Positions 1 through 63,669 of a DNA stretch of 63,669 bases are shown piece after piece. This DNA is from Caldimicrobium sp. (lineage in GTDB: Bacteria > Desulfobacterota > Thermodesulfobacteria > Thermodesulfobacteriales > Thermodesulfobacteriaceae). Within the stretch, counting starts at the first letter, position 1. The number at the start of each line of letters is the position of its first letter. Below the pieces are notes generated by a model. It saw only the letters and a program-made list of their open reading frames with translations, did not search any database and had not been told where the DNA came from. Where the stretch lies: assembly GCA_009903935.1 (NCBI GenBank), contig WYEG01000059.1, forward strand, positions 1 through 63,669, read 5' to 3'. The translations under genes were made by a program, and so were the position numbers.

Positions 1-38
1 CGGCAGGACAAAGTAGAGGGGACTTTTTGAATAGCCCC
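1..38. repeat. Terminus of a dispersed palindromic (MITE/REP-like) element, cut by the window edge
   Basis: Read on the minus strand, this stretch begins GGGGCTATTCAAAAAGTCCCC and ends CTTTGTCCTGCCG. That is the same end as the elements at 13955-14211, 39077-39500, 49996-50147 and 62118-62346 (GGCTGTT, an A-run, AAGTCCC, then GTCCTGCCGAGC). Only the outer end is inside the window. The remaining 95 bases before rlmB hold nothing I recognise. Confidence 0.7.
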
Positions 39-133
39 AGATGCCTTGAGAGAAAACCTAACCTGCTGAGCCCTTTTTGCTTTCTTTTAGGACATACCTT
101 TTATAACATCAAAAGCTCTACTATAATTAAACC

Positions 134-877
134 ATGGTTGTCTGGGGAATAAATCCGGTCTTAGAAGCCTTGGAAGAAAATCCTGAAGGCATAGAAAGGA
201 TAATCATCTTTAAAAAAGCCCTTTCAGGTAAGGTCTACCGGATATTAGAACTTGCCAAAAAACATGAAATTCAGGTTAAGATAGTTGATGACCCGAATTT
301 TCATCCCCCAAAAGTCCCGCCTCAAGCAAACACTCAAGGCGTAGTAGCCTATATCTCTGAATTTCAGTATGCTTCCCTTGAAGAAATAGAAATGTCTTGG
401 ACTTTATCTCATGAGACACCACTTGTTCTTGCTCTTGATGGGGTTTCCGACCCACAGAACCTTGGCTCAATCATTAGGTCAGCTGTTGCCCTGTTTGCCC
501 ATGGAATTGTCATACCAAAGCATAGGGCTTGCGAAGTCACAGGAACGGTTATCAAAGCCTCATCCGGAGCGGCTTTCAAAATCCCTATAGCTAAGGTCAC
601 AAACCTCAAGCATGCTCTTTCTTATTTTAAAAAGCTTGGTGTTTATGTGCTTGGGCTAACCCATAAGACAGAGACGAATATTTTTGACCTTGGCCTTTGC
701 CTCCCTTTAATCATCCTTGCAGGAAGCGAAGGCTCAGGCATTAGACCCTCTCTTCTTAAGGAATGCGATTTTTTAGCTAAAATCCCCATAAGCCCAAGGA
801 TGGAAAGCCTAAATGTAGCGCAGGCTGTAGCCATAGCCCTTTACGAAGTTCAAAGGCAAAGACGCTTTGCTAAATAA
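134..877 (+). CDS. rlmB: 23S rRNA (guanosine-2'-O)-methyltransferase, TrmH/SpoU family
   Basis: A SPOUT-fold SAM-dependent 2'-O-ribose methyltransferase, probably modifying 23S rRNA (RlmB type) in the cytoplasm. Residues 1-75 resemble the L30e-like substrate-binding domain and about 95-247 form the knotted catalytic domain. The family motifs are visible: DGVSDPQNLGSIIRSA (about 103-118), LAGSEGSG (about 194-201) and ISPRMESLNVAQAVAIALYE near the C-terminus. Its 247 residues are normal for the family. The start is the first ATG after a weak upstream region, with no strong Shine-Dalgarno. It stands alone, convergent with the next operon. The alternative is a tRNA-modifying TrmH-like enzyme; the family is certain but the exact substrate is inferred. 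Confidence 0.88.
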   Translation: MVVWGINPVLEALEENPEGIERIIIFKKALSGKVYRILELAKKHEIQVKIVDDPNFHPPKVPPQANTQGVVAYISEFQYASLEEIEMSWTLSHETPLVLALDGVSDPQNLGSIIRSAVALFAHGIVIPKHRACEVTGTVIKASSGAAFKIPIAKVTNLKHALSYFKKLGVYVLGLTHKTETNIFDLGLCLPLIILAGSEGSGIRPSLLKECDFLAKIPISPRMESLNVAQAVAIALYEVQRQRRFAK

Positions 878-921
878 TTATTCCAAAACACCCCATACAG
901 GGTGAGACTTTCCTAAGTGGG

Positions 922-1401
922 TCAACCACCTGAGAGATAAAGGTAAAGCAGTCTTTTTTCAACATTTGGGTCAAAGAATGCATCATCAAAAGGTTCGGCT
1001 AATAAGATGTTTGGATTATAATCGGGTATCTTTTCGACGCCACCTATCTCATATTTTCCAGACCTTACATCTATGAGAGTAAACATTTGAAGGTTGGTCA
1101 ATAGGGCATACCTCGGCGGGGGCGAGGAGAACACCCGAGCAAGGGCTAAGGCTTCCCTCTCAAAGGACAAAAGTCCTCTGACCGATGATTTATAATGGCA
1201 AAGTAAGATACACCTTTCTTTAAGCTCCACGATTAAAGGCAGGATGAGGTTAAAGGTTGTGTCGTTAAAAATAAAGGTAAAGGGGGCAAAAGTTTTAAGA
1301 GAATGTTCCGGATAGCCCTTTGCCAGAAAGAGCTCTTTTAAATTCTTTGCTACCTCTTTGTCAAGAGGGGTTTTATCAACCTTTCTCGGGCAATATTCCA
1401 T
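922..1401 (-). CDS. Small protein resembling the HsdR N-terminal (PD-(D/E)XK-like) domain
   Basis: A 159-residue protein whose middle part (CHYKSS..., then a helix, then RYALLTNLQMFTLID) follows the pattern of HSDR_N_2-type domains, where a strand ending in Glu-Cys-Lys is followed by a helix and a Y-x-[IL]-L-T-N-G strand. Here the ECK position reads HYK and the Gly is lost, so catalytic activity is doubtful. The only ATG start overlaps the 3' end of the upstream PHP gene by 52 bp, which points to translational coupling or a shorter non-ATG start. It is last in a three-gene minus-strand operon. The function is not known; the nuclease-like fold is inference. Confidence 0.55.
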   Translation of the reverse strand: MEYCPRKVDKTPLDKEVAKNLKELFLAKGYPEHSLKTFAPFTFIFNDTTFNLILPLIVELKERCILLCHYKSSVRGLLSFEREALALARVFSSPPPRYALLTNLQMFTLIDVRSGKYEIGGVEKIPDYNPNILLAEPFDDAFFDPNVEKRLLYLYLSGG

Positions 1402-2006
1402 ATCCTTTCAACTTCCTCAGGTGTTAACCCTGCTCCTAAACCAACCCTCATCGCCCAATCTTTGCTCATCAGGTCGCTTGGACTATGGGCATCGGAGTTG
1501 ATGACAAGGTTTGCCCCATGCTTTTTAGCTAAGCTCACCACATGCCCATTCGTTAGAGAATGCCCCTTCCTTGCCGATACCTCAAGAAATACCCCTTTTT
1601 TAACGGCAAGCTTTACTTCTTCTTCAGTTATAAGACCAGGATGGGCAAGGATGTCTGCTCCTCCCTCGATTGCCGCAAGGTTTGTCCCCTCGGCAACGGG
1701 CTCGGCTATTGTCTCTCCATGAACGACTACGAGCTCAGCCCCAGCCTTTCGGCACTCTTTGATAAGCTCAGGGATCAAATCTGGGGACACATGGGTAAGC
1801 TCAACCCCAACGATAAAGAAGGGAAGCTTCTCTTGGACTACTTTTTTAAACTTAAGAAGCGACTTTATAGCCTGCTCAAAGTTTGAATGGTCTACATGGT
1901 CGGTTATGGCAATAGCTTCATAGTTTAACGCTTGAACCCTTCGCCAAAGTTCAGCAGGAATTAGTTCACCATCGCTAAAGACAGAATGACAGTGAAGGTC
2001 AAACAA
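1350..2006 (-). CDS. PHP-domain metal-dependent phosphoesterase
   Basis: A 218-residue protein of the PHP family (histidinol-phosphatase-like phosphoesterases with a multi-metal site). Metal ligands are visible as DLHCHSVFSDG (residues 3-13), ITDHVDHSN (about 34-42), HPGLITEEE (about 122) and NSDAHSPSDL (about 170-179). The length fits stand-alone PHP proteins of the histidinol phosphatase-related type. It lies 9 bp downstream of the DUF151 gene and overlaps the next gene, so the three are probably cotranscribed. The substrate cannot be told from sequence. Confidence 0.82.
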   Translation of the reverse strand: MFDLHCHSVFSDGELIPAELWRRVQALNYEAIAITDHVDHSNFEQAIKSLLKFKKVVQEKLPFFIVGVELTHVSPDLIPELIKECRKAGAELVVVHGETIAEPVAEGTNLAAIEGGADILAHPGLITEEEVKLAVKKGVFLEVSARKGHSLTNGHVVSLAKKHGANLVINSDAHSPSDLMSKDWAMRVGLGAGLTPEEVERIWNIARERLIKPLLTKR

Positions 2007-2015
2007 GCTTGCAAC

Positions 2016-2528
2016 CTACATCTTGTATTTGAAATGGGTCGGGTCAAGCTCTTCAAGAATTTCGCTAAGCCTTTCCTTGTCCTTTTCTGTTGCTCCAACT
2101 ATGGTTTCTTTCTCTTCAACAGGAGACTCGGTGAAGGTTTGCCCTTTCTTCATCACCTCTTCTGCTACATAGATCTCAGCCCCTGTCCTTAGGGCTAAGG
2201 CTACGGCATCGCTTGGTCTTGCGTCAATCTCTACGAGCTGTCCTTGGATATCCAAGGTGATCAAGGCGTAGTAGGTGTTATCCCGGAGGTCAACGATCTC
2301 AACCTTTGGCACTCTAATGCCGAGAAGGTCTAAGATGTTTTTCAAAAGGTCATGGGTTAACGGTCTTGGGAACTGAATGTTTTCAAGCCTTGAAGCGATG
2401 GATGTAGCCTCAAGGACCCCAATCCATATAGGAAGTATCCTGTTGCCCCTCTCTTCCTTAAGAAGCATGACAGGGCTGTTTGAAACCGGGTCTACCGCTA
2501 TGCCATGAATAAAAACCTTTATCTTCAT
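2016..2528 (-). CDS. Bifunctional nuclease domain (DUF151) protein
   Basis: A 170-residue protein with the complete BFN/DUF151 domain: ILPIWIGVLEATSIA (about 31-45), RPLTHDLLKNIL (about 55-66) and the signature DARPSDAVALALRTGAEIYVAEEV (about 103-126). A small C-terminal UvrB/UvrC-type region is common in the family; here the tail (KDKERLSEILEELDPTHFKYKM) is acidic and short. The family has been linked to DNase/RNase activity, but its bacterial role is not settled. It is the first gene of the minus-strand operon with the PHP gene. The start ATG at 2528 is followed directly by the conserved MKIKVFIHGIAVDP opening. Confidence 0.85.
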   Translation of the reverse strand: MKIKVFIHGIAVDPVSNSPVMLLKEERGNRILPIWIGVLEATSIASRLENIQFPRPLTHDLLKNILDLLGIRVPKVEIVDLRDNTYYALITLDIQGQLVEIDARPSDAVALALRTGAEIYVAEEVMKKGQTFTESPVEEKETIVGATEKDKERLSEILEELDPTHFKYKM

Positions 2529-2616
2529 GCGCTACCACCTCTTTTCCTAATTTTAAGCCTTTTAATAAAACATAAGAAACTCTTCCTAAAAGTCAAGAAG
2601 AAAAAGTAAGCTGTTA

Positions 2617-2989
2617 TTACTAATGGTAATGTCACCTATAATTCCCAGTTTGGGATGTCACATCTTTGGCCTTTTTCTTTAATCTAAAACTACGCCTCTA
2701 GGGATTGTCCTCTGCTGGCTTCCATCTCTCCTGTTTTACCCCTCCTCTTACCATCTCTTCAACTTTCTTTGCATCTAAAGCCTGGCTATAGCTAAGGTGT
2801 AAAGCGTGAGAAGCTTCTTTTAAAGTAAGTTTACCATTGAGGACATCGGATAAAATTTTGAGCCTGTCCAATTCAACCACCGAAATCTGACATGTTTTCA
2901 TTGCTATCACCTCCCTGAGGATACAGGGAGGATACCCTCTCAATGTGCCATTTCAAATTAGAATTAAATGTGACATTTCAAAATAGTAA
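2617..2989 (-). mobile_element. Internally deleted insertion sequence with 45-bp imperfect terminal inverted repeats
   Basis: The ends at 2617-2661 and 2945-2989 align over 45 bp as inverted repeats. Both begin TTACTA and carry AATGTCAC about 11 bp further in, ATTC in the middle, and a second [AG]ATG[TG]CAC box at the inner edge, so each end holds two copies of a TGTCAC-like box. Between them lies only the N-terminal piece of a transposase (see the pseudogene here). At 373 bp total this is a MITE-like, non-autonomous remnant. Confidence 0.72.
2698..2943 (-). pseudogene. Truncated ISNCY-type transposase, N-terminal HTH only
   Basis: From the internal Met at residue 15 (MKTCQISVVELDRLKILSDV) the sequence matches the start of ISNCY-family transposases, whose first helix-turn-helix reads LTLKEASHALHLSYSQAL here. 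After about 55 residues the similarity to the expected continuation (arginine-rich second helix and RNase H-like catalytic domain) stops, and the frame runs out after 81 codons. A Shine-Dalgarno (GGAGGTG) lies just before Met15, making ATG 2901 the original start. The gene is bounded by the two terminal inverted repeats. It is a relic and has no catalytic residues. Confidence 0.7.
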
Positions 2990-3067
2990 CGACATAGTGG
3001 GTAAGCTGTGGTTGACAAGACCTAATAAAGGATTATATTTAGCAAAAAATTTTAGGGGAGAGGTTAG

Positions 3068-3304
3068 ATGGCACGCCACAAGAAGAGAGAAAGGGAAAGG
3101 GAGATTGAAAGAAGAAGAAGGCGTAGAGAAAAGCTCGCTAAGCTAAGAAGGAAAGGGCTTTTCCCCCGTCCTGAAGGATATGACCCAACGGTTTACTCTT
3201 ATGTTGCTTATGCCGTAGCCAAAGGCATCATGACCTTAGACCAAGCCTTAGCCCGTTTAGAAAAAGCCAAGGTTGAACCTCAAAAGGAAGAGAGCACAAA
3301 CTAA
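3068..3304 (+). CDS. Small highly basic protein, unknown function
   Basis: A 78-residue protein with a strikingly basic N-terminus (MARHKKREREREIERRRRRR, then REKLAKLRRKG) followed by FPRPEGYDPTVYSYVAYAVAKGIMTLDQALARLEKAK. The basic arm suggests nucleic-acid or ribosome binding, and the second half looks like a small helical domain. A Shine-Dalgarno (GGGGAGAGG) precedes the ATG, and a clear terminator follows the stop, so it is an independent gene. I do not recognise the family. Confidence 0.6.
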   Translation: MARHKKREREREIERRRRRREKLAKLRRKGLFPRPEGYDPTVYSYVAYAVAKGIMTLDQALARLEKAKVEPQKEESTN

Positions 3305-3345
3305 GGGAGCTTGCCTTTCGTAGCAAGCTCCTTCCTTTTCATTTT
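3305..3345 (+). terminator. Rho-independent terminator after the small basic protein gene
   Basis: Inverted repeat GGGAGCTTGC / GCAAGCTCC with an 8-base loop (CTTTCGTA), followed by TTCCTTTTC. It begins directly after the stop codon of the 78-residue gene and separates it from the ABC transporter operon. Confidence 0.75.
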
Positions 3346-3356
3346 CATTCTATTTC

Positions 3357-4103
3357 ATGCTGCCAGTTGTTCAAGTTTTTAGATTGTTTAAAAGCTATGG
3401 GAAAAAGTCTGTCTTAAAGGATGTTTCCTTTTCTCTATTCAAAGGAGATATACTTGGCATAATCGGACCTAATGGTGCGGGTAAAACGACCCTTCTTTAC
3501 ATACTTCTTGGGATAATCGAACCAACCTCTGGGGAAGTAAAATACTTTGGAAAACCTCTTAAGAAAGAGAGAAGCAAAATTCTAAAGCGCGTTGGATTTG
3601 CCTCAAACTATGTGAGCCTTCCCTATTCTCTAACCGTGGAAGAAAACCTAAAGGTCTTTGCCCATCTTTATGAGGTAAAGGACTACCGCAAAAGGATTGA
3701 TGAGGTTTTGCAAACCTTTAAGTTAGCTGACAAGAAAAAGGCTTTGTGTAGAGCCCTCTCTACTGGAGAGATGATGAGGTTAAACTTAGCTCGAGCCTTC
3801 CTTCACGAGCCTGATGTCCTCCTCCTTGATGAGCCAACAGCTGGTCTTGACCCAGAATACATGCGAGAAGTTGCCGAATTTTTAAAGAAGCAGGCTGAAG
3901 AACGGGGGCTAAGCATAATTCTTACCTCCCATCAACTCTCAGAGCTTGAGAAGATAGCAAACAAGCTTCTCCTTATAAAAGGAGGTAGAATATTAGCCTT
4001 CGGGGGCTTAGAGGAACTTTTTAAACTTTATGGAGTTGACAACTTAGAAGAGCTTTACTTTAAAGCCTTTTCCAACGCTTCCTTAGGAAATAGTGATGGT
4101 TAG
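3357..4103 (+). CDS. ABC-2 type exporter, ATP-binding subunit
   Basis: A 248-residue ATPase of the CcmA/DRA family. Walker A is GPNGAGKTTL (about 37-46), the signature is LSTGEMMRLNLARA (about 137-150, LSTGE instead of LSGGQ), Walker B is VLLLDEPTAGLDPE (about 157-170), and the switch His is in LTSHQLSE. It overlaps the following permease gene by 11 bp, so the two form one exporter. The substrate could be a drug, lipid or polysaccharide precursor; the sequence does not decide. The start ATG at 3357 is followed by the normal family N-terminus. Confidence 0.88.
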   Translation: MLPVVQVFRLFKSYGKKSVLKDVSFSLFKGDILGIIGPNGAGKTTLLYILLGIIEPTSGEVKYFGKPLKKERSKILKRVGFASNYVSLPYSLTVEENLKVFAHLYEVKDYRKRIDEVLQTFKLADKKKALCRALSTGEMMRLNLARAFLHEPDVLLLDEPTAGLDPEYMREVAEFLKKQAEERGLSIILTSHQLSELEKIANKLLLIKGGRILAFGGLEELFKLYGVDNLEELYFKAFSNASLGNSDG

Positions 4104-4884
4104 CTTTAGGCGAATTCTTGCTATTCTTCTTAGACATCTCTATCTTTTAAAACATAGCGTTAGCAGATGGATTGACCTTCTCTACTGGCCAACCATTGAC
4201 CTTTTGCTATGGGGTTTTGTCTCTCTCTACATTCAGCAGAGGGAGGGTAGCGGAATTGTGTATCATTTTCTTGGAGCGCTTATTCTTTGGAACATTTTGA
4301 TCAGGGCTCAGCAGGGGCTTGCTGTTGGCTTTCTTGAAGATGTCTGGGCAAGAAACCTTCTTCATCTCTTTGCCTCGCCCCTAACGCTTCTTGATTATGT
4401 TTTAGGGCTTCTGTTTTTTAGCATCCTTAAGGCTGCTGTAGCCTCTCTTTTGATGGGGTGCCTTGGGGTCTTGATCTTTGATTTTAACTTTTTTGCTCAA
4501 GGGTTAGCCCTTTTTAACCTTACCTTTGCCCTTCTTCTTTTTGCTTGGTCAGTTGGGCTCATCACTATAGCCTTGGTCCTTTATTTTGGGCAGGAAGCTG
4601 AAATCTTTGCCTGGGCTTTAGCCTTACTTTTTCTTCCCTTTTCGGCTGTATTCTATCCTGTGTCCGTTCTTCCTCCGCTTTTTCAAGAGATTGCAAAGTT
4701 TGTCCCCACATCTTATGTGTTTGAGGGTATGAGGATGGTTTTTCAAGCAAAGGATGTGCCCTTGCTATTTCTTTTTAAAGCCTATCTTTTGATCTTAGTC
4801 TACCTAATCCTAAGCGTTTTCATATTTAGCTATTCCTTTAAGCTTAGCAAGGTTCAGGGTAAGCTAACTAAGGTCGGTGAATAG
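4093..4884 (+). CDS. ABC-2 type exporter, permease subunit
   Basis: A 263-residue integral membrane protein with about six hydrophobic segments and the ABC-2 family pattern of a long loop followed by FLPFSAVFYPVSVLPPLFQEIAKFVPTSYVFEGMR (about 178-212). The second codon is also ATG, so the true start may be 4096. It is translationally coupled to the ATPase gene. Together they form a two-subunit exporter in the inner membrane with unknown cargo. Confidence 0.85.
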   Translation: MMVSFRRILAILLRHLYLLKHSVSRWIDLLYWPTIDLLLWGFVSLYIQQREGSGIVYHFLGALILWNILIRAQQGLAVGFLEDVWARNLLHLFASPLTLLDYVLGLLFFSILKAAVASLLMGCLGVLIFDFNFFAQGLALFNLTFALLLFAWSVGLITIALVLYFGQEAEIFAWALALLFLPFSAVFYPVSVLPPLFQEIAKFVPTSYVFEGMRMVFQAKDVPLLFLFKAYLLILVYLILSVFIFSYSFKLSKVQGKLTKVGE

Positions 4885-4932
4885 CCCGGTTGCCTTGTTT
4901 TTTCATACTTTTTGGTTATTTTATACTTTGCT

Positions 4933-6750
4933 ATGAGTAGGGTAAAGGTAGAGAAGGCTATACCTCAAGAGAGGATTAGGAATTTTAGCATCATTGCCCA
5001 CATTGACCACGGGAAATCTACGCTTGCAGATAGGCTCCTTGAGTTTACTGGAGCGGTATGTGAACGGGAGATGCGAGACCAGTATCTTGATAAGCTTGAC
5101 TTAGAAAGAGAGAGGGGCATTACCATCAAGGCGCAAGCGGTAAGGCTTTATTATCAAGCAAAGGATGGGGAGGTCTACCAGCTAAACCTTATCGATACTC
5201 CAGGACATGTGGATTTTACCTATGAGGTGTCCCGGGCTCTATCTGCCTGTGAAGGGGCGCTTCTTGTGGTTGATGCCTCGCAGGGAGTAGAGGCTCAAAC
5301 CTTGGCTAATGTTTACCTTGCCTTAGAAAACAATTTAGAGATCATCCCAGTTATCAATAAGATTGACTTACCTCAGGCTGATATTGAGAAAACCAAAAAA
5401 GAAATTGAAGAAATAATAGGACTTCCAGCTGACGATGCCCTTCTTGTTAGCGCAAAGCTCGGGATCGGTATTGAAGAGGTTTTAGAGGCCATCGTCAAAA
5501 GGATACCCCCACCAAGAGGGAATAGAAACGCCCCACTCAGAGCCTTGGTGTTTGATTCCTGGTATGACCCCTTTCTTGGGGTAGTGGCTTTGGTTAGGGT
5601 GGTTGACGGAATGGTTTACCCAGGGCAAAAGATCAAGTTTTTATCTACGGGTAAAGCCTTTGAGGTTACCAAGGTTGGCGTTTTTGCTCCTGAGGCAACC
5701 TCGGTTGATTGTCTCGTTGCGGGTGAGGTAGGCTTTATTGCTGCTGGAATAAAAGAGATAAGAGATGCAAGGATTGGAGATACTATCACTGAAGCAAACG
5801 CAAATCCTCCTCCATTGCCCGGTTTTAAAGAATTAAAACCCGTTGTCTTTGCCGGGATTTTCCCGGTTGATAGCGATGATTATGAAGCATTAAAAGAGGC
5901 TATCCAAAAACTATGGCTAAACGACCCAGCCTTTTCTTATGAAATGGAGACTTCAGCGGCGCTTGGCTTTGGCTTTAGGTGCGGTTTTCAGGGACTACTT
6001 CACATGGAGATTGTGCAAGAAAGACTTGAAAGGGAGTTCAATCTTAATCTCATCACCACTGCACCTTCGGTGAAGTATAAGGTTAAGCTAAGGGATGGTA
6101 GGGAAATAGAGGTAGAAAACCCAGCCCACTGGCCAGACCCTGGGCAAATTTTAGAGGTGTATGAACCCTACATCCGAGCTGAAATCTATACCCCGAAGGA
6201 GTACCTTGGGCAGATTATCACCCTTTGCGAGGAAAAACGGGGTATCCAAAAGGAGATCAAGTTTATAACCCCGGAGAGAGTGGTTTTGGTGTATGAGCTA
6301 CCTTTCAGTGAAGTGGTTCTTGATTTTTATGATAAACTAAAAAGCTATTCCCGAGGTTATGCTTCTTTGGATTATCAATTCATCGGTTATAAGCCGGGAG
6401 ACCTTGTTAAGATGGACATTCTTATCAATAAACAGCCCGTAGATGCCCTTAGCTTTATCGTCCATCGGGATAAAGCTTACTACCGTGGAAGAGAGCTTGC
6501 AAGCAAGCTTAAAGAGGTCATTCCAAGACAGCTCTTTGAAGTGGTTATCCAGGCGGCAATTGGAAGCAAGGTCATCGCTCGAGAACGCATACCACCTTTG
6601 CGGAAAGATGTTCTTGCTAAATGCTACGGTGGGGATGTAACGAGAAAGAAAAAGCTCTTAGAAAAGCAGAAGGAAGGTAAAAAACGCTTGAAGGCCATAG
6701 GTGAAGTGGAGATCCCTCAAGAAGCCTTCCTTGCGGTGTTAAAAATATAA
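4933..6750 (+). CDS. lepA: Elongation factor 4 (LepA), ribosomal back-translocase GTPase
   Basis: A translational GTPase acting on stalled 70S ribosomes. From ATG 4933 it reads [20 protein letters not shown]; an upstream start at 4912 adds only seven hydrophobic residues and is less likely. The GTPase motifs are [10 protein letters not shown] (G1), [10 protein letters not shown] (G2), DTPGHVDF (G3), NKID (G4) and a SAK box (G5). The LepA-specific C-terminal domain is complete ([20 protein letters not shown] near residue 570). About 605 residues is the normal length. Confidence 0.96.
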
Positions 6751-7095
6751 ACTGTTTACGAAGCAGGATTTACGCTTTTTGGGGAGGACCGGAAAGATTG
6801 GGCTCATCTCTTAGCTGGATATTGGTTGAAGAGGAGACCCCTCGTCTTACGGCTCGGGGTGACAAAGAAAGGGGGCTCGGAGTGACATACCCTACCCTGT
6901 CCTGCCGAGCGATAGCGAGGCATCCCTTGCTTCGTTCGGGACGGCGTCCCTCCTCACTTCGTTCAGGACGGCGTCCCAAGGATGCCAAAGAAAGGAGGCT
7001 CTGGGGTAGCATTGAGTAGCTCGGAATAGCTAAAAAGGTTATCCGGGATGACGAGGCTCTCCTCGAGATTAGAGGTGGATTAAAGGAGGCTTTTC
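6751..7095. repeat. Intergenic region with a cluster of REP-like palindromes
   Basis: No gene is seen between lepA and the signal peptidase gene. Positions 6828-6990 hold several copies of the genome's palindromic core: GAGACCCCTCG...CTCGGGGTGACA, CCTGCCGAGCGATAGCGAGG, and two copies of a CTTCGTTC[GA]GGACGGCGTCCC unit in tandem (around 6930-6985). Short open frames here (rich in Pro-Glu-Arg-Ser-Glu-Gly on one strand) are products of the repeat. The GGCTGTT termini of the complete elements are not visible, so this is a fragment or rearranged copy. Confidence 0.7.
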
Positions 7096-7704
7096 ATGGA
7101 CTTAAAGGACAAGGCATTTGATTGGCTAAAAAGCATTCTAATCGCCTTGCTTTTAGCCCTTTTCATCAGGGCTTTTTTTATTCAGGCTTACAAAATCCCC
7201 TCTGGCTCTATGATCCCTACCTTACTCATAGGGGACTACCTTTTGGTGAATAAGATAACTTTTGGGCTGAAAAATCCCATAAAGGATGATTTTTTATACC
7301 TCAGACGGATACCGGAAAGGCAAGAGATCGTTGTCTTTACTTATCCTGTGGACAAAAAAGTTGATTTTATCAAAAGAGTCATAGGGCTTCCTGGAGATAA
7401 GGTTCAAATTATTAATAAAAAGGTGTATGTAAACGACAAACCCCTGAACGAGCCTTACGCAAGATGGACGGACCCTGAAGTTTATCCAAGGGATGTTAGC
7501 CCACGGGATAACTTTGGTCCAGTGCAAGTTCCAGAAGGGCATTTATTCGTGCTTGGGGATAACCGCGACCAAAGCTACGATAGTCGTTTCTGGGGCTTTG
7601 TGCCCATCAAATACCTTAAAGGAAGTGCATTGATAATCTATTTTTCCTGGGATAGCGAAAATGGAAGGATAAGGTTTGAGCGGGTCGGAAGATTAATTAA
7701 GTAA
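7096..7704 (+). CDS. lepB: Signal peptidase I
   Basis: An inner-membrane Ser/Lys protease that removes signal peptides of Sec/Tat-exported proteins. One N-terminal transmembrane helix (about 13-31), then box B with the catalytic Ser in PSGSMIPTL (about 36-44), box D with the catalytic Lys in FIKRVIGLPGD (about 92-102), and box E GDNRDQSYDSRFWGFVP (about 150-166). The length of 202 fits the family. A Shine-Dalgarno (AAAGGAGG) precedes ATG 7096. The prepilins and lipoproteins in this window use other peptidases. Confidence 0.94.
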   Translation: MDLKDKAFDWLKSILIALLLALFIRAFFIQAYKIPSGSMIPTLLIGDYLLVNKITFGLKNPIKDDFLYLRRIPERQEIVVFTYPVDKKVDFIKRVIGLPGDKVQIINKKVYVNDKPLNEPYARWTDPEVYPRDVSPRDNFGPVQVPEGHLFVLGDNRDQSYDSRFWGFVPIKYLKGSALIIYFSWDSENGRIRFERVGRLIK

Positions 7705-7725
7705 AGCAAGCTCAAAAATTTTCCC

Positions 7726-9063
7726 TTATTTTGCGATCATAGCCCTCATCAGGTCAGCCGCGTTTTCCGCATGTCCTGAAATATCAGTAATCATCTCAAC
7801 AAGGTTTAAAAGGTAGAACAAGGTTAAGGGGTCTGAGATCCGGCTAAAGACCTCCCTTTTTAAATCGGTAGCTAAATTTTCGCTAAGATATTCCTCGTAG
7901 CGGATCTTCCTAACAAGTTCTTTAGCAACATTTCGGCTTGTTTCGGAACGGGTGATAAGGAAATCCGTTGCCCTTTGAACAAGCTCTTCAATGTAGCGAA
8001 GGGGTTCCAAATTTTGGTTAAGAAGCCTTTGAAGCTTTTGGGCAAGGTCTTCTGGGATATCAATATCTTTAAAGGAAAGCCAGTTAATGATCTCTTCTGC
8101 CGAGTCCGCAACCCCGTCCTGTTCTTTCAAATAAAGAAAAACTTCAAACTTTTCTACAGGAAGAATAAGCCCCTTAGGTAGATGCCCCCGGATATTAGTC
8201 TTAACCTTGTCAGCCTCTTTCTCAATCTCGGTAATGTGTTTAGCTATCTCAGCAAGCCTTTCTTTATCTTTATGGAAATAGGCTTCTAAAGCAAGGGGTA
8301 GACGGATAAGACATTCGGATACAAGCCTTGCATGCTTCAAAAGAAGATTGAAAAACGGATATTGTTTAGTAAGAATTTCTTGAATAGAGATAGGCTCTAA
8401 CCTTTCAAGCTTTGGTATTTTACCCTCAACAGTAAAGATAACTGCTTCTGCGATGTTGCAGGCATGGTCGCCAATCCTTTCCAAATTCTGAACAACGATG
8501 AGGTATTCGATCCCGATGTCAATAAGGTTTGGGTCATTTCTCATACATTCCTTAAGGATCTTAATGTTTTCCCTTTTGTAGGAGTCAACAATGTCATCAT
8601 GCTTAATAACAGCATGAGCCTTTTGCACATCCTCGCTGATGAAGGCGTTTATGGCGCTCTCAAGCATGAACAGGGCTTCTTTAGCCATGGGTTGAATAGA
8701 AGTTTCACACTTGTAGATAGGAGGCGCCTTCTGCTCAACAAGATTAGGAACCCTTTCAGCGATGTTAACCGCTTGGTCAGCCAAACGTTCAAGGTTCCTG
8801 GCAATGTCAAAGGCGCTGATGATAAACCTTAAATCCTTAGCTACAGGTTGCTGTAAAGCTATAATCTCAACGGCTGAGAGGGTAACCATGTGTTCGTAAT
8901 AGTCCACCTGTTCGTCAAACCTAATAACTTTATTAGCAAGGTCCGGATCAAGATTTTCAATAGCCTTTAAGGCACCGGTTATCATTTCATCAACAGACTT
9001 TGACATATCAACGAGCAAATTTTTAAGTATCTGAAGCTCCCTCTCAAGGGATACCCTAACCAT
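7726..9063 (-). CDS. PhoU domain fused to a DUF47 (PhoU_div) domain
   Basis: A 445-residue, mostly helical protein with two homologous halves. Residues 1-215 are a full PhoU (LERELQILKNLLVDMSKSVDEMI..., RNLERLADQAVNIAERV, LERIGDHACNIAEAV, with both metal-binding E/D-x2-D motifs). Residues 225-445 resemble DUF47/PhoU_div proteins (LYLKEQDGVADSAEEIINWL, EMITDISGHAENAADLMRAMI), which normally accompany Pit-type phosphate permeases as separate proteins. The likely role is phosphate-uptake control, but no transporter is adjacent. A Shine-Dalgarno (GGAGGAAAAAA) precedes ATG 9063. It lies 10 bp after the thiolase gene and is probably cotranscribed with it. Confidence 0.85.
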   Translation of the reverse strand: MVRVSLERELQILKNLLVDMSKSVDEMITGALKAIENLDPDLANKVIRFDEQVDYYEHMVTLSAVEIIALQQPVAKDLRFIISAFDIARNLERLADQAVNIAERVPNLVEQKAPPIYKCETSIQPMAKEALFMLESAINAFISEDVQKAHAVIKHDDIVDSYKRENIKILKECMRNDPNLIDIGIEYLIVVQNLERIGDHACNIAEAVIFTVEGKIPKLERLEPISIQEILTKQYPFFNLLLKHARLVSECLIRLPLALEAYFHKDKERLAEIAKHITEIEKEADKVKTNIRGHLPKGLILPVEKFEVFLYLKEQDGVADSAEEIINWLSFKDIDIPEDLAQKLQRLLNQNLEPLRYIEELVQRATDFLITRSETSRNVAKELVRKIRYEEYLSENLATDLKREVFSRISDPLTLFYLLNLVEMITDISGHAENAADLMRAMIAK

Positions 9064-9073
9064 TTTTTTCCTC

Positions 9074-10375
9074 CTAATCTATTTTTTGTAATAACTTTTC
9101 AGGATTTTTTATATTATAGGCATTAAAACCAAGTTTGCGAAGTCTCAAAACAAAAAGATAGCTTAGCCTACCAGAATAGCATAAAAAAATTAGCTCCTTT
9201 CGTCGATAATTTTTAAAATGTTTAAAAAAATCCTTTTCCTCAGCTGAAACAAGGTTTGGGTCAACCCAAATGGCTGATGGAAAGGTCCCCTTTTCATAAT
9301 CCTCTTTTTCTCTCACATCGAACACTAATATTTTATCTCTATTTTGTGAATAATATGTTAAAAATTCTTCGGCAGTCCACTCAAGCCTTTTATCTTCGAC
9401 CTTTTGTAAAAGGGAAACCCTTCGACATTTGACGCAGATGTGTGATTTTGAGGGAGTAGGCTCACCGCAAACCTGACAGGGGTAAAACCCATCCTCCTTT
9501 TCTGGTTCCTCTTTAGGAAGAAGGGGTAGAAGTTTTTTCATAAAGATGGAAAGAAGACGAAACTTAAAGGTTTTATCCTCTTTTAACATGTCATTAAGCC
9601 AGGATTTCCAAAATTTAGCAGGCGTTAACTCCCCATGGGGGCAGCTACATCCCTCAATGGGTAAGTCCGAAAGAACGGCATAGTGAAAGATGTCAAGCTC
9701 AGGGAGGCTAAATAGAGGTTTGACCTTCTTTGCCTGACCGGCATGAAGGGGAGGTAGCACGGGTCTCAAACGGGAAAGGCTTATAAAATCTCCGTTAAAA
9801 AAGAGGCTAAGCATGGTGGAGAGGGTGTCATCAAGATGGTGCCCAGTTGCGATCACATCAAGGTTAAGCTCTTTTACCGCTTTAGTAAAATAGTATCTTT
9901 TTATTACACCACATACAGAACAGACCTTATCCTTAAAGCTTGTGAAGACAAAGTCATCTATCCGAACACCCTCCCTTTCCACAAGGTCTATTATGTGGAG
10001 GGGAACTTCTAACTTTTTACAAAGCTCTTCTACTGCAGATTGAGCGTATTCCGAATAGTAGCGAATGCCAAGGTTTAAGTAGATACCGATAATATTTTGG
10101 GTAGGAAAAAGCTTTTTAAGAATGGCTAAAAGGGTTGCGCTATCCTTACCACCAGACAGAAAAACCCCAACCCTTTCTCCTTCACTAAACATTTTATACT
10201 TGATTATGTTTTCATTTACCCGTTTCTCACAAAACTTTAGGAAACAATCTTTACAAAGATATAGTGATGTGCCCTCCGGACGAAGGATAGCTCTTTCTTC
10301 ACAATATGAACATGTTTTGAAAAGCGGTTTTGGTTTAAACTCAAAGACTTCAGCCCCGCATTTTATATACTTCAT
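9074..10375 (-). CDS. TtuA/TtcA-type tRNA 2-thiolation enzyme with a C-terminal rhodanese domain
   Basis: A 433-residue fusion. The N-terminal zinc finger has CSYC...CKDC (about 22-43). The PP-loop SGGKDSATLL (about 74-83) activates tRNA uridine with ATP, and CSVCG (about 153-157) and CSCPHG (about 242-247) supply Cys ligands of the kind that hold the Fe-S cluster in TtuA. A second zinc ribbon CQVCG...CVKC ends the usual TtuA at about residue 315. The remaining ~115 residues form a rhodanese domain (VFDVREKEDYEKGTFPSAIWV; active loop LCYSGRLS with the catalytic Cys). TtuA makes 2-thiouridine at tRNA position 54, a thermophile trait; the rhodanese could hand over persulfide sulfur. The fusion is seen directly; the sulfur-relay role is inferred. 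Confidence 0.83.
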   Translation of the reverse strand: MKYIKCGAEVFEFKPKPLFKTCSYCEERAILRPEGTSLYLCKDCFLKFCEKRVNENIIKYKMFSEGERVGVFLSGGKDSATLLAILKKLFPTQNIIGIYLNLGIRYYSEYAQSAVEELCKKLEVPLHIIDLVEREGVRIDDFVFTSFKDKVCSVCGVIKRYYFTKAVKELNLDVIATGHHLDDTLSTMLSLFFNGDFISLSRLRPVLPPLHAGQAKKVKPLFSLPELDIFHYAVLSDLPIEGCSCPHGELTPAKFWKSWLNDMLKEDKTFKFRLLSIFMKKLLPLLPKEEPEKEDGFYPCQVCGEPTPSKSHICVKCRRVSLLQKVEDKRLEWTAEEFLTYYSQNRDKILVFDVREKEDYEKGTFPSAIWVDPNLVSAEEKDFFKHFKNYRRKELIFLCYSGRLSYLFVLRLRKLGFNAYNIKNPEKLLQKID

Positions 10376-10398
10376 ATTAAAAGATTAACACCTTTCCC

Positions 10399-10427
10399 TT
10401 GAGAGGACAACTCAAAAATGCTATAAT
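10399..10427 (+). promoter_or_regulatory. Sigma-70 type promoter for the acyl-CoA dehydrogenase operon
   Basis: TTGAGA at 10399-10404, a 17-bp spacer, and a perfect TATAAT at 10422-10427. The start codon is 62 bp further on. A short imperfect inverted repeat (TTGAGAGGACAACTCAA, 10399-10415) overlaps the -35 box and could bind a regulator. Confidence 0.7.
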
Positions 10428-10488
10428 GGCAAAGATGATACAAGATTGATAAACGTCCTTTGCACCTACCTTAGAAGGGAGGCTATTC

Positions 10489-11646
10489 ATGCTGATTGAA
10501 TTTCCCTTAAAAGAAGAGCATAAAATCATGATTGATCTTATAAAAGAAATTGGGGAAACCTACATTAAACCCTACTCTTTAGAATGGGATGAGAAGGAAG
10601 CTTACGACGCAACGCCCATAAAGGCCCTTGCTCAGGCTGACCTTTTTGGTCTCATCATCCCAAAGGAGTATGGGGGGCTTGGTTTTGGCACCTTTGAGAT
10701 GTGTCTTGCTGTAGAGTGGCTTTCCTACTTTTGCGCTGGGGTTTCAACAACCTATGCCGCAAGCTTTCTTGGTGCCTACCCTATCATCCTCTTTGGCAGT
10801 AAAGAACAGAAAGAACGATACCTTCCTTCCATTGCAAAGGGTGAAAAGCTTTGCGCCTTTGCCTTAACTGAGCCCCAAGCTGGAAGCGATGCCTTTGCCA
10901 TAAAAGCCACTGCCAAGAAAGATGGGGACTTCTACATTCTTAACGGAATAAAACAGTGGATCACGAACGGAGGAATTGCCGACATCTATATTGTCATTGC
11001 CTTGACAGACCCAGCGAAAGGGGCAAGAGGAGCAAGCGCCTTCATTGTTGAGAAAGGGGACCCAGGTTTTGTGGTAGGAAAAAAAGAAAAAAAACTTGGA
11101 CTTCGAGCCTCTGTTACCACTGACCTAATTTTTAACGATTGCCGAATTCCAAAAGATAGGCTCATAGCCAGAGAGGGGATGGGATTTATGGTTGCCCTCA
11201 AAACCCTTGATTATGCAAGATGTGGAGCCGGAGCTCAAGCCTTGGGTATCGCCCAAGCTGCCTTAGAGGTAAGCCTTAAGCATGCCAAAACCAGAGTTCA
11301 GTTTGGTCAGCCTGTATACCAGTTTCAAGCGGTAAGCCATACTTTTGCCGAAATGGCTATGAGGCTCTCATCGGCAAGGGCTTTAGTTTATAGCGTTTGC
11401 CAGTATATCGATTCTGGGGCTAAAGACTTTTCTGGAGCCTCAGCCATGGCAAAATGTTTTGCCACAGACCAGGCTATGTGGATCACGGAAAGGGCTATCC
11501 AAATGATGGGTGGCTACGGCTACATGAGGGACTATCCTGTGCAAAAGTACTTTAGAGATGCTAAATGTCTCCAGATCTATGAGGGGACAAACGAGATCCA
11601 AAGAAATGTCATTGCCAGGGAGCTTGCCAAATGGATAAAGGTATAA
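10489..11646 (+). CDS. Acyl-CoA dehydrogenase
   Basis: A 385-residue FAD flavoenzyme of the short/medium-chain type, passing electrons to ETF. Seen: the FAD/substrate loop CAFALTEPQAGSDAFAI (about 124-140), the second signature QMMGGYGYMRDYPVQKYFRDAK (about 343-364), and the catalytic-base segment QIYEGTNEIQRNVIA, whose Glu aligns with that of butyryl-CoA dehydrogenase. It is the first gene of an operon with etfB and etfA. A Shine-Dalgarno (AAGGGAGG) precedes the ATG. The substrate chain length is not certain. Confidence 0.92.
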   Translation: MLIEFPLKEEHKIMIDLIKEIGETYIKPYSLEWDEKEAYDATPIKALAQADLFGLIIPKEYGGLGFGTFEMCLAVEWLSYFCAGVSTTYAASFLGAYPIILFGSKEQKERYLPSIAKGEKLCAFALTEPQAGSDAFAIKATAKKDGDFYILNGIKQWITNGGIADIYIVIALTDPAKGARGASAFIVEKGDPGFVVGKKEKKLGLRASVTTDLIFNDCRIPKDRLIAREGMGFMVALKTLDYARCGAGAQALGIAQAALEVSLKHAKTRVQFGQPVYQFQAVSHTFAEMAMRLSSARALVYSVCQYIDSGAKDFSGASAMAKCFATDQAMWITERAIQMMGGYGYMRDYPVQKYFRDAKCLQIYEGTNEIQRNVIARELAKWIKV

Positions 11647-11677
11647 AATTCGCTCGAGGCTTAAAGGAGGCTCTTTC

Positions 11678-12466
11678 ATGGGAAGGATCGTAGTTTGTAT
11701 TAAAGGAGTTCCAAAGCCTGGGACGGTAAAGGTTGATAAAGAAACTCATACTCTTCGCCGGGAATCAGCTGAGCTCATCCTAAACCCACCCGATAGACCA
11801 GCCTTAGAAGTAGCTCTAAGATTAAAAGATCAAACAAACTTTGAGGTTATAGCAATAAGCATGGGACCACCAAACATGGTTCCCCTTTTGCAAAAGGTCT
11901 ACGCCTTAGGAGTAGATGACATCTATTTAATCTCTGACAGAGCCTTTGCTGGCTCAGACACCTTAGCAACCTCTCGAATTTTAGCCAAAGCCTTAAGTCT
12001 TCTTTCCCCCTTTGACCTTGTCGTCATGGGGGCAAGGTCAATCGACGGTGAAACAGGACAGGTCCCCCCAGAAACAGCAAGCCTTCTTAATCTTCCATCC
12101 ATAACCTATGTGAAGGAGCTAAGGTTTGTTGACGGGAAGTTTATTGCTATCCGGGAAGATGATTTTGGCGAAGAGGAAGTAGAATTTTCTCCAGCGGCTG
12201 TGGTTAGCATCGTTCCTGAGATAGATTATGTTAGACCACCATCCTTAAAACGCCTCCTTTCTTTAAAAGAAATAACTCCTAAAATTTTAACCAACGCCGA
12301 GCTAAATCTTGATGAAGCTTCTATTGGTCTTTCTGGATCTCCAACTCAAGTTGCTGATGTCTTTGAGAAAACCCTTGTCTCCCGAGGGGAAATCTTTGAG
12401 GGAGAGCCGGATGAGCTTGCTGAAAAGCTTATTGAGGTCTTAAAAGAAAAAGGCTTTTTAGCTTAA
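11678..12466 (+). CDS. etfB: Electron transfer flavoprotein, beta subunit
   Basis: A 262-residue AMP-binding ETF beta subunit. Typical opening RIVVCIKGVPKPGTVKVDKETHTL, the adenine-nucleotide fold segment DLVVMGARSIDGETGQVPPETASLL (about 112-136), and SIVPEIDYVRPPSLKRLL near residue 185, matching the family's recognition-loop region. It is followed 22 bp later by etfA and takes electrons from the acyl-CoA dehydrogenase upstream. No bifurcation partner (NAD-binding Bcd/EtfAB type) can be assigned from sequence alone. Confidence 0.93.
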   Translation: MGRIVVCIKGVPKPGTVKVDKETHTLRRESAELILNPPDRPALEVALRLKDQTNFEVIAISMGPPNMVPLLQKVYALGVDDIYLISDRAFAGSDTLATSRILAKALSLLSPFDLVVMGARSIDGETGQVPPETASLLNLPSITYVKELRFVDGKFIAIREDDFGEEEVEFSPAAVVSIVPEIDYVRPPSLKRLLSLKEITPKILTNAELNLDEASIGLSGSPTQVADVFEKTLVSRGEIFEGEPDELAEKLIEVLKEKGFLA

Positions 12467-12488
12467 TGCTTCTAAAGGGGGCTAAGCA

Positions 12489-13472
12489 ATGGCTGAATGT
12501 ATCTTTGCCTTTGGGCAGTGCTTTGAAGGGAAGCTTCATCCTGCAAGCCTTGAAATCTTAACTCCCCTAAGAGAGGTTGCTGACCGGCTCAACAAAAGAT
12601 TGATCCTTATCGGTCTTGCCGATGACAAGGAAAAATTTTTAGCTATTCCGGAACTAAAAAAGTTGCTTGCCGATGAGGTTTGGTATATCATCCATCCAAA
12701 CCTTAAGCACTTACCCGATGACCTATGCGAGAGGGTTCTTGTCTACTTAGCAAGCGAACATAAGCCATATGGAATATTTTTTCCGGCAACTAAAAAAGGG
12801 CTTTCTGTTGCTCCAAGAGTTGCTGGAAGCTTACAAGCTGGACTTTGCGCCCATGTCAACGCCTTTGAAGTAAAGAATGGGAATCTCTTTCTTCTTCGTC
12901 CAACCTACGGCGAAAACATCATAGCAAAGCTAACCTCCCAGAGGCTTCCCATCATGGCAACCTTAGCCTTAAACGCCTTTCCCATAAAGGAAGCTGAAAA
13001 AGAACCCTTGATAAAAGAGTTAAAACATCCTGAAGGTTTTGACTGGTCAACGAAGCTAACCATCAAGAACTTTAAACCGCCAAAGAAAGAGCCTTCAAGG
13101 CTAAGCGTTGCTAAAGTTGTTGTAGCTGGGGGTATGGGTTTAAAAAGCAAAGAAAACTTTCAGATGCTTTTTGAGCTTGCTAAAATCCTTAAAGCTGAAG
13201 TTGGGGGGACAAGACCTGCGGTGCATGCTGGCTGGGTTGAGGCAGACCGGATGATAGGGGTAAGCGGAGTTTCGGTAAGACCAAAGCTATATCTTGCCTT
13301 TGGGATCTCGGGAGCCATTCAACATACCGTTGGCATGGAGGGCTCAGAATTTATTGTCTCGATAAACATAGACAAAGAGGCACCAATGATGAAGATGGCT
13401 CACATAGGCTTCGTTTGCGATGCTCCTTCCTTCCTTAAAGCCTTGTTGCGAAAACTTAAGGCGAAAGATTAA
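12489..13472 (+). CDS. etfA: Electron transfer flavoprotein, alpha subunit
   Basis: A 327-residue FAD-binding ETF alpha subunit. The C-terminal FAD domain is intact: KVVVAGGMGLKSKENFQML (about 202-220), GGTRPAVHAGWVEADRMIGVSGVSVRPKLYLAFGISGAIQHTVGM (about 239-283) and INIDKEAPMMKMAHIGFV (about 291-308). There is no extra ferredoxin domain. Its 3' end overlaps the convergent Mut7-C gene by 4 bp, leaving no room for a separate terminator. Confidence 0.94.
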   Translation: MAECIFAFGQCFEGKLHPASLEILTPLREVADRLNKRLILIGLADDKEKFLAIPELKKLLADEVWYIIHPNLKHLPDDLCERVLVYLASEHKPYGIFFPATKKGLSVAPRVAGSLQAGLCAHVNAFEVKNGNLFLLRPTYGENIIAKLTSQRLPIMATLALNAFPIKEAEKEPLIKELKHPEGFDWSTKLTIKNFKPPKKEPSRLSVAKVVVAGGMGLKSKENFQMLFELAKILKAEVGGTRPAVHAGWVEADRMIGVSGVSVRPKLYLAFGISGAIQHTVGMEGSEFIVSINIDKEAPMMKMAHIGFVCDAPSFLKALLRKLKAKD

Positions 13473-13939
13473 CTGGTAAGTTCTTTCCATTTTTCCTTTA
13501 TCCTCTGGACATGGTCTCCCTCCCAGTAGACCCTTCCACAGCTTGGACAAAGATTAAACTCATTGTAAAGCTCGTAAGCCTTGGGCGGGATTTTTTCTTT
13601 ATAGTCTTCTTTATTGACGGGAATAAGGTCAACCCCACAAATAGTGCAAATGTCAAGCTTAAGCTCTGGGTCTAAATTTAGCTTATTAAGTAGACGTTTT
13701 ATTTGAGCTTTAAGGTTATCCCTTGGTAAAAGAAGAAAGTCTGCTCCAGCCTTCTCTAAAACCCTTGCGGTCTCCTCGCTTGTAATAAGAAAAAATTTTT
13801 CTCGATTTTCAAGGATCGTCTTTAAGTCTATTCTATGTTGAGCAATTTCTGCTTTGTACCCCAGAAAACGCAACCATTTAGCAAGCCCCCTTAAGCTTGA
13901 TTCCAGATAGAAAACTATATCTCGCGATGGCAATTTCAT
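13469..13939 (-). CDS. Mut7-C RNase domain protein (DUF82)
   Basis: A 156-residue protein with the Mut7-C organisation: a PIN-like N-terminal part (FYLESSLRGLAKWLRFLGYKAEI, ITSEETARVLEKAGADFLLLP) and a C-terminal zinc ribbon with CTICG (about 96-100) and CPSCGRVYWEGDHVQRI (about 131-147). The family is predicted to be a ribonuclease. It is a single gene, convergent with etfA. The substrate is unknown. Confidence 0.8.
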   Translation of the reverse strand: MKLPSRDIVFYLESSLRGLAKWLRFLGYKAEIAQHRIDLKTILENREKFFLITSEETARVLEKAGADFLLLPRDNLKAQIKRLLNKLNLDPELKLDICTICGVDLIPVNKEDYKEKIPPKAYELYNEFNLCPSCGRVYWEGDHVQRIKEKWKELTS

Positions 13940-13954
13940 TTTAGTTTATACCTT

Positions 13955-14211
13955 GGGCTGTTCAAAAAAGTTCCCTCCCTACCTTGTCCTACCGAGCGTG
14001 AGCTAAGCATCCCTCACTTCGTTCGGGACGGCATCCCCAGGGGGAGACCCCTCGGGGTGGCAGCCTCCCATCGTGTCATCCCAAGGCACGCAAGTGCCGG
14101 GGACCCCCCTCGCTTCGCTCACGGCGACATAAAAATAGGCTCGGGGAGACCCCTCGGCTGACGCCTCGGGGTGACAGCGGGCTTATACAAAAACATTTTT
14201 AAAACAGCCCC
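13955..14211. repeat. Complete copy of the dispersed palindromic element
   Basis: The left end reads GGGCTGTTCAAAAAAGTTCCC and the right end, read backwards, GGGGCTGTTTTAAAAATG. Inside are GCGTGAGC and CTTCGTTCGGGACGGC palindromes, GAGACCCCTCGGGGTG units, and CCTCGCTTCGCTCACGGCGACA. The termini are inverted but not identical: one carries AAGTTCC, the other AACATTTTTG. There is no open frame of its own. It fills the gap between the Mut7-C gene and bepA. Confidence 0.8.
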
Positions 14212-14220
14212 ATTTATGCC

Positions 14221-14248
14221 TTGCCAAAAAGTTTAAAATTAGTATACT
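14221..14248 (+). promoter_or_regulatory. Sigma-70 type promoter for the bepA-like gene
   Basis: TTGCCA at 14221-14226, a 16-bp spacer, TATACT at 14243-14248, 37 bp before the start codon. The promoter lies just outside the right end of the repeat element, 9 bp away. Confidence 0.55.
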
Positions 14249-14285
14249 ACATTCTAAAAAGATAAGATAATCTGCACAAAAAAAT

Positions 14286-15587
14286 ATGAACAATCAGGCT
14301 AATTTCAAGGATTTCCTCAAAATATTTATTTTTTTCTTTTTTTTCCTCATCTTTAATTCTCTTAATCTCTCAGTTGCTCATGCTTTCTCTTTAATTTCAA
14401 TCTCTGAAAAGGATGAGATTGAGCTTGGGAAGGTTTATGCAAATGTTGCCATTGACGAGTATGGAGGGAGGTTCCCTGAGCCAGAGGTTCAAGCCTATCT
14501 TCAGCGCCTTGGAAAGAAAATTGCCGAGCAATCTCCTCGCAAGGTGGCTTATACTTTTTCCCTGGTAAACTCAGGGATTGAGAACGCCTTTGCCCTGCCA
14601 GGTGGACCAGTCTTCGTCACTCGGGGATTGTTTTTGATGGTAGATACTGAAAGCGAGCTTGCTTGCGTTCTCGGGCATGAAATCGGACACATCACAGCAA
14701 GACATCATATCAAGTTTGTAGAAAAAAACATGACCCTTAGCCTTCTTCTTCAGATTGGAAGTTTGTTTTTGCCTCAGAATTTGGCAGGAGAGGCTTTGTA
14801 TCAGCTTGCTCAAATCTCAGCAGGGCTTCTTTCCCTTAAATTTAGCCGGGACCAGGAACGGGAGGCTGACGCCTACGGGTTTGAATTCTCTATAAAGGCT
14901 GGCTATAGCCCTGAGGGCATGTATGAGCTTTTTAAAAAGTTTAAAGAGAGGGAAAAGAAACGCCCGCCTGAGTGGTTATCTACTCATCCCTTGCCTGAGT
15001 CGAGGATCAAAGAATGGCAAGAAAAGATGCAAACCTATAAACCAACGGGCGCTTTGATCAAAGACCGCGAGGAGTTTCAAAGGATAAAGGCTATTATCTT
15101 AGCCACGACGGAATCCTTTAGGTTAAGCGATGAGGCTGAAAAGCTTTTTAAGGACAAAAAAATTGATTTAGCCAAAGAAAAGTTCATGAAGGCTTTAGAA
15201 CTCTATCCTAAAAACATTCCCGCCCTCCTTGGTCTTTCGAAAATTCTTTTAAACCAAAAGAGGTTTGATGAGGCAAAAGAATACGCTAAACGGGCAAAAG
15301 TTTTAGATGAGAACCTAAGCTCAGCCTACATCCTTGAAGGAATAGCTGAGCTTAATCTCAAGAACTATCAACAGGCTCTAATCGATTTTGAAAAGGCAAA
15401 AGAGCTGATACCTTTTAACGGCTATGCTTATTATTTGGCTGGAAGGGCAAACGAGGAGCTTGGTAATCGAAAAGAAGCTCTGAATAATTACAAGAAAGCC
15501 CTTGACCTTGGACCAAGCAATGCCCCTTGGTATTCCGACTGCAAACGGCGCTATCAACTGCTTCGAGGAATTCCTCTTCCTTTTTAA
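14286..15587 (+). CDS. BepA-like M48 metalloprotease with TPR repeats
   Basis: A 433-residue periplasmic protease/chaperone for outer-membrane proteins. A hydrophobic signal sequence (about 13-34) ends with SVAHA. The zinc site HEIGH lies at about 138-142, with the third ligand in SRDQEREADAYG (about 193-204). The protease domain ends near 260, and the rest holds three or more TPR-type helical repeats (KAKELIPFNGYAYYLAGRANEELGNRKEALNNYKKAL...). Length and order match BepA/YfgC. The following TauE gene is 24 bp downstream. The exact substrate is not known. Confidence 0.87.
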   Translation: MNNQANFKDFLKIFIFFFFFLIFNSLNLSVAHAFSLISISEKDEIELGKVYANVAIDEYGGRFPEPEVQAYLQRLGKKIAEQSPRKVAYTFSLVNSGIENAFALPGGPVFVTRGLFLMVDTESELACVLGHEIGHITARHHIKFVEKNMTLSLLLQIGSLFLPQNLAGEALYQLAQISAGLLSLKFSRDQEREADAYGFEFSIKAGYSPEGMYELFKKFKEREKKRPPEWLSTHPLPESRIKEWQEKMQTYKPTGALIKDREEFQRIKAIILATTESFRLSDEAEKLFKDKKIDLAKEKFMKALELYPKNIPALLGLSKILLNQKRFDEAKEYAKRAKVLDENLSSAYILEGIAELNLKNYQQALIDFEKAKELIPFNGYAYYLAGRANEELGNRKEALNNYKKALDLGPSNAPWYSDCKRRYQLLRGIPLPF

Positions 15588-15611
15588 AAGCCTGAAAGGG
15601 GGGATATAAAA

Positions 15612-16508
15612 ATGTTCATCCAGAACTTTCTAAAATCGCTTCCTTTACAATACCACTTTGCCAAGGCTGGAATTACCATCCCAGTCTTTCTTCCACCTCT
15701 TGTTAGTTTTTTTCTTTCTTTGGTTAGCGGAGTAGGCGGAGTAAGCGGAGCTTTCTTGCTTTTGCCCTTTCAGGTAAGCATCCTTAACTACACAGCCCCC
15801 TCGGTCTCAGCAACCAATCATCTGTTTAACTGCGTTGCCATTCCTTGGGGAGTTTATAAGTATTGGAGGGAAGGAAGGCTCTATACACCGCTTACACTTA
15901 TCATCTCTCTTGGAACCTTGCCTGGCGTAATTATCGGCTACTTTCTAAGGGTTTCTTACTTTCTTGAGCTCAAGAACTTTCTTCTTCTCGTAGGCATAGT
16001 GCTTTTAATCATAGGCGGGAAGCTCTTCTTTGACCTGATTTTCCCCCCTAAAAAAGAAGCAACCTTTTCCCATGCCCCCCCAAAAACTTTGGTTTTTAGC
16101 GTAGCAAAGCTTTCTTTTGAGTATAGCAGTAGGACCTATGAAGTAAGCTCAATCCTCATCTTTCTCATAGCCTGCGTGATAGGGATTGTGGGAGGGATTT
16201 ACGGGATAGGTGGTGGCGCTATTATGGCACCCGTTCTTTTAGCCTTCTTTCATCTTCCTGCCTATGTGTTTGCCGGAGCAACCCTCTTTGCAACTTTTCT
16301 AACCTCGGTCATCGGAGTTATAGTTTACACGACCTTTGGAAATGGACCTGACTTTTTGCTTGGACTTCTGTTTGGCATTGGAGGGGGGCTTGGTCTATAC
16401 TTTAGCGCAAAACTTCAGAGATATTTTCCTCAAAAGGTGATAAGAGGTTTCCTCGGAATAATTCTTCTTTATATAGCAATTAGATATATATCAAAATTTT
16501 TTGAATGA
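15612..16508 (+). CDS. TauE/SafE (TSUP) family sulfite/organosulfonate permease
   Basis: A 298-residue inner-membrane protein with about eight hydrophobic segments and the internal duplication of the family: SFFLSLVSGVGGVSGAFLLLPF (about 32-53) is mirrored by GIVGGIYGIGGGAIMAPVLLAF (about 196-217). TSUP proteins move sulfite, sulfonates, thiosulfate or similar anions; the substrate here is not known, but a sulfur compound fits the neighbouring siroheme enzyme. A Shine-Dalgarno (GAAAGGGGGG) precedes ATG 15612. Confidence 0.8.
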   Translation: MFIQNFLKSLPLQYHFAKAGITIPVFLPPLVSFFLSLVSGVGGVSGAFLLLPFQVSILNYTAPSVSATNHLFNCVAIPWGVYKYWREGRLYTPLTLIISLGTLPGVIIGYFLRVSYFLELKNFLLLVGIVLLIIGGKLFFDLIFPPKKEATFSHAPPKTLVFSVAKLSFEYSSRTYEVSSILIFLIACVIGIVGGIYGIGGGAIMAPVLLAFFHLPAYVFAGATLFATFLTSVIGVIVYTTFGNGPDFLLGLLFGIGGGLGLYFSAKLQRYFPQKVIRGFLGIILLYIAIRYISKFFE

Positions 16509-16517
16509 TCCTAAGCT

Positions 16518-17501
16518 TTAGTATGAAAAATCTCTATCATAAAAGAGCTTTAGTCTAACCTTTTTTAGTTCCTTTAATGTTTCAAGAGAAAGATAGTTTT
16601 TAACGCCTAAGGTATGAGCCCAAGCTTTGATTTTTTCTTGAAAGTTTTCTTCTTTAAAATGACACATGGTGTAAAGGTTGTATGGAAATTCTGGATAGCT
16701 TTTCCTAAGATAGCAATGAGTAATTTCTGGGATTTTAGATAAGCTTTTAGCAACCTCGTCAACCCTTTTTTCCTCTACTTGCCACACAACCATCACATTG
16801 TGTTTATATCCAAGTCGTTGGTGTTTAAAAAGGGCGCCAAACCTCCTTAACGCCCCTACCCTTTTCATCTTCTTTAACCAAGCGAATATGTCTTCAATCT
16901 TACAATTTAGTTCCTCGGCTTTAACAAGAAAAGGTTTTTTTACCAAAGGAAGAGGTTCCTGCAAAACTTTTACCATCCTAACATCATCTTTGGTAAAATT
17001 AAAAGTTCTTCGGCTCTGGAAATCCTCTCCCCCTTCTTGCTCAACTCCAAATACCACCGAGATTTTATATTTTTTTAAAATAGGAAGAAACAACAATCCG
17101 TTTTCAGTAAATTCCTGGCATAAAGCCTTGGCTTCCTCTAAAAGGTCCTTCCCCTCAGGCACAACCAAGGTAAACCAAAGGTTGTATTCATGGTTACGAA
17201 GATAGTTGTGGCTTACTCCTGGGTGGCTATTGATACGGTCTATCGCTAAGCTTAATTTTTTTTCGTTAACTTTAAGGGCAAAAAGTGATGATCGATGCCC
17301 AAAATACTCCGGGTTAAAGATGGCAGAAATCTGCCGAAGCCTTCCTTCCCTTTCCCAATCTTTAAGAAGAGAGATGAGCTCAACCTCTTTTAGCCCAACC
17401 CTTTTAGCGATGGCTAAAAAGGGTCTTTTGGTTAGGGGAAACTCCTTTTGTAAGAGCCTAAAGAGCAATCTTTTAGCTTCAGGGTTAAGCTTATGTTCCA
17501 T
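16518..17501 (-). CDS. ahbAB: Siroheme decarboxylase, AhbA-AhbB fusion
   Basis: A 327-residue protein of two similar Lrp/AsnC-like halves. Each half has a winged helix (residues about 1-60: RPFLAIAKRVGLKEVELISLLKDWEREGRLRQISAIFNPEYFGH; about 180-245: KPFLVKAEELNCKIEDIFAWLKKMKRVGALRRFGALFKHQRLGY) and a ligand domain with GVSHNYLRNHEYNLWFTL or EITHCYLRKSYPEFPYNLYTM. AhbA and AhbB jointly decarboxylate siroheme to didecarboxysiroheme in the alternative haem pathway; here both are one polypeptide. The start overlaps the end of rpoD by 11 bp. Regulatory Lrp function is less likely given the YNL[WY]T motifs. Confidence 0.85.
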   Translation of the reverse strand: MEHKLNPEAKRLLFRLLQKEFPLTKRPFLAIAKRVGLKEVELISLLKDWEREGRLRQISAIFNPEYFGHRSSLFALKVNEKKLSLAIDRINSHPGVSHNYLRNHEYNLWFTLVVPEGKDLLEEAKALCQEFTENGLLFLPILKKYKISVVFGVEQEGGEDFQSRRTFNFTKDDVRMVKVLQEPLPLVKKPFLVKAEELNCKIEDIFAWLKKMKRVGALRRFGALFKHQRLGYKHNVMVVWQVEEKRVDEVAKSLSKIPEITHCYLRKSYPEFPYNLYTMCHFKEENFQEKIKAWAHTLGVKNYLSLETLKELKKVRLKLFYDRDFSY

Positions 17502-18897
17502 GGAAAAGGAGGTTTTTTAAATACTTTATTCTTTTTGGATGTTTGAGCTTTCTTAAAGCCATGCTTTCGATCTGTCTAATCCTTTCTTTGGAAACCCCAA
17601 ATTTCTGCCCCACTTCCTCCAAGGTGCAGGCTTCTTTTTCTCCTATACCAAACCGTAAGCGGATCACCTTTTCTTCGCGTGAGGAAAGGGTGCTAAGAAG
17701 TATCCTTACCTTTTCTGACAGCTCATTGTTAAAGGTGTATTCATCAGGACGGGTTGAGTTCCCATCCTCTATGAATTCAAGCAAAGTTCTATCTTCATCA
17801 TGATGGATGTTTGCCTCCAAAGAGAGGGGCTGCTTCACATATTTAAAAATTTGGTTTAGCCTTTCGATGCTCATACCAGTTATGTTTGCTAAATCCTCAA
17901 TTGTTGGGTCGCGTCCATACTCTTGATAGAATTTAGTAGAGACAATTTTACTTATTTTGTATATGGTTTCAATGATATGCACTGGAATCCTGATTGTCCT
18001 GGTATGTTCAGCTAAGTATTTAGTAATACTTTGTCTTATCCACCAAGTAGCATAGGTGCTAAATTTAAAACCTCGGCGATAGTCAAACTTTTCTATAGCT
18101 TTTAAAAGCCCAAGATTGCCTTCTTGTATAAGGTCGGCAAGAAGTGCCCCATGTGATGCATATTTTCTGGCAATAGAAATGATAAGCCTAAGGTTTGATT
18201 TTGCAAACTGTTCTTTAGCCTTCTTTATCTCTTGAAATCGATTTTCGATAAGCTCTGCTGAAGCCAATACCTCTTCTGCTGGTATACCAAAAAAGTCTTT
18301 TTCCTTCATACTTAATTTCGACAAAATGTTTTGATTATGCAAAGATTTATATCTCTTGGCGAAATCTCTAATTTCACAAGATAATTCATCTAAAAGAATT
18401 TTTGTTGGACGAACCTTATATATAAGGTCTAAGATTTTCTCAATAATAACTTCTATATCTTCTTTTGACTGTTTTTCCTCTGTAGTTAATAAATTATATA
18501 GATCGTTTAATTCTTTTTTTAACAAGTCGAGCCAAGTTTCTACTTCTTGTTCTTTTTTTGCCAACTCTTCATAATCCTTAAAAAGCTTATCTAATGTCTT
18601 ATCTTGTGAATGCTTAACAAGAAGGTTGTAGAATTTGATAACTTGAGTTGGATAAAGTAGACAGGCTTTAATGATGTCTCTTTCAGCTACCTCGATAGCC
18701 CTACCTAAGGCTACCTCCTCCTCTCTAGTGAGAAGAGGATGGTTAGCCACCTCTTTGAAATAAAGCGTTATAGAATCATCAAGGACCTTTTTAAACTTTA
18801 TCCCTTCCTCATCATCTAAAGCTTCTTCTATTGGTTCAACATCGAATTCATCTATAAATTGTTCGTCTTCAAAGAGACACAGCTTCCTCTGAGGCAT
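17491..18897 (-). CDS. rpoD: Primary RNA polymerase sigma factor
   Basis: A 468-residue sigma-70. Region 1.2 is DSITLYFKEVANHPLLTREEEVALGRAIE (about 42-70); regions 2.3-2.4 read ADLIQEGNLGLLKAIEKFDYRRGFKFSTYATWWIRQSI; region 3 is IRIPVHIIETIYKI; region 4.2 is CTLEEVGQKFGVSKERIRQIESMALRKLKHP near the C-terminus. A long acidic region between 1.2 and 2 (about 100-215) is a normal non-conserved insert. Region 1.1 is short. It lies 11 bp after dnaG, as in the common macromolecular-synthesis arrangement, and is translationally coupled to the ahbAB gene. Confidence 0.93.
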   Translation of the reverse strand: MPQRKLCLFEDEQFIDEFDVEPIEEALDDEEGIKFKKVLDDSITLYFKEVANHPLLTREEEVALGRAIEVAERDIIKACLLYPTQVIKFYNLLVKHSQDKTLDKLFKDYEELAKKEQEVETWLDLLKKELNDLYNLLTTEEKQSKEDIEVIIEKILDLIYKVRPTKILLDELSCEIRDFAKRYKSLHNQNILSKLSMKEKDFFGIPAEEVLASAELIENRFQEIKKAKEQFAKSNLRLIISIARKYASHGALLADLIQEGNLGLLKAIEKFDYRRGFKFSTYATWWIRQSITKYLAEHTRTIRIPVHIIETIYKISKIVSTKFYQEYGRDPTIEDLANITGMSIERLNQIFKYVKQPLSLEANIHHDEDRTLLEFIEDGNSTRPDEYTFNNELSEKVRILLSTLSSREEKVIRLRFGIGEKEACTLEEVGQKFGVSKERIRQIESMALRKLKHPKRIKYLKNLLFHGT

Positions 18898-18908
18898 GGG
18901 ACGCCTCC

Positions 18909-20642
18909 TTAGGTTATTTTACAACTCTTTAGTCTTAAAGTATGCTTTATTTGATATAAATACTGTTCGATATTCCCTTTCTCGAAAGATACTTCACCTT
19001 TTTCTAAGCACTCTTTTATCCTTTCTATTTTTAAACGAGCCCTTTCCTTCATGATGAAATGCAAGATTTGCTCAAAGGCAGACCTTTCGTCCTCAAAGGG
19101 CGGAGAAAAGAAAAGGTCGCTGTATATCTCCTGGAAGAAGGGGTCTAAGATTTCCTGCGGGTCAACACCAGCATCGTAGGCGGAAAGTAGAGTCCTTATA
19201 AATTCTGTGTAAGGGCTACTGTCATCCAAGATTTCTAAAAGACCTGCCTCTTTGAGAGTTTGAGCTTCCTTCGGGTAGTTTACCAAATACTGAGCAATTA
19301 TCCGGTAGGGATGGGAGCAAAGCCCCTCTTCAACGGTTTCCCGATACTCCTCGCTAACTTCGTCTCTTTCAATTCCAGTTGATAAAGCTTTGGCAACCTC
19401 TTGAGAAGGGATGTCAAAGAGGGTTGCTAAAAAAGAGATAAGCCTTTTCTTAAGGAAAGGGTCCCGACAAGATTTAAAAAGCTCCACAAGCTCCTCAAAG
19501 GCGCTCTTTGGCTTTGAGAGAACCTTTTCTTGATACTCTTTTTGAATAAACTCTAAAGCATTAAAGGTAAAGGAAGCTAAAATGGCATCAGGGGGTCCTT
19601 CAACTTCTCCTTTAGACCTAAAAAAACTATCTGGGTCCTCGCCATAAGGCAAAACAACACAGTTTGGGAGGATGCCTTGGGCAATAAAAAGGGAGATCGC
19701 CCTTAGGGTTGCTTTTCTTCCCGCCTCGTCTCCATCAAAAAGTAAAGTTATGTCTTCAGCTAAATTTTTGAGCTTAGCTACATGTCTTTCGGTAAGGGCG
19801 GTTCCACAGGTTGCTACTACATTGTCTAAGCCCCTCTGCCAGAGGGTTAAAAGGTCAAAATAGCCTTCAACGATGTAAGCCTTACCCTTTTGTTTAATCT
19901 GTTTTTTGGTTTGAAATAAACCATAAAGAATTTCTGACTTCTTGAATATTTGCGAGTCTGGACTGTTCAAATACTTTGGTTCTCCCTTTGGGTCTAAGGT
20001 TCTTCCAGCAAAGCCAACGCATTCTCCAGCCTCGTTAAAAATAGGAATCATCACCCTATCCCGAAATAGGTCGATGTAACCTCCGTCTTCAACCCTTCTT
20101 ATTAGACCAAGCTCCTCTGCCTGCTTTATTTCCTTAGCGTCAACTCTAAGTAAAGAGGATAAAATCCTCCCGTTAGAAGAGGCATAACCCAGCATGAAGT
20201 CTCTTACGGTCTCCTCAGAGATCCCTCTTTCTTTTAGGTAAGCCCTTGCCTTTTCTGCTTCTTCGCTTCTTAAAAGCTGTGCATGGTAGAACCTTGCGAC
20301 TTTATAGTTTAGCTCGGCTAAAGTTTTTTCTTTTCTTTTCTGGGCGAAAAGGCTTTCGTCTACGGAAATTCCGCATCTTTCGGCAAGGTCAAGAATTGCT
20401 TGTTTAAAATCAAGCCCCTTTATCTTCATGTAAAAGGTGATGACATCGCCTGCTACCCCACACCCAAAGCATTTAAAGATTCCTCTATCAGGGCTTACGG
20501 TAAACGAAGGGGTCCTCTCTGAGTGAAAGGGGCAAAGACCTACATAGTTTTTACCAACCCTTTTAAGCTTTACATACTGAGAAACAAGGTCAAGTATGTT
20601 AAGCCTTGATTTAATCTCAGAATAAAGCTCTTCAAAGGACAT
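18909..20642 (-). CDS. dnaG: DNA primase
   Basis: Synthesises RNA primers for replication. The zinc-binding domain is CPFHSERTP...CFGCG (CHC2 type), and the Toprim core holds YIVEGYFDLLTLWQRGLDNVVATCGTAL and LLFDGDEAGRKA. From ATG 20642 (MSFEELYSEIKSRLNILDLV) the protein is 577 residues; an upstream start at 20684 adds 14 residues and overlaps the divergent promoter region, so I prefer 20642. The C-terminal helicase-interacting domain is divergent. It is upstream of rpoD in the same operon. Confidence 0.93.
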   Translation of the reverse strand: MSFEELYSEIKSRLNILDLVSQYVKLKRVGKNYVGLCPFHSERTPSFTVSPDRGIFKCFGCGVAGDVITFYMKIKGLDFKQAILDLAERCGISVDESLFAQKRKEKTLAELNYKVARFYHAQLLRSEEAEKARAYLKERGISEETVRDFMLGYASSNGRILSSLLRVDAKEIKQAEELGLIRRVEDGGYIDLFRDRVMIPIFNEAGECVGFAGRTLDPKGEPKYLNSPDSQIFKKSEILYGLFQTKKQIKQKGKAYIVEGYFDLLTLWQRGLDNVVATCGTALTERHVAKLKNLAEDITLLFDGDEAGRKATLRAISLFIAQGILPNCVVLPYGEDPDSFFRSKGEVEGPPDAILASFTFNALEFIQKEYQEKVLSKPKSAFEELVELFKSCRDPFLKKRLISFLATLFDIPSQEVAKALSTGIERDEVSEEYRETVEEGLCSHPYRIIAQYLVNYPKEAQTLKEAGLLEILDDSSPYTEFIRTLLSAYDAGVDPQEILDPFFQEIYSDLFFSPPFEDERSAFEQILHFIMKERARLKIERIKECLEKGEVSFEKGNIEQYLYQIKHTLRLKSCKIT

Positions 20643-20711
20643 GGTCGAGGTTGGCACTAATTGACTAATAACACGCCTTGGCAAAAGGTCAAGATTTTGA
20701 AAAAATTTCCC

Positions 20712-20740
20712 TTGACCAGAAAATTAAAACTTGATATCAT
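20712..20740 (+). promoter_or_regulatory. Sigma-70 type promoter for the chemoreceptor gene
   Basis: TTGACC at 20712-20717, a 17-bp spacer, TATCAT at 20735-20740; the start codon with its Shine-Dalgarno (CGGAGG) lies 43 bp downstream. A sigma-28 element is not evident, so expression may be independent of flagellar control. Confidence 0.65.
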
Positions 20741-20783
20741 AGCATATCACAAGCGAAAAACCCAAAAAAATCGGAGGTTAGGC

Positions 20784-22748
20784 ATGGAGGTAAAAAAATC
20801 CATAGTTAAAAGCATCCAAAAATACTTTCTTCTCTCCTTTGCCCTTTTCCTTGCTGTTTCTTTGGTTAGCTTCTACCTCTCAACACGCTGGGTTTTTGAA
20901 AAACAAACTAACAACCTGATGAAGAACTTTGAGGATGCCCTCTCAGGTTTTCTAAAACAAAAAGAGGCTGAACTTTTAACCTACTCTTTGACTTTAGCCA
21001 ACCCGCACATTCAGAATATCTACCTTTCCTTAGCAAAGGAAGCTGGCACGCTAACGAATGTCAATGAATCAAACAGACCCATCTTTGAAAAGTATGGAAG
21101 GGAGCTGAGGTCTGAGTATGAAGCCTTAGTAAAAGGGACAAACATCGCTCAATATTCCGTTCAATTTCATCTTCCTCAAGCGAGATCCTTTGTTAGAACT
21201 TGGCTTAAACCTGGGTCGGATGTCAAGCTTGATGACCTAGCGGGGTTTAGAAAAACCATCGTCACTGCCCAAAGTTCAAAAAAGCCAGTTCTTGGCTTTG
21301 AAGCAGGGCGTTTTGAGATAACTTTTAGGAGCGTCGTTCCAATTCTCTCTAAGGATGGGGAGCTTCTTGGCTCAGTTGAAGTTGCCTACCCTGTAGACCG
21401 GATGATGGAAGATTTTACCCAAACTTTTAAACAGGTTGATCGGTATGTCATAGTTTTTAATAAAGAGTTTGAGAAAATCTTTGATAAAAAGTTTATTGAG
21501 GAGGGGAAAGTCAAAGTCCTTCCCCAAGGTATTCTCTATGGTAAGCCTAAAAACATCGATGAAAAGACCTTGGATAAAATCCTAAATGCAAAGGATGAAA
21601 GCTTGAACATTGGCACACAATACTTTTTTAAGTTTCAACTAAAAGACTATGCAGGAAACCCTATGGGATACATCGCGATTGGCACAGACCAAAAGACTAT
21701 TATCAACCTGTTTAGACTATCGGCCTTAATTTCAACTGCCTTGGTCGTTACGCTTCTCCTTATTATTGCTTTTACTATCACAAGACAGCTTAAAGGTCGT
21801 TCTCAGAGCCTTATTACCACGGTCAAAATGGTTGATGAGCTGGCAAAGGGGGGTGGCGACCTAACCTTTAGGTTCACCTCTCATGATGAATCCGAGATCG
21901 GCTTACTTTCCGCTAAATTCAATAACTTTCTTGAAAGTTTAGCAAACATCGTTAAAAGGCTTATTGAAAGCACTAAGAGCCTCTTTACCATCTCAGGCGA
22001 GCTCTATAAAGACGTTTCCCGCTCAACCGAGGTCGTCTCAGAGTTTACTGATAAGGCTGAATACATAAGCATGTCTTCTGCGGAAATTCTTTCTGCCATG
22101 AACGATGTTTCAACCTCCTTGGAAGAGCTTACCAAGGCTATTCGGGAGATAAGCGAAAAAGCCCAACTCTCAAGTCAAATGGTAAAAGAGACCTCTCAGG
22201 CTGTGTTTGAAACCAAAGAGCTTGCCGAAAAGCTAAAGGAAGCCAGTTTTGAGATAGAAGATATAGTAAACCTTATAAACAACATTGCTGAAAGCACAAA
22301 TCTCCTTGCCCTAAACGCCTCGATCGAGGCCGCAAGAGCTGGCGAAGCTGGGAAGGGCTTTGCCGTCGTTGCAAACGAAGTAAAAGAGCTTGCAAGGCAA
22401 ACCCAGTCTGCAACTCAAGAGATAAAACAAAAGATAGACTTTTTGGTGCAGGCAACAGGCAATGTTTCAAATTCTGTTGAAGGAATTGTTAGCCTGATTA
22501 AGAATGTTGAGGATGCGGCAGCAACCATTGCCTCGGCGGTTGAGGAGCAGACCATCGTGGTAAACTCCGTGTTCGAGCACATTTCAAGCGTTAGAGACAA
22601 GGTGATGATAACTGATGAGCAAGCTCAAGCTATAAAAAGGGAGGCCGAAGCTTTGAAAGAACTCTCCGAAAGACTAAAAAGGCAAGCAGAGGCTATAAAA
22701 GAGGTAGCAAACCAAATCAAAGAGCTAACCGACCAGTTCAAAGTGTAG
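20784..22748 (+). CDS. Methyl-accepting chemotaxis protein
   Basis: A 654-residue transmembrane receptor when started at ATG 20784, which has CGGAGG 8-9 bases upstream; a longer frame starting at 20661 overlaps dnaG and the promoter and is rejected. TM1 is about 14-35, followed by a ~270-residue periplasmic Cache-like sensor ([44 protein letters not shown]), TM2 about 309-330, a HAMP-like linker, and a cytoplasmic signalling coiled coil with hairpin tip [35 protein letters not shown] (about 503-537). No che or flagellar genes are nearby, so it may serve type IV pilus or distant flagellar chemotaxis. The ligand is unknown. Confidence 0.9.
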
Positions 22749-22767
22749 ATATTTTAGGGGGTGTTTG

Positions 22768-24009
22768 ATGGAAACTCTCAGAGAAAAAGTCTATGAAGCA
22801 GTGTTTGAGGAAAACGCAAGCTTAAAGCAGGAAAAACTAAAAGCCCTTTTGGTAAGCTTAAACAATGAAGGATATGTAGGAAGGTCTATTTATCCTCTTT
22901 ACAAGAAAATTAGCGAAGGCTTTCTTGGGTTTACTGTGCCAGCCTTTAACCTTAGGATTTTGACCTATGACCTTGCAAGGACTATCTTTAGAGTTGCAAA
23001 GAGGCTAAATGTAGGCGCGGTAATCTTTGAGATTGCCCGCTCGGAGATGGGCTACACTAAGCAGAGCCCCCTTGAGTATGCAGTATGTGTCCTTGCAGCA
23101 GCGCGGGATGAAGCCTATCCTGGTCCAGTTTTTCTTCAGGGAGACCACTTCCAAGCAAACAGAAAATCCTACTTCGCTAACCCAGACGCTGAAAAAAGGC
23201 TCCTTATAAACTTGATTGAACAAGCAATATCCGCCCAGTTTTACAACATTGACATCGATGCTTCAACCATTGTTGACCTTGAAAAAGAAGACATCATGGA
23301 ACAGCAAAGGGCAAACTACGAGCTTACCGCTGAGCTTGCTGAGTTCGTAAGAAGCATAGAGCCTAAGGGGATAACAGTAAACCTTGGCGGAGAAATCGGA
23401 GAGATCGGGGGCAAAAACAGCACCCCTGAAGAGCTAAGAGCCTTCCTTAAAGGCTTTAAGCGAACCTTCAAAGGCGAGGTTGGTCTCTCAAAGATCAGCG
23501 TTCAGACGGGCACAAGCCATGGAGGAGTGGTCTTACCTGATGGGTCAATAGCACAGGTTGCTTTAGATTTTAACGTTCTTCGAACCCTTTCTCGGATTGC
23601 CCGTGAAGAGTTTGGGTTAGCAGGAGCGGTTCAGCACGGAGCCTCAACCCTTCCTGAAGAATACTTCGAGCTTTTCCCAGAGAACGAGTGCGTTGAAGTT
23701 CATCTGGCAACAGGCTTGCAGAACTTTATCTACGACCACAGAGCCTTGCCCGAGGATTTTAGACAGAGAATATACGCTTATTTGAAAGATAACTTTGCTC
23801 AGGAATGGAAGGAAGGGCTTACTGAAGCTCAATTTATCTACAAAACAAGGAAAAAGGGCTTTGGAGCCTTTAAAAAGGATTGGTGGAACCTACCTCAAGA
23901 TGTGTTAAACAGCATCTTTTCCGACATGGAAGGTTATTTTGAGAAGATCTTTCTTAAGCTTCGGGTAAATAACACCTTGGATTTAGTTAAGGCTCAGCTA
24001 CACCTTTGA
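22768..24009 (+). CDS. Class II fructose-bisphosphate aldolase family protein
   Basis: A zinc-dependent TIM-barrel aldolase-like protein of about 413 residues (ATG 22768, preceded by TTTTAGGGGG; a TTG at 22765 is also in frame). Visible family elements: the zinc-ligand region QGDHFQ (about 125), NLGGEIGEIGGKNSTPEELRAF (about 204), TGTSHGGVVLPDG (about 250) and QHGASTLPEEYFELF (about 290). It is longer than E. coli FbaA and divergent, as in the group found in many anaerobes, so a sugar-phosphate substrate other than fructose-1,6-bisphosphate is possible. Its 3' end overlaps dprA (convergent) by 16 bp. Confidence 0.8.
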   Translation: METLREKVYEAVFEENASLKQEKLKALLVSLNNEGYVGRSIYPLYKKISEGFLGFTVPAFNLRILTYDLARTIFRVAKRLNVGAVIFEIARSEMGYTKQSPLEYAVCVLAAARDEAYPGPVFLQGDHFQANRKSYFANPDAEKRLLINLIEQAISAQFYNIDIDASTIVDLEKEDIMEQQRANYELTAELAEFVRSIEPKGITVNLGGEIGEIGGKNSTPEELRAFLKGFKRTFKGEVGLSKISVQTGTSHGGVVLPDGSIAQVALDFNVLRTLSRIAREEFGLAGAVQHGASTLPEEYFELFPENECVEVHLATGLQNFIYDHRALPEDFRQRIYAYLKDNFAQEWKEGLTEAQFIYKTRKKGFGAFKKDWWNLPQDVLNSIFSDMEGYFEKIFLKLRVNNTLDLVKAQLHL

Positions 24010-25064
24010 TAAAACTTTCCAGGGAGGCTCTTCACTAACCCCTTAAGCTCAAGCTCGGTTAGCAAGGATAAGAGCTGAGGAAGGTCAAAACCTGTTTGGG
24101 CAAGAAGATTTTCAAGATGCGTTGGATATTGACTTAAACATTCTAAGATTCTTCTTTCCTCTTGAGAGACTTCTAAAGATGCGACATCTTCCTTTCTTTT
24201 CTCAAGAGGTTTATACTCTATTCCTAAATGATAGAGGATGTCTTCTGTTGAGGTGACAGGAATAGCCCCGTTTTTGAGGAGGTAGTGCGTTCCTTGGGAC
24301 TGCTCGGAAAAGATGTTTCCCGGGCAGACGAAAACATCCCTCCCCTGGTCCTGAGCCCATTTTGCGGTGATTAATGTACCGCTTCTTCTTCCAGCTTCCA
24401 CAACCAAAACACCCTGAGAAAGTCCGCTAATGACCCTATTTCTTCGGGGAAAGTTTTCTCTTTTTGGGCGGGTTCCTAAGGGGAACTCGGAAACGATAGC
24501 CGAGCCGGAATCAAGGATCTTCAAAAAGAGGTCTCTATTCTCTGGCGGATAGATGATGTCAAGCCCTGTTCCAAGGACGGCAACTGTTTTACCTCCCTCC
24601 TTTAGGGTAGTTTTGTGGACTAAAGTATCTATACCTCGAGCTAATCCTGAGACAGTGGTCAACCCTGCTTCGATAAGTTCAGGCACAAATTTTTCGACTA
24701 TCTCCTTGCCATAAGGGGTTGGTTTTCTTGTCCCCACGATGGCTAAAGTAGAATTAAAAGGAAGCTCACCTAAAACATAAAGAAAAGGTGGTTTGTAGGG
24801 GATATTTTTAAGTAATTCAGGGTAGTCCTCTTCCTTATAAAAGATAATCCGAATTTTTAACCTTTCGCATTTTTTTAATTCCTCTTTAGCAATTCTAAAA
24901 ATCTCCTTTTCAGAATAAGGAAAACCCTTTAAGATTTGGCTTGTTTCTTCTTCCTCAAATATTTTGCAAAGCCTAAAAGTTGCCCTTTCCTTGAGATAAA
25001 ACCCAAGAAGCAAAAGCTTTTCTTTTTCAAGGTCAAGGGGAGCTTCATCTACTGATTGAAGCAT
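23994..25064 (-). CDS. dprA: DNA processing protein DprA
   Basis: A 356-residue ssDNA-binding protein that loads RecA during natural transformation. The Rossmann-fold core is complete: GTRKPTPYGKEIV (about 110), TVSGLARGIDTLVHKTTL (about 137), TVAVLGTGLDIIYPPENRDLF (about 159), RRNRVISGLSQGVLVVEAG (about 206) and DVFVCPGNIFSEQSQGTHYLLKNGA. A C-terminal winged helix (about 300-350) follows. It overlaps the upstream gene by 16 bp and sits in a recombination/replication block with recR and dnaX. Confidence 0.92.
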   Translation of the reverse strand: MLQSVDEAPLDLEKEKLLLLGFYLKERATFRLCKIFEEEETSQILKGFPYSEKEIFRIAKEELKKCERLKIRIIFYKEEDYPELLKNIPYKPPFLYVLGELPFNSTLAIVGTRKPTPYGKEIVEKFVPELIEAGLTTVSGLARGIDTLVHKTTLKEGGKTVAVLGTGLDIIYPPENRDLFLKILDSGSAIVSEFPLGTRPKRENFPRRNRVISGLSQGVLVVEAGRRSGTLITAKWAQDQGRDVFVCPGNIFSEQSQGTHYLLKNGAIPVTSTEDILYHLGIEYKPLEKRKEDVASLEVSQEERRILECLSQYPTHLENLLAQTGFDLPQLLSLLTELELKGLVKSLPGKFYQRCS

Positions 25065-25636
25065 AGGGTTAAAGAGTTTTCGTTCTTATTTAGCGTGGCG
25101 TAAGGCTTGATAAGCTCTGCGACCTTTTCTAAATTTTGAAGGTTCAAGGATCCACTCCAACTGAAGGTAACGCAAGGCTTGGGTTCTGAGGAAATGGCTA
25201 TCTTCAACTCGCTTCCTTCGTTTAAAGCATGATAAAGCTCTGCTTCAACAAGACAAAGTAAGCCAAGGAGTATGTTGTAAGGAAGCTTAACCGTAGCTTT
25301 ATATTTTTCTATCACTTCTTTTTTTATTTTATGCTTAAACCTTAAGTCAGCCTCCCAAAAGAGCATCTCTTTTTGCATGACCTCAAAGAGGTCCCAAGGT
25401 CCCTCATCCTCGCAGATTAGGTCAGCTAAGGCAATGTTAAGCTGGTTGTTAAGCTTATCAAGGGAGGACATCATTTTTTGGAAAAGGGCTAAGCCCTCTT
25501 CTGTTAAATATTTTGAAGGATTAAGCATGATACGCTGAAGAGGAAGATACACGCCTTGGAGCGACCCGCGTAGATTATGAAAATAGCCCTGAACAAAGGC
25601 TCCAAGGATAGCTTTCCTACAAAAATCTTTATCCAT
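25049..25636 (-). CDS. Degenerate histidine-kinase-like protein between recR and dprA
   Basis: A 195-residue protein of no clear family. The opening GYFHNLRGSLQGVYLPLQRIM (about 17-37) resembles a histidine-kinase H-box and dimerisation helix, and LPYNILLGLLCLVEAELYHAL (about 117-137) resembles the N-box helix of the ATPase domain, where a conserved Asn is here replaced by Glu. The G-boxes are absent, so ATP binding is unlikely. It overlaps recR by 8 bp and dprA by 16 bp, showing tight coupling. An adaptor or anti-sigma-like role is possible but not shown. Confidence 0.55.
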   Translation of the reverse strand: MDKDFCRKAILGAFVQGYFHNLRGSLQGVYLPLQRIMLNPSKYLTEEGLALFQKMMSSLDKLNNQLNIALADLICEDEGPWDLFEVMQKEMLFWEADLRFKHKIKKEVIEKYKATVKLPYNILLGLLCLVEAELYHALNEGSELKIAISSEPKPCVTFSWSGSLNLQNLEKVAELIKPYATLNKNENSLTLCFNQ

Positions 25637-26249
25637 TCTTTAAGACCTCTCTATCCGTTAAGGATTTTCTTAAGGTTAAAGGGTCGACAAACTGGATCTC
25701 AAGACCATAGGGTATGCCAAGGGCAAGCCTGCTAAGTTTAAGCTTAAAGGGGGAAAGAAATTCCTTTAAAAATTCAGCGGTAGCATTGCCAGATAGCGTA
25801 GGCGATAAAGCAAGGATAACCTCTTCTACTTCATTTTCTTCAATCAGACCTTTTAGTTCCTCTAAAGGTAGGTCGTGAGCTGTTATCCCTTCCCTTGGGG
25901 ATAAAAGATAGTGGAGCACAAAGTAGGTTCCGTTGAAGAGGCTAAGGCTCTCGATGGCGTATAAGGTGACTGGGCTTTCGACTATACATAGCAATCTCCG
26001 GTTGCGGGAATTATCAAGACATATTGAGCAGAGCTCATCTTCAGAAAGGTTTCGACATTTCTTACAAAGCTTTACCTTCTTAGGAAGCTCGGAGATAAGA
26101 AAAGAGAGCTCTTCGCAAAGTTCTGGCTTTGAAAGGAGATAGAAGACGATCCTTGTTGAGCTTCGCTCTCCAAGCCCAGGGAGCTTGGCTAACTTTTCAA
26201 TTAGACTTTTTAAGACCCTTGGATAGATGTTTTTTGAAGCAGTTAGCAT
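25629..26249 (-). CDS. recR: Recombination protein RecR
   Basis: A 206-residue partner of RecF/RecO in gap repair. HhH near residues 10-40 (LAKLPGLGERSSTRI), a four-Cys zinc finger CKKCRNLSEDELCSIC (about 57-72), and a Toprim domain including LCIVESPVTLYAIESL (about 83-98) and VEEVILALSPTLSGNATAEFL (about 136-156). The length is normal. It lies 13 bp after the YbaB gene, matching the widespread dnaX-ybaB-recR order. Confidence 0.95.
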   Translation of the reverse strand: MLTASKNIYPRVLKSLIEKLAKLPGLGERSSTRIVFYLLSKPELCEELSFLISELPKKVKLCKKCRNLSEDELCSICLDNSRNRRLLCIVESPVTLYAIESLSLFNGTYFVLHYLLSPREGITAHDLPLEELKGLIEENEVEEVILALSPTLSGNATAEFLKEFLSPFKLKLSRLALGIPYGLEIQFVDPLTLRKSLTDREVLKNG

Positions 26250-26262
26250 CCCTTTTTAAATT

Positions 26263-26598
26263 TTAAAAACCAGGCAACTTAAACCCAGGCGGTAGAGGAA
26301 GTCCACCGGTAAGCTTCGAGAGCTCTTCCTCTACCATGGCTTTAGCCTTCCGAAGAGCCTCGTTTACTCCTGCTACGATTAGGTCTTCAAGCATCTCTTT
26401 TTCTTCTGGGTTTATTAACTCCTTCTCTATTTCTATACGGATTATCTCCTGCCTTCCATTGGCTACAACTTTTACCATACCCCCACCAACCTGAACCTCA
26501 ATCTCCCTCGTCTCAAGCTCTTTTTGCATCTCTTCAATCTTTTGCTGCATCCGCTGCACTTCTTTAAAAAGCTTCTGCAACTCCTTTGGTAACCCCAT
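26263..26598 (-). CDS. YbaB/EbfC nucleoid-associated protein
   Basis: A 111-residue DNA-binding protein. The helical hairpin MQQKIEEMQKELETREIEVQVGGGMVKVVANGRQEI and the C-terminal helix MLEDLIVAGVNEALRKAKAMVEEELSKLTGGLPLPPG are typical. It lies between dnaX (2 bp gap) and recR in the usual operon. Confidence 0.93.
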   Translation of the reverse strand: MGLPKELQKLFKEVQRMQQKIEEMQKELETREIEVQVGGGMVKVVANGRQEIIRIEIEKELINPEEKEMLEDLIVAGVNEALRKAKAMVEEELSKLTGGLPLPPGFKLPGF

Positions 26599-26600
26599 TT

Positions 26601-28262
26601 TTATTCTCCTTTAGCTGGTTGTATGTAAGCTATCTTTGCAGATAAGATGTTCATAATGGCTTGAACCTCTGGTCTATTCTTTACCTCCTCAGGGTCTCGC
26701 CTCATTTTCTTAACTTCAAACTCCACCTCCTTCCCAAAAAACTTTAACACAAGGTCTTTAAGCTTATCCCAATAGGCTGAAGTCAAGAGAGGATAATCTT
26801 CTTCAAGAAGGAAGACCATCTTATTATCCCTTTCCTCAGGCTTGGGAACGCTCTCTAACAGGGCTCTAAATGTAGCACTCTCCTTTCCTACAATATCAAG
26901 AAACTCTTCCCACTCCACTCCCTTTTTTTCTTCCTTTGCTACCTTTTTAGGCGTGAGGTTGTCATCCCAAGCGTCAGCGAGGGGTCTCTTACTTTTTTCT
27001 TCTTTTGTTTCCTCTTTAGTCTCTGCTTTTAGCTCAACTTTAGTCTCTACTTTTTTCGTCTCTGCTTTAGTCTCTACTTTAGGCTCAAGTTTAGGCTCGA
27101 CCTTTCTATCATCCTCCAGCTCAGGAGCCACCAAAGCTTCAGTTGGTAATTTTTCAAGAAGTGTGTCAATGGAGATAAACTTTTCGTATTCACATATTTT
27201 AGCTATCATCAACTCAAACTGAAATTGGGGATAGGTAGAACGCCTTATAGCCTCAAGCCCTTTATAAAGGGCTTGATAGATTAAAAGAAAATCCTCTTTA
27301 TTTCCCAAGAAAAGAAGGTCCTTAAGCAAGCGAAAATCTATTCCTTTATCCGCAAGCACTTCTTGAGAAAAGATTTTAGCTAAAAAAAGCTCCCGGAAGA
27401 GGTGGGTTAGCCTTTCGGTAAAGGAGATAATATCCACTCCCTTTTCATAAAGATTCTGCACAAGTTCCATAGCTTTTTTTAAGTCTCGCTCAATCAAGGC
27501 TTTTGCCAGGTCCTCAAAGATCATCTCTTCATGCCAGCCAAAGCTATAGAGAAGGTCTTCCTTGGTCCTAACACCGTAAGCCACTGCTTGGTCAAGGAGA
27601 GAAAGGGCATCTCTTAGGCTTCCTTGTGCCTCTCTCGCTATTAGTTCAAGAGCAGGTTGATCAATTTGATAGTTTTCAAGCTCACATATCCTCTGTAAAT
27701 GGTTAAAAATTAGCTTAAAATCAAGCCGTCTAAATTCATAGCGTTGACAACGGGAAAGAATGGTAGGGGGAAGCCTGTTTGGCTCAGTTGTGGCAAGGAT
27801 AAAGTAGACATGAGATGGGGGCTCCTCTAAGGACTTAAGAAGAGCGTTGCTTGCCTCTTTAGTTAGCATGTGAGCTTCGTCGATGATGTAAACTTTGGCT
27901 TTACCCTTTGCGGGAGCATATTTTAGGGCATCGATAATCTCCCTAATCTGGTCTATTCCACGGTTTGAGGCTGCATCTATTTCCAAAACATCAACATGAA
28001 TACCCTTCATTATCTCAACGCAGGATTGACACTGGTTGCAGGGTTCATAGACCTCGGGATTGATATTCTGACAATTTAAAGCCTTGGCTACAATCCTTGC
28101 CAAAGTAGTCTTGCCTGTTCCTTTTATCCCAGCAAAAAGAAGGGCATGACTAAGTTTGTTCCTTTTTAGGGCATTGACAATCGTTTTAACAACCGCGGAC
28201 TGCCCAACAACTTCAGAAAACCTTTGTGGTCTATACTTTCTGGCAAGGACTAAGTAGGACAT
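26601..28262 (-). CDS. dnaX: DNA polymerase III subunits gamma/tau
   Basis: A 553-residue clamp-loader ATPase. Walker A GIKGTGKTTLARI (about 45-57), zinc module CQNINPEVYEPCNQCQSC (about 64-81), Walker B VYIIDEAHML (about 123-132), the SRC box LSRCQRYEFR (about 168-177), and a C-terminal tau-like region. Between about 395 and 435 lies a low-complexity run of repeated Lys-Val-Glu-Thr units (EPKVETKAETKKVETKVE...), probably a flexible linker. No slippery sequence for a gamma frameshift was found by eye. It is the first gene of the dnaX-ybaB-recR-dprA operon. Confidence 0.94.
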   Translation of the reverse strand: MSYLVLARKYRPQRFSEVVGQSAVVKTIVNALKRNKLSHALLFAGIKGTGKTTLARIVAKALNCQNINPEVYEPCNQCQSCVEIMKGIHVDVLEIDAASNRGIDQIREIIDALKYAPAKGKAKVYIIDEAHMLTKEASNALLKSLEEPPSHVYFILATTEPNRLPPTILSRCQRYEFRRLDFKLIFNHLQRICELENYQIDQPALELIAREAQGSLRDALSLLDQAVAYGVRTKEDLLYSFGWHEEMIFEDLAKALIERDLKKAMELVQNLYEKGVDIISFTERLTHLFRELFLAKIFSQEVLADKGIDFRLLKDLLFLGNKEDFLLIYQALYKGLEAIRRSTYPQFQFELMIAKICEYEKFISIDTLLEKLPTEALVAPELEDDRKVEPKLEPKVETKAETKKVETKVELKAETKEETKEEKSKRPLADAWDDNLTPKKVAKEEKKGVEWEEFLDIVGKESATFRALLESVPKPEERDNKMVFLLEEDYPLLTSAYWDKLKDLVLKFFGKEVEFEVKKMRRDPEEVKNRPEVQAIMNILSAKIAYIQPAKGE

Positions 28263-28265
28263 GCT

Positions 28266-28292
28266 TTGACTATTTTACTTAAATATAGTCAA
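28266..28292. promoter_or_regulatory. Palindrome directly upstream of dnaX
   Basis: TTGACTAT, 11 bases, ATAGTCAA: a perfect 8-bp inverted repeat that begins 3 bp before the dnaX start codon. The half-site copy on the minus strand also reads as a TTGACT -35 box, but no convincing -10 fits before the gene, so this could be an operator or a very short leader. No Shine-Dalgarno is visible for dnaX. Confidence 0.45.
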
Positions 28293-28425
28293 AAAACAAG
28301 ACTCTCAAAGGTTGTTTCATAAACCCTTGCCTTATGGGTCGGTTAAGTAAAAAACTTCAGGAAAACTTCCCCTACCCTATTCTTTCCGAGCGAAGGTATC
28401 TCTTATATCTTATTTGTCTCCATGA

Positions 28426-28691
28426 GGCTGTACTAAAAATGTTTTTGTGCAAGCCCTCCTGCTGTCGCCCCGAGCCCCTTTTTTGTCGCCCCGAGCCCCT
28501 TTTTTGTCGCCCCGAGCCCCTTTTTTGTCGCCCCGAGCCCCTTTTTTGTCGCCCCGAGCCCCTTTTTTGTCGCCCCGAGCGTAGCGAGGGGTCCCTCGGC
28601 GCTTGCGCACCTCGGGATGACATCACGGGATGCCGTCCCGAACAAAGTGAGGGATGCCTCGCTATCGCTCGATGGAACTTTTTTAAACAGC
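28426..28691. repeat. Dispersed palindromic element with five tandem 23-bp units
   Basis: The left end is GGCTGTACTAAAAATGTTTTTGTGCAAGCCC and the right end, read backwards, GAGCTGTTTAAAAAAGTTCC, the same two end types as elsewhere. Inside, about 28463-28570 holds five tandem 23-bp copies of TTTTTTGTCGCCCCGAGCCCC-type units, then the palindromic core (GAGCGTAGCGAGGGGTCCC, GGATGCCGTCCC, GAGGGATGCCTCGC). Frames on both strands (repeated Gly-Ala-Arg-Gly-Asp-Lys-Lys) are spurious. The rest of 28263-28822 holds a partial copy at about 28380-28400 and a promoter. Confidence 0.8.
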
Positions 28692-28704
28692 TCTTTTGTC
28701 TCCC

Positions 28705-28732
28705 TTGATTTTTAAAGCTTTAATATTATGAT
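28705..28732 (+). promoter_or_regulatory. Possible promoter of the infB operon
   Basis: TTGATT at 28705-28710, a 16-bp spacer, TATGAT at 28727-28732, 90 bp before infB and just outside the right end of the repeat element. Confidence 0.45.
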
Positions 28733-28822
28733 TATGAAAATCTTTTGGAAAAGACCTTGCTAAGGAACCATTTAACGGACAAATTTTTTTAAGCTATTTA
28801 AAAAAGAAAAAGGACGGAGTAG

Positions 28823-31318
28823 ATGCCAAAGATTAAGGTTGCTGATTTAGCGCTTGAGCTAAACCTCCCTGTAGAAGAACTAATTTTGAAGTTAAAAGAT
28901 TCTGGTTTTAGCATAAAAAACGCCCAGAGTCTACTTTCGGAAGAGGAAGTGGAAAGGATTAAAGAGATGTTTAAACCTAAGAAAGAATTTATAGTAATAA
29001 AAAAGGAAGAGGCTGAGGTAGCTCAGGAACAACCCAAAAAAAGGAAACTTATCATAAAAAAGAAAGTTCAGCCTACAGAAGAAGTTCAACCAAAGCCCGA
29101 AGAAAAGCTCATTTCCGAAGAAGCTAAGGTAGAAGGTGAAAAGGTAGAAGTTGAAATAGAAGAAGCAAAGGAGATAAAAGAAGAAGAAAAAAAAGAAACA
29201 GAAAAACCTGAGGAACCATCTGCAAAGAGGGTAGTTACAGAATTTAAACCACGAAGAGAACGCTACAGAAAAAGGGAAGAAAAACCAGAAATAACACCTC
29301 CCCCTCAGCCCATTCCGGAAAAACTTGAAAAAGAAGAAAAGAAGAAAAAGGAAAAGATAAAGGCTGAAGAGAAAAAACCAAAGAAAAAACCCTCGGCTTT
29401 AAAGAGGGAAAGAGAAGTAAAAGAGGACATCGAAGATTTCTTTTTTGAGGAGGAGCCTACAGAGCTTTTTGAAGAAAGACCTGAGGAAGAAGAAAAACCA
29501 AGGATCCCAGCCAAAAAGGAAAAGCCAACCAAAGAGCCCTCAAGACCTTCAACCCTACCCCCAAAGGAAAGGAAGATAAAGGTCTATGAGACCATTCAAG
29601 TTGGTGAGCTTGCTAAATTAATGGGGGTTAAGGTTGGTGAACTTTTGAAGAAAGCTTTAATGATGGGGCTTCCCCTCACCATAAATCAATCTATCGATGC
29701 TGATACAGCGGCAATTCTTGCCGATGAGTTTGGGTTCAAAGTAGAAAAAGCTCCTGTTGAGGAGGAGCTTCTTCTACAGTATGTTCCTCCAAAGGAAGAG
29801 GAGCTTAAGCCAAGACCACCTGTGGTCACAGTAATGGGTCATGTTGACCATGGGAAAACCACTCTTCTTGACGCCATACGAAAAACTGATGTGGCAAGCA
29901 GAGAAGCTGGCGGAATTACCCAACACATCGGAGCCTATAAAGTAACCCTTGAAGATGGAAGGCAGATAACTTTTATTGACACGCCTGGGCATGAAGCCTT
30001 TACCACCATGAGAGCAAGGGGGGCTCAGGTCACAGATATTGTCATTCTTGTGGTAGCGGCAGATGATGGCGTCATGGAACAAACCAAGGAAGCCATTGAG
30101 CATGCGAGGGCAGCTGGAGTGCCAATAGTTGTGGCTATAAACAAGGTCGATAAGCCTAACGCTAATCCCGAAAGGGTTAAGAGCCAACTTGCCGAGCTTG
30201 GGCTTGTCCCTGAGGAATGGGGTGGCGACACGCTTATGGCTAACATTTCAGCCAGAAACAGGATTGGCATTGAAGAGCTTCTTGAGCTTGTTTTACTTCA
30301 GGCTGAAATGTTAGACCTAAAAGCAGCTTACGATAGACCAGCAAGAGGAAGGGTAATCGAAAGTCGGCTTGACAAAGGCAAGGGACCAGTGGCCACGGTC
30401 CTAATTCAAGAAGGAACGCTTAGAGAAGGAGATGTCTTTGTCTCGGGGCAAACCTTTGGTAGGGTTAGGGCAATGTTTGATAGCCTTGGACAAAGGGTAA
30501 AGGAAGCAACCCCTTCTACTCCGGTTGAAATTTTAGGATTTGAGGAGCTGCCACAGGCAGGGGATGACTTTATCGTCGTTGAGGATGAAGAGAAGGCAAG
30601 GAAGATCGCCGAGTATCGGCAAAGAAAGGCAAGAGAAGCTGAAGCGGCAAAGCAAACTAAGATATCCTTAGAGAAGATCTTTGAAAAACTAAAAGAGGGT
30701 GAGCTCAAAGAGCTTAAGATTGTCCTTAAGGCAGACACACAAGGAACGCTCGAAGCCTTGGATGCCTCATTACAGAAGCTCTCGACTGATAAGGTTAAAG
30801 TAACGATAATCAGGAAGGGCATTGGTGCCATAACCGAAAGTGATGTAATGCTTGCCTCGGCATCTGAGGCTATCGTCATTGGTTTTAATGTTAAGCCAAC
30901 CTCGCAAGCTAAAGAAACAGCTAAGCAAGAGGGAGTAGACATTCGCTTCTATGATGTTATCTACCATCTTCTGGAAGACATCAAGAAGGCGATGGAAGGG
31001 TTGCTTGAGCCTGTTTATGAAGAGGTTATCACTGGGGTTGCCGAGGTTAGAGCTACCTTTAAAGTGCCCAAGGTTGGAATTGTGGCTGGATGCTATGTTA
31101 AGGAGGGTGTTATAAGCAGAAACAACAAAGTTAGAGTGATCCGAGACGGAGTGGTAGTGTTTACCGGTGGAATTGCCAGTCTCAAACGCTTCAAAGAGGA
31201 TGTGAAAGAAGTTCAAGCTGGCTATGAATGCGGGCTTAAGATTGAAAACTTTAACGATGTAAAAGTGGGGGATATTATAGAAGCCTTTGAGGTCAGAAAG
31301 GTTGAGCAGAAGCTTTAG
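28823..31318 (+). CDS. infB: Translation initiation factor IF-2
   Basis: An 831-residue GTPase that brings initiator tRNA to the 30S subunit. The N-terminal IF2_N fold (residues 1-50), a long Lys/Glu-rich linker (about 50-255), a second IF2_N (about 255-310), then the G domain: [41 protein letters not shown]. Domains II-IV follow ([19 protein letters not shown], ...[11 protein letters not shown]). First gene of a compact operon with DUF503, rbfA, nrnA and truB. Confidence 0.97.
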
Positions 31319-31327
31319 AGCTTTTAA

Positions 31328-31618
31328 ATGGTTGTAGGAATTGCCAGGATAGAGCTTTACTTCCCCTACCCTAACTCCTTAAAAGAAAAAAGGCAGATTT
31401 TGCGGGCTCTAACTCAAAAGATAGAAGCAAACTTTAAACGAATATCTATCGCTGAGGTTGACGGGCATGACCTGTGGCAAAAGGCAGTCCTTGGAATAAG
31501 CCTTGTCGGGAAGGATAGAGAGTTTGTAGACAGTAGGCTAACGACAATCATTGAATTTATTAAAAAAAATTCAGAACTGGAAATCGTAAAGGCAGAAATT
31601 GACCTTATAGGATATTGA
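31328..31618 (+). CDS. DUF503 family small protein
   Basis: A 96-residue member of DUF503 (YlxP type), regularly found between infB and rbfA. Its pattern IARIELYFPYPNSLKEKRQILRALTQKIEANFKRISIAEVDGHDLWQKAVLGISLVG is characteristic. The function is uncertain, probably ribosome maturation. The next gene, rbfA, begins a few bases after the stop. Confidence 0.88.
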   Translation: MVVGIARIELYFPYPNSLKEKRQILRALTQKIEANFKRISIAEVDGHDLWQKAVLGISLVGKDREFVDSRLTTIIEFIKKNSELEIVKAEIDLIGY

Positions 31619-31623
31619 AAAAA

Positions 31624-31962
31624 ATGAGCAGACGTTCGGAGCGCGTTGCAAGTCTCCTTCAAGATCTGTTGTCAGAAATCATCATGTTTGAGCTAAATGA
31701 CCCAATCTTTAAAAAGTTTATAAGCATAACTGAAATAAAAATTGGCGATGATTTGAAAAAGGCAACCGTTTACTTTAGGGTCTACGATGCTGACCCAGCG
31801 GAGTTAGAGAGTGCTTTATCCAAGGCGAAGGGCTACATTAAGAAGCTCTTGGCCGAGAGAATGACTATAAAGTTTCTTCCGGACATTGAGTTTAAGCAGG
31901 ACCTAAGAGAAGAGGAAGAAAAACGGCTTGACGAACTTTTTGCAAGGATTAAAAAATCTTGA
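31624..31962 (+). CDS. rbfA: 30S ribosome-binding factor A
   Basis: A 112-residue KH-fold assembly factor for 16S rRNA 5' end maturation. Start ATG 31624 (MSRRSERVASLLQDLLSEII); a TTG at 31615 is in frame but overlaps DUF503. Core: LKKATVYFRVYDADPAELESALSKAKGYIKKLLAERMTIKFLPDIEFKQD. The 3' end overlaps nrnA at the stop/start. Confidence 0.93.
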   Translation: MSRRSERVASLLQDLLSEIIMFELNDPIFKKFISITEIKIGDDLKKATVYFRVYDADPAELESALSKAKGYIKKLLAERMTIKFLPDIEFKQDLREEEEKRLDELFARIKKS

Positions 31963-32981
31963 TGGACTTTTCAAAGGTCTACCAATTTTTAAATTCAGCC
32001 AAAAACATCCTTTGCATCACTCATACTGCCCCTGACCTCGATGGAATATCAAGCATGCTCGCTTTTTATCAGGCTTTTAAAGATTTTCCTTTGCAAAGCG
32101 TCACCCCGAGCGAATCAAAGGATGAGGAGAAAAGAAATTTCATCTTGCTTCTTGAAGACATACCTCGCAAGGCTTATTATCTGCCAGGCATTGAAGCTAT
32201 AACCAAAGTGGAAGACTTATCAACTAACATCCACCCTGAGCTCCTTATTGTGTTTGATGCTCACTGTCCGAAAAGGATTAACGAGAAAGTGCTATCTTTT
32301 TTTAACAGACCAAGGTTTGCCATCATTTTTGACCATCACCATAGGGAAGCTTGCGAGCCCTTTGCTGAAGAACAAATAGAGCTAATCGACCCCTCCTCCC
32401 CTTCTACCACAGCCTTACTCTTTGATTTCTTCACCTTTACCAACATGCCCATAACTCAAGAGGTCGCAACCTTACTCCTTTTTGGATTATACTACGATAC
32501 AGGCGGGTTTAGATATGAAAATGTTTCCGCAAGGACCTTTGAGATGGCCTCACAGCTTGTCAAGCTTGGGGCAAGCCCAAGCGCAGTAGCCAACGCCATC
32601 TACTCAAACCGGACGCTTGGGGAGGTCAATCTTCTTAAAAGTGCCCTAAATCGCATGAAACTTCTCAAAGACGGAAAGGTCATTATAACCTATTTGACTA
32701 AAGAAGATTTTGAGCGCTATGGGAAAGAGCTTGATGACTTGGCAAGCTTTTTTAGAGATGTAGAAGGAGTAATGCTTTCCATCCTGGTAAAAGAGCTTGA
32801 TTATGACCATATATCAGTTAGCCTAAGGAGCAAGCCCCCCTATCCCTGCCTACCTTTGGCTAAGGAGTTTAGAGGGGGAGGGCATGCCTATGCCTGCGGG
32901 TTTAGGGTTCGTTCTCAATCCTTAGAAGAGGTCATAAAGCTTTTAGAGGAAAAGATTTCTCAGCTTGAGTTTGGTCGTTAG
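31962..32981 (+). CDS. nrnA: DHH-DHHA1 phosphoesterase, NrnA-like oligoribonuclease
   Basis: A 339-residue manganese-dependent enzyme that degrades nanoRNA and/or pAp and may also hydrolyse cyclic dinucleotides. DHH motifs: HTAPDLDGISSMLAF (about 22-36), VFDAHCP (about 93-99), IIFDHHHREACEPF (about 118-131). DHHA1 motif GGGHAYACGFRV near the C-terminus. The start is ATG 31962, overlapping the rbfA stop. This is the usual rbfA-nrnA-truB order. Confidence 0.9.
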   Translation: MDFSKVYQFLNSAKNILCITHTAPDLDGISSMLAFYQAFKDFPLQSVTPSESKDEEKRNFILLLEDIPRKAYYLPGIEAITKVEDLSTNIHPELLIVFDAHCPKRINEKVLSFFNRPRFAIIFDHHHREACEPFAEEQIELIDPSSPSTTALLFDFFTFTNMPITQEVATLLLFGLYYDTGGFRYENVSARTFEMASQLVKLGASPSAVANAIYSNRTLGEVNLLKSALNRMKLLKDGKVIITYLTKEDFERYGKELDDLASFFRDVEGVMLSILVKELDYDHISVSLRSKPPYPCLPLAKEFRGGGHAYACGFRVRSQSLEEVIKLLEEKISQLEFGR

Positions 32982-33950
32982 ATGAGGACAAACGATTTTA
33001 AGAATTTATCAGGTATTCTTGTTATCGATAAGCCTCAAGGATTAACTTCAATGGATGTTGTTGAAGAGATAAAAAGGGTCCTCAGGGTAAAGAAGGCTGG
33101 GCACGGCGGAACCCTTGACCCAATAGCCACGGGTGTATTGCCAATTTTTTTAAATGAAGCTACGAAAGTTGCCCAGATCTTTCTTGACGGAGATAAGCTC
33201 TATGAAGGAGTAATGCAGCTTGGGATAACCACGGACACTTACGACATAACTGGAGAGGTCTTAGCAACAAGCGACCCAAGCTCAATCACCTTAGAGGATG
33301 TTCAAAGGATCATCCCCCACTTTATCGGGGAAATTCAGCAGTCCCCTCCCCCTTTTTCAGCGGCAAAGTATAAAGGGAGACCACTTTATAGGTATGCAAG
33401 GAACGGGCTTATCATAACGAAGAACCCCAAGACAGTAAGGATTTACGATTTTAAGATCCTCGAAATGAACGGAGCAGAGGTTAGATTTTTGCTTGCCTGC
33501 AGTAAAGGCACCTATGTAAGGACTTTGGTGCATGACTTTGGGCAAAGGCTTGGATGCGGAGCGGTGCTTAAAAGTTTAGTGAGACTTAAAAAATCTGTTT
33601 TTACACTTGACCAAGCTATCAGCCTTGATGAGGTAAAGGTTATAGCTAAGGAGGATAGAATTTCTTTGCAAAAAAGGATTATTCCTCTTGAGAAGGCATT
33701 AGAATTCTTACCCAAGGTAATCGTAAACGAAGAATTTGCCCAAAAGATTAGAGCCGGAATTAGGATCCCAACTTCTTCCTTTCTATCTTGGGTCAGGTTC
33801 CAAAAACTTTCCCTTAACCCAACTGAAAAATACATTCGCCTTGCTACTCCAAAGAATGAGCTCGTTGCCATCATCGAAAACCCCTTTATGCATCCCACAA
33901 ACCCATACCTTACCTATTTCAGGGTTTTCCCATCAAGGAATAAGAGCTAA
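32982..33950 (+). CDS. truB: tRNA pseudouridine-55 synthase
   Basis: A 322-residue enzyme making pseudouridine 55 in the T-loop. The N-terminal signature GILVIDKPQGLTSMDVVEEIKRVL (about 11-34) and the catalytic segment GHGGTLDPIATGVLPIFLNEATK (Asp in GTLDP, about 41-63) are intact, as is RYARNGLIITKNPKTV. It follows nrnA with no gap. Confidence 0.95.
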   Translation: MRTNDFKNLSGILVIDKPQGLTSMDVVEEIKRVLRVKKAGHGGTLDPIATGVLPIFLNEATKVAQIFLDGDKLYEGVMQLGITTDTYDITGEVLATSDPSSITLEDVQRIIPHFIGEIQQSPPPFSAAKYKGRPLYRYARNGLIITKNPKTVRIYDFKILEMNGAEVRFLLACSKGTYVRTLVHDFGQRLGCGAVLKSLVRLKKSVFTLDQAISLDEVKVIAKEDRISLQKRIIPLEKALEFLPKVIVNEEFAQKIRAGIRIPTSSFLSWVRFQKLSLNPTEKYIRLATPKNELVAIIENPFMHPTNPYLTYFRVFPSRNKS

Positions 33951-33961
33951 AATTTAACAAA

Positions 33962-34858
33962 ATGAAGAAAAAAATAAAATCAGTCATTCTTTTTCTGGCA
34001 AGGATCATCATAAGCTTCGGTTTGCTCTTTTACTTATTAAAAAAAACCGAGTGGGATAAACTTTTTCTCGTCTTGAAAAACCTTTCCCCTATTTACTATG
34101 TTTTAGCCTTTACTTGCGTCTTGAGTTTTGAAACCTTGGTAGCGCTTCGTTGGAAGAAAATCTGCAAAATTTGGGGGTTTGAAAAACCTTTAAGCTTTTA
34201 CTTAAAAGGCTATCTCATGAGCCTCTCTTTGAACACCGTTTTCCCAGGCATCGTTGCCGGAGATACCCTAAGGGCAGGCTTACTCATCAAAGAGGGGCTA
34301 CATTGGAAAAAAGCAAGCATGAGCCTCCTCTTTGACAGAGGCTACGGTTTGTTTGGTATACTCGTCATCCTATCCTTAAGCCTCCCTTTGTATGGCGACT
34401 TCTTGCCTCAGTCCTTCAAACAGACCCTTTTCTTAATCATATATTCGGCAATTTTAGGATTTTTCCTAATAAACCTTCTTGGGAAAAAATTTTTTCCAAA
34501 GATACAAAATCCTGAAACCCTAAAGCCTCTCTTTTTCCCACAAAATCTGATACCCATTGTTTTAGGCTTTGTTGTCCAGGTCTTTTTTGTGCTCCAGTAT
34601 GTTTTTTTAAGCAAAGCCCTTTTCCTTAGCCTTCCTTTGAGGGTTTTGTTTGTAGTGATTCCTATAGTTAGCTTTCTTTCCGCCCTTCCTTTAAGCATCT
34701 CAGGGCTTGGGGTAAGGGAAGGAACGCTAAGCTATTTTCTTCACCTTCTTGGCTATCCCCTTGAGTATGGAGTTGCCCTTGGGCTCCTTGGTTATTCTCT
34801 TATTTTAATTTCTGCCATACCGGGAATATTGCTTTACCTTACTAAACGATGGAGATAG
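33962..34858 (+). CDS. LPG-synthase-TM (UPF0104) family membrane protein
   Basis: A 298-residue polytopic protein with about seven to eight hydrophobic segments and the family marks LKGYLMSLSLNTVFPGIVAGDTLRAGLLIKEG (about 80-111) and PLSISGLGVREGTLSYFLHLLG (about 240-261), as in the flippase domain of MprF-type enzymes. There is no aminoacyltransferase domain, so it is probably a lipid flippase or glycolipid transporter. It overlaps the MarC gene by 10 bp. Confidence 0.78.
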   Translation: MKKKIKSVILFLARIIISFGLLFYLLKKTEWDKLFLVLKNLSPIYYVLAFTCVLSFETLVALRWKKICKIWGFEKPLSFYLKGYLMSLSLNTVFPGIVAGDTLRAGLLIKEGLHWKKASMSLLFDRGYGLFGILVILSLSLPLYGDFLPQSFKQTLFLIIYSAILGFFLINLLGKKFFPKIQNPETLKPLFFPQNLIPIVLGFVVQVFFVLQYVFLSKALFLSLPLRVLFVVIPIVSFLSALPLSISGLGVREGTLSYFLHLLGYPLEYGVALGLLGYSLILISAIPGILLYLTKRWR

Positions 34859-35472
34859 GCTTTCTAATAAAAAGCTTCCTTGCTCTATTTACCGTGGTTG
34901 ACCCCATTGGAGGTGCTCCACTTTTTCTAACCTTAACTGAAGGGGCATCAGAAAAAGAAAGAAAGCTTATTGCCCTTAGGGCAAGCTTAACCCTTTTCAT
35001 CGTTTTAGCTCTCTTTTTATTCCTTGGGCAAAATCTTCTTAAGCTATTCCACATATCACTCTCTGCCTTCAAGGTGGCTGGGGGCTTACTTCTAATACTA
35101 ACAGCTATCGACATGCTTTATGCCAGAACAAGAGCCATAAAAGAAACGCCTGAAGAGCGCGAAAAATGGAAAGAAAGAGAAGATGTATCCATCGTGCCCC
35201 TTGGGATACCCTATTTAGCTGGACCAGGAGCCATAACGACCACGGTCATCCTTTCTGAAGGAATAGATTGGGAAAAAAAGCTGTGGTTGTTAGGAGTAAT
35301 TGCCCTTGTTTCCTTTTTAACTCTTATTATCTTCTTCTTTGCAAGCTACATCTTTAGGTTTTTTGGAGAGACGGGCACAAAAGCCTTGGTGAGAATACTT
35401 GGGCTAATCCTTGCAAGCATTGCGGTAGAATACATCATAAGCGGCATAAGAGAGAGCTTAGGGCTCAACTAA
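34849..35472 (+). CDS. MarC family integral membrane protein
   Basis: A 207-residue membrane protein with six predicted helices. The conserved DPIGGAPLFLTLTEG (about 18-32) and VPLGIPYLAGPGAITTTVIL (about 118-137) segments define the family. The function is unresolved; despite the name it is not shown to be a drug exporter. It lies 8 bp before the antiporter gene. Confidence 0.82.
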   Translation: MEIGFLIKSFLALFTVVDPIGGAPLFLTLTEGASEKERKLIALRASLTLFIVLALFLFLGQNLLKLFHISLSAFKVAGGLLLILTAIDMLYARTRAIKETPEEREKWKEREDVSIVPLGIPYLAGPGAITTTVILSEGIDWEKKLWLLGVIALVSFLTLIIFFFASYIFRFFGETGTKALVRILGLILASIAVEYIISGIRESLGLN

Positions 35473-35480
35473 AAGGGGGC

Positions 35481-37475
35481 ATGCTGGTCGACACCCTTAA
35501 CGCCATAGTCTTAGCCTTTGCCTTTGCCTTGATTTTAGCCTTCCTTTTCTTGAAGCTTAGGCTTCCGGTTTTGACCGCCTTTTTATGCGCAGGACTTCTT
35601 GTTGGACCATCGGGTTTTAATCTGATCAAAGACCCACATGCAGTAGAAAGCATTGCCGAGATTGGCATCATCCTCCTTATGTTCATTATCGGTATTGAGT
35701 TTTCCGTAAAGAAGCTTTTAGCCTACCGCAGAGAAGTATTCATTGCCGGCTTGCTTCAAGTAGTCCTAACTTTAATCTTTTCCTGCTTGTTGTATTTAGC
35801 CCTGATAGCTTCTAACATCAAAGTTGCCATCTTCTTTGGGTTGTTTATCTCCTTTAGCAGCACCGCTGTGGTTTTAAAGATCTTGACAGACCGAGGGGAG
35901 CTTAACACTCCTCACGGACGGTATATCTTTGGGATTTTAATCTTCCAGGATTTAACCGTTGTCCTTGCCATGCTCCTTCTGCCGATGCTCGCCGATGAAC
36001 CTTTAACCCTTTCTGAAGTCCTTTTTAAAATCTTTAAAGCCTTCGGCGTTTTAGCAATCCTTCTTCTACTTGCCTTAAAGGTCATCCCAATCCTTTTGGA
36101 ATTAGTGATAAAAACCCGCTCAAGGGAGCTCTTTTTGATAAGCATTTTTCTAACATCCCTTGGAGTTGCTGTTTTTAGCCATAAACTCGGGTTGTCCCTT
36201 TCGCTTGGTGCCTTCATTGCCGGGCTTGCCATCGCAGAATCGGAATATGCCTATCAAACCATCGCTGAAGTAAAACCCTTAAAGGATCTGTTTATGGCCC
36301 TCTTTTTTATCACTATCGGAATGCTTCTTTCTATTCCTGCTATCTCACAAAATCCTTTGCAGGCTTTAATTACACTCCTTTTTATCTTTGTTTTAAAAAC
36401 TATAGTGGTTTTCTTAGTGGTATATTTTCTTAACAAAAACCTCCGCACAGCCTTTTTATCCTCTTTTTATCTTTTCCAAATCGGGGAGTTTTCTTTCGTT
36501 CTTCTTCTTCAAGGCGAAAAGCTAAACCTTTTGAGCCCAGATGTTTCTCAAATCCTTATAGCCTCATCAGCATTGACCCTATTTTTAACTCCCCTTGTGA
36601 TAGGGGTAGCAGACAAAATGACATATAGATTTTTAAAAACCTTCCGAGCAAAACACAAAGACCTTGTTAGAAAAGAGGATGAAAAGCCACATCACAAACA
36701 TATTCATCGGGCAATCATCCTTGGGTTTGGAATCTGCGGAAGGAATGTAGCCCGAGCTCTAAAGCTTTTAGATGTGCCCTATGCTGTCATAGAACTAAAC
36801 CCAAACACTGTTAAGCGCTATCGCAAGAAAGGAGAACACATATTCTTTGGTGATGCCACAAACCCAGAAATTCTCATAAGATACGGGATAAAATCTGCAG
36901 AGCTTTTGATAATAACTATCACCGACCCCGTTGCCGTGAGAAAGGTAGTAAAGCTTGCCAAGGAATTAAATCCCAGCATATTTATCATTACCCGGACTAA
37001 GTTTGTTGCTGAAATTGATGAACTCTTAAAGCTTGGAGCAGATGAAGTAATCCCTGAGGAATACGAAGCCTCGATCGCCCTCTTTGAAAAAACATTACGC
37101 TACTTTAAAATCCCTCTCAATGTAATAAACGAGCTTGTTTCAGACCTAAAAAGCGAACACTACGAAGCTTTAAGAACAGAAGTGATAACAAAATTAAAGA
37201 AATTTCATCCAGAGGAGCTTCTAAAGAAGCTAACCTTTGAAAACTATCTCGTAAAGCCTGGTCATCCCCTTGTAGGAATGACCTTAAGGGCGCTAAATTT
37301 AAGGGCAAAGACTGGGGCAACCGCTATCGCTATAAAAAGGGGGGATGAGCTAATAGTAAATCCTCAGCCCGAAACTGTTTTAAAGGAAGGAGACCTTCTT
37401 GTGCTCATCGGCTCAGAACCTCAAATAAACCGTGCCCTTTATTATCTGGAAAGCCCTTATGAAGGGATGTATTGA
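35481..37475 (+). CDS. CPA2 cation:proton antiporter with TrkA-N and TrkA-C domains
   Basis: A 664-residue KefB/KefC-like antiporter. About 12 transmembrane helices occupy residues 1-385 (RLPVLTAFLCAGLLVGPSGFN, FSSTAVVLKILTDRGE with the half-helix pattern, GAFIAGLAIAESEYAYQ). Then comes TrkA-N with the nucleotide-binding GFGICGRNVARALKLLDVPYAVIELN (about 413-438), and TrkA-C at the end (about 575-655, GMTLRALNLRAKTGATAIAIKRG). It probably exchanges K+ or Na+ for protons under NAD(H) control. Last gene of a three-gene membrane-protein cluster. Confidence 0.88.
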   Translation: MLVDTLNAIVLAFAFALILAFLFLKLRLPVLTAFLCAGLLVGPSGFNLIKDPHAVESIAEIGIILLMFIIGIEFSVKKLLAYRREVFIAGLLQVVLTLIFSCLLYLALIASNIKVAIFFGLFISFSSTAVVLKILTDRGELNTPHGRYIFGILIFQDLTVVLAMLLLPMLADEPLTLSEVLFKIFKAFGVLAILLLLALKVIPILLELVIKTRSRELFLISIFLTSLGVAVFSHKLGLSLSLGAFIAGLAIAESEYAYQTIAEVKPLKDLFMALFFITIGMLLSIPAISQNPLQALITLLFIFVLKTIVVFLVVYFLNKNLRTAFLSSFYLFQIGEFSFVLLLQGEKLNLLSPDVSQILIASSALTLFLTPLVIGVADKMTYRFLKTFRAKHKDLVRKEDEKPHHKHIHRAIILGFGICGRNVARALKLLDVPYAVIELNPNTVKRYRKKGEHIFFGDATNPEILIRYGIKSAELLIITITDPVAVRKVVKLAKELNPSIFIITRTKFVAEIDELLKLGADEVIPEEYEASIALFEKTLRYFKIPLNVINELVSDLKSEHYEALRTEVITKLKKFHPEELLKKLTFENYLVKPGHPLVGMTLRALNLRAKTGATAIAIKRGDELIVNPQPETVLKEGDLLVLIGSEPQINRALYYLESPYEGMY

Positions 37476-37555
37476 AAGAGTATTCACTATCATTCTCCGC
37501 TTAACAAGCGCCCCCTTGCTCTTCAGGACGGCAAAACTGGAGCTCTTTGTGCTGT

Positions 37556-37888
37556 GGCTGTTCTAAAAATGTTTTTGTGCAAGCCCTTCTACTGTCACCC
37601 TAAGCCTAATTTTTTGTCACCCCGAGCCTCCCCTCTTTGTCACCCCGAGCCTCCCCTCTTTGTCACCCCGAGCCTCCCCTCTTTGTCGCCCCGAGCTTCC
37701 CCTCATTGTCACCCCGAGCCTCCCCTCTTTGTCGCCCCGAGCTTCCCCTCATTGTCGCCCCGAGCCTCCCCTCTTTGTCGCCCCGAGCGTAGCGAGGGGT
37801 CTCCCCCTGGGGATGCCCTCCCGAACGAAGTGAGAGATGCCTCACTATACCTCGGTAGGGCAGATTATGGAACTTTTTTGAACAGCCC
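37556..37888. repeat. Dispersed palindromic element with ~8 tandem 23-bp units
   Basis: Ends: GGCTGTTCTAAAAATG at the left and, read backwards, GGGCTGTTCAAAAAAGTTCC at the right. From about 37612 to 37790 lie about eight 23-bp units of the type GTC[AG]CCCCGAGCCTCCCCTCT, alternating in small variants, before the core GAGCGTAGCGAGGGGTCTCCC and GAAGTGAGAGATGCCTCAC. An open frame runs through the units into the next gene, but its residues (Ser-Pro-Arg-Ala repeats) come from the repeat. Confidence 0.82.
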
Positions 37889-37955
37889 TTTTTGCGCTTG
37901 CCCAAACTTAATTTTTGATTATTATTATTTTATAACTTTCTCCTTTGGAGGTTAT

Positions 37956-38981
37956 ATGCAAGCTATCCCTCTTGACCTATACGAGGAGCTTGAAGCTTTA
38001 GACCCAAGGATCAAATCTGTCTTTCTCAAGCTTTTTGATTATTTAATGAAGGAAAGGGTGACGAAAGATGACTTTCAGAGGTTAACCGAAAAGGTAGAAA
38101 AATTAGCTGACATCGTAGCCGAGCTCGCCGAAGCTCAGAAAAGCACCAAAGAAGAATTAAAAGCCTTATCTAAAACTGTGTCTGAGCTTGCCGAGGCTCA
38201 GAAAAGAACAGACCAAAGATTAGCTGAGCTTGCTGAGGCTCAAAAGAGAACTGAAGAAGAATTAAAAGCCTTATCTAAAACTGTGTCTGAGCTTGCCGAG
38301 GCTCAGAAAAGAACAGATCAAAAATTAGCTGAACTTGCTGAGACTCAGAAGAGAACCGAACAAAGATTAGCTGAGCTTGCTGAGGCTCAGAAAAGAACAG
38401 ATCAAAAATTAGCTGAGCTTGCCGAAGCTCAGAAAAGAACAGACCAAAGAGTAGCTGAGCTTGCCGAGGCTCAAAAGAAGACTGAAGAAGAATTAAAAGC
38501 CTTATCTAAAACTGTGGCTGAGCTTGCTGAAGCTCAGAAAAGAACCGAAGAAGAAGTCAGAACGCTTGCGCAAGAGCTAAAAAGGACAAGGCAAGACTTG
38601 GGAGGGCTCTCTTTAAGCTTTAGTTATGCCTTTGAAAACGAAGCTTATAGAATGCTCCCTCAAGTTCTAAAAAAGTATGGCTTGGAATTAGAAGACAAGC
38701 TAATAAGAAAAGAAGTTGCTGGAGAAGAAATAAACTTCTTTGCAACCGCAAGGAAGAACGGGAAAACTGTCTACATAGTAGGAGAAACAAAGTTAAGGCT
38801 TGATGATACGAAGAAGAGGGATGATGTGTTTAAACAGCTTGAGAAGAAGATATCAGCGGTAAAAAAGGTGTATGGGGATGTCCAAATAGTTCCGTTGATA
38901 GTTACACATTTTGCGAAAGAGAGTATGCTAAAGAAAGCTAAAGAGAAGGGCATAATCGTCGTCCAAAGCTTTGAGTGGTAG
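37956..38981 (+). CDS. Coiled-coil protein with a C-terminal PD-(D/E)XK nuclease-like domain
   Basis: A 341-residue protein from ATG 37956, which has TTTGGAGG just upstream. An N-terminal helical cap (QAIPLDLYEELEALDPRIKSVFLKLFDYLM) is followed by a long coiled coil built from near-identical 14-residue units (ELAEAQKRTDQ[RK]LA, about 55-210). The last ~115 residues (NEAYRMLPQVLKKYGLELED..., GKTVYIVGETKLRLD, QIVPLIVTHFAKESMLKKAKEKGIIVVQS) have the order of a PD-(D/E)XK fold, with E-T-K as the catalytic strand. Databases often mislabel such proteins as chordopoxvirus fusion protein. The role is unknown. Confidence 0.75.
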   Translation: MQAIPLDLYEELEALDPRIKSVFLKLFDYLMKERVTKDDFQRLTEKVEKLADIVAELAEAQKSTKEELKALSKTVSELAEAQKRTDQRLAELAEAQKRTEEELKALSKTVSELAEAQKRTDQKLAELAETQKRTEQRLAELAEAQKRTDQKLAELAEAQKRTDQRVAELAEAQKKTEEELKALSKTVAELAEAQKRTEEEVRTLAQELKRTRQDLGGLSLSFSYAFENEAYRMLPQVLKKYGLELEDKLIRKEVAGEEINFFATARKNGKTVYIVGETKLRLDDTKKRDDVFKQLEKKISAVKKVYGDVQIVPLIVTHFAKESMLKKAKEKGIIVVQSFEW

Positions 38982-39076
38982 AAAAAGGAGGTCTACCGTC
39001 GCATGTTGTAAGGCAAGCGGCTCTTCGCCCTTTCGTCAAGCAAAAAAGATAATAGCCAATCCAAATTTTAGCCCAC

Positions 39077-39500
39077 GGGCTATTTCAAAAAAGTCCCCCA
39101 CTCCGTCCTGCTGAGCGTCCTTTTTTGTCCTGCCGAGCGTTAGCGAGGCACCCCCATGAGGAAACCCCTCACTTCTTTCGGGATGACGCTTCGGGATGTC
39201 CTCCCTCGGCACGCTTCCCTTTTTGTCCTCCCTCGGCGCTCTTCCCTTTTTTGTCTTCCCGAGGCACGCAAGTGCCGAGGGACCCCCTCGCTTCCTTCGG
39301 GACGACATTTCTCGGCTGTGCCTTCCCGAGGCACGCTTCCCTTTTTTGTCTTCCCGAGGCACGCAAGCGCCGAGGGACCCCTTCGCTTCGTTCGGGACGA
39401 CGCTTCATGAGAAGCCCCCTCGCTCCGCTCGCGGTTACAATAAAGGGGGCTCGCGGTGACAACAGAAGGGCTTGCACATAAACATTTTTTAAACATCTTC
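39077..39500. repeat. Large dispersed palindromic element (424 bp)
   Basis: It begins GGGCTATTTCAAAAAAGTCCCCC, then GTCCTGCTGAGCGTCC, and ends ...GGGCTTGCACATAAACATTTTTT. The centre has repeated blocks of CCCGAGGCACGCAAGTGCCGAGGGACCCC (twice or more, with hairpins CACGCAAGTG) and CGCTTCCTTCGGGACGACATT, apparently from duplication of the core. Several long frames cross it on both strands and are spurious. The remainder of 38982-39575 has nothing else I can identify. Confidence 0.78.
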
Positions 39501-39575
39501 ATTTTAGCCCTTGACAAGTTATAAATCATATCTTTAAAATAAATTTCAGAAAATCCTAATTTTTGGTGATGTATC

Positions 39576-41423
39576 TTGGAAAGGCGCTCAAACCCTAAGG
39601 GAAGTGCAGGGCTAACCTTAATAGAGGCTGCCATCGTCCTCGTTATACTTGGGCTTCTTATCGGGCTTGGGGCTGGATTGATTAGCATGCTCACCAAAAG
39701 GGCAAAGATCATAGAAAGTAGGGAGACAGTTGATGCCTCGGTTGAAGCTTTGATAAGCTATGCCGCTGGTAACAAGTGTTTGACTGATAATCTAACCCAA
39801 GCTAATGTTCGTAAGACCTTGGATTCCTGGAACCAGCCCTTATTTCTCAGAGTGGCGCCTGAGTTGTTGCCAGGTCAATGTTCAACATCCAACGCAACAA
39901 TCTGCGATAGAAAATCAACGGGCTTACGCGTGATAATATGCAACGATGCCGCTTGCACTTCCAACCAAACTATAAGTAATGTAGCTTTTGTGGTAGCAAG
40001 CAAAGGTCCGAATTATAATCTTCAAATCATGAACGGGACAAATGAAATTAGAGTCTATACCCCCGGCTTGCAGGTTGACTCCTATTCTGGAACTTACGAA
40101 GGTGTTCCAGACCCAAATCGTCAGGAAGAGTTTGACGACATCGTCAAATGGGTGACCCTTGACGAGCTAAGGACAAAGATGGCTTGCCCAGGGGCTCAAC
40201 TTAGAATAATCACCACAGAGCTCCCTCTTGCTTATCAAAACCAACCATACAACGCCACCATCTACGCCGAAGGAGGTGTAAAACCTCTGAATTGGAGTTC
40301 TCCCACTATCCCCTCCTGGCTTAGTTGTAGTTCCGACAGTAGTTCTACCGCTTATTACTGCAATGGGACACCTTCCTGCCCAGGTTCTTATACTTTAACA
40401 GTCTATGTGGAAGATAATTCAACTATACCTCCAAAAAGCAACGCCACTCGTTTATTTACTATAAATGTTCAACCTGACCAGTTAAGGTTGACCCCAGTTC
40501 CCGGCACTACCTGGTATGCCTTCAACGGCTCAAGTTTCACCGCAACTATTTCCGCCACAGGGGGTAAGCCAACATATACTTTTAACTGCCCTTCTTCTAC
40601 TTGTTCTGGTTTAACATGCGCCTGCTCTCCGACAGGATGCACCATAAGCGGGACCGCTAATATCTCAAGCAACTCCTCAGTAACCTGCTCTTTCACAATC
40701 ACCGCCTCCGATAATTGCACGGGCTCATCTCGACAAACCGCAAGCGGAACTTATTATGTTGTCATAAACCCATCCTATAGCGGAGGCGGGAGTGGAGGAG
40801 GAGGTGGTGGCGGCGGAGGTGGAGGTGGAGGAGGTAGTGGATCTCCTCCCACATGCACTCTAAGCGTTAGCCCAACCCCAGATAGTTCGGGGAGAATTAT
40901 ACTTTCATACAATACTCCGTTAACGCTTAATTGGACTATAACAAACGGTCCAGCTAACTATAGCTTTTATCCACAAAGCGGAAATTGCACCTCTGGCACA
41001 AACTCAAACGGGGGCACCTGCCAAACAGCCCTTTACACAAGGAATGTCCCACCCGCTTCAAGTCCACCAGGTAATTACACTTTATATGTAGCTAATGATT
41101 ATGGTTCGGGAAGTTGCACAACTAATATAACTAAAATCTGTGTTGAAAATAGCGCCCGAGCATACAGAGTGTGGAATTTGACAGGTGCCCGAAGAGACTT
41201 TAGACTACCGGATGGAAGTTGCAGAAGAGTCAATAATAATGCAGAAATTACTACAACATCACAGTTAACACCAGGCACCCAAATAGTAGCCTATTCTTCT
41301 TCAACCTGGTCTTGTTCCGGTACTATTTTGGCAACCTTTAGCTACAACACGGCAGTTTGTTTAGATGATAATGGAAACGGGCAAGTGAATATGACTGGAG
41401 ATGAACCCGGCTCAGACCGATAA
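39576..41423 (+). CDS. Long prepilin-like protein with Ig-like domains and a polyglycine linker
   Basis: A 615-residue protein starting at TTG 39576 (GGTGAT upstream; an in-frame stop at 39567 excludes longer starts). The type III signal GSAG|LTLIEAAIVLVILGLLIGLGAGL has prepilin cleavage after Gly12 and Glu at +5. After a ~180-residue pilin-like region come two He_PIG/Ig-like modules (about 210-300 and 305-395), a run of about 20 Gly/Ser (around 403-425), another Cys-rich module (about 428-530) and a final short domain. Many paired Cys suggest disulfides outside the cell. It is probably a minor or adhesive pilin, cotranscribed with the next gene. Confidence 0.72.
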   Translation: MERRSNPKGSAGLTLIEAAIVLVILGLLIGLGAGLISMLTKRAKIIESRETVDASVEALISYAAGNKCLTDNLTQANVRKTLDSWNQPLFLRVAPELLPGQCSTSNATICDRKSTGLRVIICNDAACTSNQTISNVAFVVASKGPNYNLQIMNGTNEIRVYTPGLQVDSYSGTYEGVPDPNRQEEFDDIVKWVTLDELRTKMACPGAQLRIITTELPLAYQNQPYNATIYAEGGVKPLNWSSPTIPSWLSCSSDSSSTAYYCNGTPSCPGSYTLTVYVEDNSTIPPKSNATRLFTINVQPDQLRLTPVPGTTWYAFNGSSFTATISATGGKPTYTFNCPSSTCSGLTCACSPTGCTISGTANISSNSSVTCSFTITASDNCTGSSRQTASGTYYVVINPSYSGGGSGGGGGGGGGGGGGGSGSPPTCTLSVSPTPDSSGRIILSYNTPLTLNWTITNGPANYSFYPQSGNCTSGTNSNGGTCQTALYTRNVPPASSPPGNYTLYVANDYGSGSCTTNITKICVENSARAYRVWNLTGARRDFRLPDGSCRRVNNNAEITTTSQLTPGTQIVAYSSSTWSCSGTILATFSYNTAVCLDDNGNGQVNMTGDEPGSDR

Positions 41424-41461
41424 AAAATTAAATTTAATAATAAAACCTAAGGAGGTGGGCT

Positions 41462-42052
41462 ATGGGTAAAACAAGAGGTTTCACTTTGGTTGAGCTTGCT
41501 ATCGTGCTTGTGATCATCGGTATCATCTTGGGTGCCATTTTGAAGGGGACTGAGCTCATCAACAACGCTAAGGTCAAGCGTTTGCAAAACGACTTGAAGG
41601 GACTTGAAGCCGCAATCTGGACATTTTACGATAGGACAGGAAGAATGCCTGGGGACTGTAATAATAACGGGACGATTGATTATCAATTAGGCAGCACGGC
41701 GCCAACGCTTTCCTCAACCACAACTGCTCCAGGTAGTCTTTGTAATGGGACTGAAGATCAAGATGCACCTTTTAATGACTTAAGGTATGCAAGAATCCTT
41801 CCTCAAAATGCAGCTAATGCCGAGATTGCTAAGCATCCATTTAATGGAATCTTTGCTATAGGATCCAATGGAACTGCGAATGCCATTGCTATTTATAATG
41901 TTCCTGCTTGGGCGGCAAAGATGATTGATAGATCTATTGATGGCTCTGAGAACGGAACAGCTGGTCGCATAAGAAGGTTGGATAATGCCGCAGACTGGCC
42001 TGGTGACCAAGATCAAGCCGTAGCTATAATCTACTACTTTGACAGGATGTAA
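41462..42052 (+). CDS. Type IV pilin-like / GspG-like prepilin
   Basis: A 196-residue protein with a class III signal GKTRG|FTLVELAIVLVIIGIILGAIL (cleavage after Gly6, Glu at +5), followed by the pilin-type helix KGTELINNAKVKRLQNDLKGLEAAIWTFYDRTGRMPGDCNNNG. A strong Shine-Dalgarno (AAGGAGGTG) precedes the ATG. It follows the longer prepilin after 38 bp and ends in a terminator. No assembly ATPase, inner-membrane core or peptidase gene is nearby, so it depends on machinery elsewhere. Confidence 0.82.
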   Translation: MGKTRGFTLVELAIVLVIIGIILGAILKGTELINNAKVKRLQNDLKGLEAAIWTFYDRTGRMPGDCNNNGTIDYQLGSTAPTLSSTTTAPGSLCNGTEDQDAPFNDLRYARILPQNAANAEIAKHPFNGIFAIGSNGTANAIAIYNVPAWAAKMIDRSIDGSENGTAGRIRRLDNAADWPGDQDQAVAIIYYFDRM

Positions 42053-42078
42053 TCTTTCTTCAGTTTATTTTTAAGGTA

Positions 42079-42105
42079 AGGGGGGCGGTCCCCCCTCATT
42101 TTTCT
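42079..42105 (+). terminator. Rho-independent terminator after the prepilin genes
   Basis: AGGGGGG, loop CGGT, CCCCCCT (42079-42096), followed by CATTTTTCT. It closes the prepilin operon before the CRISPR island. Confidence 0.8.
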
Positions 42106-42138
42106 ACCTTTCCTTTTCTCATCGCTTCTCCCTCTCTT

Positions 42139-42391
42139 TGTCCTGCCGAGCATTAGCGAGGCATCCCGACAGGAGATCCCTCGGGTGCTTGCGCACCATC
42201 AATATGACTTGAAGCCTCTTACCCCTCAGCAATCCCTTTCCATCCCATCTGTCCTGCCGAGTAACCCCTCTTTGTCCTGCCGAGCATTAGCGAGGCACCC
42301 CTCACTTCGTTCGGGACGGCGTCCCATATGAATGACAGGAAATCCTTCGGGTGCTTGCGCACCATCAGAATGACTTGAAGCCTCTTACCCC
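42139..42391. repeat. REP-like cluster and a ~58-bp direct duplication at the distal end of the array
   Basis: Two copies of TGTCCTGCCGAGCATTAGCGAGGCA (about 42139 and 42271) and CTTCGTTCGGGACGGCGTCCC belong to the dispersed repeat family. The segment running from TCGGGTGCTTGCGCACC through GACTTGAAGCCTCTTACCCCTCAGCAATCCCTTT occurs twice (about 42181-42240 and 42347-42408). The second copy runs into the first CRISPR repeat; the first copy ends where the repeat would begin, so an end of the array was copied together with its flank. Confidence 0.65.
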
Positions 42392-45226
42392 TCAGCAATC
42401 CCTTTTTAAGTAGGGCAGGTTTCGACAACTTCATAAAGAAGCTCTAAAAGTCGATAAGCCTTGCCTGTCGCAATCCCTTTTTAAGTAGGGCAGGTTTCGA
42501 CCCGAGCAGGCACATTATATTGATGGAGTGGGGTATATATGTCGCAATCCCTTTTTAAGTAGGGCAGGTTTCGACCCTATTTGAGCCCCTTTTTTTTGTT
42601 TGGGTTTTTTGTGTCGCAATCCCTTTTTAAGTAGGGCAGGTTTCGACGCTTAGCGGGCAGTACAGACAGTATGGCAATCTGTAACAGTCGCAATCCCTTT
42701 TTAAGTAGGGCAGGTTTCGACACTTCAAGGACTTTATCAGCTGAATTAGGAAAACAATTGATGTCGCAATCCCTTTTTAAGTAGGGCAGGTTTCGACTTT
42801 GAATTTTTGGGGGTAAGTGAAGTAAGAAGGAAGGGGTCGCAATCCCTTTTTAAGTAGGGCAGGTTTCGACAGTAAAACTATTCGAAGAGGAGTTTGGGTT
42901 ATTACCTTCGTCGCAATCCCTTTTTAAGTAGGGCAGGTTTCGACATTTTATTCGTGAGATTATTAAGTGAAGGGGAAGAAGATGTCGCAATCCCTTTTTA
43001 AGTAGGGCAGGTTTCGACACTTCAAAAAACGCTTAAAAATAGTACATCCCGAGGGTGCGTCGCAATCCCTTTTTAAGTAGGGCAGGTTTCGACGCGTTGT
43101 CGTCGTTGCATAAGAATACCTTAAAGGTGTGTCGCAATCCCTTTTTAAGTAGGGCAGGTTTCGACTTGCTTACTTAGGGGCTTGGGAGTATTCCCAAGCC
43201 TTTTTTGTCGCAATCCCTTTTTAAGTAGGGCAGGTTTCGACACGAACACGGTATTAAAGCAAAACAAGAATACAAAGAGTCGCAATCCCTTTTTAAGTAG
43301 GGCAGGTTTCGACAAGTCATGAAAAGAGATTTAAAAGAGCTGTTTAATTTTTTGTCGCAATCCCTTTTTAAGTAGGGCAGGTTTCGACACTACAAAATTG
43401 TGGATATTGAATTAATCGCCCAGATCGGTCGCAATCCCTTTTTAAGTAGGGCAGGTTTCGACATTGGGACAGGGTTGTGGGTTATTGGTGTTGGAATATA
43501 GTCGCAATCCCTTTTTAAGTAGGGCAGGTTTCGACTCCTGAAGATTTGGGAGATGAAAATAGTTGTTTTAGGGGTCGCAATCCCTTTTTAAGTAGGGCAG
43601 GTTTCGACTACAATGTTCAGGCAGTCTTTGTGCAAGGAGAGAAAAAAGTTGTCGCAATCCCTTTTTAAGTAGGGCAGGTTTCGACTGGAAGTGTGTAGCG
43701 CAAGCGCAAATTAACTGTCCATCTGGTCGCAATCCCTTTTTAAGTAGGGCAGGTTTCGACGAGGTCAAAAATGATAGTAGAAAAAATCAAAGAAAAAGTC
43801 GCAATCCCTTTTTAAGTAGGGCAGGTTTCGACAAAATTAAAAGGAGGTAAGGGTTATGGAGCAAAAGGAGTCGCAATCCCTTTTTAAGTAGGGCAGGTTT
43901 CGACCCCGTTTGGGGGGGCTCGAAAGAAAGTTAAGAAAGTTAGTCGCAATCCCTTTTTAAGTAGGGCAGGTTTCGACAAAAATTAGAAAAATTATTTAAA
44001 GAAGAATTTGGATTATTGTCGCAATCCCTTTTTAAGTAGGGCAGGTTTCGACGCCTTATTAGGGGCTTGGTTAAAAGCCAAGCCCCCTTTGTCGCAATCC
44101 CTTTTTAAGTAGGGCAGGTTTCGACAACTTTTTGAAGACGAGTTTGGGTTACCTTCAGAATCCTGTCGCAATCCCTTTTTAAGTAGGGCAGGTTTCGACT
44201 AGTAATAAAGAAGGAGTGGGGCGGTGTTGGGTTTATAAGTCGCAATCCCTTTTTAAGTAGGGCAGGTTTCGACCTTGATATGTTAATCTTTATGTTTGGA
44301 TCTATTAAATCAGTCGCAATCCCTTTTTAAGTAGGGCAGGTTTCGACTTGCTTACTTAGGGGGCTTGGGAGTATTCCCAAGCCTTTTTGTCGCAATCCCT
44401 TTTTAAGTAGGGCAGGTTTCGACGGAAGATATAAAAGACATGAAAGAAGCTTTAAAGGCTTAGTCGCAATCCCTTTTTAAGTAGGGCAGGTTTCGACGAA
44501 TGTTAATCCTAAGACAAAAAAGCTTAAAGAAGAGTCGCAATCCCTTTTTAAGTAGGGCAGGTTTCGACTTAGAGCGTTTGGTAGAGGAGTTAGTTGAAGA
44601 GGTGCGGTCGCAATCCCTTTTTAAGTAGGGCAGGTTTCGACAATTTTACGAGATAGTATTAAAGGAAGCAGATGCGAGTCGCAATCCCTTTTTAAGTAGG
44701 GCAGGTTTCGACTCTTTGTAAGGAGAGGAAGGTTGAGTTATCGAATGGTCGCAATCCCTTTTTAAGTAGGGCAGGTTTCGACTTTTTTAAGAGAGATTAT
44801 TATGATATTCCTGAAGATTTAGGTCGCAATCCCTTTTTAAGTAGGGCAGGTTTCGACGCAATTCTGAGTTGTTTTGTTGATTGGAAAAAGTATTTGGTCG
44901 CAATCCCTTTTTAAGTAGGGCAGGTTTCGACTTATCGAGAAGCGGTGTTTTATAATGAGGAAGAGAAGTGTCGCAATCCCTTTTTAAGTAGGGCAGGTTT
45001 CGACATAATTTACCGTTTGATCTGGGAGATGAAAATAGTTGCTGTCGCAATCCCTTTTTAAGTAGGGCAGGTTTCGACTTTTTATTTGGGCAAAAATTAA
45101 AAAAATTAAATTGAGCGTCGCAATCCCTTTTTAAGTAGGGCAGGTTTCGACAAGATTGATTGTAGAAAAAATGAAGAGAATAAATATTCAAGTCGCAATC
45201 CCTTTTTAAGTAGGGCAGGTTTCGAC
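42392..45226 (-). CRISPR. CRISPR array, 39 repeats of 35 bp, 38 spacers
   Basis: The repeat on the + strand begins GTCGCAATCCCTTTTTAAG and ends GGGCAGGTTTCGAC. It has GTCG/CGAC ends and an inner CCCT/AGGG complementarity able to form the hairpin Cas6 recognises. Repeats 2-39 are identical by eye; the first (42392) has lost its three outer bases, which marks the trailer end. The leader is therefore on the right, and transcription runs on the minus strand, giving crRNAs with the 5' tag ATTGCGAC. Spacers are 35-42 nt. Two are near-identical (43166-43206, 44348-44388) and several encode variants of the same peptides. Type III-A by the adjacent csm genes. Confidence 0.97.
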
Positions 45227-45640
45227 CCTAAAAACTCGTAAGCCTTGTAAATTCTGTGTTGTGCTTTTATTCACAATAGGATTTTTTTAAAATTACCCCT
45301 TCCGAGAGCTTGCTAATTCAGCCCTCCAGAGCAAAGGAAAGTAATTAAAAATGACTTAATTTGAGGGACAAAAATTAGCCATTTTTGCCGATTTCCGCTG
45401 AAATTGAGTTGCAATTTACTGGGGAATTTCTCTACACTCCAAAGCCTTTCTAAATCAGCCTTCCAGGGGACGGCAAAATTGTTTAATTATAGATATATAT
45501 ATCTACACGACCCCTTAACGCGAACGCACTATCCCCGTATTTAAAATTTGACATTTTTTTAAAACCTGCCCTGCCCTACTACCCTATTCAGTTGTCAAAG
45601 AGCAAAAGGGGTTTTACAAATCAAATAACTTATAATAATC
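45227..45640 (-). promoter_or_regulatory. CRISPR leader region
   Basis: About 410 bp of AT-rich non-coding DNA between the newest repeat (45192) and a promoter on the minus strand. It contains two related segments in the same orientation, CTTGCTAATTCAGCCCTCCAG (from about 45311) and CTTTCTAAATCAGCCTTCCAG (from about 45448), each followed by an A-rich stretch. It also holds AAACCTGCCCTGCCCTACTACCCT (45562-45585), which resembles the repeat in the opposite orientation to the array's + strand reading. No gene is visible. Confidence 0.6.
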
Positions 45641-45667
45641 ATTATACACGATTTGCAAAAAAGTCAA
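45641..45667 (-). promoter_or_regulatory. Candidate promoter for the CRISPR array
   Basis: Read on the minus strand: TTGACT (45662-45667), 15 bp, TATAAT (45641-45646), with G immediately before the -10. It points towards the array and lies beside a copy of the dispersed element, whose end begins at about 45678. The 15-bp spacing is short, so activity is inferred. Confidence 0.5.
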
Positions 45668-45677
45668 GGGGGAAGCA

Positions 45678-46080
45678 GGACTGTTCGAAAAAGTCACCAT
45701 ACTTTAGGAAGACCCCTCGCTGACGCTCGGGGAGACAGGTAGAGAGGAGACCCCTCGGCTTACGTCTCGGGGCGACAAAAAAGGGGTGGCTCGGGGCGAC
45801 AAAAAAAAAGGCTCGGGGCGACAAAAAAAGAGCTCAGGGCGACAAAAAGGGGACATTCGGGGCGACAAGTAGAGAGAAGATCCCTCTGCTAACGCCTCGG
45901 GGCGACACACGGAACGCCTCGGGGTGGGGCTAAAAAGGGAGGTGACAATTAGAGTAAATCAAGGGGGACAGGTAGAGAAATTCGAAGGGATGGGTAGAAT
46001 GAGTTTGAGGCGATAAATTGGTGGCGTTCGGGGTGTCAGGTAGAGGCGTTGAAGATGATAAGTAGAGGGCGGTTGGAGGT
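45678..46080. repeat. Decayed, expanded copy of the dispersed palindromic element
   Basis: It begins GGACTGTTCGAAAAAGTCACC (the AAGTCCC-type end). It then carries GACCCCTCGCTGACGCTCGGGG and about ten decaying units of GGCTCGGGGCGACAAAAAA, ending in runs of GACA[GA]GTAGAG. The opposite terminus is not recognisable. It separates the CRISPR leader from the cas2/cas1 genes, and no gene is visible here. Confidence 0.65.
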
Positions 46081-46091
46081 AGGGGAAAATG

Positions 46092-46337
46092 CTAAAACAC
46101 AACCCTCAATCTTTCCCACTCTTTGCCGATCTTCCGAATTTCTCCTAACGGGTTTACCTTAAAAATAGCAATGCGAAAGTTCTGCCCCTCTTCTTCAAGA
46201 AGAGCTTTTAAAATCTTGTCTTTACTCTCTAAACTTTCAAAAACGCTCCATTGGGCATGCAAGCCAAGTTTTTTTAAAGCTTTCCGCACCTTCCGACGAA
46301 CCTTTTCAGTTTCATAATCGTAAAGAATTATCCTCAT
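46092..46337 (-). CDS. cas2: CRISPR-associated endonuclease Cas2 (second copy)
   Basis: An 81-residue ferredoxin-like protein: MRIILYDYETEKVRRKVRKALKKLGLHAQWSVFE has the beta1-alpha1-beta2 pattern and the Asp at position 7 of Cas2 (VYD type). With Cas1 it forms the integration complex. Its C-terminus (KIGKEWERLRVVF) lacks the usual extension. It is last in the minus-strand adaptation operon and the nearest cas gene to the leader. It is clearly different from the other cas2 at 47235-47495. Confidence 0.85.
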   Translation of the reverse strand: MRIILYDYETEKVRRKVRKALKKLGLHAQWSVFESLESKDKILKALLEEEGQNFRIAIFKVNPLGEIRKIGKEWERLRVVF

Positions 46338-46348
46338 TCTTGCTTAAC

Positions 46349-47224
46349 TTAAACCTCAAAGCTTTCTAAATCTGATAGGAAAAGCCTCATAGGCACAAGT
46401 AGTTCTTCCTTAAGGGGATTAAATCTCTCTAAAACTCTTCTAACCGCTTGTTTCTTGAGCAAATATGCTCCATGTTCTCTATGGAAATCACCCTTAGAAA
46501 CCGTCCCATCCTGAAGAAGCTTCGCACAAAATAGCGTAAGCTGAGGTCTAATGATTTCAACGAGGTCTGAGGCAAAGGAGGCATGACTTCCCCTTTTAAC
46601 ATGAAGGAAAGAAATATAAGGGTCAAAACCTTTGAGTAAAATCAAGCTTAAAGCTAAGTTGTAGCCAAGGGTGTAGACAAAGCTAAGCAGGGCGTTTACT
46701 TCATCCTTTGGTGGATAGTAGGTTCTCTCTTCAAACTTAAAGTCAGTTCCAGAGAGTAATCTTTCAAAGCTTTCAAACATAGCCTTTGATATAGATCCTT
46801 CAACACCAAGAATTTGGTTTAGATCGTTTGCTTTTTTAAGAGCTTCTTTAGACTTATTTAGTTCAAGATTAAAAGTTACCTCTACTTCATCACACTTTCT
46901 TTGAACAATAAGCCTTGCTATTTCAAGCTTTTTAAAGTAGTAAAGAGTAAACTGTTTTATACGTTTGCTGGTTGCTTCGCTCTGAGGAGGTGGAAGAATT
47001 AGACCTTTTAGGGTTCCATACTGAGTAAGAAGTAATATAGGAACATTATGCTTCATGCATAAAGAAATTACTTCAGAAGTAAGCTTTGCCTTACCGAAAA
47101 CTAAAATCCCATCAATATTAGGAAGTGGTAATTCTGATTTTATCTTTGGAGTTTCTATACATACCCTGTCTGATTTTCTACTTATTTCAACGAAATGGCT
47201 GTAGACAATAACGGTTTGCTTCAT
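46349..47224 (-). CDS. cas1: CRISPR-associated integrase Cas1
   Basis: A 291-residue integrase. The N-terminal beta domain has LPLPNIDGILVFGKAKLTSEVISLCMKHNVPILLLTQYG, and the C-terminal helical domain holds the metal site: Glu in SISKAMFESFERLL (about 147-160), His in GFDPYISFLHVKRGSHASFASDLVEIIRP (about 203-231) and the Asp/Glu of DLVEIIRP. There is no RT or other fusion. It sits between two cas2 genes, 10-11 bp from each. Confidence 0.95.
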   Translation of the reverse strand: MKQTVIVYSHFVEISRKSDRVCIETPKIKSELPLPNIDGILVFGKAKLTSEVISLCMKHNVPILLLTQYGTLKGLILPPPQSEATSKRIKQFTLYYFKKLEIARLIVQRKCDEVEVTFNLELNKSKEALKKANDLNQILGVEGSISKAMFESFERLLSGTDFKFEERTYYPPKDEVNALLSFVYTLGYNLALSLILLKGFDPYISFLHVKRGSHASFASDLVEIIRPQLTLFCAKLLQDGTVSKGDFHREHGAYLLKKQAVRRVLERFNPLKEELLVPMRLFLSDLESFEV

Positions 47225-47234
47225 GTATTAATCA

Positions 47235-47495
47235 TTATATCACAAAAATTTTCCAAGGTTCAAGCGGATATCCTTTAAAAACTTCGGGTTCAGAGACAGG
47301 ATAGAAGAAAACTCTGTCTGTAGTTTTGTCAACGATTTTAGAAATCTCTTGGTAGAGAAAGTCGATAACCCTTTTTTTAGCGTTTGGAAGATAAAAGGCG
47401 CTGTAAAGTATGCGGTAGCCAAATTTCTGCAGCATACGAGAGACTTTTAAACGTTTCTTAGGGTCAGAAATATCGTAAACTACAAGGTAATCCAT
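47235..47495 (-). CDS. cas2: CRISPR-associated endonuclease Cas2 (first copy)
   Basis: An 86-residue Cas2: MDYLVVYDISDPKKRLKVSRMLQKFGYRILYSAFYLPNAKKRV has the VVYDI strand with the conserved Asp8 and the arginine-rich first helix, followed by DRVFFYPVSEPEVFKG. It overlaps the upstream 229-residue gene by 16 bp and precedes cas1 by 10 bp. It looks canonical; the second copy after cas1 is more divergent. Confidence 0.93.
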   Translation of the reverse strand: MDYLVVYDISDPKKRLKVSRMLQKFGYRILYSAFYLPNAKKRVIDFLYQEISKIVDKTTDRVFFYPVSEPEVFKGYPLEPWKIFVI

Positions 47496-48169
47496 AGCTG
47501 ATTAGGGGTGGCTCCATAGCGGATTAATTTTAAGTATGGAAGTCGAAGTAAGGCTTTTCCGTGTCTACAAAGTAGAAAAGAGATAAAACTTTTAGCTATT
47601 ATTACAGGATTTTTCATCTTTTCTCCCAAGAGTAAGTCGGCAGTGGATTCAAACACTGTGAAAACGAAGGCTGGAGCAAAGAAAAAATCGTCAAGAAAGT
47701 CGTGTCCGTAAGTTTCATCTATAAACTTAGGGAGTTTGGCTGGTAAGCCAAGTTTTGTGAAGAATAAAGCAGTTAGAATAGAACAAGCGATGCTATAGTA
47801 ATGATAGTATCCTTCTATAAGGCTTGATACTTGTTGTGCTAAGACAGGAAAGGGCGGAAACTGGTCTATGCTTTTTCCATAAAGTAAAATCTCTCTGTAT
47901 TTCAGGGCAAAGTAAACAGAAAGATTAAAGTCTTCTTTCCAAATTTTAGGGTTGATTATGTAATGATAGATTAGAAGTTTAACTGGTCGTGAAGGAGGTG
48001 GGAAGTTAGAATAACATCTAAGATAATTTTGAGTAGGATATAGCATTATAATTGGAATACCTTGGGGGAGTATGATGTTTTCAGGAAAATTTCTTAAAGA
48101 AATTATGCAGGATATGCCATCAAAAGAATCTATGGACTGACCATGGTAGATTAAAATCTTTCCCTGCAT
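47480..48169 (-). CDS. Unrecognised protein heading the cas2-cas1-cas2 operon
   Basis: A 229-residue protein of no family known to me. It is not a Cas6, Cas4 or CARF protein by eye (no Gly-rich loop, no Cys cluster). The start MQGKILIYHGQSIDSFDGISCII faintly recalls the first motif of DHH phosphoesterases (H, D, DGIS), as in nrnA in this same window, but the DHH motif itself is not found. The C-terminus is distinctive: CRHGKALLRLPYLKLIRYGATPNQLWITL. Two or three hydrophobic helices lie in the middle. It overlaps cas2 by 16 bp, so it is translated with the adaptation genes and probably helps spacer acquisition or signal clearance. Confidence 0.65.
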   Translation of the reverse strand: MQGKILIYHGQSIDSFDGISCIISLRNFPENIILPQGIPIIMLYPTQNYLRCYSNFPPPSRPVKLLIYHYIINPKIWKEDFNLSVYFALKYREILLYGKSIDQFPPFPVLAQQVSSLIEGYYHYYSIACSILTALFFTKLGLPAKLPKFIDETYGHDFLDDFFFAPAFVFTVFESTADLLLGEKMKNPVIIAKSFISFLLCRHGKALLRLPYLKLIRYGATPNQLWITL

Positions 48170-48471
48170 TTGAGTTTTAAAATTTTCTAAAATGCAGGCT
48201 TAATTTTAAAATATTACCAGCTTTTACTGAAATAGGCAACAATTACCCAAGGCATCCACTCCACGGCATGTTCTTTTGAACGAAGCGAGACAGCTCTTCT
48301 TTGACAAAAAAAAAGGAGCCCCCTCACTGCGTTCGGGATGACAGGTAGAGGATGTTCGGGGTGCTAGGACAAATGCACCAGTTGCCCATTAAAAAGTATA
48401 GCGTAGGGGTAGCCGTCCGGTCTTCCTATACCTTAAATGGACGAGAACCCGCTCGCCCTTATATATTTTGA
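48170..48471. repeat. Intergenic region with a fragment of the dispersed repeat
   Basis: Positions 48274-48368 hold GAACGAAGCGAGACAGCTCTTC, GGAGCCCCCTCACTGCGTTCGGGATGACA and GTAGAGGATGTTCGGGGTG, all pieces of the palindromic family without both termini. At 48393-48432 GTATAG and CTATAC flank 28 bases including GGGGTAGCCGTCCGG. On the minus strand this ends in a T-run and could be a weak terminator for the lipoprotein gene. No gene is seen. Confidence 0.5.
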
Positions 48472-49002
48472 TTATTTTTTTTCAAACACTTTATTTATTT
48501 TAATAGCAATTTTTTCACAAACTTTAGTTAAAGCTTCTCTTGCGATAGGGTCTTTGTCTTTAGCTGAAATAGTTTTTGTTTTTCCGTCCCTGTATACTTC
48601 AACTTTCATCGAAGCATAATAACTTAGTTCACTGGGAATGTATTTGATGGAAATATCAACAGGTTTTACTCTAACAATTTGAGTTGGATTTTTTACATTT
48701 TTTAAATCTTCTTCTCTAATAACCGCATAACCTGGAATAGTTCCTCTTAACTCAGCTAATATGCATTCAGCTGCATTTCCTTTAAAAACGAACGTTTTAG
48801 TAGTAAATAAATTGATAACACTCTTAGTTTTGTACTCAAAATTATAGTCTTCAACTACGACTACTTTGTCTGCATATTGCAAATTTATAATTTGCCCTGG
48901 TTCCCAACCACTTAACTCATAAACGGTATGTTTTGTCTCTGCGCATCCACCAAGAGCCAAGATTAATAAAACTCCAACCAAAAATTTAACCTTTCTTTTC
49001 AT
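48472..49002 (-). CDS. Putative outer-membrane lipoprotein
   Basis: A 176-residue lipoprotein when started at 49002, where GAGGAGG stands 7 bases upstream; a start at 49026 would add eight charged residues before the signal. Signal MKRKVKFLVGVLLILALGGC with the lipobox LGG|C at about 17-20. The mature part has no domain I recognise, but the pattern of strands around LRGTIPGYAVIREEDLKN and KVCEKIAIKINKVFEKK suggests a compact alpha/beta fold. It follows the TraT gene with 144 bp between and belongs to the same accessory pair inside the CRISPR island. Confidence 0.72.
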   Translation of the reverse strand: MKRKVKFLVGVLLILALGGCAETKHTVYELSGWEPGQIINLQYADKVVVVEDYNFEYKTKSVINLFTTKTFVFKGNAAECILAELRGTIPGYAVIREEDLKNVKNPTQIVRVKPVDISIKYIPSELSYYASMKVEVYRDGKTKTISAKDKDPIAREALTKVCEKIAIKINKVFEKK

Positions 49003-49106
49003 TGTTTGTTCCTCCTCTTTTTTCAAATAGCGATCAAATTAGCAATCACCTTTTTTAACAACCTCGTAGTTAATCAAAGACAAACATTCTAAATCGGTTG
49101 TAAACA

Positions 49107-49140
49107 AAAATTAAAGGCTGGCTTTCGCCAGCCTATTTAA
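49107..49140 (-). terminator. Terminator downstream of the TraT gene
   Basis: On the minus strand: AGGCTGGC, loop GAAA, GCCAGCCT, then TTAATTTTTG. It lies 6-10 bp past the TraT stop and separates that gene from the lipoprotein gene, so the two can be transcribed separately. Confidence 0.78.
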
Positions 49141-49146
49141 TCATAA

Positions 49147-49902
49147 CTAAAAGATGTTAACTATCTGCGTGGAAAGCCGATCAATGATTACCTTTGCTGC
49201 CTCTTCTTTGTTGAGGTTTGTTCTCTGAGCTGTAGCAGCAATCTTTGTTCTATAAACTTGCCAGTTTGTGCTTACTTCTTGCTTTGTTTGAAGAGTTGTT
49301 GTTGTGCCAAGAGTAGCATTGGTAACAATTTGCCCTACAACAGGTTTATCTGTCCTCTCCCTGATTTCAACATCTATCACCCCAGCATAGGTTTCTACCT
49401 TGATCATTTTCCCGAGGATTGCTCCACCTACCTCACCTGCCATAGCACCAAGTATTGCAAGAGCTACTGCCCTACTATCACTACCTCTGCCAATATAAGC
49501 TCCAGCTCCAGCTCCGATTAAACCACCACCTGCTCCAAATTCACGAGCCCCAGTTTGTCTGTAATAATCCATGTAAAGGATGTTTGTCTGGATGATGAAG
49601 CTTGCCTCCTCCGGGTCGTTCACAATGATGTAACCCCTTTTGATAAATTTTTCGGCAAGGGCGTTTTTAAGAACCGTTGGGTCGATCTCCTGCAAATCCG
49701 AGGTGTTGGCTACGCTAAGAAAGACCTTTTTGTGCTTGGCTTTAAGGATGGGGTCAAGAAAGATGGTGTCCGTCATTTTCACCTTAACTTGAAGGTCGGC
49801 ATGCTCAATTGCGGTTGGGATGGTTGCACACCCCGAAAGGTTTAAGATAAAAGAAACCATTACCAGAAAAGCTAAAAGTTTAGACATCCTACCCCTCTTC
49901 AT
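49147..49902 (-). CDS. traT: TraT family outer-membrane lipoprotein
   Basis: A 251-residue lipoprotein of the TraT/complement-resistance family, known from conjugative plasmids as a surface-exclusion protein but also found in chromosomes. Lipobox LNLSG|CAT at about 21-27. Family marks: LDPILKAKHKKVFLSVANTSDLQE, the glycine-rich membrane segment GAGGGLIGAGAGAYIGRG ... AILGAMAGEVGGAILGKMIKVETYAGVIDVEIRER, and YRTKIAATAQRTNLNKEEAAKVI. AAAGGAGGTG precedes the ATG. Its location inside a CRISPR island suggests arrival with mobile DNA; no other transfer genes are here. Confidence 0.85.
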   Translation of the reverse strand: MKRGRMSKLLAFLVMVSFILNLSGCATIPTAIEHADLQVKVKMTDTIFLDPILKAKHKKVFLSVANTSDLQEIDPTVLKNALAEKFIKRGYIIVNDPEEASFIIQTNILYMDYYRQTGAREFGAGGGLIGAGAGAYIGRGSDSRAVALAILGAMAGEVGGAILGKMIKVETYAGVIDVEIRERTDKPVVGQIVTNATLGTTTTLQTKQEVSTNWQVYRTKIAATAQRTNLNKEEAAKVIIDRLSTQIVNIF

Positions 49903-49995
49903 CGCTACACCTCCTTTGACCGGATTTTTTTTCCTAATTATTAATAAAATGGGGTTTAAATGAGAATTCTGACATTAATTGGCAACTAAACTTTT

Positions 49996-50147
49996 GGCGG
50001 TTCAAAAAAAGCCCCACTACTCCGTCGTGCCGAGCGATAGCGAGGCATCACTCACTTCGTGAGGGACGGCGTCCTTAGGGAGCCCCCTCGACTGACGCTC
50101 GGGGCGACAACAAGATGTTAATTTAAAAAACATTTTTTTGAACAGCC
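49996..50147. repeat. Short complete copy of the dispersed palindromic element (152 bp)
   Basis: The left end is GGCGGTTCAAAAAAAGCCCC and the right end, read backwards, GGCTGTTCAAAAAAATG. The core has GCCGAGCGATAGCGAGGC, CTTCGTGAGGGACGGCGTCC and CTCGACTGACGCTCGGGGCGACAA. It is the smallest full copy and shows the minimal element. It begins only 4 bp after the csx1 stop and may act as that operon's terminator. Confidence 0.8.
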
Positions 50148-50150
50148 TCA

Positions 50151-51545
50151 CTAAGCTTTACTGCTCAATAAAATTTTTTCAATTCTCCTTAAAACCTCAT
50201 CTCCATAATATTTAATAAACACTTTGTCTCCCTGTCTTCTAACATAAACGCAATTTCTTTCAAACCCGCAATGGGCAAGAAAATTACGAGGCTTTATCTC
50301 GTCACTCTCTCCTATGATTAAATTTCGTAGGGGGACATAATGCTCGGGAATATTATTTTTTATTTCTTCCCTTTCAAAGGTGTTGCTAAGTTCATGAGAA
50401 AAATACTCACGGTTTTGCTTTAGTTCAAAACAATTATAAAAGCTTTGATTTTCATCTCTGAAATTTCGAGCAAGTTCTTCTAATTCGACCTCTTCTTTTT
50501 TAAAAATCTTATATTCTTTCAATACTTTTAGAATTCCTTTATAGATAGATAGCATAAGGAAAGCTTTACGAAATAGATCAAACTTTAAGCCAGGAGTTGA
50601 TTGGTAGTTAGAGTAAAGGCTTTGCTTAACAAAGTTTATAAGATCAGCGATACCTCTATCTATTTCCTCTTCTTGATGATATTCCCAGGTATAAAGGACA
50701 AGAGGTGAATTATTCTTTATTGCAGAATAAAAGAAATAACCATATGAAAAGAGTTCGTTAAGTTGTCTCTTGAATGGTCGTAATTCTTTGTCCTCGCCGA
50801 TAAGGTCTTTTGCAAATTTAGAATAAGCATTATCTAATTTATTTTGAATTGGCTTTTCAGGAAAACTGAAGAAAGTCTTTACTTCTAAACAAAAATCTTT
50901 ATGAACTTGAAATGTTCTATTATAAGGTGCCACAATCGGGTCTGAAAAGGTTATAAAAACCTTTAGTCCATTCTGTTTTAAATTAAAGTTCTGAAGTTTA
51001 TAAAAAGTTAAAAACAATCTTCCAGCTTCAAGAAGAGCTGAAGTATATATATTATGACCACTTGAGATATCAAGATAAAGTTCAGAAAAGGTCTCATCTT
51101 GATACCGTTTAACCATATCAATAAAGATTTCAAGAATCAGTTCTTCTAAAGTTGCAGAAAATTTTATACCTCCATACTGACCTATGCTATGAATTACTAT
51201 AAATCCATCTGCTTCTTTTGAATGAGGATGCTTTTCAAAATAGGGATATGGATTTGAGAGATAGTTAGAAAGTTTGTTTTGATCGGATAAAATACTTTCT
51301 ATTACCTTTTTAAACTCTACTGGAATATTTTGAGTTTGTGTAGCCTTTTCGTTTAAAAGTGAGCTGTTTAAAAATAAGCTAACGGGATAGATAAGAATAA
51401 CCTTAGATGCTTGTTCATTTTCAAGAAAGCTTTGGCGAAGAGCAAAAGAACTAAGTAGAGCTTCGTATACCTTTCCATGAACTTCAAATTTAATGGGATT
51501 AAAAGCGCCTCGCTCAAGCCTTCCAATTTGGTAAATTAGCTTCAT
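50151..51545 (-). CDS. csx1: CRISPR-associated CARF-HEPN ribonuclease Csx1
   Basis: A 464-residue ancillary effector. The N-terminal CARF-type domain (about 1-235) includes LYLDISSGHNIYTSALLEAGR (about 157-177), the pocket helix that binds cyclic oligoadenylate. The C-terminal HEPN domain carries RNFLAHCGFERN (about 425-436), the R-x4-H catalytic motif; both catalytic residues are present, so it should be active. Activated by the second messenger made by Cas10, it cuts single-stranded RNA without specificity. It is last in the csm operon. Confidence 0.88.
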   Translation of the reverse strand: MKLIYQIGRLERGAFNPIKFEVHGKVYEALLSSFALRQSFLENEQASKVILIYPVSLFLNSSLLNEKATQTQNIPVEFKKVIESILSDQNKLSNYLSNPYPYFEKHPHSKEADGFIVIHSIGQYGGIKFSATLEELILEIFIDMVKRYQDETFSELYLDISSGHNIYTSALLEAGRLFLTFYKLQNFNLKQNGLKVFITFSDPIVAPYNRTFQVHKDFCLEVKTFFSFPEKPIQNKLDNAYSKFAKDLIGEDKELRPFKRQLNELFSYGYFFYSAIKNNSPLVLYTWEYHQEEEIDRGIADLINFVKQSLYSNYQSTPGLKFDLFRKAFLMLSIYKGILKVLKEYKIFKKEEVELEELARNFRDENQSFYNCFELKQNREYFSHELSNTFEREEIKNNIPEHYVPLRNLIIGESDEIKPRNFLAHCGFERNCVYVRRQGDKVFIKYYGDEVLRRIEKILLSSKA

Positions 51546-51556
51546 CGATGTCCTCC

Positions 51557-52477
51557 TTAAACTTCAACGATTTCATACTTTCCCAGACCAAAAGAAGTGT
51601 TTTTCCCGCAATGTAATATTTCACCAGCTTTTAATAAAGGGAAAAATGGTTCAATTGGTCCTTCAAAGGTAATATTGCCTATTAGTCCTCCTAACTTCAT
51701 TCTTTTGTCTTGTCTATAAGAAAATCGTTCCCAATCATACCATTTAAGATCATTATCTACTACCTTTACCTTTTCAGCGAGCTCAATTAAAACCTTAGCA
51801 GGTATTTCTGGTAGTTTCTCCGAAACATGGTAATAGTATAATACAGTTAGCCTTCTTAATAATGAACGAACAAGATGATGAAATTCTAATTTTCGAACAA
51901 GCTTTTTATTATGAATTAATCTTAGAGGCGTATGAATGTTTATTAATACTTTAGATGATTTCTGATGATGTAAAACATCGTTAGTTAGTGGAAAATTTAC
52001 ACTTAATCTTAAAATATCCGTAGATAAAGTATCTTTAAGAATAAACTTTCTATTCTCTTTTCCGATGCCATGCTCACCTGCTAACTCAACTGCAATTATA
52101 AAATAGGGTTCATAAGATACAGCTTTTCCTATCAAGACTATTTTTAACAAAAAGGTTTCCCCGGATTTAAAGATGTTTTTATTATCTAAAGGGGGTTCAA
52201 TGACAAAAGGATGCGGGATAGAAGGATATTTGTGAAGATTGAAAGGCAGTTTTTTATGGGGATCAGGAATTGTCTCAAAGATGTAAGCATAATAGCAGTT
52301 TTTGTAGATTGGACATTGATGGCAATCTTTGTAGCTTTTTAAAACACACAGGGCTTGTCTTAAGGTTCTCCCTATTACCCCTCTGAAAGAGGAACCTTTG
52401 AATGAGGGTAAGTGTAGTTCATCAATTGGTTCGCAGGTGATATTTATAATTTTGTATGGTATTTCAAGCTCACTCAT
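51557..52477 (-). CDS. cas6: CRISPR pre-crRNA endoribonuclease Cas6
   Basis: A 306-residue RAMP protein. It has the Cas6 (PF10040-like) layout: SFRGVIGRTLRQALC, a Cys cluster CHQCPIYKNCYYAYIFE (about 53-69), and the C-terminal glycine-rich loop GKNTSFGLGKYEI (about 292-304). It should cleave within the array repeat and leave the 8-nt tag. It follows csm5 after 2 bp. Catalytic His is not certain by eye; several His lie at 187-207. Confidence 0.85.
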   Translation of the reverse strand: MSELEIPYKIINITCEPIDELHLPSFKGSSFRGVIGRTLRQALCVLKSYKDCHQCPIYKNCYYAYIFETIPDPHKKLPFNLHKYPSIPHPFVIEPPLDNKNIFKSGETFLLKIVLIGKAVSYEPYFIIAVELAGEHGIGKENRKFILKDTLSTDILRLSVNFPLTNDVLHHQKSSKVLINIHTPLRLIHNKKLVRKLEFHHLVRSLLRRLTVLYYYHVSEKLPEIPAKVLIELAEKVKVVDNDLKWYDWERFSYRQDKRMKLGGLIGNITFEGPIEPFFPLLKAGEILHCGKNTSFGLGKYEIVEV

Positions 52478-52479
52478 GT

Positions 52480-53640
52480 TTATGAAAGTTTTTCAAACCT
52501 TAAAAGCGCCCAACCAAAAGGCATGGCTTGAGAAATATTTTTCTTTTGCTCGCTGGCAAGCCAAATTGTAGTGGGAGAAGTTTGATATTCAGTTCTACCT
52601 CCCTCTCTTCTAATTAAGATTTTTCTTATTTTATCTATAGTCATAGCTTCTGCTCCGGAGTGTTTTCCAAGCTTGATGAGAATAGCCTTTCTTTCTTTAA
52701 TATCCATCTTATGAGACTCGTGTAGACCGAATATCTTAAAACCAATATTTTTAGCTAAATCGTATTCATTTTTAAGTATCACCCTAAAGTGTCCCCATAC
52801 CCCTTCTATCAACTTAGACATTTCAATCTTCACTGGATTTCGTTTCAAATTTTCTGTTTCTGCTTTTATTTCTAAAATGCCTTCAAACTTTGCCCCAGGC
52901 GGTATAACTTCTATAGGCAAGGTAAGTCTGCCTCTTGTCTCTCCTTTTTGTTTGCTTACATTTACTTGGTATAATATTTTAGTTTCAATAGGAGAAATAG
53001 GGTTTAAATCAGAAATCTTTAACGCACCAAAAGGGTCTTTCGAAGGATTAGGACAGTTTAGTAATTGTTTTTCTAAAGTTTCCATTATTTCATTTATTTC
53101 TCCCCTCCTCGTACGCGAATTAATATTATTAACTCTTTCAATAATTTCTCTTATTGAGGGGTTGTTTTCGTTTTTCTTTAACAAAAACTCTAAATACCCT
53201 GTTCTTAAGGCCCCTTTGAGAGAGCTTCCTGGGATAATCGGTTGTTCGGTTAAGGGATTAAAGTAGGTCCTTGAAATTTCAAAGTTATTAAAATTTTGAA
53301 GTATCTCATCTGAAGTTAGTCTCAAGACCTCATCATATCTTTTTGCAAGCTCATAAGGTATAATGAATTGTTTTATATTAGTAAGCTTTTTTATCTTATC
53401 TTTTAAACGATAAGCATAGAATTTATATAGATCAACCAATGCTGATGGGTCCTTTTTATTTGAAATTCTATCAAGTTCATTCTTTTCTTCTAACGAAAAC
53501 ACTTCTAATAGATCAAAAAGTGAAAACTTAATTAGTTTTCTCTCTTCGCCATCTATTACAAACTCAACGGGTGATAAAACTTCATCGCATCCAATATGAA
53601 TAGGGCTTAAGGCTTCAATGGTTATTTTGTATCTTATCAT
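52480..53640 (-). CDS. csm5: Type III-A effector subunit Csm5
   Basis: A 386-residue RAMP-fold subunit capping the 3' end of the crRNA in the Csm complex. Opening YKITIEALSPIHIGCDEVLSPVEFVID, and PIIPGSSLKGALRTGYLEFLL (about 134-154), the glycine-rich RAMP signature, are typical. It overlaps csm4 by 26 bp. Confidence 0.88.
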   Translation of the reverse strand: MIRYKITIEALSPIHIGCDEVLSPVEFVIDGEERKLIKFSLFDLLEVFSLEEKNELDRISNKKDPSALVDLYKFYAYRLKDKIKKLTNIKQFIIPYELAKRYDEVLRLTSDEILQNFNNFEISRTYFNPLTEQPIIPGSSLKGALRTGYLEFLLKKNENNPSIREIIERVNNINSRTRRGEINEIMETLEKQLLNCPNPSKDPFGALKISDLNPISPIETKILYQVNVSKQKGETRGRLTLPIEVIPPGAKFEGILEIKAETENLKRNPVKIEMSKLIEGVWGHFRVILKNEYDLAKNIGFKIFGLHESHKMDIKERKAILIKLGKHSGAEAMTIDKIRKILIRREGGRTEYQTSPTTIWLASEQKKNISQAMPFGWALLRFEKLS

Positions 53641-54586
53641 AACTTACCTCCACTGGTATAACCAGAGAATAACCTTGATGCACTGCCTTTTCTATAATTG
53701 AAGACACCCCTAAAATTGCCCTGCCTACATAAATTCTTTTTTCAAACTTTTTTGGGATTAAAATTACTCCTTCATCAGCCATGAGGACTGGAGATTTAAA
53801 GGGGTTAGGAGACGCGCTTAAGACATCTCCATGACGACCAAACCGAATAAAGGGTTCGTAAAAAATTTCAGCATAATTACCGCTTTTGTCAGGAACGACA
53901 GGTGATAGAGCATAGTAGGCATTTTCTGTTTGTCTGGTGTTTGCATAGAAGTCTATTTCCTCATAGCTTAATACCTCGAATTTGCCCCATCCTGCAGTAG
54001 CATCCCTTCCATATCCAAATTTTCCTATCCGCTTTAACGCTTCAATAATTCCTTCAATAGATATGTCCTCTCTAACTCCGACAAAAAGAACAAGCTTAGT
54101 TATATACCAAAGCTTGGGGACTACAAAAGGGGTAAATCCTCCTCTACTCGTAGTTCCTAAAAGTCTGTGTATGGTGCATCTAACTTGCTCATCTTTCACT
54201 ATGATTACATCATCCGATGACAAGTATTCTATTTGATTTAATGGTGGTAAAGGGGGCTTGTATACAAAATATTCTTTAGCTTTTAATTCTTTTCTTTTTT
54301 GGACTAACTCTTCCTCGGGTAAGCTAAATAAAAAGTGTAAAGGTAAGGATGGTTTTTTAAGGTAGATTTGAGCTTCATCACTACTATTTCGATCTATATA
54401 TGGATAGGCTGAAGAAACTATACAAAAAGGATTTATTAAATAATCATTAAGTAAAGTTTCTAAATCTTTACCAAGTAAATCTTTATCGTAATAAATTTGC
54501 CAGCATATGTGTCCGAATAAGGTATCACCTTTTAACGGGGTCCCGAACCCGGTTAGAGGTTTTATGATAATTTGATAGGTTTTCAA
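53615..54586 (-). CDS. csm4: Type III-A effector subunit Csm4
   Basis: A 323-residue RAMP-fold subunit that holds the 5' handle of the crRNA next to Cas10. Start YQIIIKPLTGFGTPLKGDTLFGHICWQIYYD with the RAMP glycine pattern, and a second glycine-rich loop FGYGRDATAGWGKFEVL (about 195-211). It follows csm3 by 25 bp and overlaps csm5. Confidence 0.87.
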   Translation of the reverse strand: MKTYQIIIKPLTGFGTPLKGDTLFGHICWQIYYDKDLLGKDLETLLNDYLINPFCIVSSAYPYIDRNSSDEAQIYLKKPSLPLHFLFSLPEEELVQKRKELKAKEYFVYKPPLPPLNQIEYLSSDDVIIVKDEQVRCTIHRLLGTTSRGGFTPFVVPKLWYITKLVLFVGVREDISIEGIIEALKRIGKFGYGRDATAGWGKFEVLSYEEIDFYANTRQTENAYYALSPVVPDKSGNYAEIFYEPFIRFGRHGDVLSASPNPFKSPVLMADEGVILIPKKFEKRIYVGRAILGVSSIIEKAVHQGYSLVIPVEVSYDKIQNNH

Positions 54587-54611
54587 CTTAATCCTCCTCT
54601 TAATTTAACTT

Positions 54612-55364
54612 TTAATCAAAAAGTTTTATTTGTTCAAACTTCTGTTTTATATCCTCATTATAAAAATGGAATTTTATCCTTCCATAACCTCTTGAACCAC
54701 AACCTCCTAAGTAATCAAGCTCAAGAAGCTTCATACCCTTGAGAAGAATATCAAGTAGTTCTTCATCTTCATCAGAGTAAATTTTTAAAGTAATTCGAAA
54801 ATTAAATTCAGCTCCTGCTGGCACTCTTTCTGTAAAACGAGGGTGTTCAGCAGTTCCTGTTATTCTGTTGATACGATTTTCTGCTTTTATTTCGGTATAG
54901 GGTAGATTTTTATCATTAATTTCTTTCTTGAACTTTTCAGTTAAAAAACAATCGGAAAAAGCTACTCTTGTTGGACCAATTTCCTTGGCAACCTTCTCTC
55001 CTGCTCCAGAAAGACCAAATAGTTTTATAATAATTCTAGCACAATTCGTAATTTCATCTGGAACTTCTATTTTATTTTGATTTTGATTGTTATCCAAAAG
55101 TTTATATGATGTTATACCTCCACTCTCTTTATCAACTTTTATCGAATATGTTGGTAAGCCCATATAATACTCAAGTAAACTTCTAATTTTCCCTTTTAAA
55201 CTTGAACCAGGAATGTATGGTTCATTGAAATAAGGATGTTTTATAACTAAATTATCAACTCCACCAATATGCATTTCTGTATTACCTGATCCAATGTGTA
55301 AACCAGTTAAAAGCTCGATCTTGCCAGTAATTTCGTAAATCTTTTGAAGTTTTAGTGCTATCAT
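54612..55364 (-). CDS. csm3: Type III-A backbone subunit Csm3 (target-RNA nuclease)
   Basis: A 250-residue RAMP protein forming the filament backbone and cutting target RNA every 6 nt. The catalytic Asp loop is intact: LHIGSGNTEMHIGGVDNLVIKHP (about 22-44, Asp37 in GGVDN). RAMP motif IPGSSLKGKIRSLLEYYM (about 51-68) and C-terminal GGCGSRGYGRIKF (about 221-233). It lies 42 bp after csm2. Confidence 0.92.
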   Translation of the reverse strand: MIALKLQKIYEITGKIELLTGLHIGSGNTEMHIGGVDNLVIKHPYFNEPYIPGSSLKGKIRSLLEYYMGLPTYSIKVDKESGGITSYKLLDNNQNQNKIEVPDEITNCARIIIKLFGLSGAGEKVAKEIGPTRVAFSDCFLTEKFKKEINDKNLPYTEIKAENRINRITGTAEHPRFTERVPAGAEFNFRITLKIYSDEDEELLDILLKGMKLLELDYLGGCGSRGYGRIKFHFYNEDIKQKFEQIKLFD

Positions 55365-55406
55365 TTTTTCACCCTCCTCCTTCTAATAAGTTATTATATA
55401 CTTTTT

Positions 55407-55916
55407 TTAATCGCTTGGTCTATGAAAACGGTAATACCCCATGAAAGCCTCAAAGAAGTTCTTGAAAACTTCAAAGTCATCCCAATCTTCAATTTGGTTT
55501 AAACATTTTTCTATCATCTCTTTAAAATCATTATCAATATGCTTTCTACCTAAAGAATAGTAAACTTTCGCACGAATCATTTTAATGAAAGGTAAAAATT
55601 GTTTAAAATTTTCTTTAGGTTTATTCTTTAAATTATCGTAAAAAAACAGTACCTCATCATAAAACTTGCGTATTTGTGATCGTCTATTTTTATTTTGTTT
55701 CTGCCTATTAATGTCTCCTGAGTCAGACCAGCCGCTTATTTTCTCAGACCAATCGTAAGCGATTTTTGAAAATAAATCAGGATTTACTAATCTTTTTTCT
55801 TTATCTATCCAAAATTTTATTTCAGTGGAGTTAGGTCTTTCGTTGTGTTGTTGAGTTGAACGTTGCCCTGAACCTTGTGGAGACCTTCGGTCATTTCTCA
55901 TGCTACCTTGCGTCAT
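55407..55916 (-). CDS. csm2: Type III-A small subunit Csm2
   Basis: A 169-residue helical protein when started at ATG 55916 (AAGGAGGG 8 bases upstream); a longer frame to 55976 would sit inside cas10. The Gln/Ser/Arg-rich start (residues 1-30) is disordered, followed by the Csm2 helical bundle: IRKFYDEVLFFYDNLKNKPKENFKQFLPFIKMIRAKVYYSLGR (about 81-123). It stabilises the complex on target RNA. It overlaps cas10 by 14 bp. Confidence 0.87.
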   Translation of the reverse strand: MTQGSMRNDRRSPQGSGQRSTQQHNERPNSTEIKFWIDKEKRLVNPDLFSKIAYDWSEKISGWSDSGDINRQKQNKNRRSQIRKFYDEVLFFYDNLKNKPKENFKQFLPFIKMIRAKVYYSLGRKHIDNDFKEMIEKCLNQIEDWDDFEVFKNFFEAFMGYYRFHRPSD

Positions 55917-58497
55917 CTTTTGCCCTCCTTGTAGAGTATAGTATTTGCCAAAGAGGAAGCCTAAAAGCTTCCCCATAATTTTCTAAAGCATCTTTTATTT
56001 CTCTCAAAAAATTTTCCAATTCCTTTTGTCTAATTTCTTTGTCTAACCTTCTTTTTTTATCAAAATTTCTTACCGTAAAATAATAAAGTAAACTTCTCCA
56101 CAAAAGACATTTTAAATTATTGAGAGAAATACCTTTTATTGATCTACTCGTAGCTGTGCTTATTAACTTCTTTTCTTTAGCTACCATTTCAATTATATCG
56201 TTTAACTTGTATAAAAAACTTTTAGTTAAGATTTCTGTATCTTCATCGCATAAAGAGATAAGTTTTATTTTCCACTGTTCTAATGTTGGAATATTATCCC
56301 ATACAATATCAGTCTTAAATATAAATAATCTGTTTCTTCCTGCCTTCTTTGCTTGAGAAAGAAGAAATTCTGTTCTTTCCGCAAGCTCAATTACAGGAAT
56401 ATTAGGTTTAGTAAGTAAATAACCCGCTGATAAAGTAACATCTTTGTTACAGCAAACATATTTTTCAAACTTTTGTCTAACTTCTAAGATAAAATTGTAA
56501 CTTTCTTCCCAGGGTCCAACAACGAACAAATCATCTCCTCCACAAAAGACATTATAAATGTTCTTAAATTTTGTTTGGCAGAGATAAGGTAAATAAAACG
56601 CAAAAAATAGATTTAACATCCGAGAAAGAGCTAAGTATCTGGTAAAAGTTCTCTTGCTTGGGCGTAATCCTTTAAGAAAAATGCTCCCAAGATTATCCAC
56701 ATCTGCTTTGATAACGCCCAGTGCCTCAATGCCGGTAGTTGTTCCATTCTTTTTCTTTAAAGATAAGTTGGCAAGTTCTTCAAAGCTGAGTGGAATTTTG
56801 CTATCATTGGATACAACTAAAGGAACATAAGCATTTATAAACTTTTTTGCAAAAATAGCTTTTCTCTCTTCGTCACTACTTGCAGGTAAAGCTATATCCC
56901 ATATTGTCACTAAATTTTTATTAGCTAATTCTCTTTTGCATAATGAACTTTTGTCTTCAAACTTAGCATAATATTTGTTTAATATAGGAACAGTATTTAC
57001 AAATCCCGTATTTGTTTCTTTATTTTCTATTTCATAAATTAAAATAAACTTATTTTTAACTAATGCTTCACCAATTCTCTTCTGATCTCTACAAATTAAA
57101 CAAACAGGAATCTCTTCCTTTTCATTTTCTCTTTCAAATATTTCGTTTCTTTTTGCAGGTCTTTTCCCACATAATTTACATACTCCAAATCCAGAAAAGC
57201 TCGATAAATAATCCTCTATAGCTCCGCCAAATTGAAAGAGGTCAAATTTTTGATACTTTTTTTCTTCTGACTTTTTACCCAATCTTTTTAATAATTGGCT
57301 ATATCTGTCTTCCTTTAAGAAATCCTCGGGTTTAGCTTCGATATATGTTAATCCAATGGAAGTTTCCCCATAATAATATTGATAAAGCCAATTGTTTATC
57401 TCGTTTTCTATGTCCCGAAGTTTCTCTTTAATCTTGGTTAAATTAGGAGCAATAATCAAAAATTTACCGGCTGCAGAATATAACAGATTTACAAAAGGTA
57501 AACCTAATTGTCTCATGATATAATCTGCCACAAGCTCTGAATACATTGAAACCATAAAGGAACGCCCACGGAGGATTTTAGCAGCCCATTTCCTCGTTTC
57601 ACCTCCGCTTGCGAAAATAAATTTTTGTATTCCGTAGAAGTTTCCTTCTATGAATAAAAATTTGCTTTCATCAAGTTTTTTTATAGATTGTTCAGTTAAA
57701 CTATCCGTATTTTTGTGATATAAATACAAAGTAGAACCTAAGCTTGCTGTGAAATAAGAATGATCGTAGAGAGAAATATCGCTCAAAATCTTAACAAATG
57801 AATAAGTTGTCCCAGATCCAACAGTTGCTGAAGGAATAAATAAGAAGTATTTCAGCATCAAAGTATTTAATGCTTCTAACCAAATATCCGGTCTTTCTTT
57901 TAGAATTGAAATTTCTTTAAACGATTCTATAAAGCTGAGCCATATTTCATAGTATTTTTCTTGGGTAGCAAGCCCGTTAGTCCGCTCAACTGGAAAGATG
58001 TTTTCAGGCGATAATACATCAAGTTTGTATGCAAATCGATAATTTTCTAATTTATCTTCCTTCCAAGTATCATTTAGACTAAGATCCTCAAAGATGGTTA
58101 AAAGTGAGATATTAGCCGAAGTTTCGCCTTTTTCAAATTTTATTTCTTCATCTAAGTTCCTTCTTTCAAATCCGCTACTCAGTCTATCAGCCTGATGAAT
58201 AATCCATTCCCAAGGTGTTTCAGGTTTATGATGTTTTGCGGATAAATTTATCAAAGAATATTCAGCCTTTTCTTCTTGTAGAAAGAGGCTTGGAATGTAA
58301 TCTTTAAAATCTTCAATAAATTTAGCAGTATAAAGGACATGTTTATGTGTGTAATGCCCATTAATAAAACGTTGATAAATGTCGCGGTTTCCTCTTATAT
58401 ACTCCTCTGGTAGTTGTTGCCCCGTTCTTTGATAGACCTTTCCTATGTCATGAAGCAGGGCTGATAAAACAATCTTTTGTAAAATTATGTCGTCCAT
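55903..58497 (-). CDS. cas10: Cas10 (Csm1), cyclic-oligoadenylate synthase
   Basis: An 864-residue large subunit of the Csm complex. The N-terminal HD nuclease is complete: LSALLHDIGKVYQRTG (His-Asp at about 15-16) with conserved His in FINGHYTHKHVL and LSAKHHKP, for cutting ssDNA. A zinc module CKLCGKRP...CLICRDQ lies at about 440-475. The second palm domain has NVFCGGDDLFVVGPWEE (GGDD at about 659-662), which makes cyclic oligoadenylate from ATP. Both activities should work. It follows calpL after 63 bp and precedes csm2 with overlap. Confidence 0.94.
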   Translation of the reverse strand: MDDIILQKIVLSALLHDIGKVYQRTGQQLPEEYIRGNRDIYQRFINGHYTHKHVLYTAKFIEDFKDYIPSLFLQEEKAEYSLINLSAKHHKPETPWEWIIHQADRLSSGFERRNLDEEIKFEKGETSANISLLTIFEDLSLNDTWKEDKLENYRFAYKLDVLSPENIFPVERTNGLATQEKYYEIWLSFIESFKEISILKERPDIWLEALNTLMLKYFLFIPSATVGSGTTYSFVKILSDISLYDHSYFTASLGSTLYLYHKNTDSLTEQSIKKLDESKFLFIEGNFYGIQKFIFASGGETRKWAAKILRGRSFMVSMYSELVADYIMRQLGLPFVNLLYSAAGKFLIIAPNLTKIKEKLRDIENEINNWLYQYYYGETSIGLTYIEAKPEDFLKEDRYSQLLKRLGKKSEEKKYQKFDLFQFGGAIEDYLSSFSGFGVCKLCGKRPAKRNEIFERENEKEEIPVCLICRDQKRIGEALVKNKFILIYEIENKETNTGFVNTVPILNKYYAKFEDKSSLCKRELANKNLVTIWDIALPASSDEERKAIFAKKFINAYVPLVVSNDSKIPLSFEELANLSLKKKNGTTTGIEALGVIKADVDNLGSIFLKGLRPSKRTFTRYLALSRMLNLFFAFYLPYLCQTKFKNIYNVFCGGDDLFVVGPWEESYNFILEVRQKFEKYVCCNKDVTLSAGYLLTKPNIPVIELAERTEFLLSQAKKAGRNRLFIFKTDIVWDNIPTLEQWKIKLISLCDEDTEILTKSFLYKLNDIIEMVAKEKKLISTATSRSIKGISLNNLKCLLWRSLLYYFTVRNFDKKRRLDKEIRQKELENFLREIKDALENYGEAFRLPLWQILYSTRRAKDDAR

Positions 58498-58560
58498 AAT
58501 TCTACTCCTTTAAAGGCCTCATCTTTCCTTTTCTTAATATATTTTAAATAGTTTTTTCCT

Positions 58561-60033
58561 TTAATTTCTGACATTACCTTCCCTAATTTTTCTTAAAAAT
58601 CTAAATTCCAAAACTGGTTGATAGGACGAGCCGTCTTTTTGAAAATTGTAAATCCAGCCGTCGACATAATGACCAAAGGCTAAACCTACCATGAAGGCAA
58701 TTGGAATGGGGCAAGAAAAGAAAAAGTGATAGGTCTTCGTTGAATATTGTGACCGAATATCCTGGATAGCGCTTGCGCATTCTTTGGCAACCTCAGAAAA
58801 GCTCTCAATGGGAACATTTCCTTTTTGTTTAGCTTCTAAAACCAGAAAAGAAGGATTATTGAGATGGGAAAAGGCGTAGGATTTTACATCCGCAATCGCT
58901 TCGTGGTGCCCAAAGTTAAGCAAAATCACTAAATCTTCTCCATTATGTTCAAAGTGCGTATTAATATGATTATACTGAGATTTTCTTTCTTTCAAGTATC
59001 TTGGTTCATATATAGGAATGGTATGGTATTTTGTCTCCCCTTCCTTAGCTTGATAGTGGTAAAAGACGAAAGGATAGAAGTGGGAATAGAGAACGCCAAA
59101 AGCAAAGCTTAAAGCTACAGCCCCTCTCATGCCTAAATGAAAAATCTTATTCCAAGGGAGCGTATTAACAATTTTATAATAACGAGTATAAAAATCTTGG
59201 CAAACTTTCTTCCAATCTTCCTCGGTCTTTAATTGTCCGGTTAACTGATAAAAAGTGTCTTCTTGCAAGCCATAGAATAACTCAAGACCTTTTAGGACCT
59301 CAAATTCTTCAAAAGTTTTTTCTCCGATGAAGGCCTTTAAAAAGTTTGAAAATTCCTCGTAACCTGCGCTCGTGATGTAAAAAGGTATATCCCATTTATC
59401 TTTTTCTAAATAAGCTTTAATGGTGTTAAATCGTTTTACCTGAAGAGGGGTTATAAGCCTTAAACCTTGAGCTTTTGCAAATTCTATCTTTTCTTTTAGA
59501 TGCTCAACCTCTAAGATATCTCCCTTGGCATTTAAGGCTCCGGTAAATCTTAAATCTTCTGGAATCCTTTCAATATTCAAAGCTACAGCAAGAGGGAGCA
59601 TAAAACTTTTTCCAGAGATGTAGGTATCAAAGAATACAGCAAAGTTTTTGTTTAAAAGCTTCTTAACAATAGTTGAGGAATTTTTAAGCTCGGGCAAGTT
59701 TGTTATAACTTTAGAAGTATTAGGTATTACTAATCCTTTAGCAAAATCCGCTTTGTCTTTATCTACGACGATTATTTCAAAGTGTTTGCCTTTTCCTCTA
59801 ACAATCTGGTCGGCATCTTTAATAGGCTTAATCTTTAAATGCTTTACTAAAACTCTGGGGCTAAAACTATCTTTCAACCTTTCACGAATGTAATTAATGA
59901 GAGCAAACTGGACCTTAGGAGAGAATAAATTCCATCTCATTAAAAGTTCTTCAATGTGTTCATCAAGCAAACCCTGCTCAAGGAAGGAGAGTATATGATT
60001 CTCATCGAAGTCTTCAAACAGAAATCTCAACAT
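58561..60033 (-). CDS. calpL: CalpL: SAVED-domain Lon protease activated by cyclic oligoadenylate
   Basis: A 490-residue effector. Residues about 80-235 form a Lon-type protease: Ser143 in TYISGKSFMLPLAVAL, then LRFTGALNAKGDILEVEHLKEKIEFAKAQG with the catalytic Lys (Lys180 or Lys182). There is no AAA+ domain. Residues about 285-490 form a SAVED sensor (VALSFAFGVLYSHFYPFVFYHY, LVILLNFGHHEAIADV, TYHFFFSCPIPIAFMVGLAFGHYVDGWIYNFQKDG). In Sulfurihydrogenibium, CalpL binds cA4, oligomerises and cleaves the MazF-like CalpT, freeing sigma factor CalpS. The same three genes stand here in the same operon, so I assign them by architecture and order. It overlaps calpT by 20 bp. Confidence 0.9.
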   Translation of the reverse strand: MLRFLFEDFDENHILSFLEQGLLDEHIEELLMRWNLFSPKVQFALINYIRERLKDSFSPRVLVKHLKIKPIKDADQIVRGKGKHFEIIVVDKDKADFAKGLVIPNTSKVITNLPELKNSSTIVKKLLNKNFAVFFDTYISGKSFMLPLAVALNIERIPEDLRFTGALNAKGDILEVEHLKEKIEFAKAQGLRLITPLQVKRFNTIKAYLEKDKWDIPFYITSAGYEEFSNFLKAFIGEKTFEEFEVLKGLELFYGLQEDTFYQLTGQLKTEEDWKKVCQDFYTRYYKIVNTLPWNKIFHLGMRGAVALSFAFGVLYSHFYPFVFYHYQAKEGETKYHTIPIYEPRYLKERKSQYNHINTHFEHNGEDLVILLNFGHHEAIADVKSYAFSHLNNPSFLVLEAKQKGNVPIESFSEVAKECASAIQDIRSQYSTKTYHFFFSCPIPIAFMVGLAFGHYVDGWIYNFQKDGSSYQPVLEFRFLRKIREGNVRN

Positions 60034-60847
60034 CTATAGCCTCCAGCCAAGAAGTATAATCTGGAAGTTCAGGAAGGTTTGTAAATTCAAGCCTTAATGT
60101 CTCTAATGTGCCCTCAAATAATACATTGTTTGCAACTTTTATGGTTATTTTTTGTCCTAAGTAATCTTGTGGAAGATAGAGGGTAAGTTTTGGTCCAATC
60201 TCGGGGATCTTTTCAACTATGGCAAAGAAGTTTTTACCTTTATGCACATTTTTAGAAGATGCTGCCTTGGCGTAGGCAAAATAAGAATTTTCGTAATAGT
60301 TTTTTAAGTCATCCGAGATAATAAAGACTGAAGGAGCAAATTGATACTCTTCAAGCTTTTCAAGGTAAGTCAAGATGGATTCTGTGTTGTATGGGGCGAG
60401 AAGTTCCATCAGAGAGCGGATGTATTCTCCGCGAATGTCCTGAGGGATTCTAGCTCGCTCCGCGTAGCCTTCAAGTCGGTGGATATCCTCATCGTTAAGC
60501 ACACCGAGCTTGTTAGTATAGCTAAGTAAGAATTTTTCATCTAAATAGACCCAAAATGGCAGAGCTACTATAACAGTTTTTAGATGAGAAAGTTTTATCA
60601 CAGGGGTTTGGGGACCAAGCCAGCCAAGAGCAATTTCCTCCGTCAAAACGATAGCCTTGAAAAGCTTCACTTGCTCAATTGGAAGCTCCTCAATTAATGC
60701 AAAATACAGGGGAGGTACTGTGGATAGCTCCCTCAACTCATTGACCTTTGGCGGAACCTTTTTGGAAACAGGAAATATTCTAAGGTCTTTTTCTCTCAAG
60801 GATTTATAAAGCTCCAATTCTCTTTGAAGTTTATCTTTCTTCCGCAT
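60014..60847 (-). CDS. calpT: CalpT: MazF-like anti-sigma factor, target of CalpL
   Basis: A 277-residue protein next to calpL. The first half has a PemK/MazF-like look (VPPLYFALIEELP, KLFKAIVLTEEIALGW, LKTVIVALPFWVYLDEKFLLSYTNKLG). A middle helical part (about 115-190) would bind the sigma factor. A Lys/Ala/Ser-rich, probably flexible stretch (about 189-203, AYAKAASSK) precedes a ~75-residue beta-rich C-terminal piece. This matches the known division of CalpT into a ~23-kDa and a ~10-kDa fragment, so cleavage near residue 195 is plausible. The identity rests on position, size and pattern, not on alignment. Confidence 0.8.
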   Translation of the reverse strand: MRKKDKLQRELELYKSLREKDLRIFPVSKKVPPKVNELRELSTVPPLYFALIEELPIEQVKLFKAIVLTEEIALGWLGPQTPVIKLSHLKTVIVALPFWVYLDEKFLLSYTNKLGVLNDEDIHRLEGYAERARIPQDIRGEYIRSLMELLAPYNTESILTYLEKLEEYQFAPSVFIISDDLKNYYENSYFAYAKAASSKNVHKGKNFFAIVEKIPEIGPKLTLYLPQDYLGQKITIKVANNVLFEGTLETLRLEFTNLPELPDYTSWLEAIDVEISV

Positions 60848-60923
60848 TCTTATCCTCGGTCGCTCGCCAAAGCTCCCTCTTCAAAAAAGTTCCCTCTTCA
60901 AAAATCTCTCTCTAATTAAATAA

Positions 60924-61607
60924 TTAACTAAGCTTATCGCAAATTTCTGACTTTATTACATAAAATAGTTTTTCAGCCGAGGTCCCTTCCAAAACTTCCT
61001 CTCCTAAAATTTTCTCAAGCTTCGGTTTTAACCTTTCCCATCTTTTATATAAAGCATCTGCACTTGCTTTAACCTCTTTTGGATTTTGTTTATATGCTTT
61101 GTATATGTACCAACAAAGCGTTTCTAACTCTTTTTTGGTTAGTTTTTCTTTTAAGCTTAAAACAAGATGATTTAAAACGCTATCCTCTAGAAAATTCACA
61201 AATACTGGAGAAAGCAAACCTTCAACTCTAATTTCTTGCTCTTTATCCTCTTCTTGGGTTAGGCTTAAATCCTCAAGATTTACTTCTTTTTCCACAAGTT
61301 TGAATTCTGAAGAAAGATAAAGATAAATTATGTTTATTGCCGTAGTAAGTAGATATTTTTCATTTATGAATGATAAGTTAAGAAAACTCTCTTTTTTAGA
61401 AACAATTTTAAAAATAACTTCTGAAGCTAGGACTTCAAGATAGTCAGGTCCGAAATACTTATGAAAAAGCTTTTCTATGTTTGAAGTAAAATGGACTTTG
61501 AGAGCCTGTTTAAAGATGCGCTTAAGATCCTTTAAAAAGGTTTGATATTCTTTAGAACTTATTTGATTATTTAAAAGTTTTTCTATAATCTGTTTATAAT
61601 TCCGCAC
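60924..61607 (-). CDS. calpS: CalpS: extracytoplasmic-function-type sigma factor
   Basis: A 227-residue protein starting at GTG 61607. Region 2 is recognisable as YLEVLASEVIFKIVSKKESFLNLSFINEKYLLTTAINIIYLYLSSE (about 54-100), matching the sigma-2 helices with a Leu/Ile-rich core. Region 4 is in LKEKLTKKELETLCWYIYKAY...ASADALYKRWERLKPKLEKIL (about 150-198). Acidic residues lie between them. In the known system CalpS stays bound to CalpT until CalpL cuts it, then directs RNA polymerase to unknown promoters. It stands 11 bp after the first gene of the operon. Confidence 0.75.
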   Translation of the reverse strand: MRNYKQIIEKLLNNQISSKEYQTFLKDLKRIFKQALKVHFTSNIEKLFHKYFGPDYLEVLASEVIFKIVSKKESFLNLSFINEKYLLTTAINIIYLYLSSEFKLVEKEVNLEDLSLTQEEDKEQEIRVEGLLSPVFVNFLEDSVLNHLVLSLKEKLTKKELETLCWYIYKAYKQNPKEVKASADALYKRWERLKPKLEKILGEEVLEGTSAEKLFYVIKSEICDKLS

Positions 61608-61618
61608 TTTTAATATTT

Positions 61619-62071
61619 TTAAAGTTTATCTAAAGTTTCTAAATTTTCACATACTCCACAGTATATAAGCTTTCTAAGCTGAAGTGCTGGTGACTTTAAA
61701 GTTAAACAAATTGGTGTTCTTTGTGGAGAGAAGATTACGAAAGAACGAGGGGCAAAATGAAACCAAGAGCAATTCTTTTTTATGCTTTGACATCGGCTAA
61801 GGTCAATAGAAATTGGGGTAACTCTCGAAGAAGTTAGAAAGACAACCTTATAGAGGTCTTGAGATTCCTCTTTTGTCTTCCAATAAATGCAAGGTCTTAT
61901 CTTTCTTTTATGACTGCCAAGATAACCACCAACCTTTTCATCAAACCGTTTCAAATCATCATAAGGAACTAATGCTAAAATTTTTAAGCTACTACTTTTA
62001 AGAAGTTTGTCCCAAAAAGGTTTAAAGGAAAAAGTTTTTTTAATTCTATTCTTTTTAGAAATTGCTTTCAT
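61619..62071 (-). CDS. Cys-rich MazF/PemK-like protein, first gene of the Calp-Csm operon
   Basis: A 150-residue basic protein, not part of the published CalpL-CalpT-CalpS set. The segment IRPCIYWKTKEESQDLYKVVFLTSSRVTPISIDLSRCQSI (about 58-97) reads like the RP-x-V...V-x-x-L-T-S strands of PemK/MazF toxins. The part after it (CSWFHFAPRSFVIF) resembles the S-x-x...R-x-V strand. It has at least six Cys, including CGVC at about 139-142, so a metal or redox site is possible. It begins the operon with a promoter 10 bp upstream and little room for a Shine-Dalgarno, so it may be translated leaderless. Function: a second toxin-like partner, or a regulator of CalpS. Confidence 0.6.
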   Translation of the reverse strand: MKAISKKNRIKKTFSFKPFWDKLLKSSSLKILALVPYDDLKRFDEKVGGYLGSHKRKIRPCIYWKTKEESQDLYKVVFLTSSRVTPISIDLSRCQSIKKNCSWFHFAPRSFVIFSPQRTPICLTLKSPALQLRKLIYCGVCENLETLDKL

Positions 62072-62080
62072 TGAATAAAT

Positions 62081-62108
62081 TACATAACAAAAATTTAAAT
62101 TTAGTCAA
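62081..62108 (-). promoter_or_regulatory. Promoter of the MazF-like-calpSTL-cas10-csm operon
   Basis: On the minus strand: TTGACT (62103-62108), 16-bp spacer, TATGTA (62081-62086), 10 bp before the start codon of the first gene. This looks like a housekeeping sigma-70 promoter, so basal expression need not depend on CalpS. The operon then has no larger gap down to csx1. The left end of a dispersed element begins 10 bp further upstream (62118). Confidence 0.6.
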
Positions 62109-62117
62109 GAGAGGAAA

Positions 62118-62346
62118 GGACTTTTCAAAAAGGACCCCCTACTCCGTCCTGCCAAGTTTCCTTTTTTGTCCTGCCGAGCGCCCCTTTTTGTCCTGCCGAG
62201 CGTTAGCGAGGCACCCCCATGGGGAAACCCCTCACTTCGTTCGGGACAGCGCATTGTGAAGTCTTCCCGAAGCGCGTAAGCGCCGAGGGATCCCTTGGCT
62301 AACGCCTCGGGTTGACATAGGGCTTGCACAAATTTTTAAAACAGCC
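62118..62346. repeat. Complete copy of the dispersed palindromic element upstream of the Calp-Csm operon
   Basis: Left end GGACTTTTCAAAAAGGACCCCC, right end, read backwards, GGCTGTTTTAAAAATTTGTGC. The core has GTCCTGCCGAGCGTTAGCGAGGCACCCCC, CACTTCGTTCGGGACAGCGC, AGCGCGTAAGCGCCGAGGGATCCC and CTAACGCCTCGGG. No gene. Confidence 0.8.
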
Positions 62347-62458
62347 TCAGAGAGGTGTCTGCTTTAAAAATTTTAATTATTTAAGAAGTTTATTTAAAAG
62401 ACTGTTCATTGTAAAGATGCCAGGCCGAGCACTTGAGAAAAAACTGAAAAAACTAATC

Positions 62459-62560
62459 GCGGTTGCTCGTTGAAAATAGTAATGGCATTACTTCGGATGC
62501 TTAAATGTTTTTGTAATGAGCAAGCAACCGCTTGCCCTAAACGGTTTATTCTTTTTTTAT
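62459..62560. other. Long inverted repeat followed by a T-run in the gap before tRNA-Gly
   Basis: GCGGTTGCTC (62459-62468) pairs with GAGCAAGCAACCGC (62518-62531) around a 49-base loop. A second small hairpin AACCG/CGGTT (62526-62546) leads into TTATTCTTTTTTTA, which looks like an intrinsic terminator. The segment could be a small RNA on the + strand that ends near 62560, but no promoter is clear. Apart from this and the repeat element, 62072-62682 holds nothing I recognise. Confidence 0.4.
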
Positions 62561-62682
62561 TTGTTTATTAAAAACCCTCTGAACCAATAGAGCAGATGCC
62601 AAACCTAAGTTTAGAATAAGTTTGAAATAAGAAAGATAGATTAGATGATAAAAAAGATAAAGCTTAAGAACTAAAAAAACTA

Positions 62683-62759
62683 TGGAGCGGGCGACGGGAT
62701 TCGAACCCGCGACCTACAGCATGGCAAGCTGTCGCTCTTCCAGGCTGAGCTACGCCCGC
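62683..62759 (-). tRNA. tRNA-Gly (anticodon GCC)
   Basis: 77 nt on the minus strand. Acceptor GCGGGCG/CGCCCGC, D-arm with TAGCTCAGCCTGGAAGAGC, anticodon stem ACAGC/GCTGT around the loop TTGCCAT (anticodon GCC), T-arm GCGGGTTCGAATCCCGT with the conserved TTCGAAT loop, discriminator T and an encoded CCA. All arms close. It is the only RNA gene I found. Confidence 0.97.
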
Positions 62760-62824
62760 ACTGCATAAATATTATATTATCCATAAACCCGTAATTGTCA
62801 AGAACCCCCCTCTCCCTTCTCTGA

Positions 62825-63022
62825 AGCTGTTTCAAAAATGTTTTTGTGTAAACCCTCCCGCTGTCGCCCCGAGCCTCTTTTTTTGTCACCCCGAGGCGTC
62901 AGCCGAGGGGTCTCCTCTTTTTCCTTGGGGATACCTCGCTACTCTCGGCAGTACAAAGTGGGGCGTGGATGCCTCGCTATCGCTTGGCACAACGAACCGA
63001 GGAACTTTTTTTAAACAGCCCC
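62825..63022. repeat. Complete copy of the dispersed palindromic element
   Basis: Left end AGCTGTTTCAAAAATGTTTTTGTG and right end, read backwards, GGCTGTTTAAAAAAAGTTCC. The core contains CCTCTTTTTTTGTCACCCCGAGGCGTCAGCCGAGGGG, TACCTCGCTACTCTCGG and GGATGCCTCGCTATCGCTTGG. It lies between tRNA-Gly and the last gene. Confidence 0.8.
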
Positions 63023-63137
63023 CTCCCTTCTCTTGACAAGCTAAAATATCCGTATAAGTTAATGGTAAAAAAAATTATCATTTTGGGCTTACAAAAAACA
63101 TGAAACAAAGGTAGTATTTCCGAGGGTTTGAAAGGAT

Positions 63138-63669
63138 ATGAACTTAGAGCTACTCTTATGGGTGATTGGCACAGGCTTAACCCTTAGCGCTTTTGCGGTA
63201 AAACTTGGGGTTGCCCTTGGGTTAAGCAAGCCCTCAAAATCAACTATCGTTTTAGTGTTGTTTACCTACGCATCTCTTTTTCTTATCATTTCGCTCTTGG
63301 CTAAGCCTTTTCTAAACTTACTCATGAAAGTTCTACTTAAAGGTCCATACCTACATCTTTTGCTATCCTTAGGGTTAATTCTCTGGGGAGTCTATCTACT
63401 CACAAGAAAAAATTTTCAACCTCAAGAGGAGCATAGCGTAAAGCTCAGCCTACCTCTACTTCTACCCTGCCCCGTGTGTCTTTCTGCCATGTCTTTTTCT
63501 GTAGCAGCCTTCCTCAGTGCAACCCAACTTCCCCCTTATCTCGTTGGCTTCGGATTGGGTTTAGCCTTTACTCTGTTTTCATTAGTTTTCTTTTTTATTG
63601 TTAGAATTTGGGCAAAAGAGTTTAAGCTTGCAACCCTTGGGCTTGCTATGATTGGGGTCGGGGCTTACC
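63138..63669 (+). CDS. DUF2162-like integral membrane protein, cut by the window end
   Basis: ATG 63138 with GAAAGG just upstream opens a frame that runs to the window edge (177 residues seen). It reads MNLELLLWVIGTGLTLSAFAVKLGVALGL..., has five or six hydrophobic helices, and contains LLLPCPVCLSAMSFSVAAFLSATQLPPYLVGFGLGLAFTLFSL with a Cys-Pro-x-Cys motif in a membrane segment. This is the pattern I associate with the DUF2162 putative transporters of methanogens and sulfate reducers. The Cys pair may bind a metal. The 3' end is missing, so the full length is unknown. Confidence 0.6.
   Translation, partial: MNLELLLWVIGTGLTLSAFAVKLGVALGLSKPSKSTIVLVLFTYASLFLIISLLAKPFLNLLMKVLLKGPYLHLLLSLGLILWGVYLLTRKNFQPQEEHSVKLSLPLLLPCPVCLSAMSFSVAAFLSATQLPPYLVGFGLGLAFTLFSLVFFFIVRIWAKEFKLATLGLAMIGVGAY

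Follow-up and report, generated by a model that had tools for sequence, protein, structure and literature searches.

Apparent resampling of homologous coding sites by a type III-A CRISPR array of Caldimicrobium sp. with no detectable reverse transcriptase

The type III-A CRISPR array of Caldimicrobium sp., a thermophilic sulfate reducer, appears to have sampled the same few coding sites several times over. As read from the spacers, the LF[EK][ED]EFGL triple formed by spacers 7, 22 and 24 is one of at least four coding families in this array, all in the same orientation. We propose, with good confidence, that the array reflects repeated acquisition from homologous genes of related invaders, combined with selection for spacers whose crRNAs bind mRNA. 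The window, that is, the whole stretch of DNA that was analysed, is 63,669 nucleotides long, and its main features are collected in Table 1.

Table 1. Positions in the window of the array, the spacers discussed and the cas genes
Feature	Position	Strand	Description
Type III-A CRISPR array	42392–45226	−	39 repeats (GTCGCAATCCCTTTTTAAGTAGGGCAGGTTTCGAC, 35 nt), 38 spacers; transcribed leftwards
Spacer 1	42427–42466	+	LHKEALKVDKPC; candidate fifth family
Spacer 7	42871–42909	+	VKLFEEEFGLLP; LF[EK][ED]EFGL triple
Spacer 10	43094–43130	+	ALSSLHKNTLKV; candidate fifth family
Spacer 11	43166–43206	+	Intrinsic-terminator-like hairpin, T tract on +
Spacer 16	43536–43573	+	PEDLGDENSCFR; second family (IPEDLGDENSC)
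Spacer 17	43609–43650	+	TMFRQSLCKERKK; third family (SLCKERK)
Spacer 19	43761–43797	+	GAGGT(N)5ATG start site, MIVEKIKEK; fourth family
Spacer 20	43833–43869	+	Ribosome-binding site plus ATG (AAGGAGGTAAGGGTTATGGAGCAAAAG)
Spacer 22	43978–44017	+	KLEKLFKEEFGL; LF[EK][ED]EFGL triple
Spacer 24	44126–44164	+	LFEDEFGLPSES; LF[EK][ED]EFGL triple
Spacer 27	44348–44388	+	Terminator of spacer 11 with homopolymer length changes
Spacer 32	44713–44747	+	LCKERKVELSN; third family (SLCKERK)
Spacer 33	44783–44822	+	FFKRDYYDIPEDL; overlaps spacer 16 (PEDL; last bases TTAG vs TTGG)
Spacer 36	45005–45043	+	NLPFDLGDENSC; second family (IPEDLGDENSC)
Spacer 38 (newest)	45152–45191	+	LIVEKMKRINIQ; fourth family (MIVEKIK)
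Leader region (approximate extent)	45227–45400	−	Right flank of the array
Second Cas2-like protein	46092–46337	−	81 aa; PF09827, 3.2e-08
Cas1	46349–47224	−	291 aa; no RT domain
Cas2	47235–47495	−	86 aa; PF09827, 2e-14
229-aa protein	47480–48169	−	Heads the adaptation operon; conserved
Csx1 (CARF-HEPN)	50151–51545	−	
Cas6	51557–52477	−	
Csm5	52480–53640	−	
Csm4	53615–54586	−	
Csm3 (RAMP match)	54612–55364	−	Assigned by operon position
Csm2	55407–55976	−	
Cas10/Csm1	55903–58497	−	TIGR02578, 3.8e-186

Spacers 7, 22 and 24, whose positions and plus-strand translations are exactly those given by the first-pass annotation, share the peptide (K)LF[EK][ED]EFGL, each in a different register, and the codons flanking it differ among them. 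In an all-against-all protein comparison, their pairwise BLOSUM62 scores were 42, 38 and 34. Summed over the three pairs, the codon differences comprise 10 synonymous and 4 non-synonymous changes, and the nucleotide differences at codon positions 1/2/3 number 4/0/11. Spacer 24 is one codon shorter than spacer 7, an in-frame codon indel. Because the offset of the shared peptide differs from spacer to spacer, the three are separate acquisitions and not duplications within the array. The annotation had explained the triple by repeated acquisition from homologous genes of related viruses, as a record of virus drift. Independent, repeated uptake from homologous coding sequence is borne out by the synonymous divergence of different spacers in a common frame, the shifted registers, the presence of several families and the sister genome described below; a viral source, one orthologous gene rather than paralogues, and a time series of drift go beyond these data. 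The annotation also understated the case, as at least three further coding families lie in the same array.

The second family (spacers 16, 33 and 36) carries the peptide ...YYDIPEDLGDENSCFR; spacers 16 and 36 score 50, and spacers 16 and 33 are one synonymous base apart over a 14-nt overlap. In the third family (spacers 17 and 32), the codon differences within LCKERK are 4 synonymous and 0 non-synonymous. The fourth joins spacers 19 and 38. Spacers 1 and 10, with 5 synonymous and 2 non-synonymous codon differences and a score of 30, near chance level, probably form a weak fifth family, LHKxxLKV. The terminator-like spacers 11 and 27, which have identical left boundaries, may be array duplicates rather than separate acquisitions, and their group perhaps includes spacer 23. 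Across the whole array, 7 same-strand DNA pairs score at least 26, compared with 0.43 in shuffles, and the single opposite-strand pair at this level is the self-complementary terminator. Codon position 3 takes 82 of the 152 differences over 20 pairs, a count biased to third positions because the pairs were chosen by protein similarity.

No second array with this repeat was found in the 1.56-Mb genome (68 contigs, 97% complete). The array adjoins the cas genes. Its left-most repeat is degenerate and its right flank is conserved across relatives; therefore, the leader is placed at the right. The right-hand leader, minus-strand transcription and minus-strand cas genes imply, for spacers with plus-strand frames, crRNAs antisense to mRNA. 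The array orientation thus supports the earlier statement that the three spacers of the triple read in the sense direction and that their minus-strand crRNAs are antisense to the mRNA, the orientation to be expected of an RNA-sensing defense. At and to the left of the old array end lie two 72-bp copies (42168–42239 and 42334–42405), 94% identical, both ending in a truncated start of the CRISPR repeat, CAGCAATCCCTTT. Short GC-rich imperfect repeats of the CTCGGGGCGACA type cluster around the array (45700–46080 and 39110–39470), and the open reading frame at 37554–38981 contains tandem 21/42-nt coding repeats at 38077–38555.

A codon model gave a sense fraction of 0.85 (0.64–0.99) for the spacers, and the purine content of the plus strand exceeds 0.5 in 31 of 37 spacers of this array. 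A nearly identical repeat is found in other arrays of the same family, with database matches by name to Thermodesulfobacterium thermophilum DSM 1276 and T. hveragerdense DSM 12571. The type III sister arrays of the Thermodesulfobacteriaceae share the purine-rich, sense-start pattern. Over all type III arrays, 119 of 156 spacers are purine-rich on the plus strand (119 to 37, p = 3e-11), compared with 39 of 93 (39 to 54) in three non-type-III control arrays of sister genomes, which lie beside a second kind of cas1 and are taken as type I from their repeats. Motifs combining a ribosome site with ATG occur on the plus strand of 13 of the 159 type III spacers and on the minus strand of none; among 99 control spacers, there is one on the plus strand and none on the minus strand. 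Base composition accounts for part of the strand signal. Indirectly, from the spacers rather than from protospacers, these patterns indicate that the crRNAs of most spacers would be antisense to mRNA.

The recurrence of sites is also seen in the complete sister genome G015. About eight of its spacers cover FEK-L-LKG-EKSQKMK-FL, further spacers are variants of one start site (a ribosome site, then ATG AAA GGA TTT TAT and similar), and two spacers overlap head to tail. In genome G010, a second III-A array (L116, repeat GTTGAAACCTGCCCTGGATTAAAAGGGATTGCGAC) has 7 of 29 spacers spanning a ribosome-binding site and start codon by a loose pattern, six by a strict one, all of them sense.

The size of the target was estimated with a model that assumes even sampling of spacers along the sense strand of a homologous region. 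With 7 overlapping pairs among 703, the effective target comes to about 4.3 kb (2.1–10.7 kb), and the same model gives 3.9 kb (2.7–6.1 kb) for G015; these figures are rough, since family members are non-independent and diverged overlaps go undetected. Spacers 11 and 27 were excluded as a possible array duplicate. Conservative family counting raises the target to 6–8 kb; from the control arrays, a target of roughly 27 kb or more follows. A few kilobases would suit a small element or, equally, a restricted protective stretch within a larger one.

Searches of IMG/VR, INPHARED, plasmids (PLSDB) and GTDB genomes turned up no protospacer. GTDB contigs gave 0 matches, INPHARED and PLSDB none or noise, and nothing above noise came from the 30 genomes of the family and the 395 of the phylum. 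In IMG/VR, the patterns DLGDENSCF and [IL]PxDLGDENSC and the terminator core each had 0 matches; KLF[EK][DE]EFGL had one (L009), about the chance expectation from the information content of the pattern; chimeric peptides gave no convincing match; and EKSQKMK, from the G015 family, occurred in 16 stretches, every one in an unrelated frame. None of the spacer peptides matched PHROGs or Pfam, a single PHROG with E = 0.24 being disregarded. Two candidates were rejected: the best-looking match lies over the start of a G021 gene that we take to be purD-like (MKILVLGGGGREH), and a match in G000 (C51) runs antisense to a presumably HemW-like gene. The first-pass annotation had expected hits in one orthologous gene; the searches returned neither these nor protospacers in unrelated genes. 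Only the self-complementary terminator spacers gave an opposite-strand pair above chance.

The cas locus combines Cas10/Csm1, Csm2–Csm5, Cas6 and Csx1/Csm6 and is of type III-A (Csm). Next to Cas10, at 58561–60847 (−), lie a SAVED-Lon protease (CalpL-like) and its CRISPR-T (CalpT-like) partner, a cyclic-oligoadenylate-triggered protease module alongside Csx1, with an HTH protein at 60924–61607. Adaptation has its own four-gene operon, [229-aa protein]-Cas2-Cas1-Cas2-like, in which two different Cas2 proteins, related to each other (hhalign 94.7%), flank Cas1; six genomes of the family preserve this gene order. RVT_1 (PF00078) is absent from the 97%-complete genome, and no reverse transcriptase is fused to or encoded beside Cas1. 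The derivation of spacers from RNA by a reverse transcriptase was rejected on these grounds; uptake from RNA is thus unlikely, an enzyme acting in trans being possible within the missing 3% of the genome.

The 229-aa protein is confined to this family among the 395 phylum genomes searched (L116:7984-8661, L117:12127-12807, L104, L105 and L102), and a weak match in G022 comes from a broken frame. Searches of the protein against Pfam, NCBIfam, PADLOC and PDB sequences gave no match, and other members of its family have single weak, unrelated Pfam matches. Its AlphaFold model is of low confidence (pLDDT 59); the 16 best Foldseek matches are Cas1 structures, none of them significant (best E = 0.076), and a profile comparison with the neighboring Cas1 found no relation. 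By this weak structural similarity, the protein could possibly be a diverged relative of Cas1.

We propose that, at different times, the host took short pieces of DNA from homologous copies of a few genes, the invaders that carried them, viruses or plasmids, being related but diverged. One LFEEEFGL-coding site would have left its three drifted versions in spacers 7, 22 and 24, and at least three other sites would have been sampled likewise. Uptake by Cas1-Cas2 would probably be from DNA and in both orientations. Only a minus-strand crRNA, complementary to an invader mRNA and probably to an early transcript, would protect the cell, and selection would leave the array nearly all sense on the plus strand and focused on a few kilobases. 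We infer selection, rather than directed uptake, as the cause of the bias, along with early expression and a viral or plasmid source.

This process resembles that of the type III system of Thermus thermophilus, which also lacks a reverse transcriptase and takes up DNA from both strands, selection then leaving transcript-complementary spacers (PMC7515739). Under phiFa/phiKo, its phiFa spacers concentrate in the 6.6-kb terminal repeat, an early region (PMC7515739), and the spacers described here likewise read as transcript-complementary and aimed at a narrow region. Unlike in Thermus, where the phage was known and acquisition experimental (PMC7515739), here a natural array carries drifted versions of recurring sites. 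A Thermus-type process repeated against related, diverging invaders would be the most economical reading. A coding-strand preference is common to our array and to type III spacers surveyed in genomes, which are mostly without known targets, but it averages 65% there (PMC8482600) and about 85% here, with wide limits. Transcript-directed memory is shared with the RT-Cas1 system of the Marinomonas type (PMC5576922), whereas here neither an RT domain nor RVT_1 is present.

The bias could instead stem from acquisition, the homologous-gene reading being shared: the adaptation machinery would prefer certain sites (ribosome-site and start regions, terminator hairpins, the displaced coding strand) or RNA-derived material. 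We regard this as improbable, although it is the strongest of the alternatives. The start-site spacers, all sense, the terminator-like spacers 11, 27 and L055.24, and an adaptation operon made unusual by the 229-aa protein and the second Cas2 speak for it. A review reports that in S. thermophilus III-A unselected uptake favors terminator hairpins and, on the coding strand, regions directly downstream of start codons (PMC9048733); the same enrichment of start codons and terminators is seen here, where acquisition and selection are inseparable, and by this analogy some contribution of uptake to the bias is possible. However, the genome has no reverse transcriptase, most spacers of the families come from within coding sequence, and unselected uptake in Thermus shows no orientation bias (PMC7515739).

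Somewhat less likely still, a single invader may carry several related genes or a repeat protein, so that the families would reflect gene duplication and not virus drift. Because no protospacer was found, paralogues of one element and orthologues of different elements are inseparable until an invader genome is at hand, and the families of our array have two or three members only. Paralogy would nevertheless require several multicopy genes, as several unrelated peptides recur and G015 holds many variants of one site, and the single synonymous base between spacers 16 and 33 looks like one gene in two close strains. It is unlikely that uptake itself is biased in these Thermodesulfobacteriaceae III-A systems by an asymmetric integrase, formed by Cas1, two Cas2 proteins and the fourth protein with its slight structural likeness to Cas1, that installs mRNA-antisense spacers from a few kilobases (start regions and terminators) without a reverse transcriptase. 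Duplication within the array followed by mutation, true of exact duplicates in G015 (L054.1/7, L055.8-9/11-12 and 43/44) and possibly of spacers 11 and 27, is ruled out for spacers 7, 22 and 24 by their shifted registers, and their flanking codons, codon indel and mainly synonymous changes are unlike spacer decay; we regard this reading as extremely improbable. Equally negligible is chance likeness among AT- and purine-rich 39-mers of low complexity: weak pairs such as 22/37 and 1/10 are at or near noise, but of 400 dinucleotide-shuffled versions of the entire array, 16 held any single pair scoring at least 34 and 0 a mutual triple, which, with the opposite-strand control, excludes chance for the triple.

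Repeated acquisition with selection thus remains our preferred reading. One natural array, read alone, would show that a type III-A system without a reverse transcriptase carries almost only mRNA-antisense guides and keeps resampling a few sites of changing invaders. The biology is ordinary; its legibility is unusual. Orphan spacers may in this way become a sensor, and the recovered peptides could serve as search handles for parasites of Thermodesulfobacteria. The same peptides would make the question of selection or directed uptake testable, with the four-gene adaptation operon as a concrete candidate.
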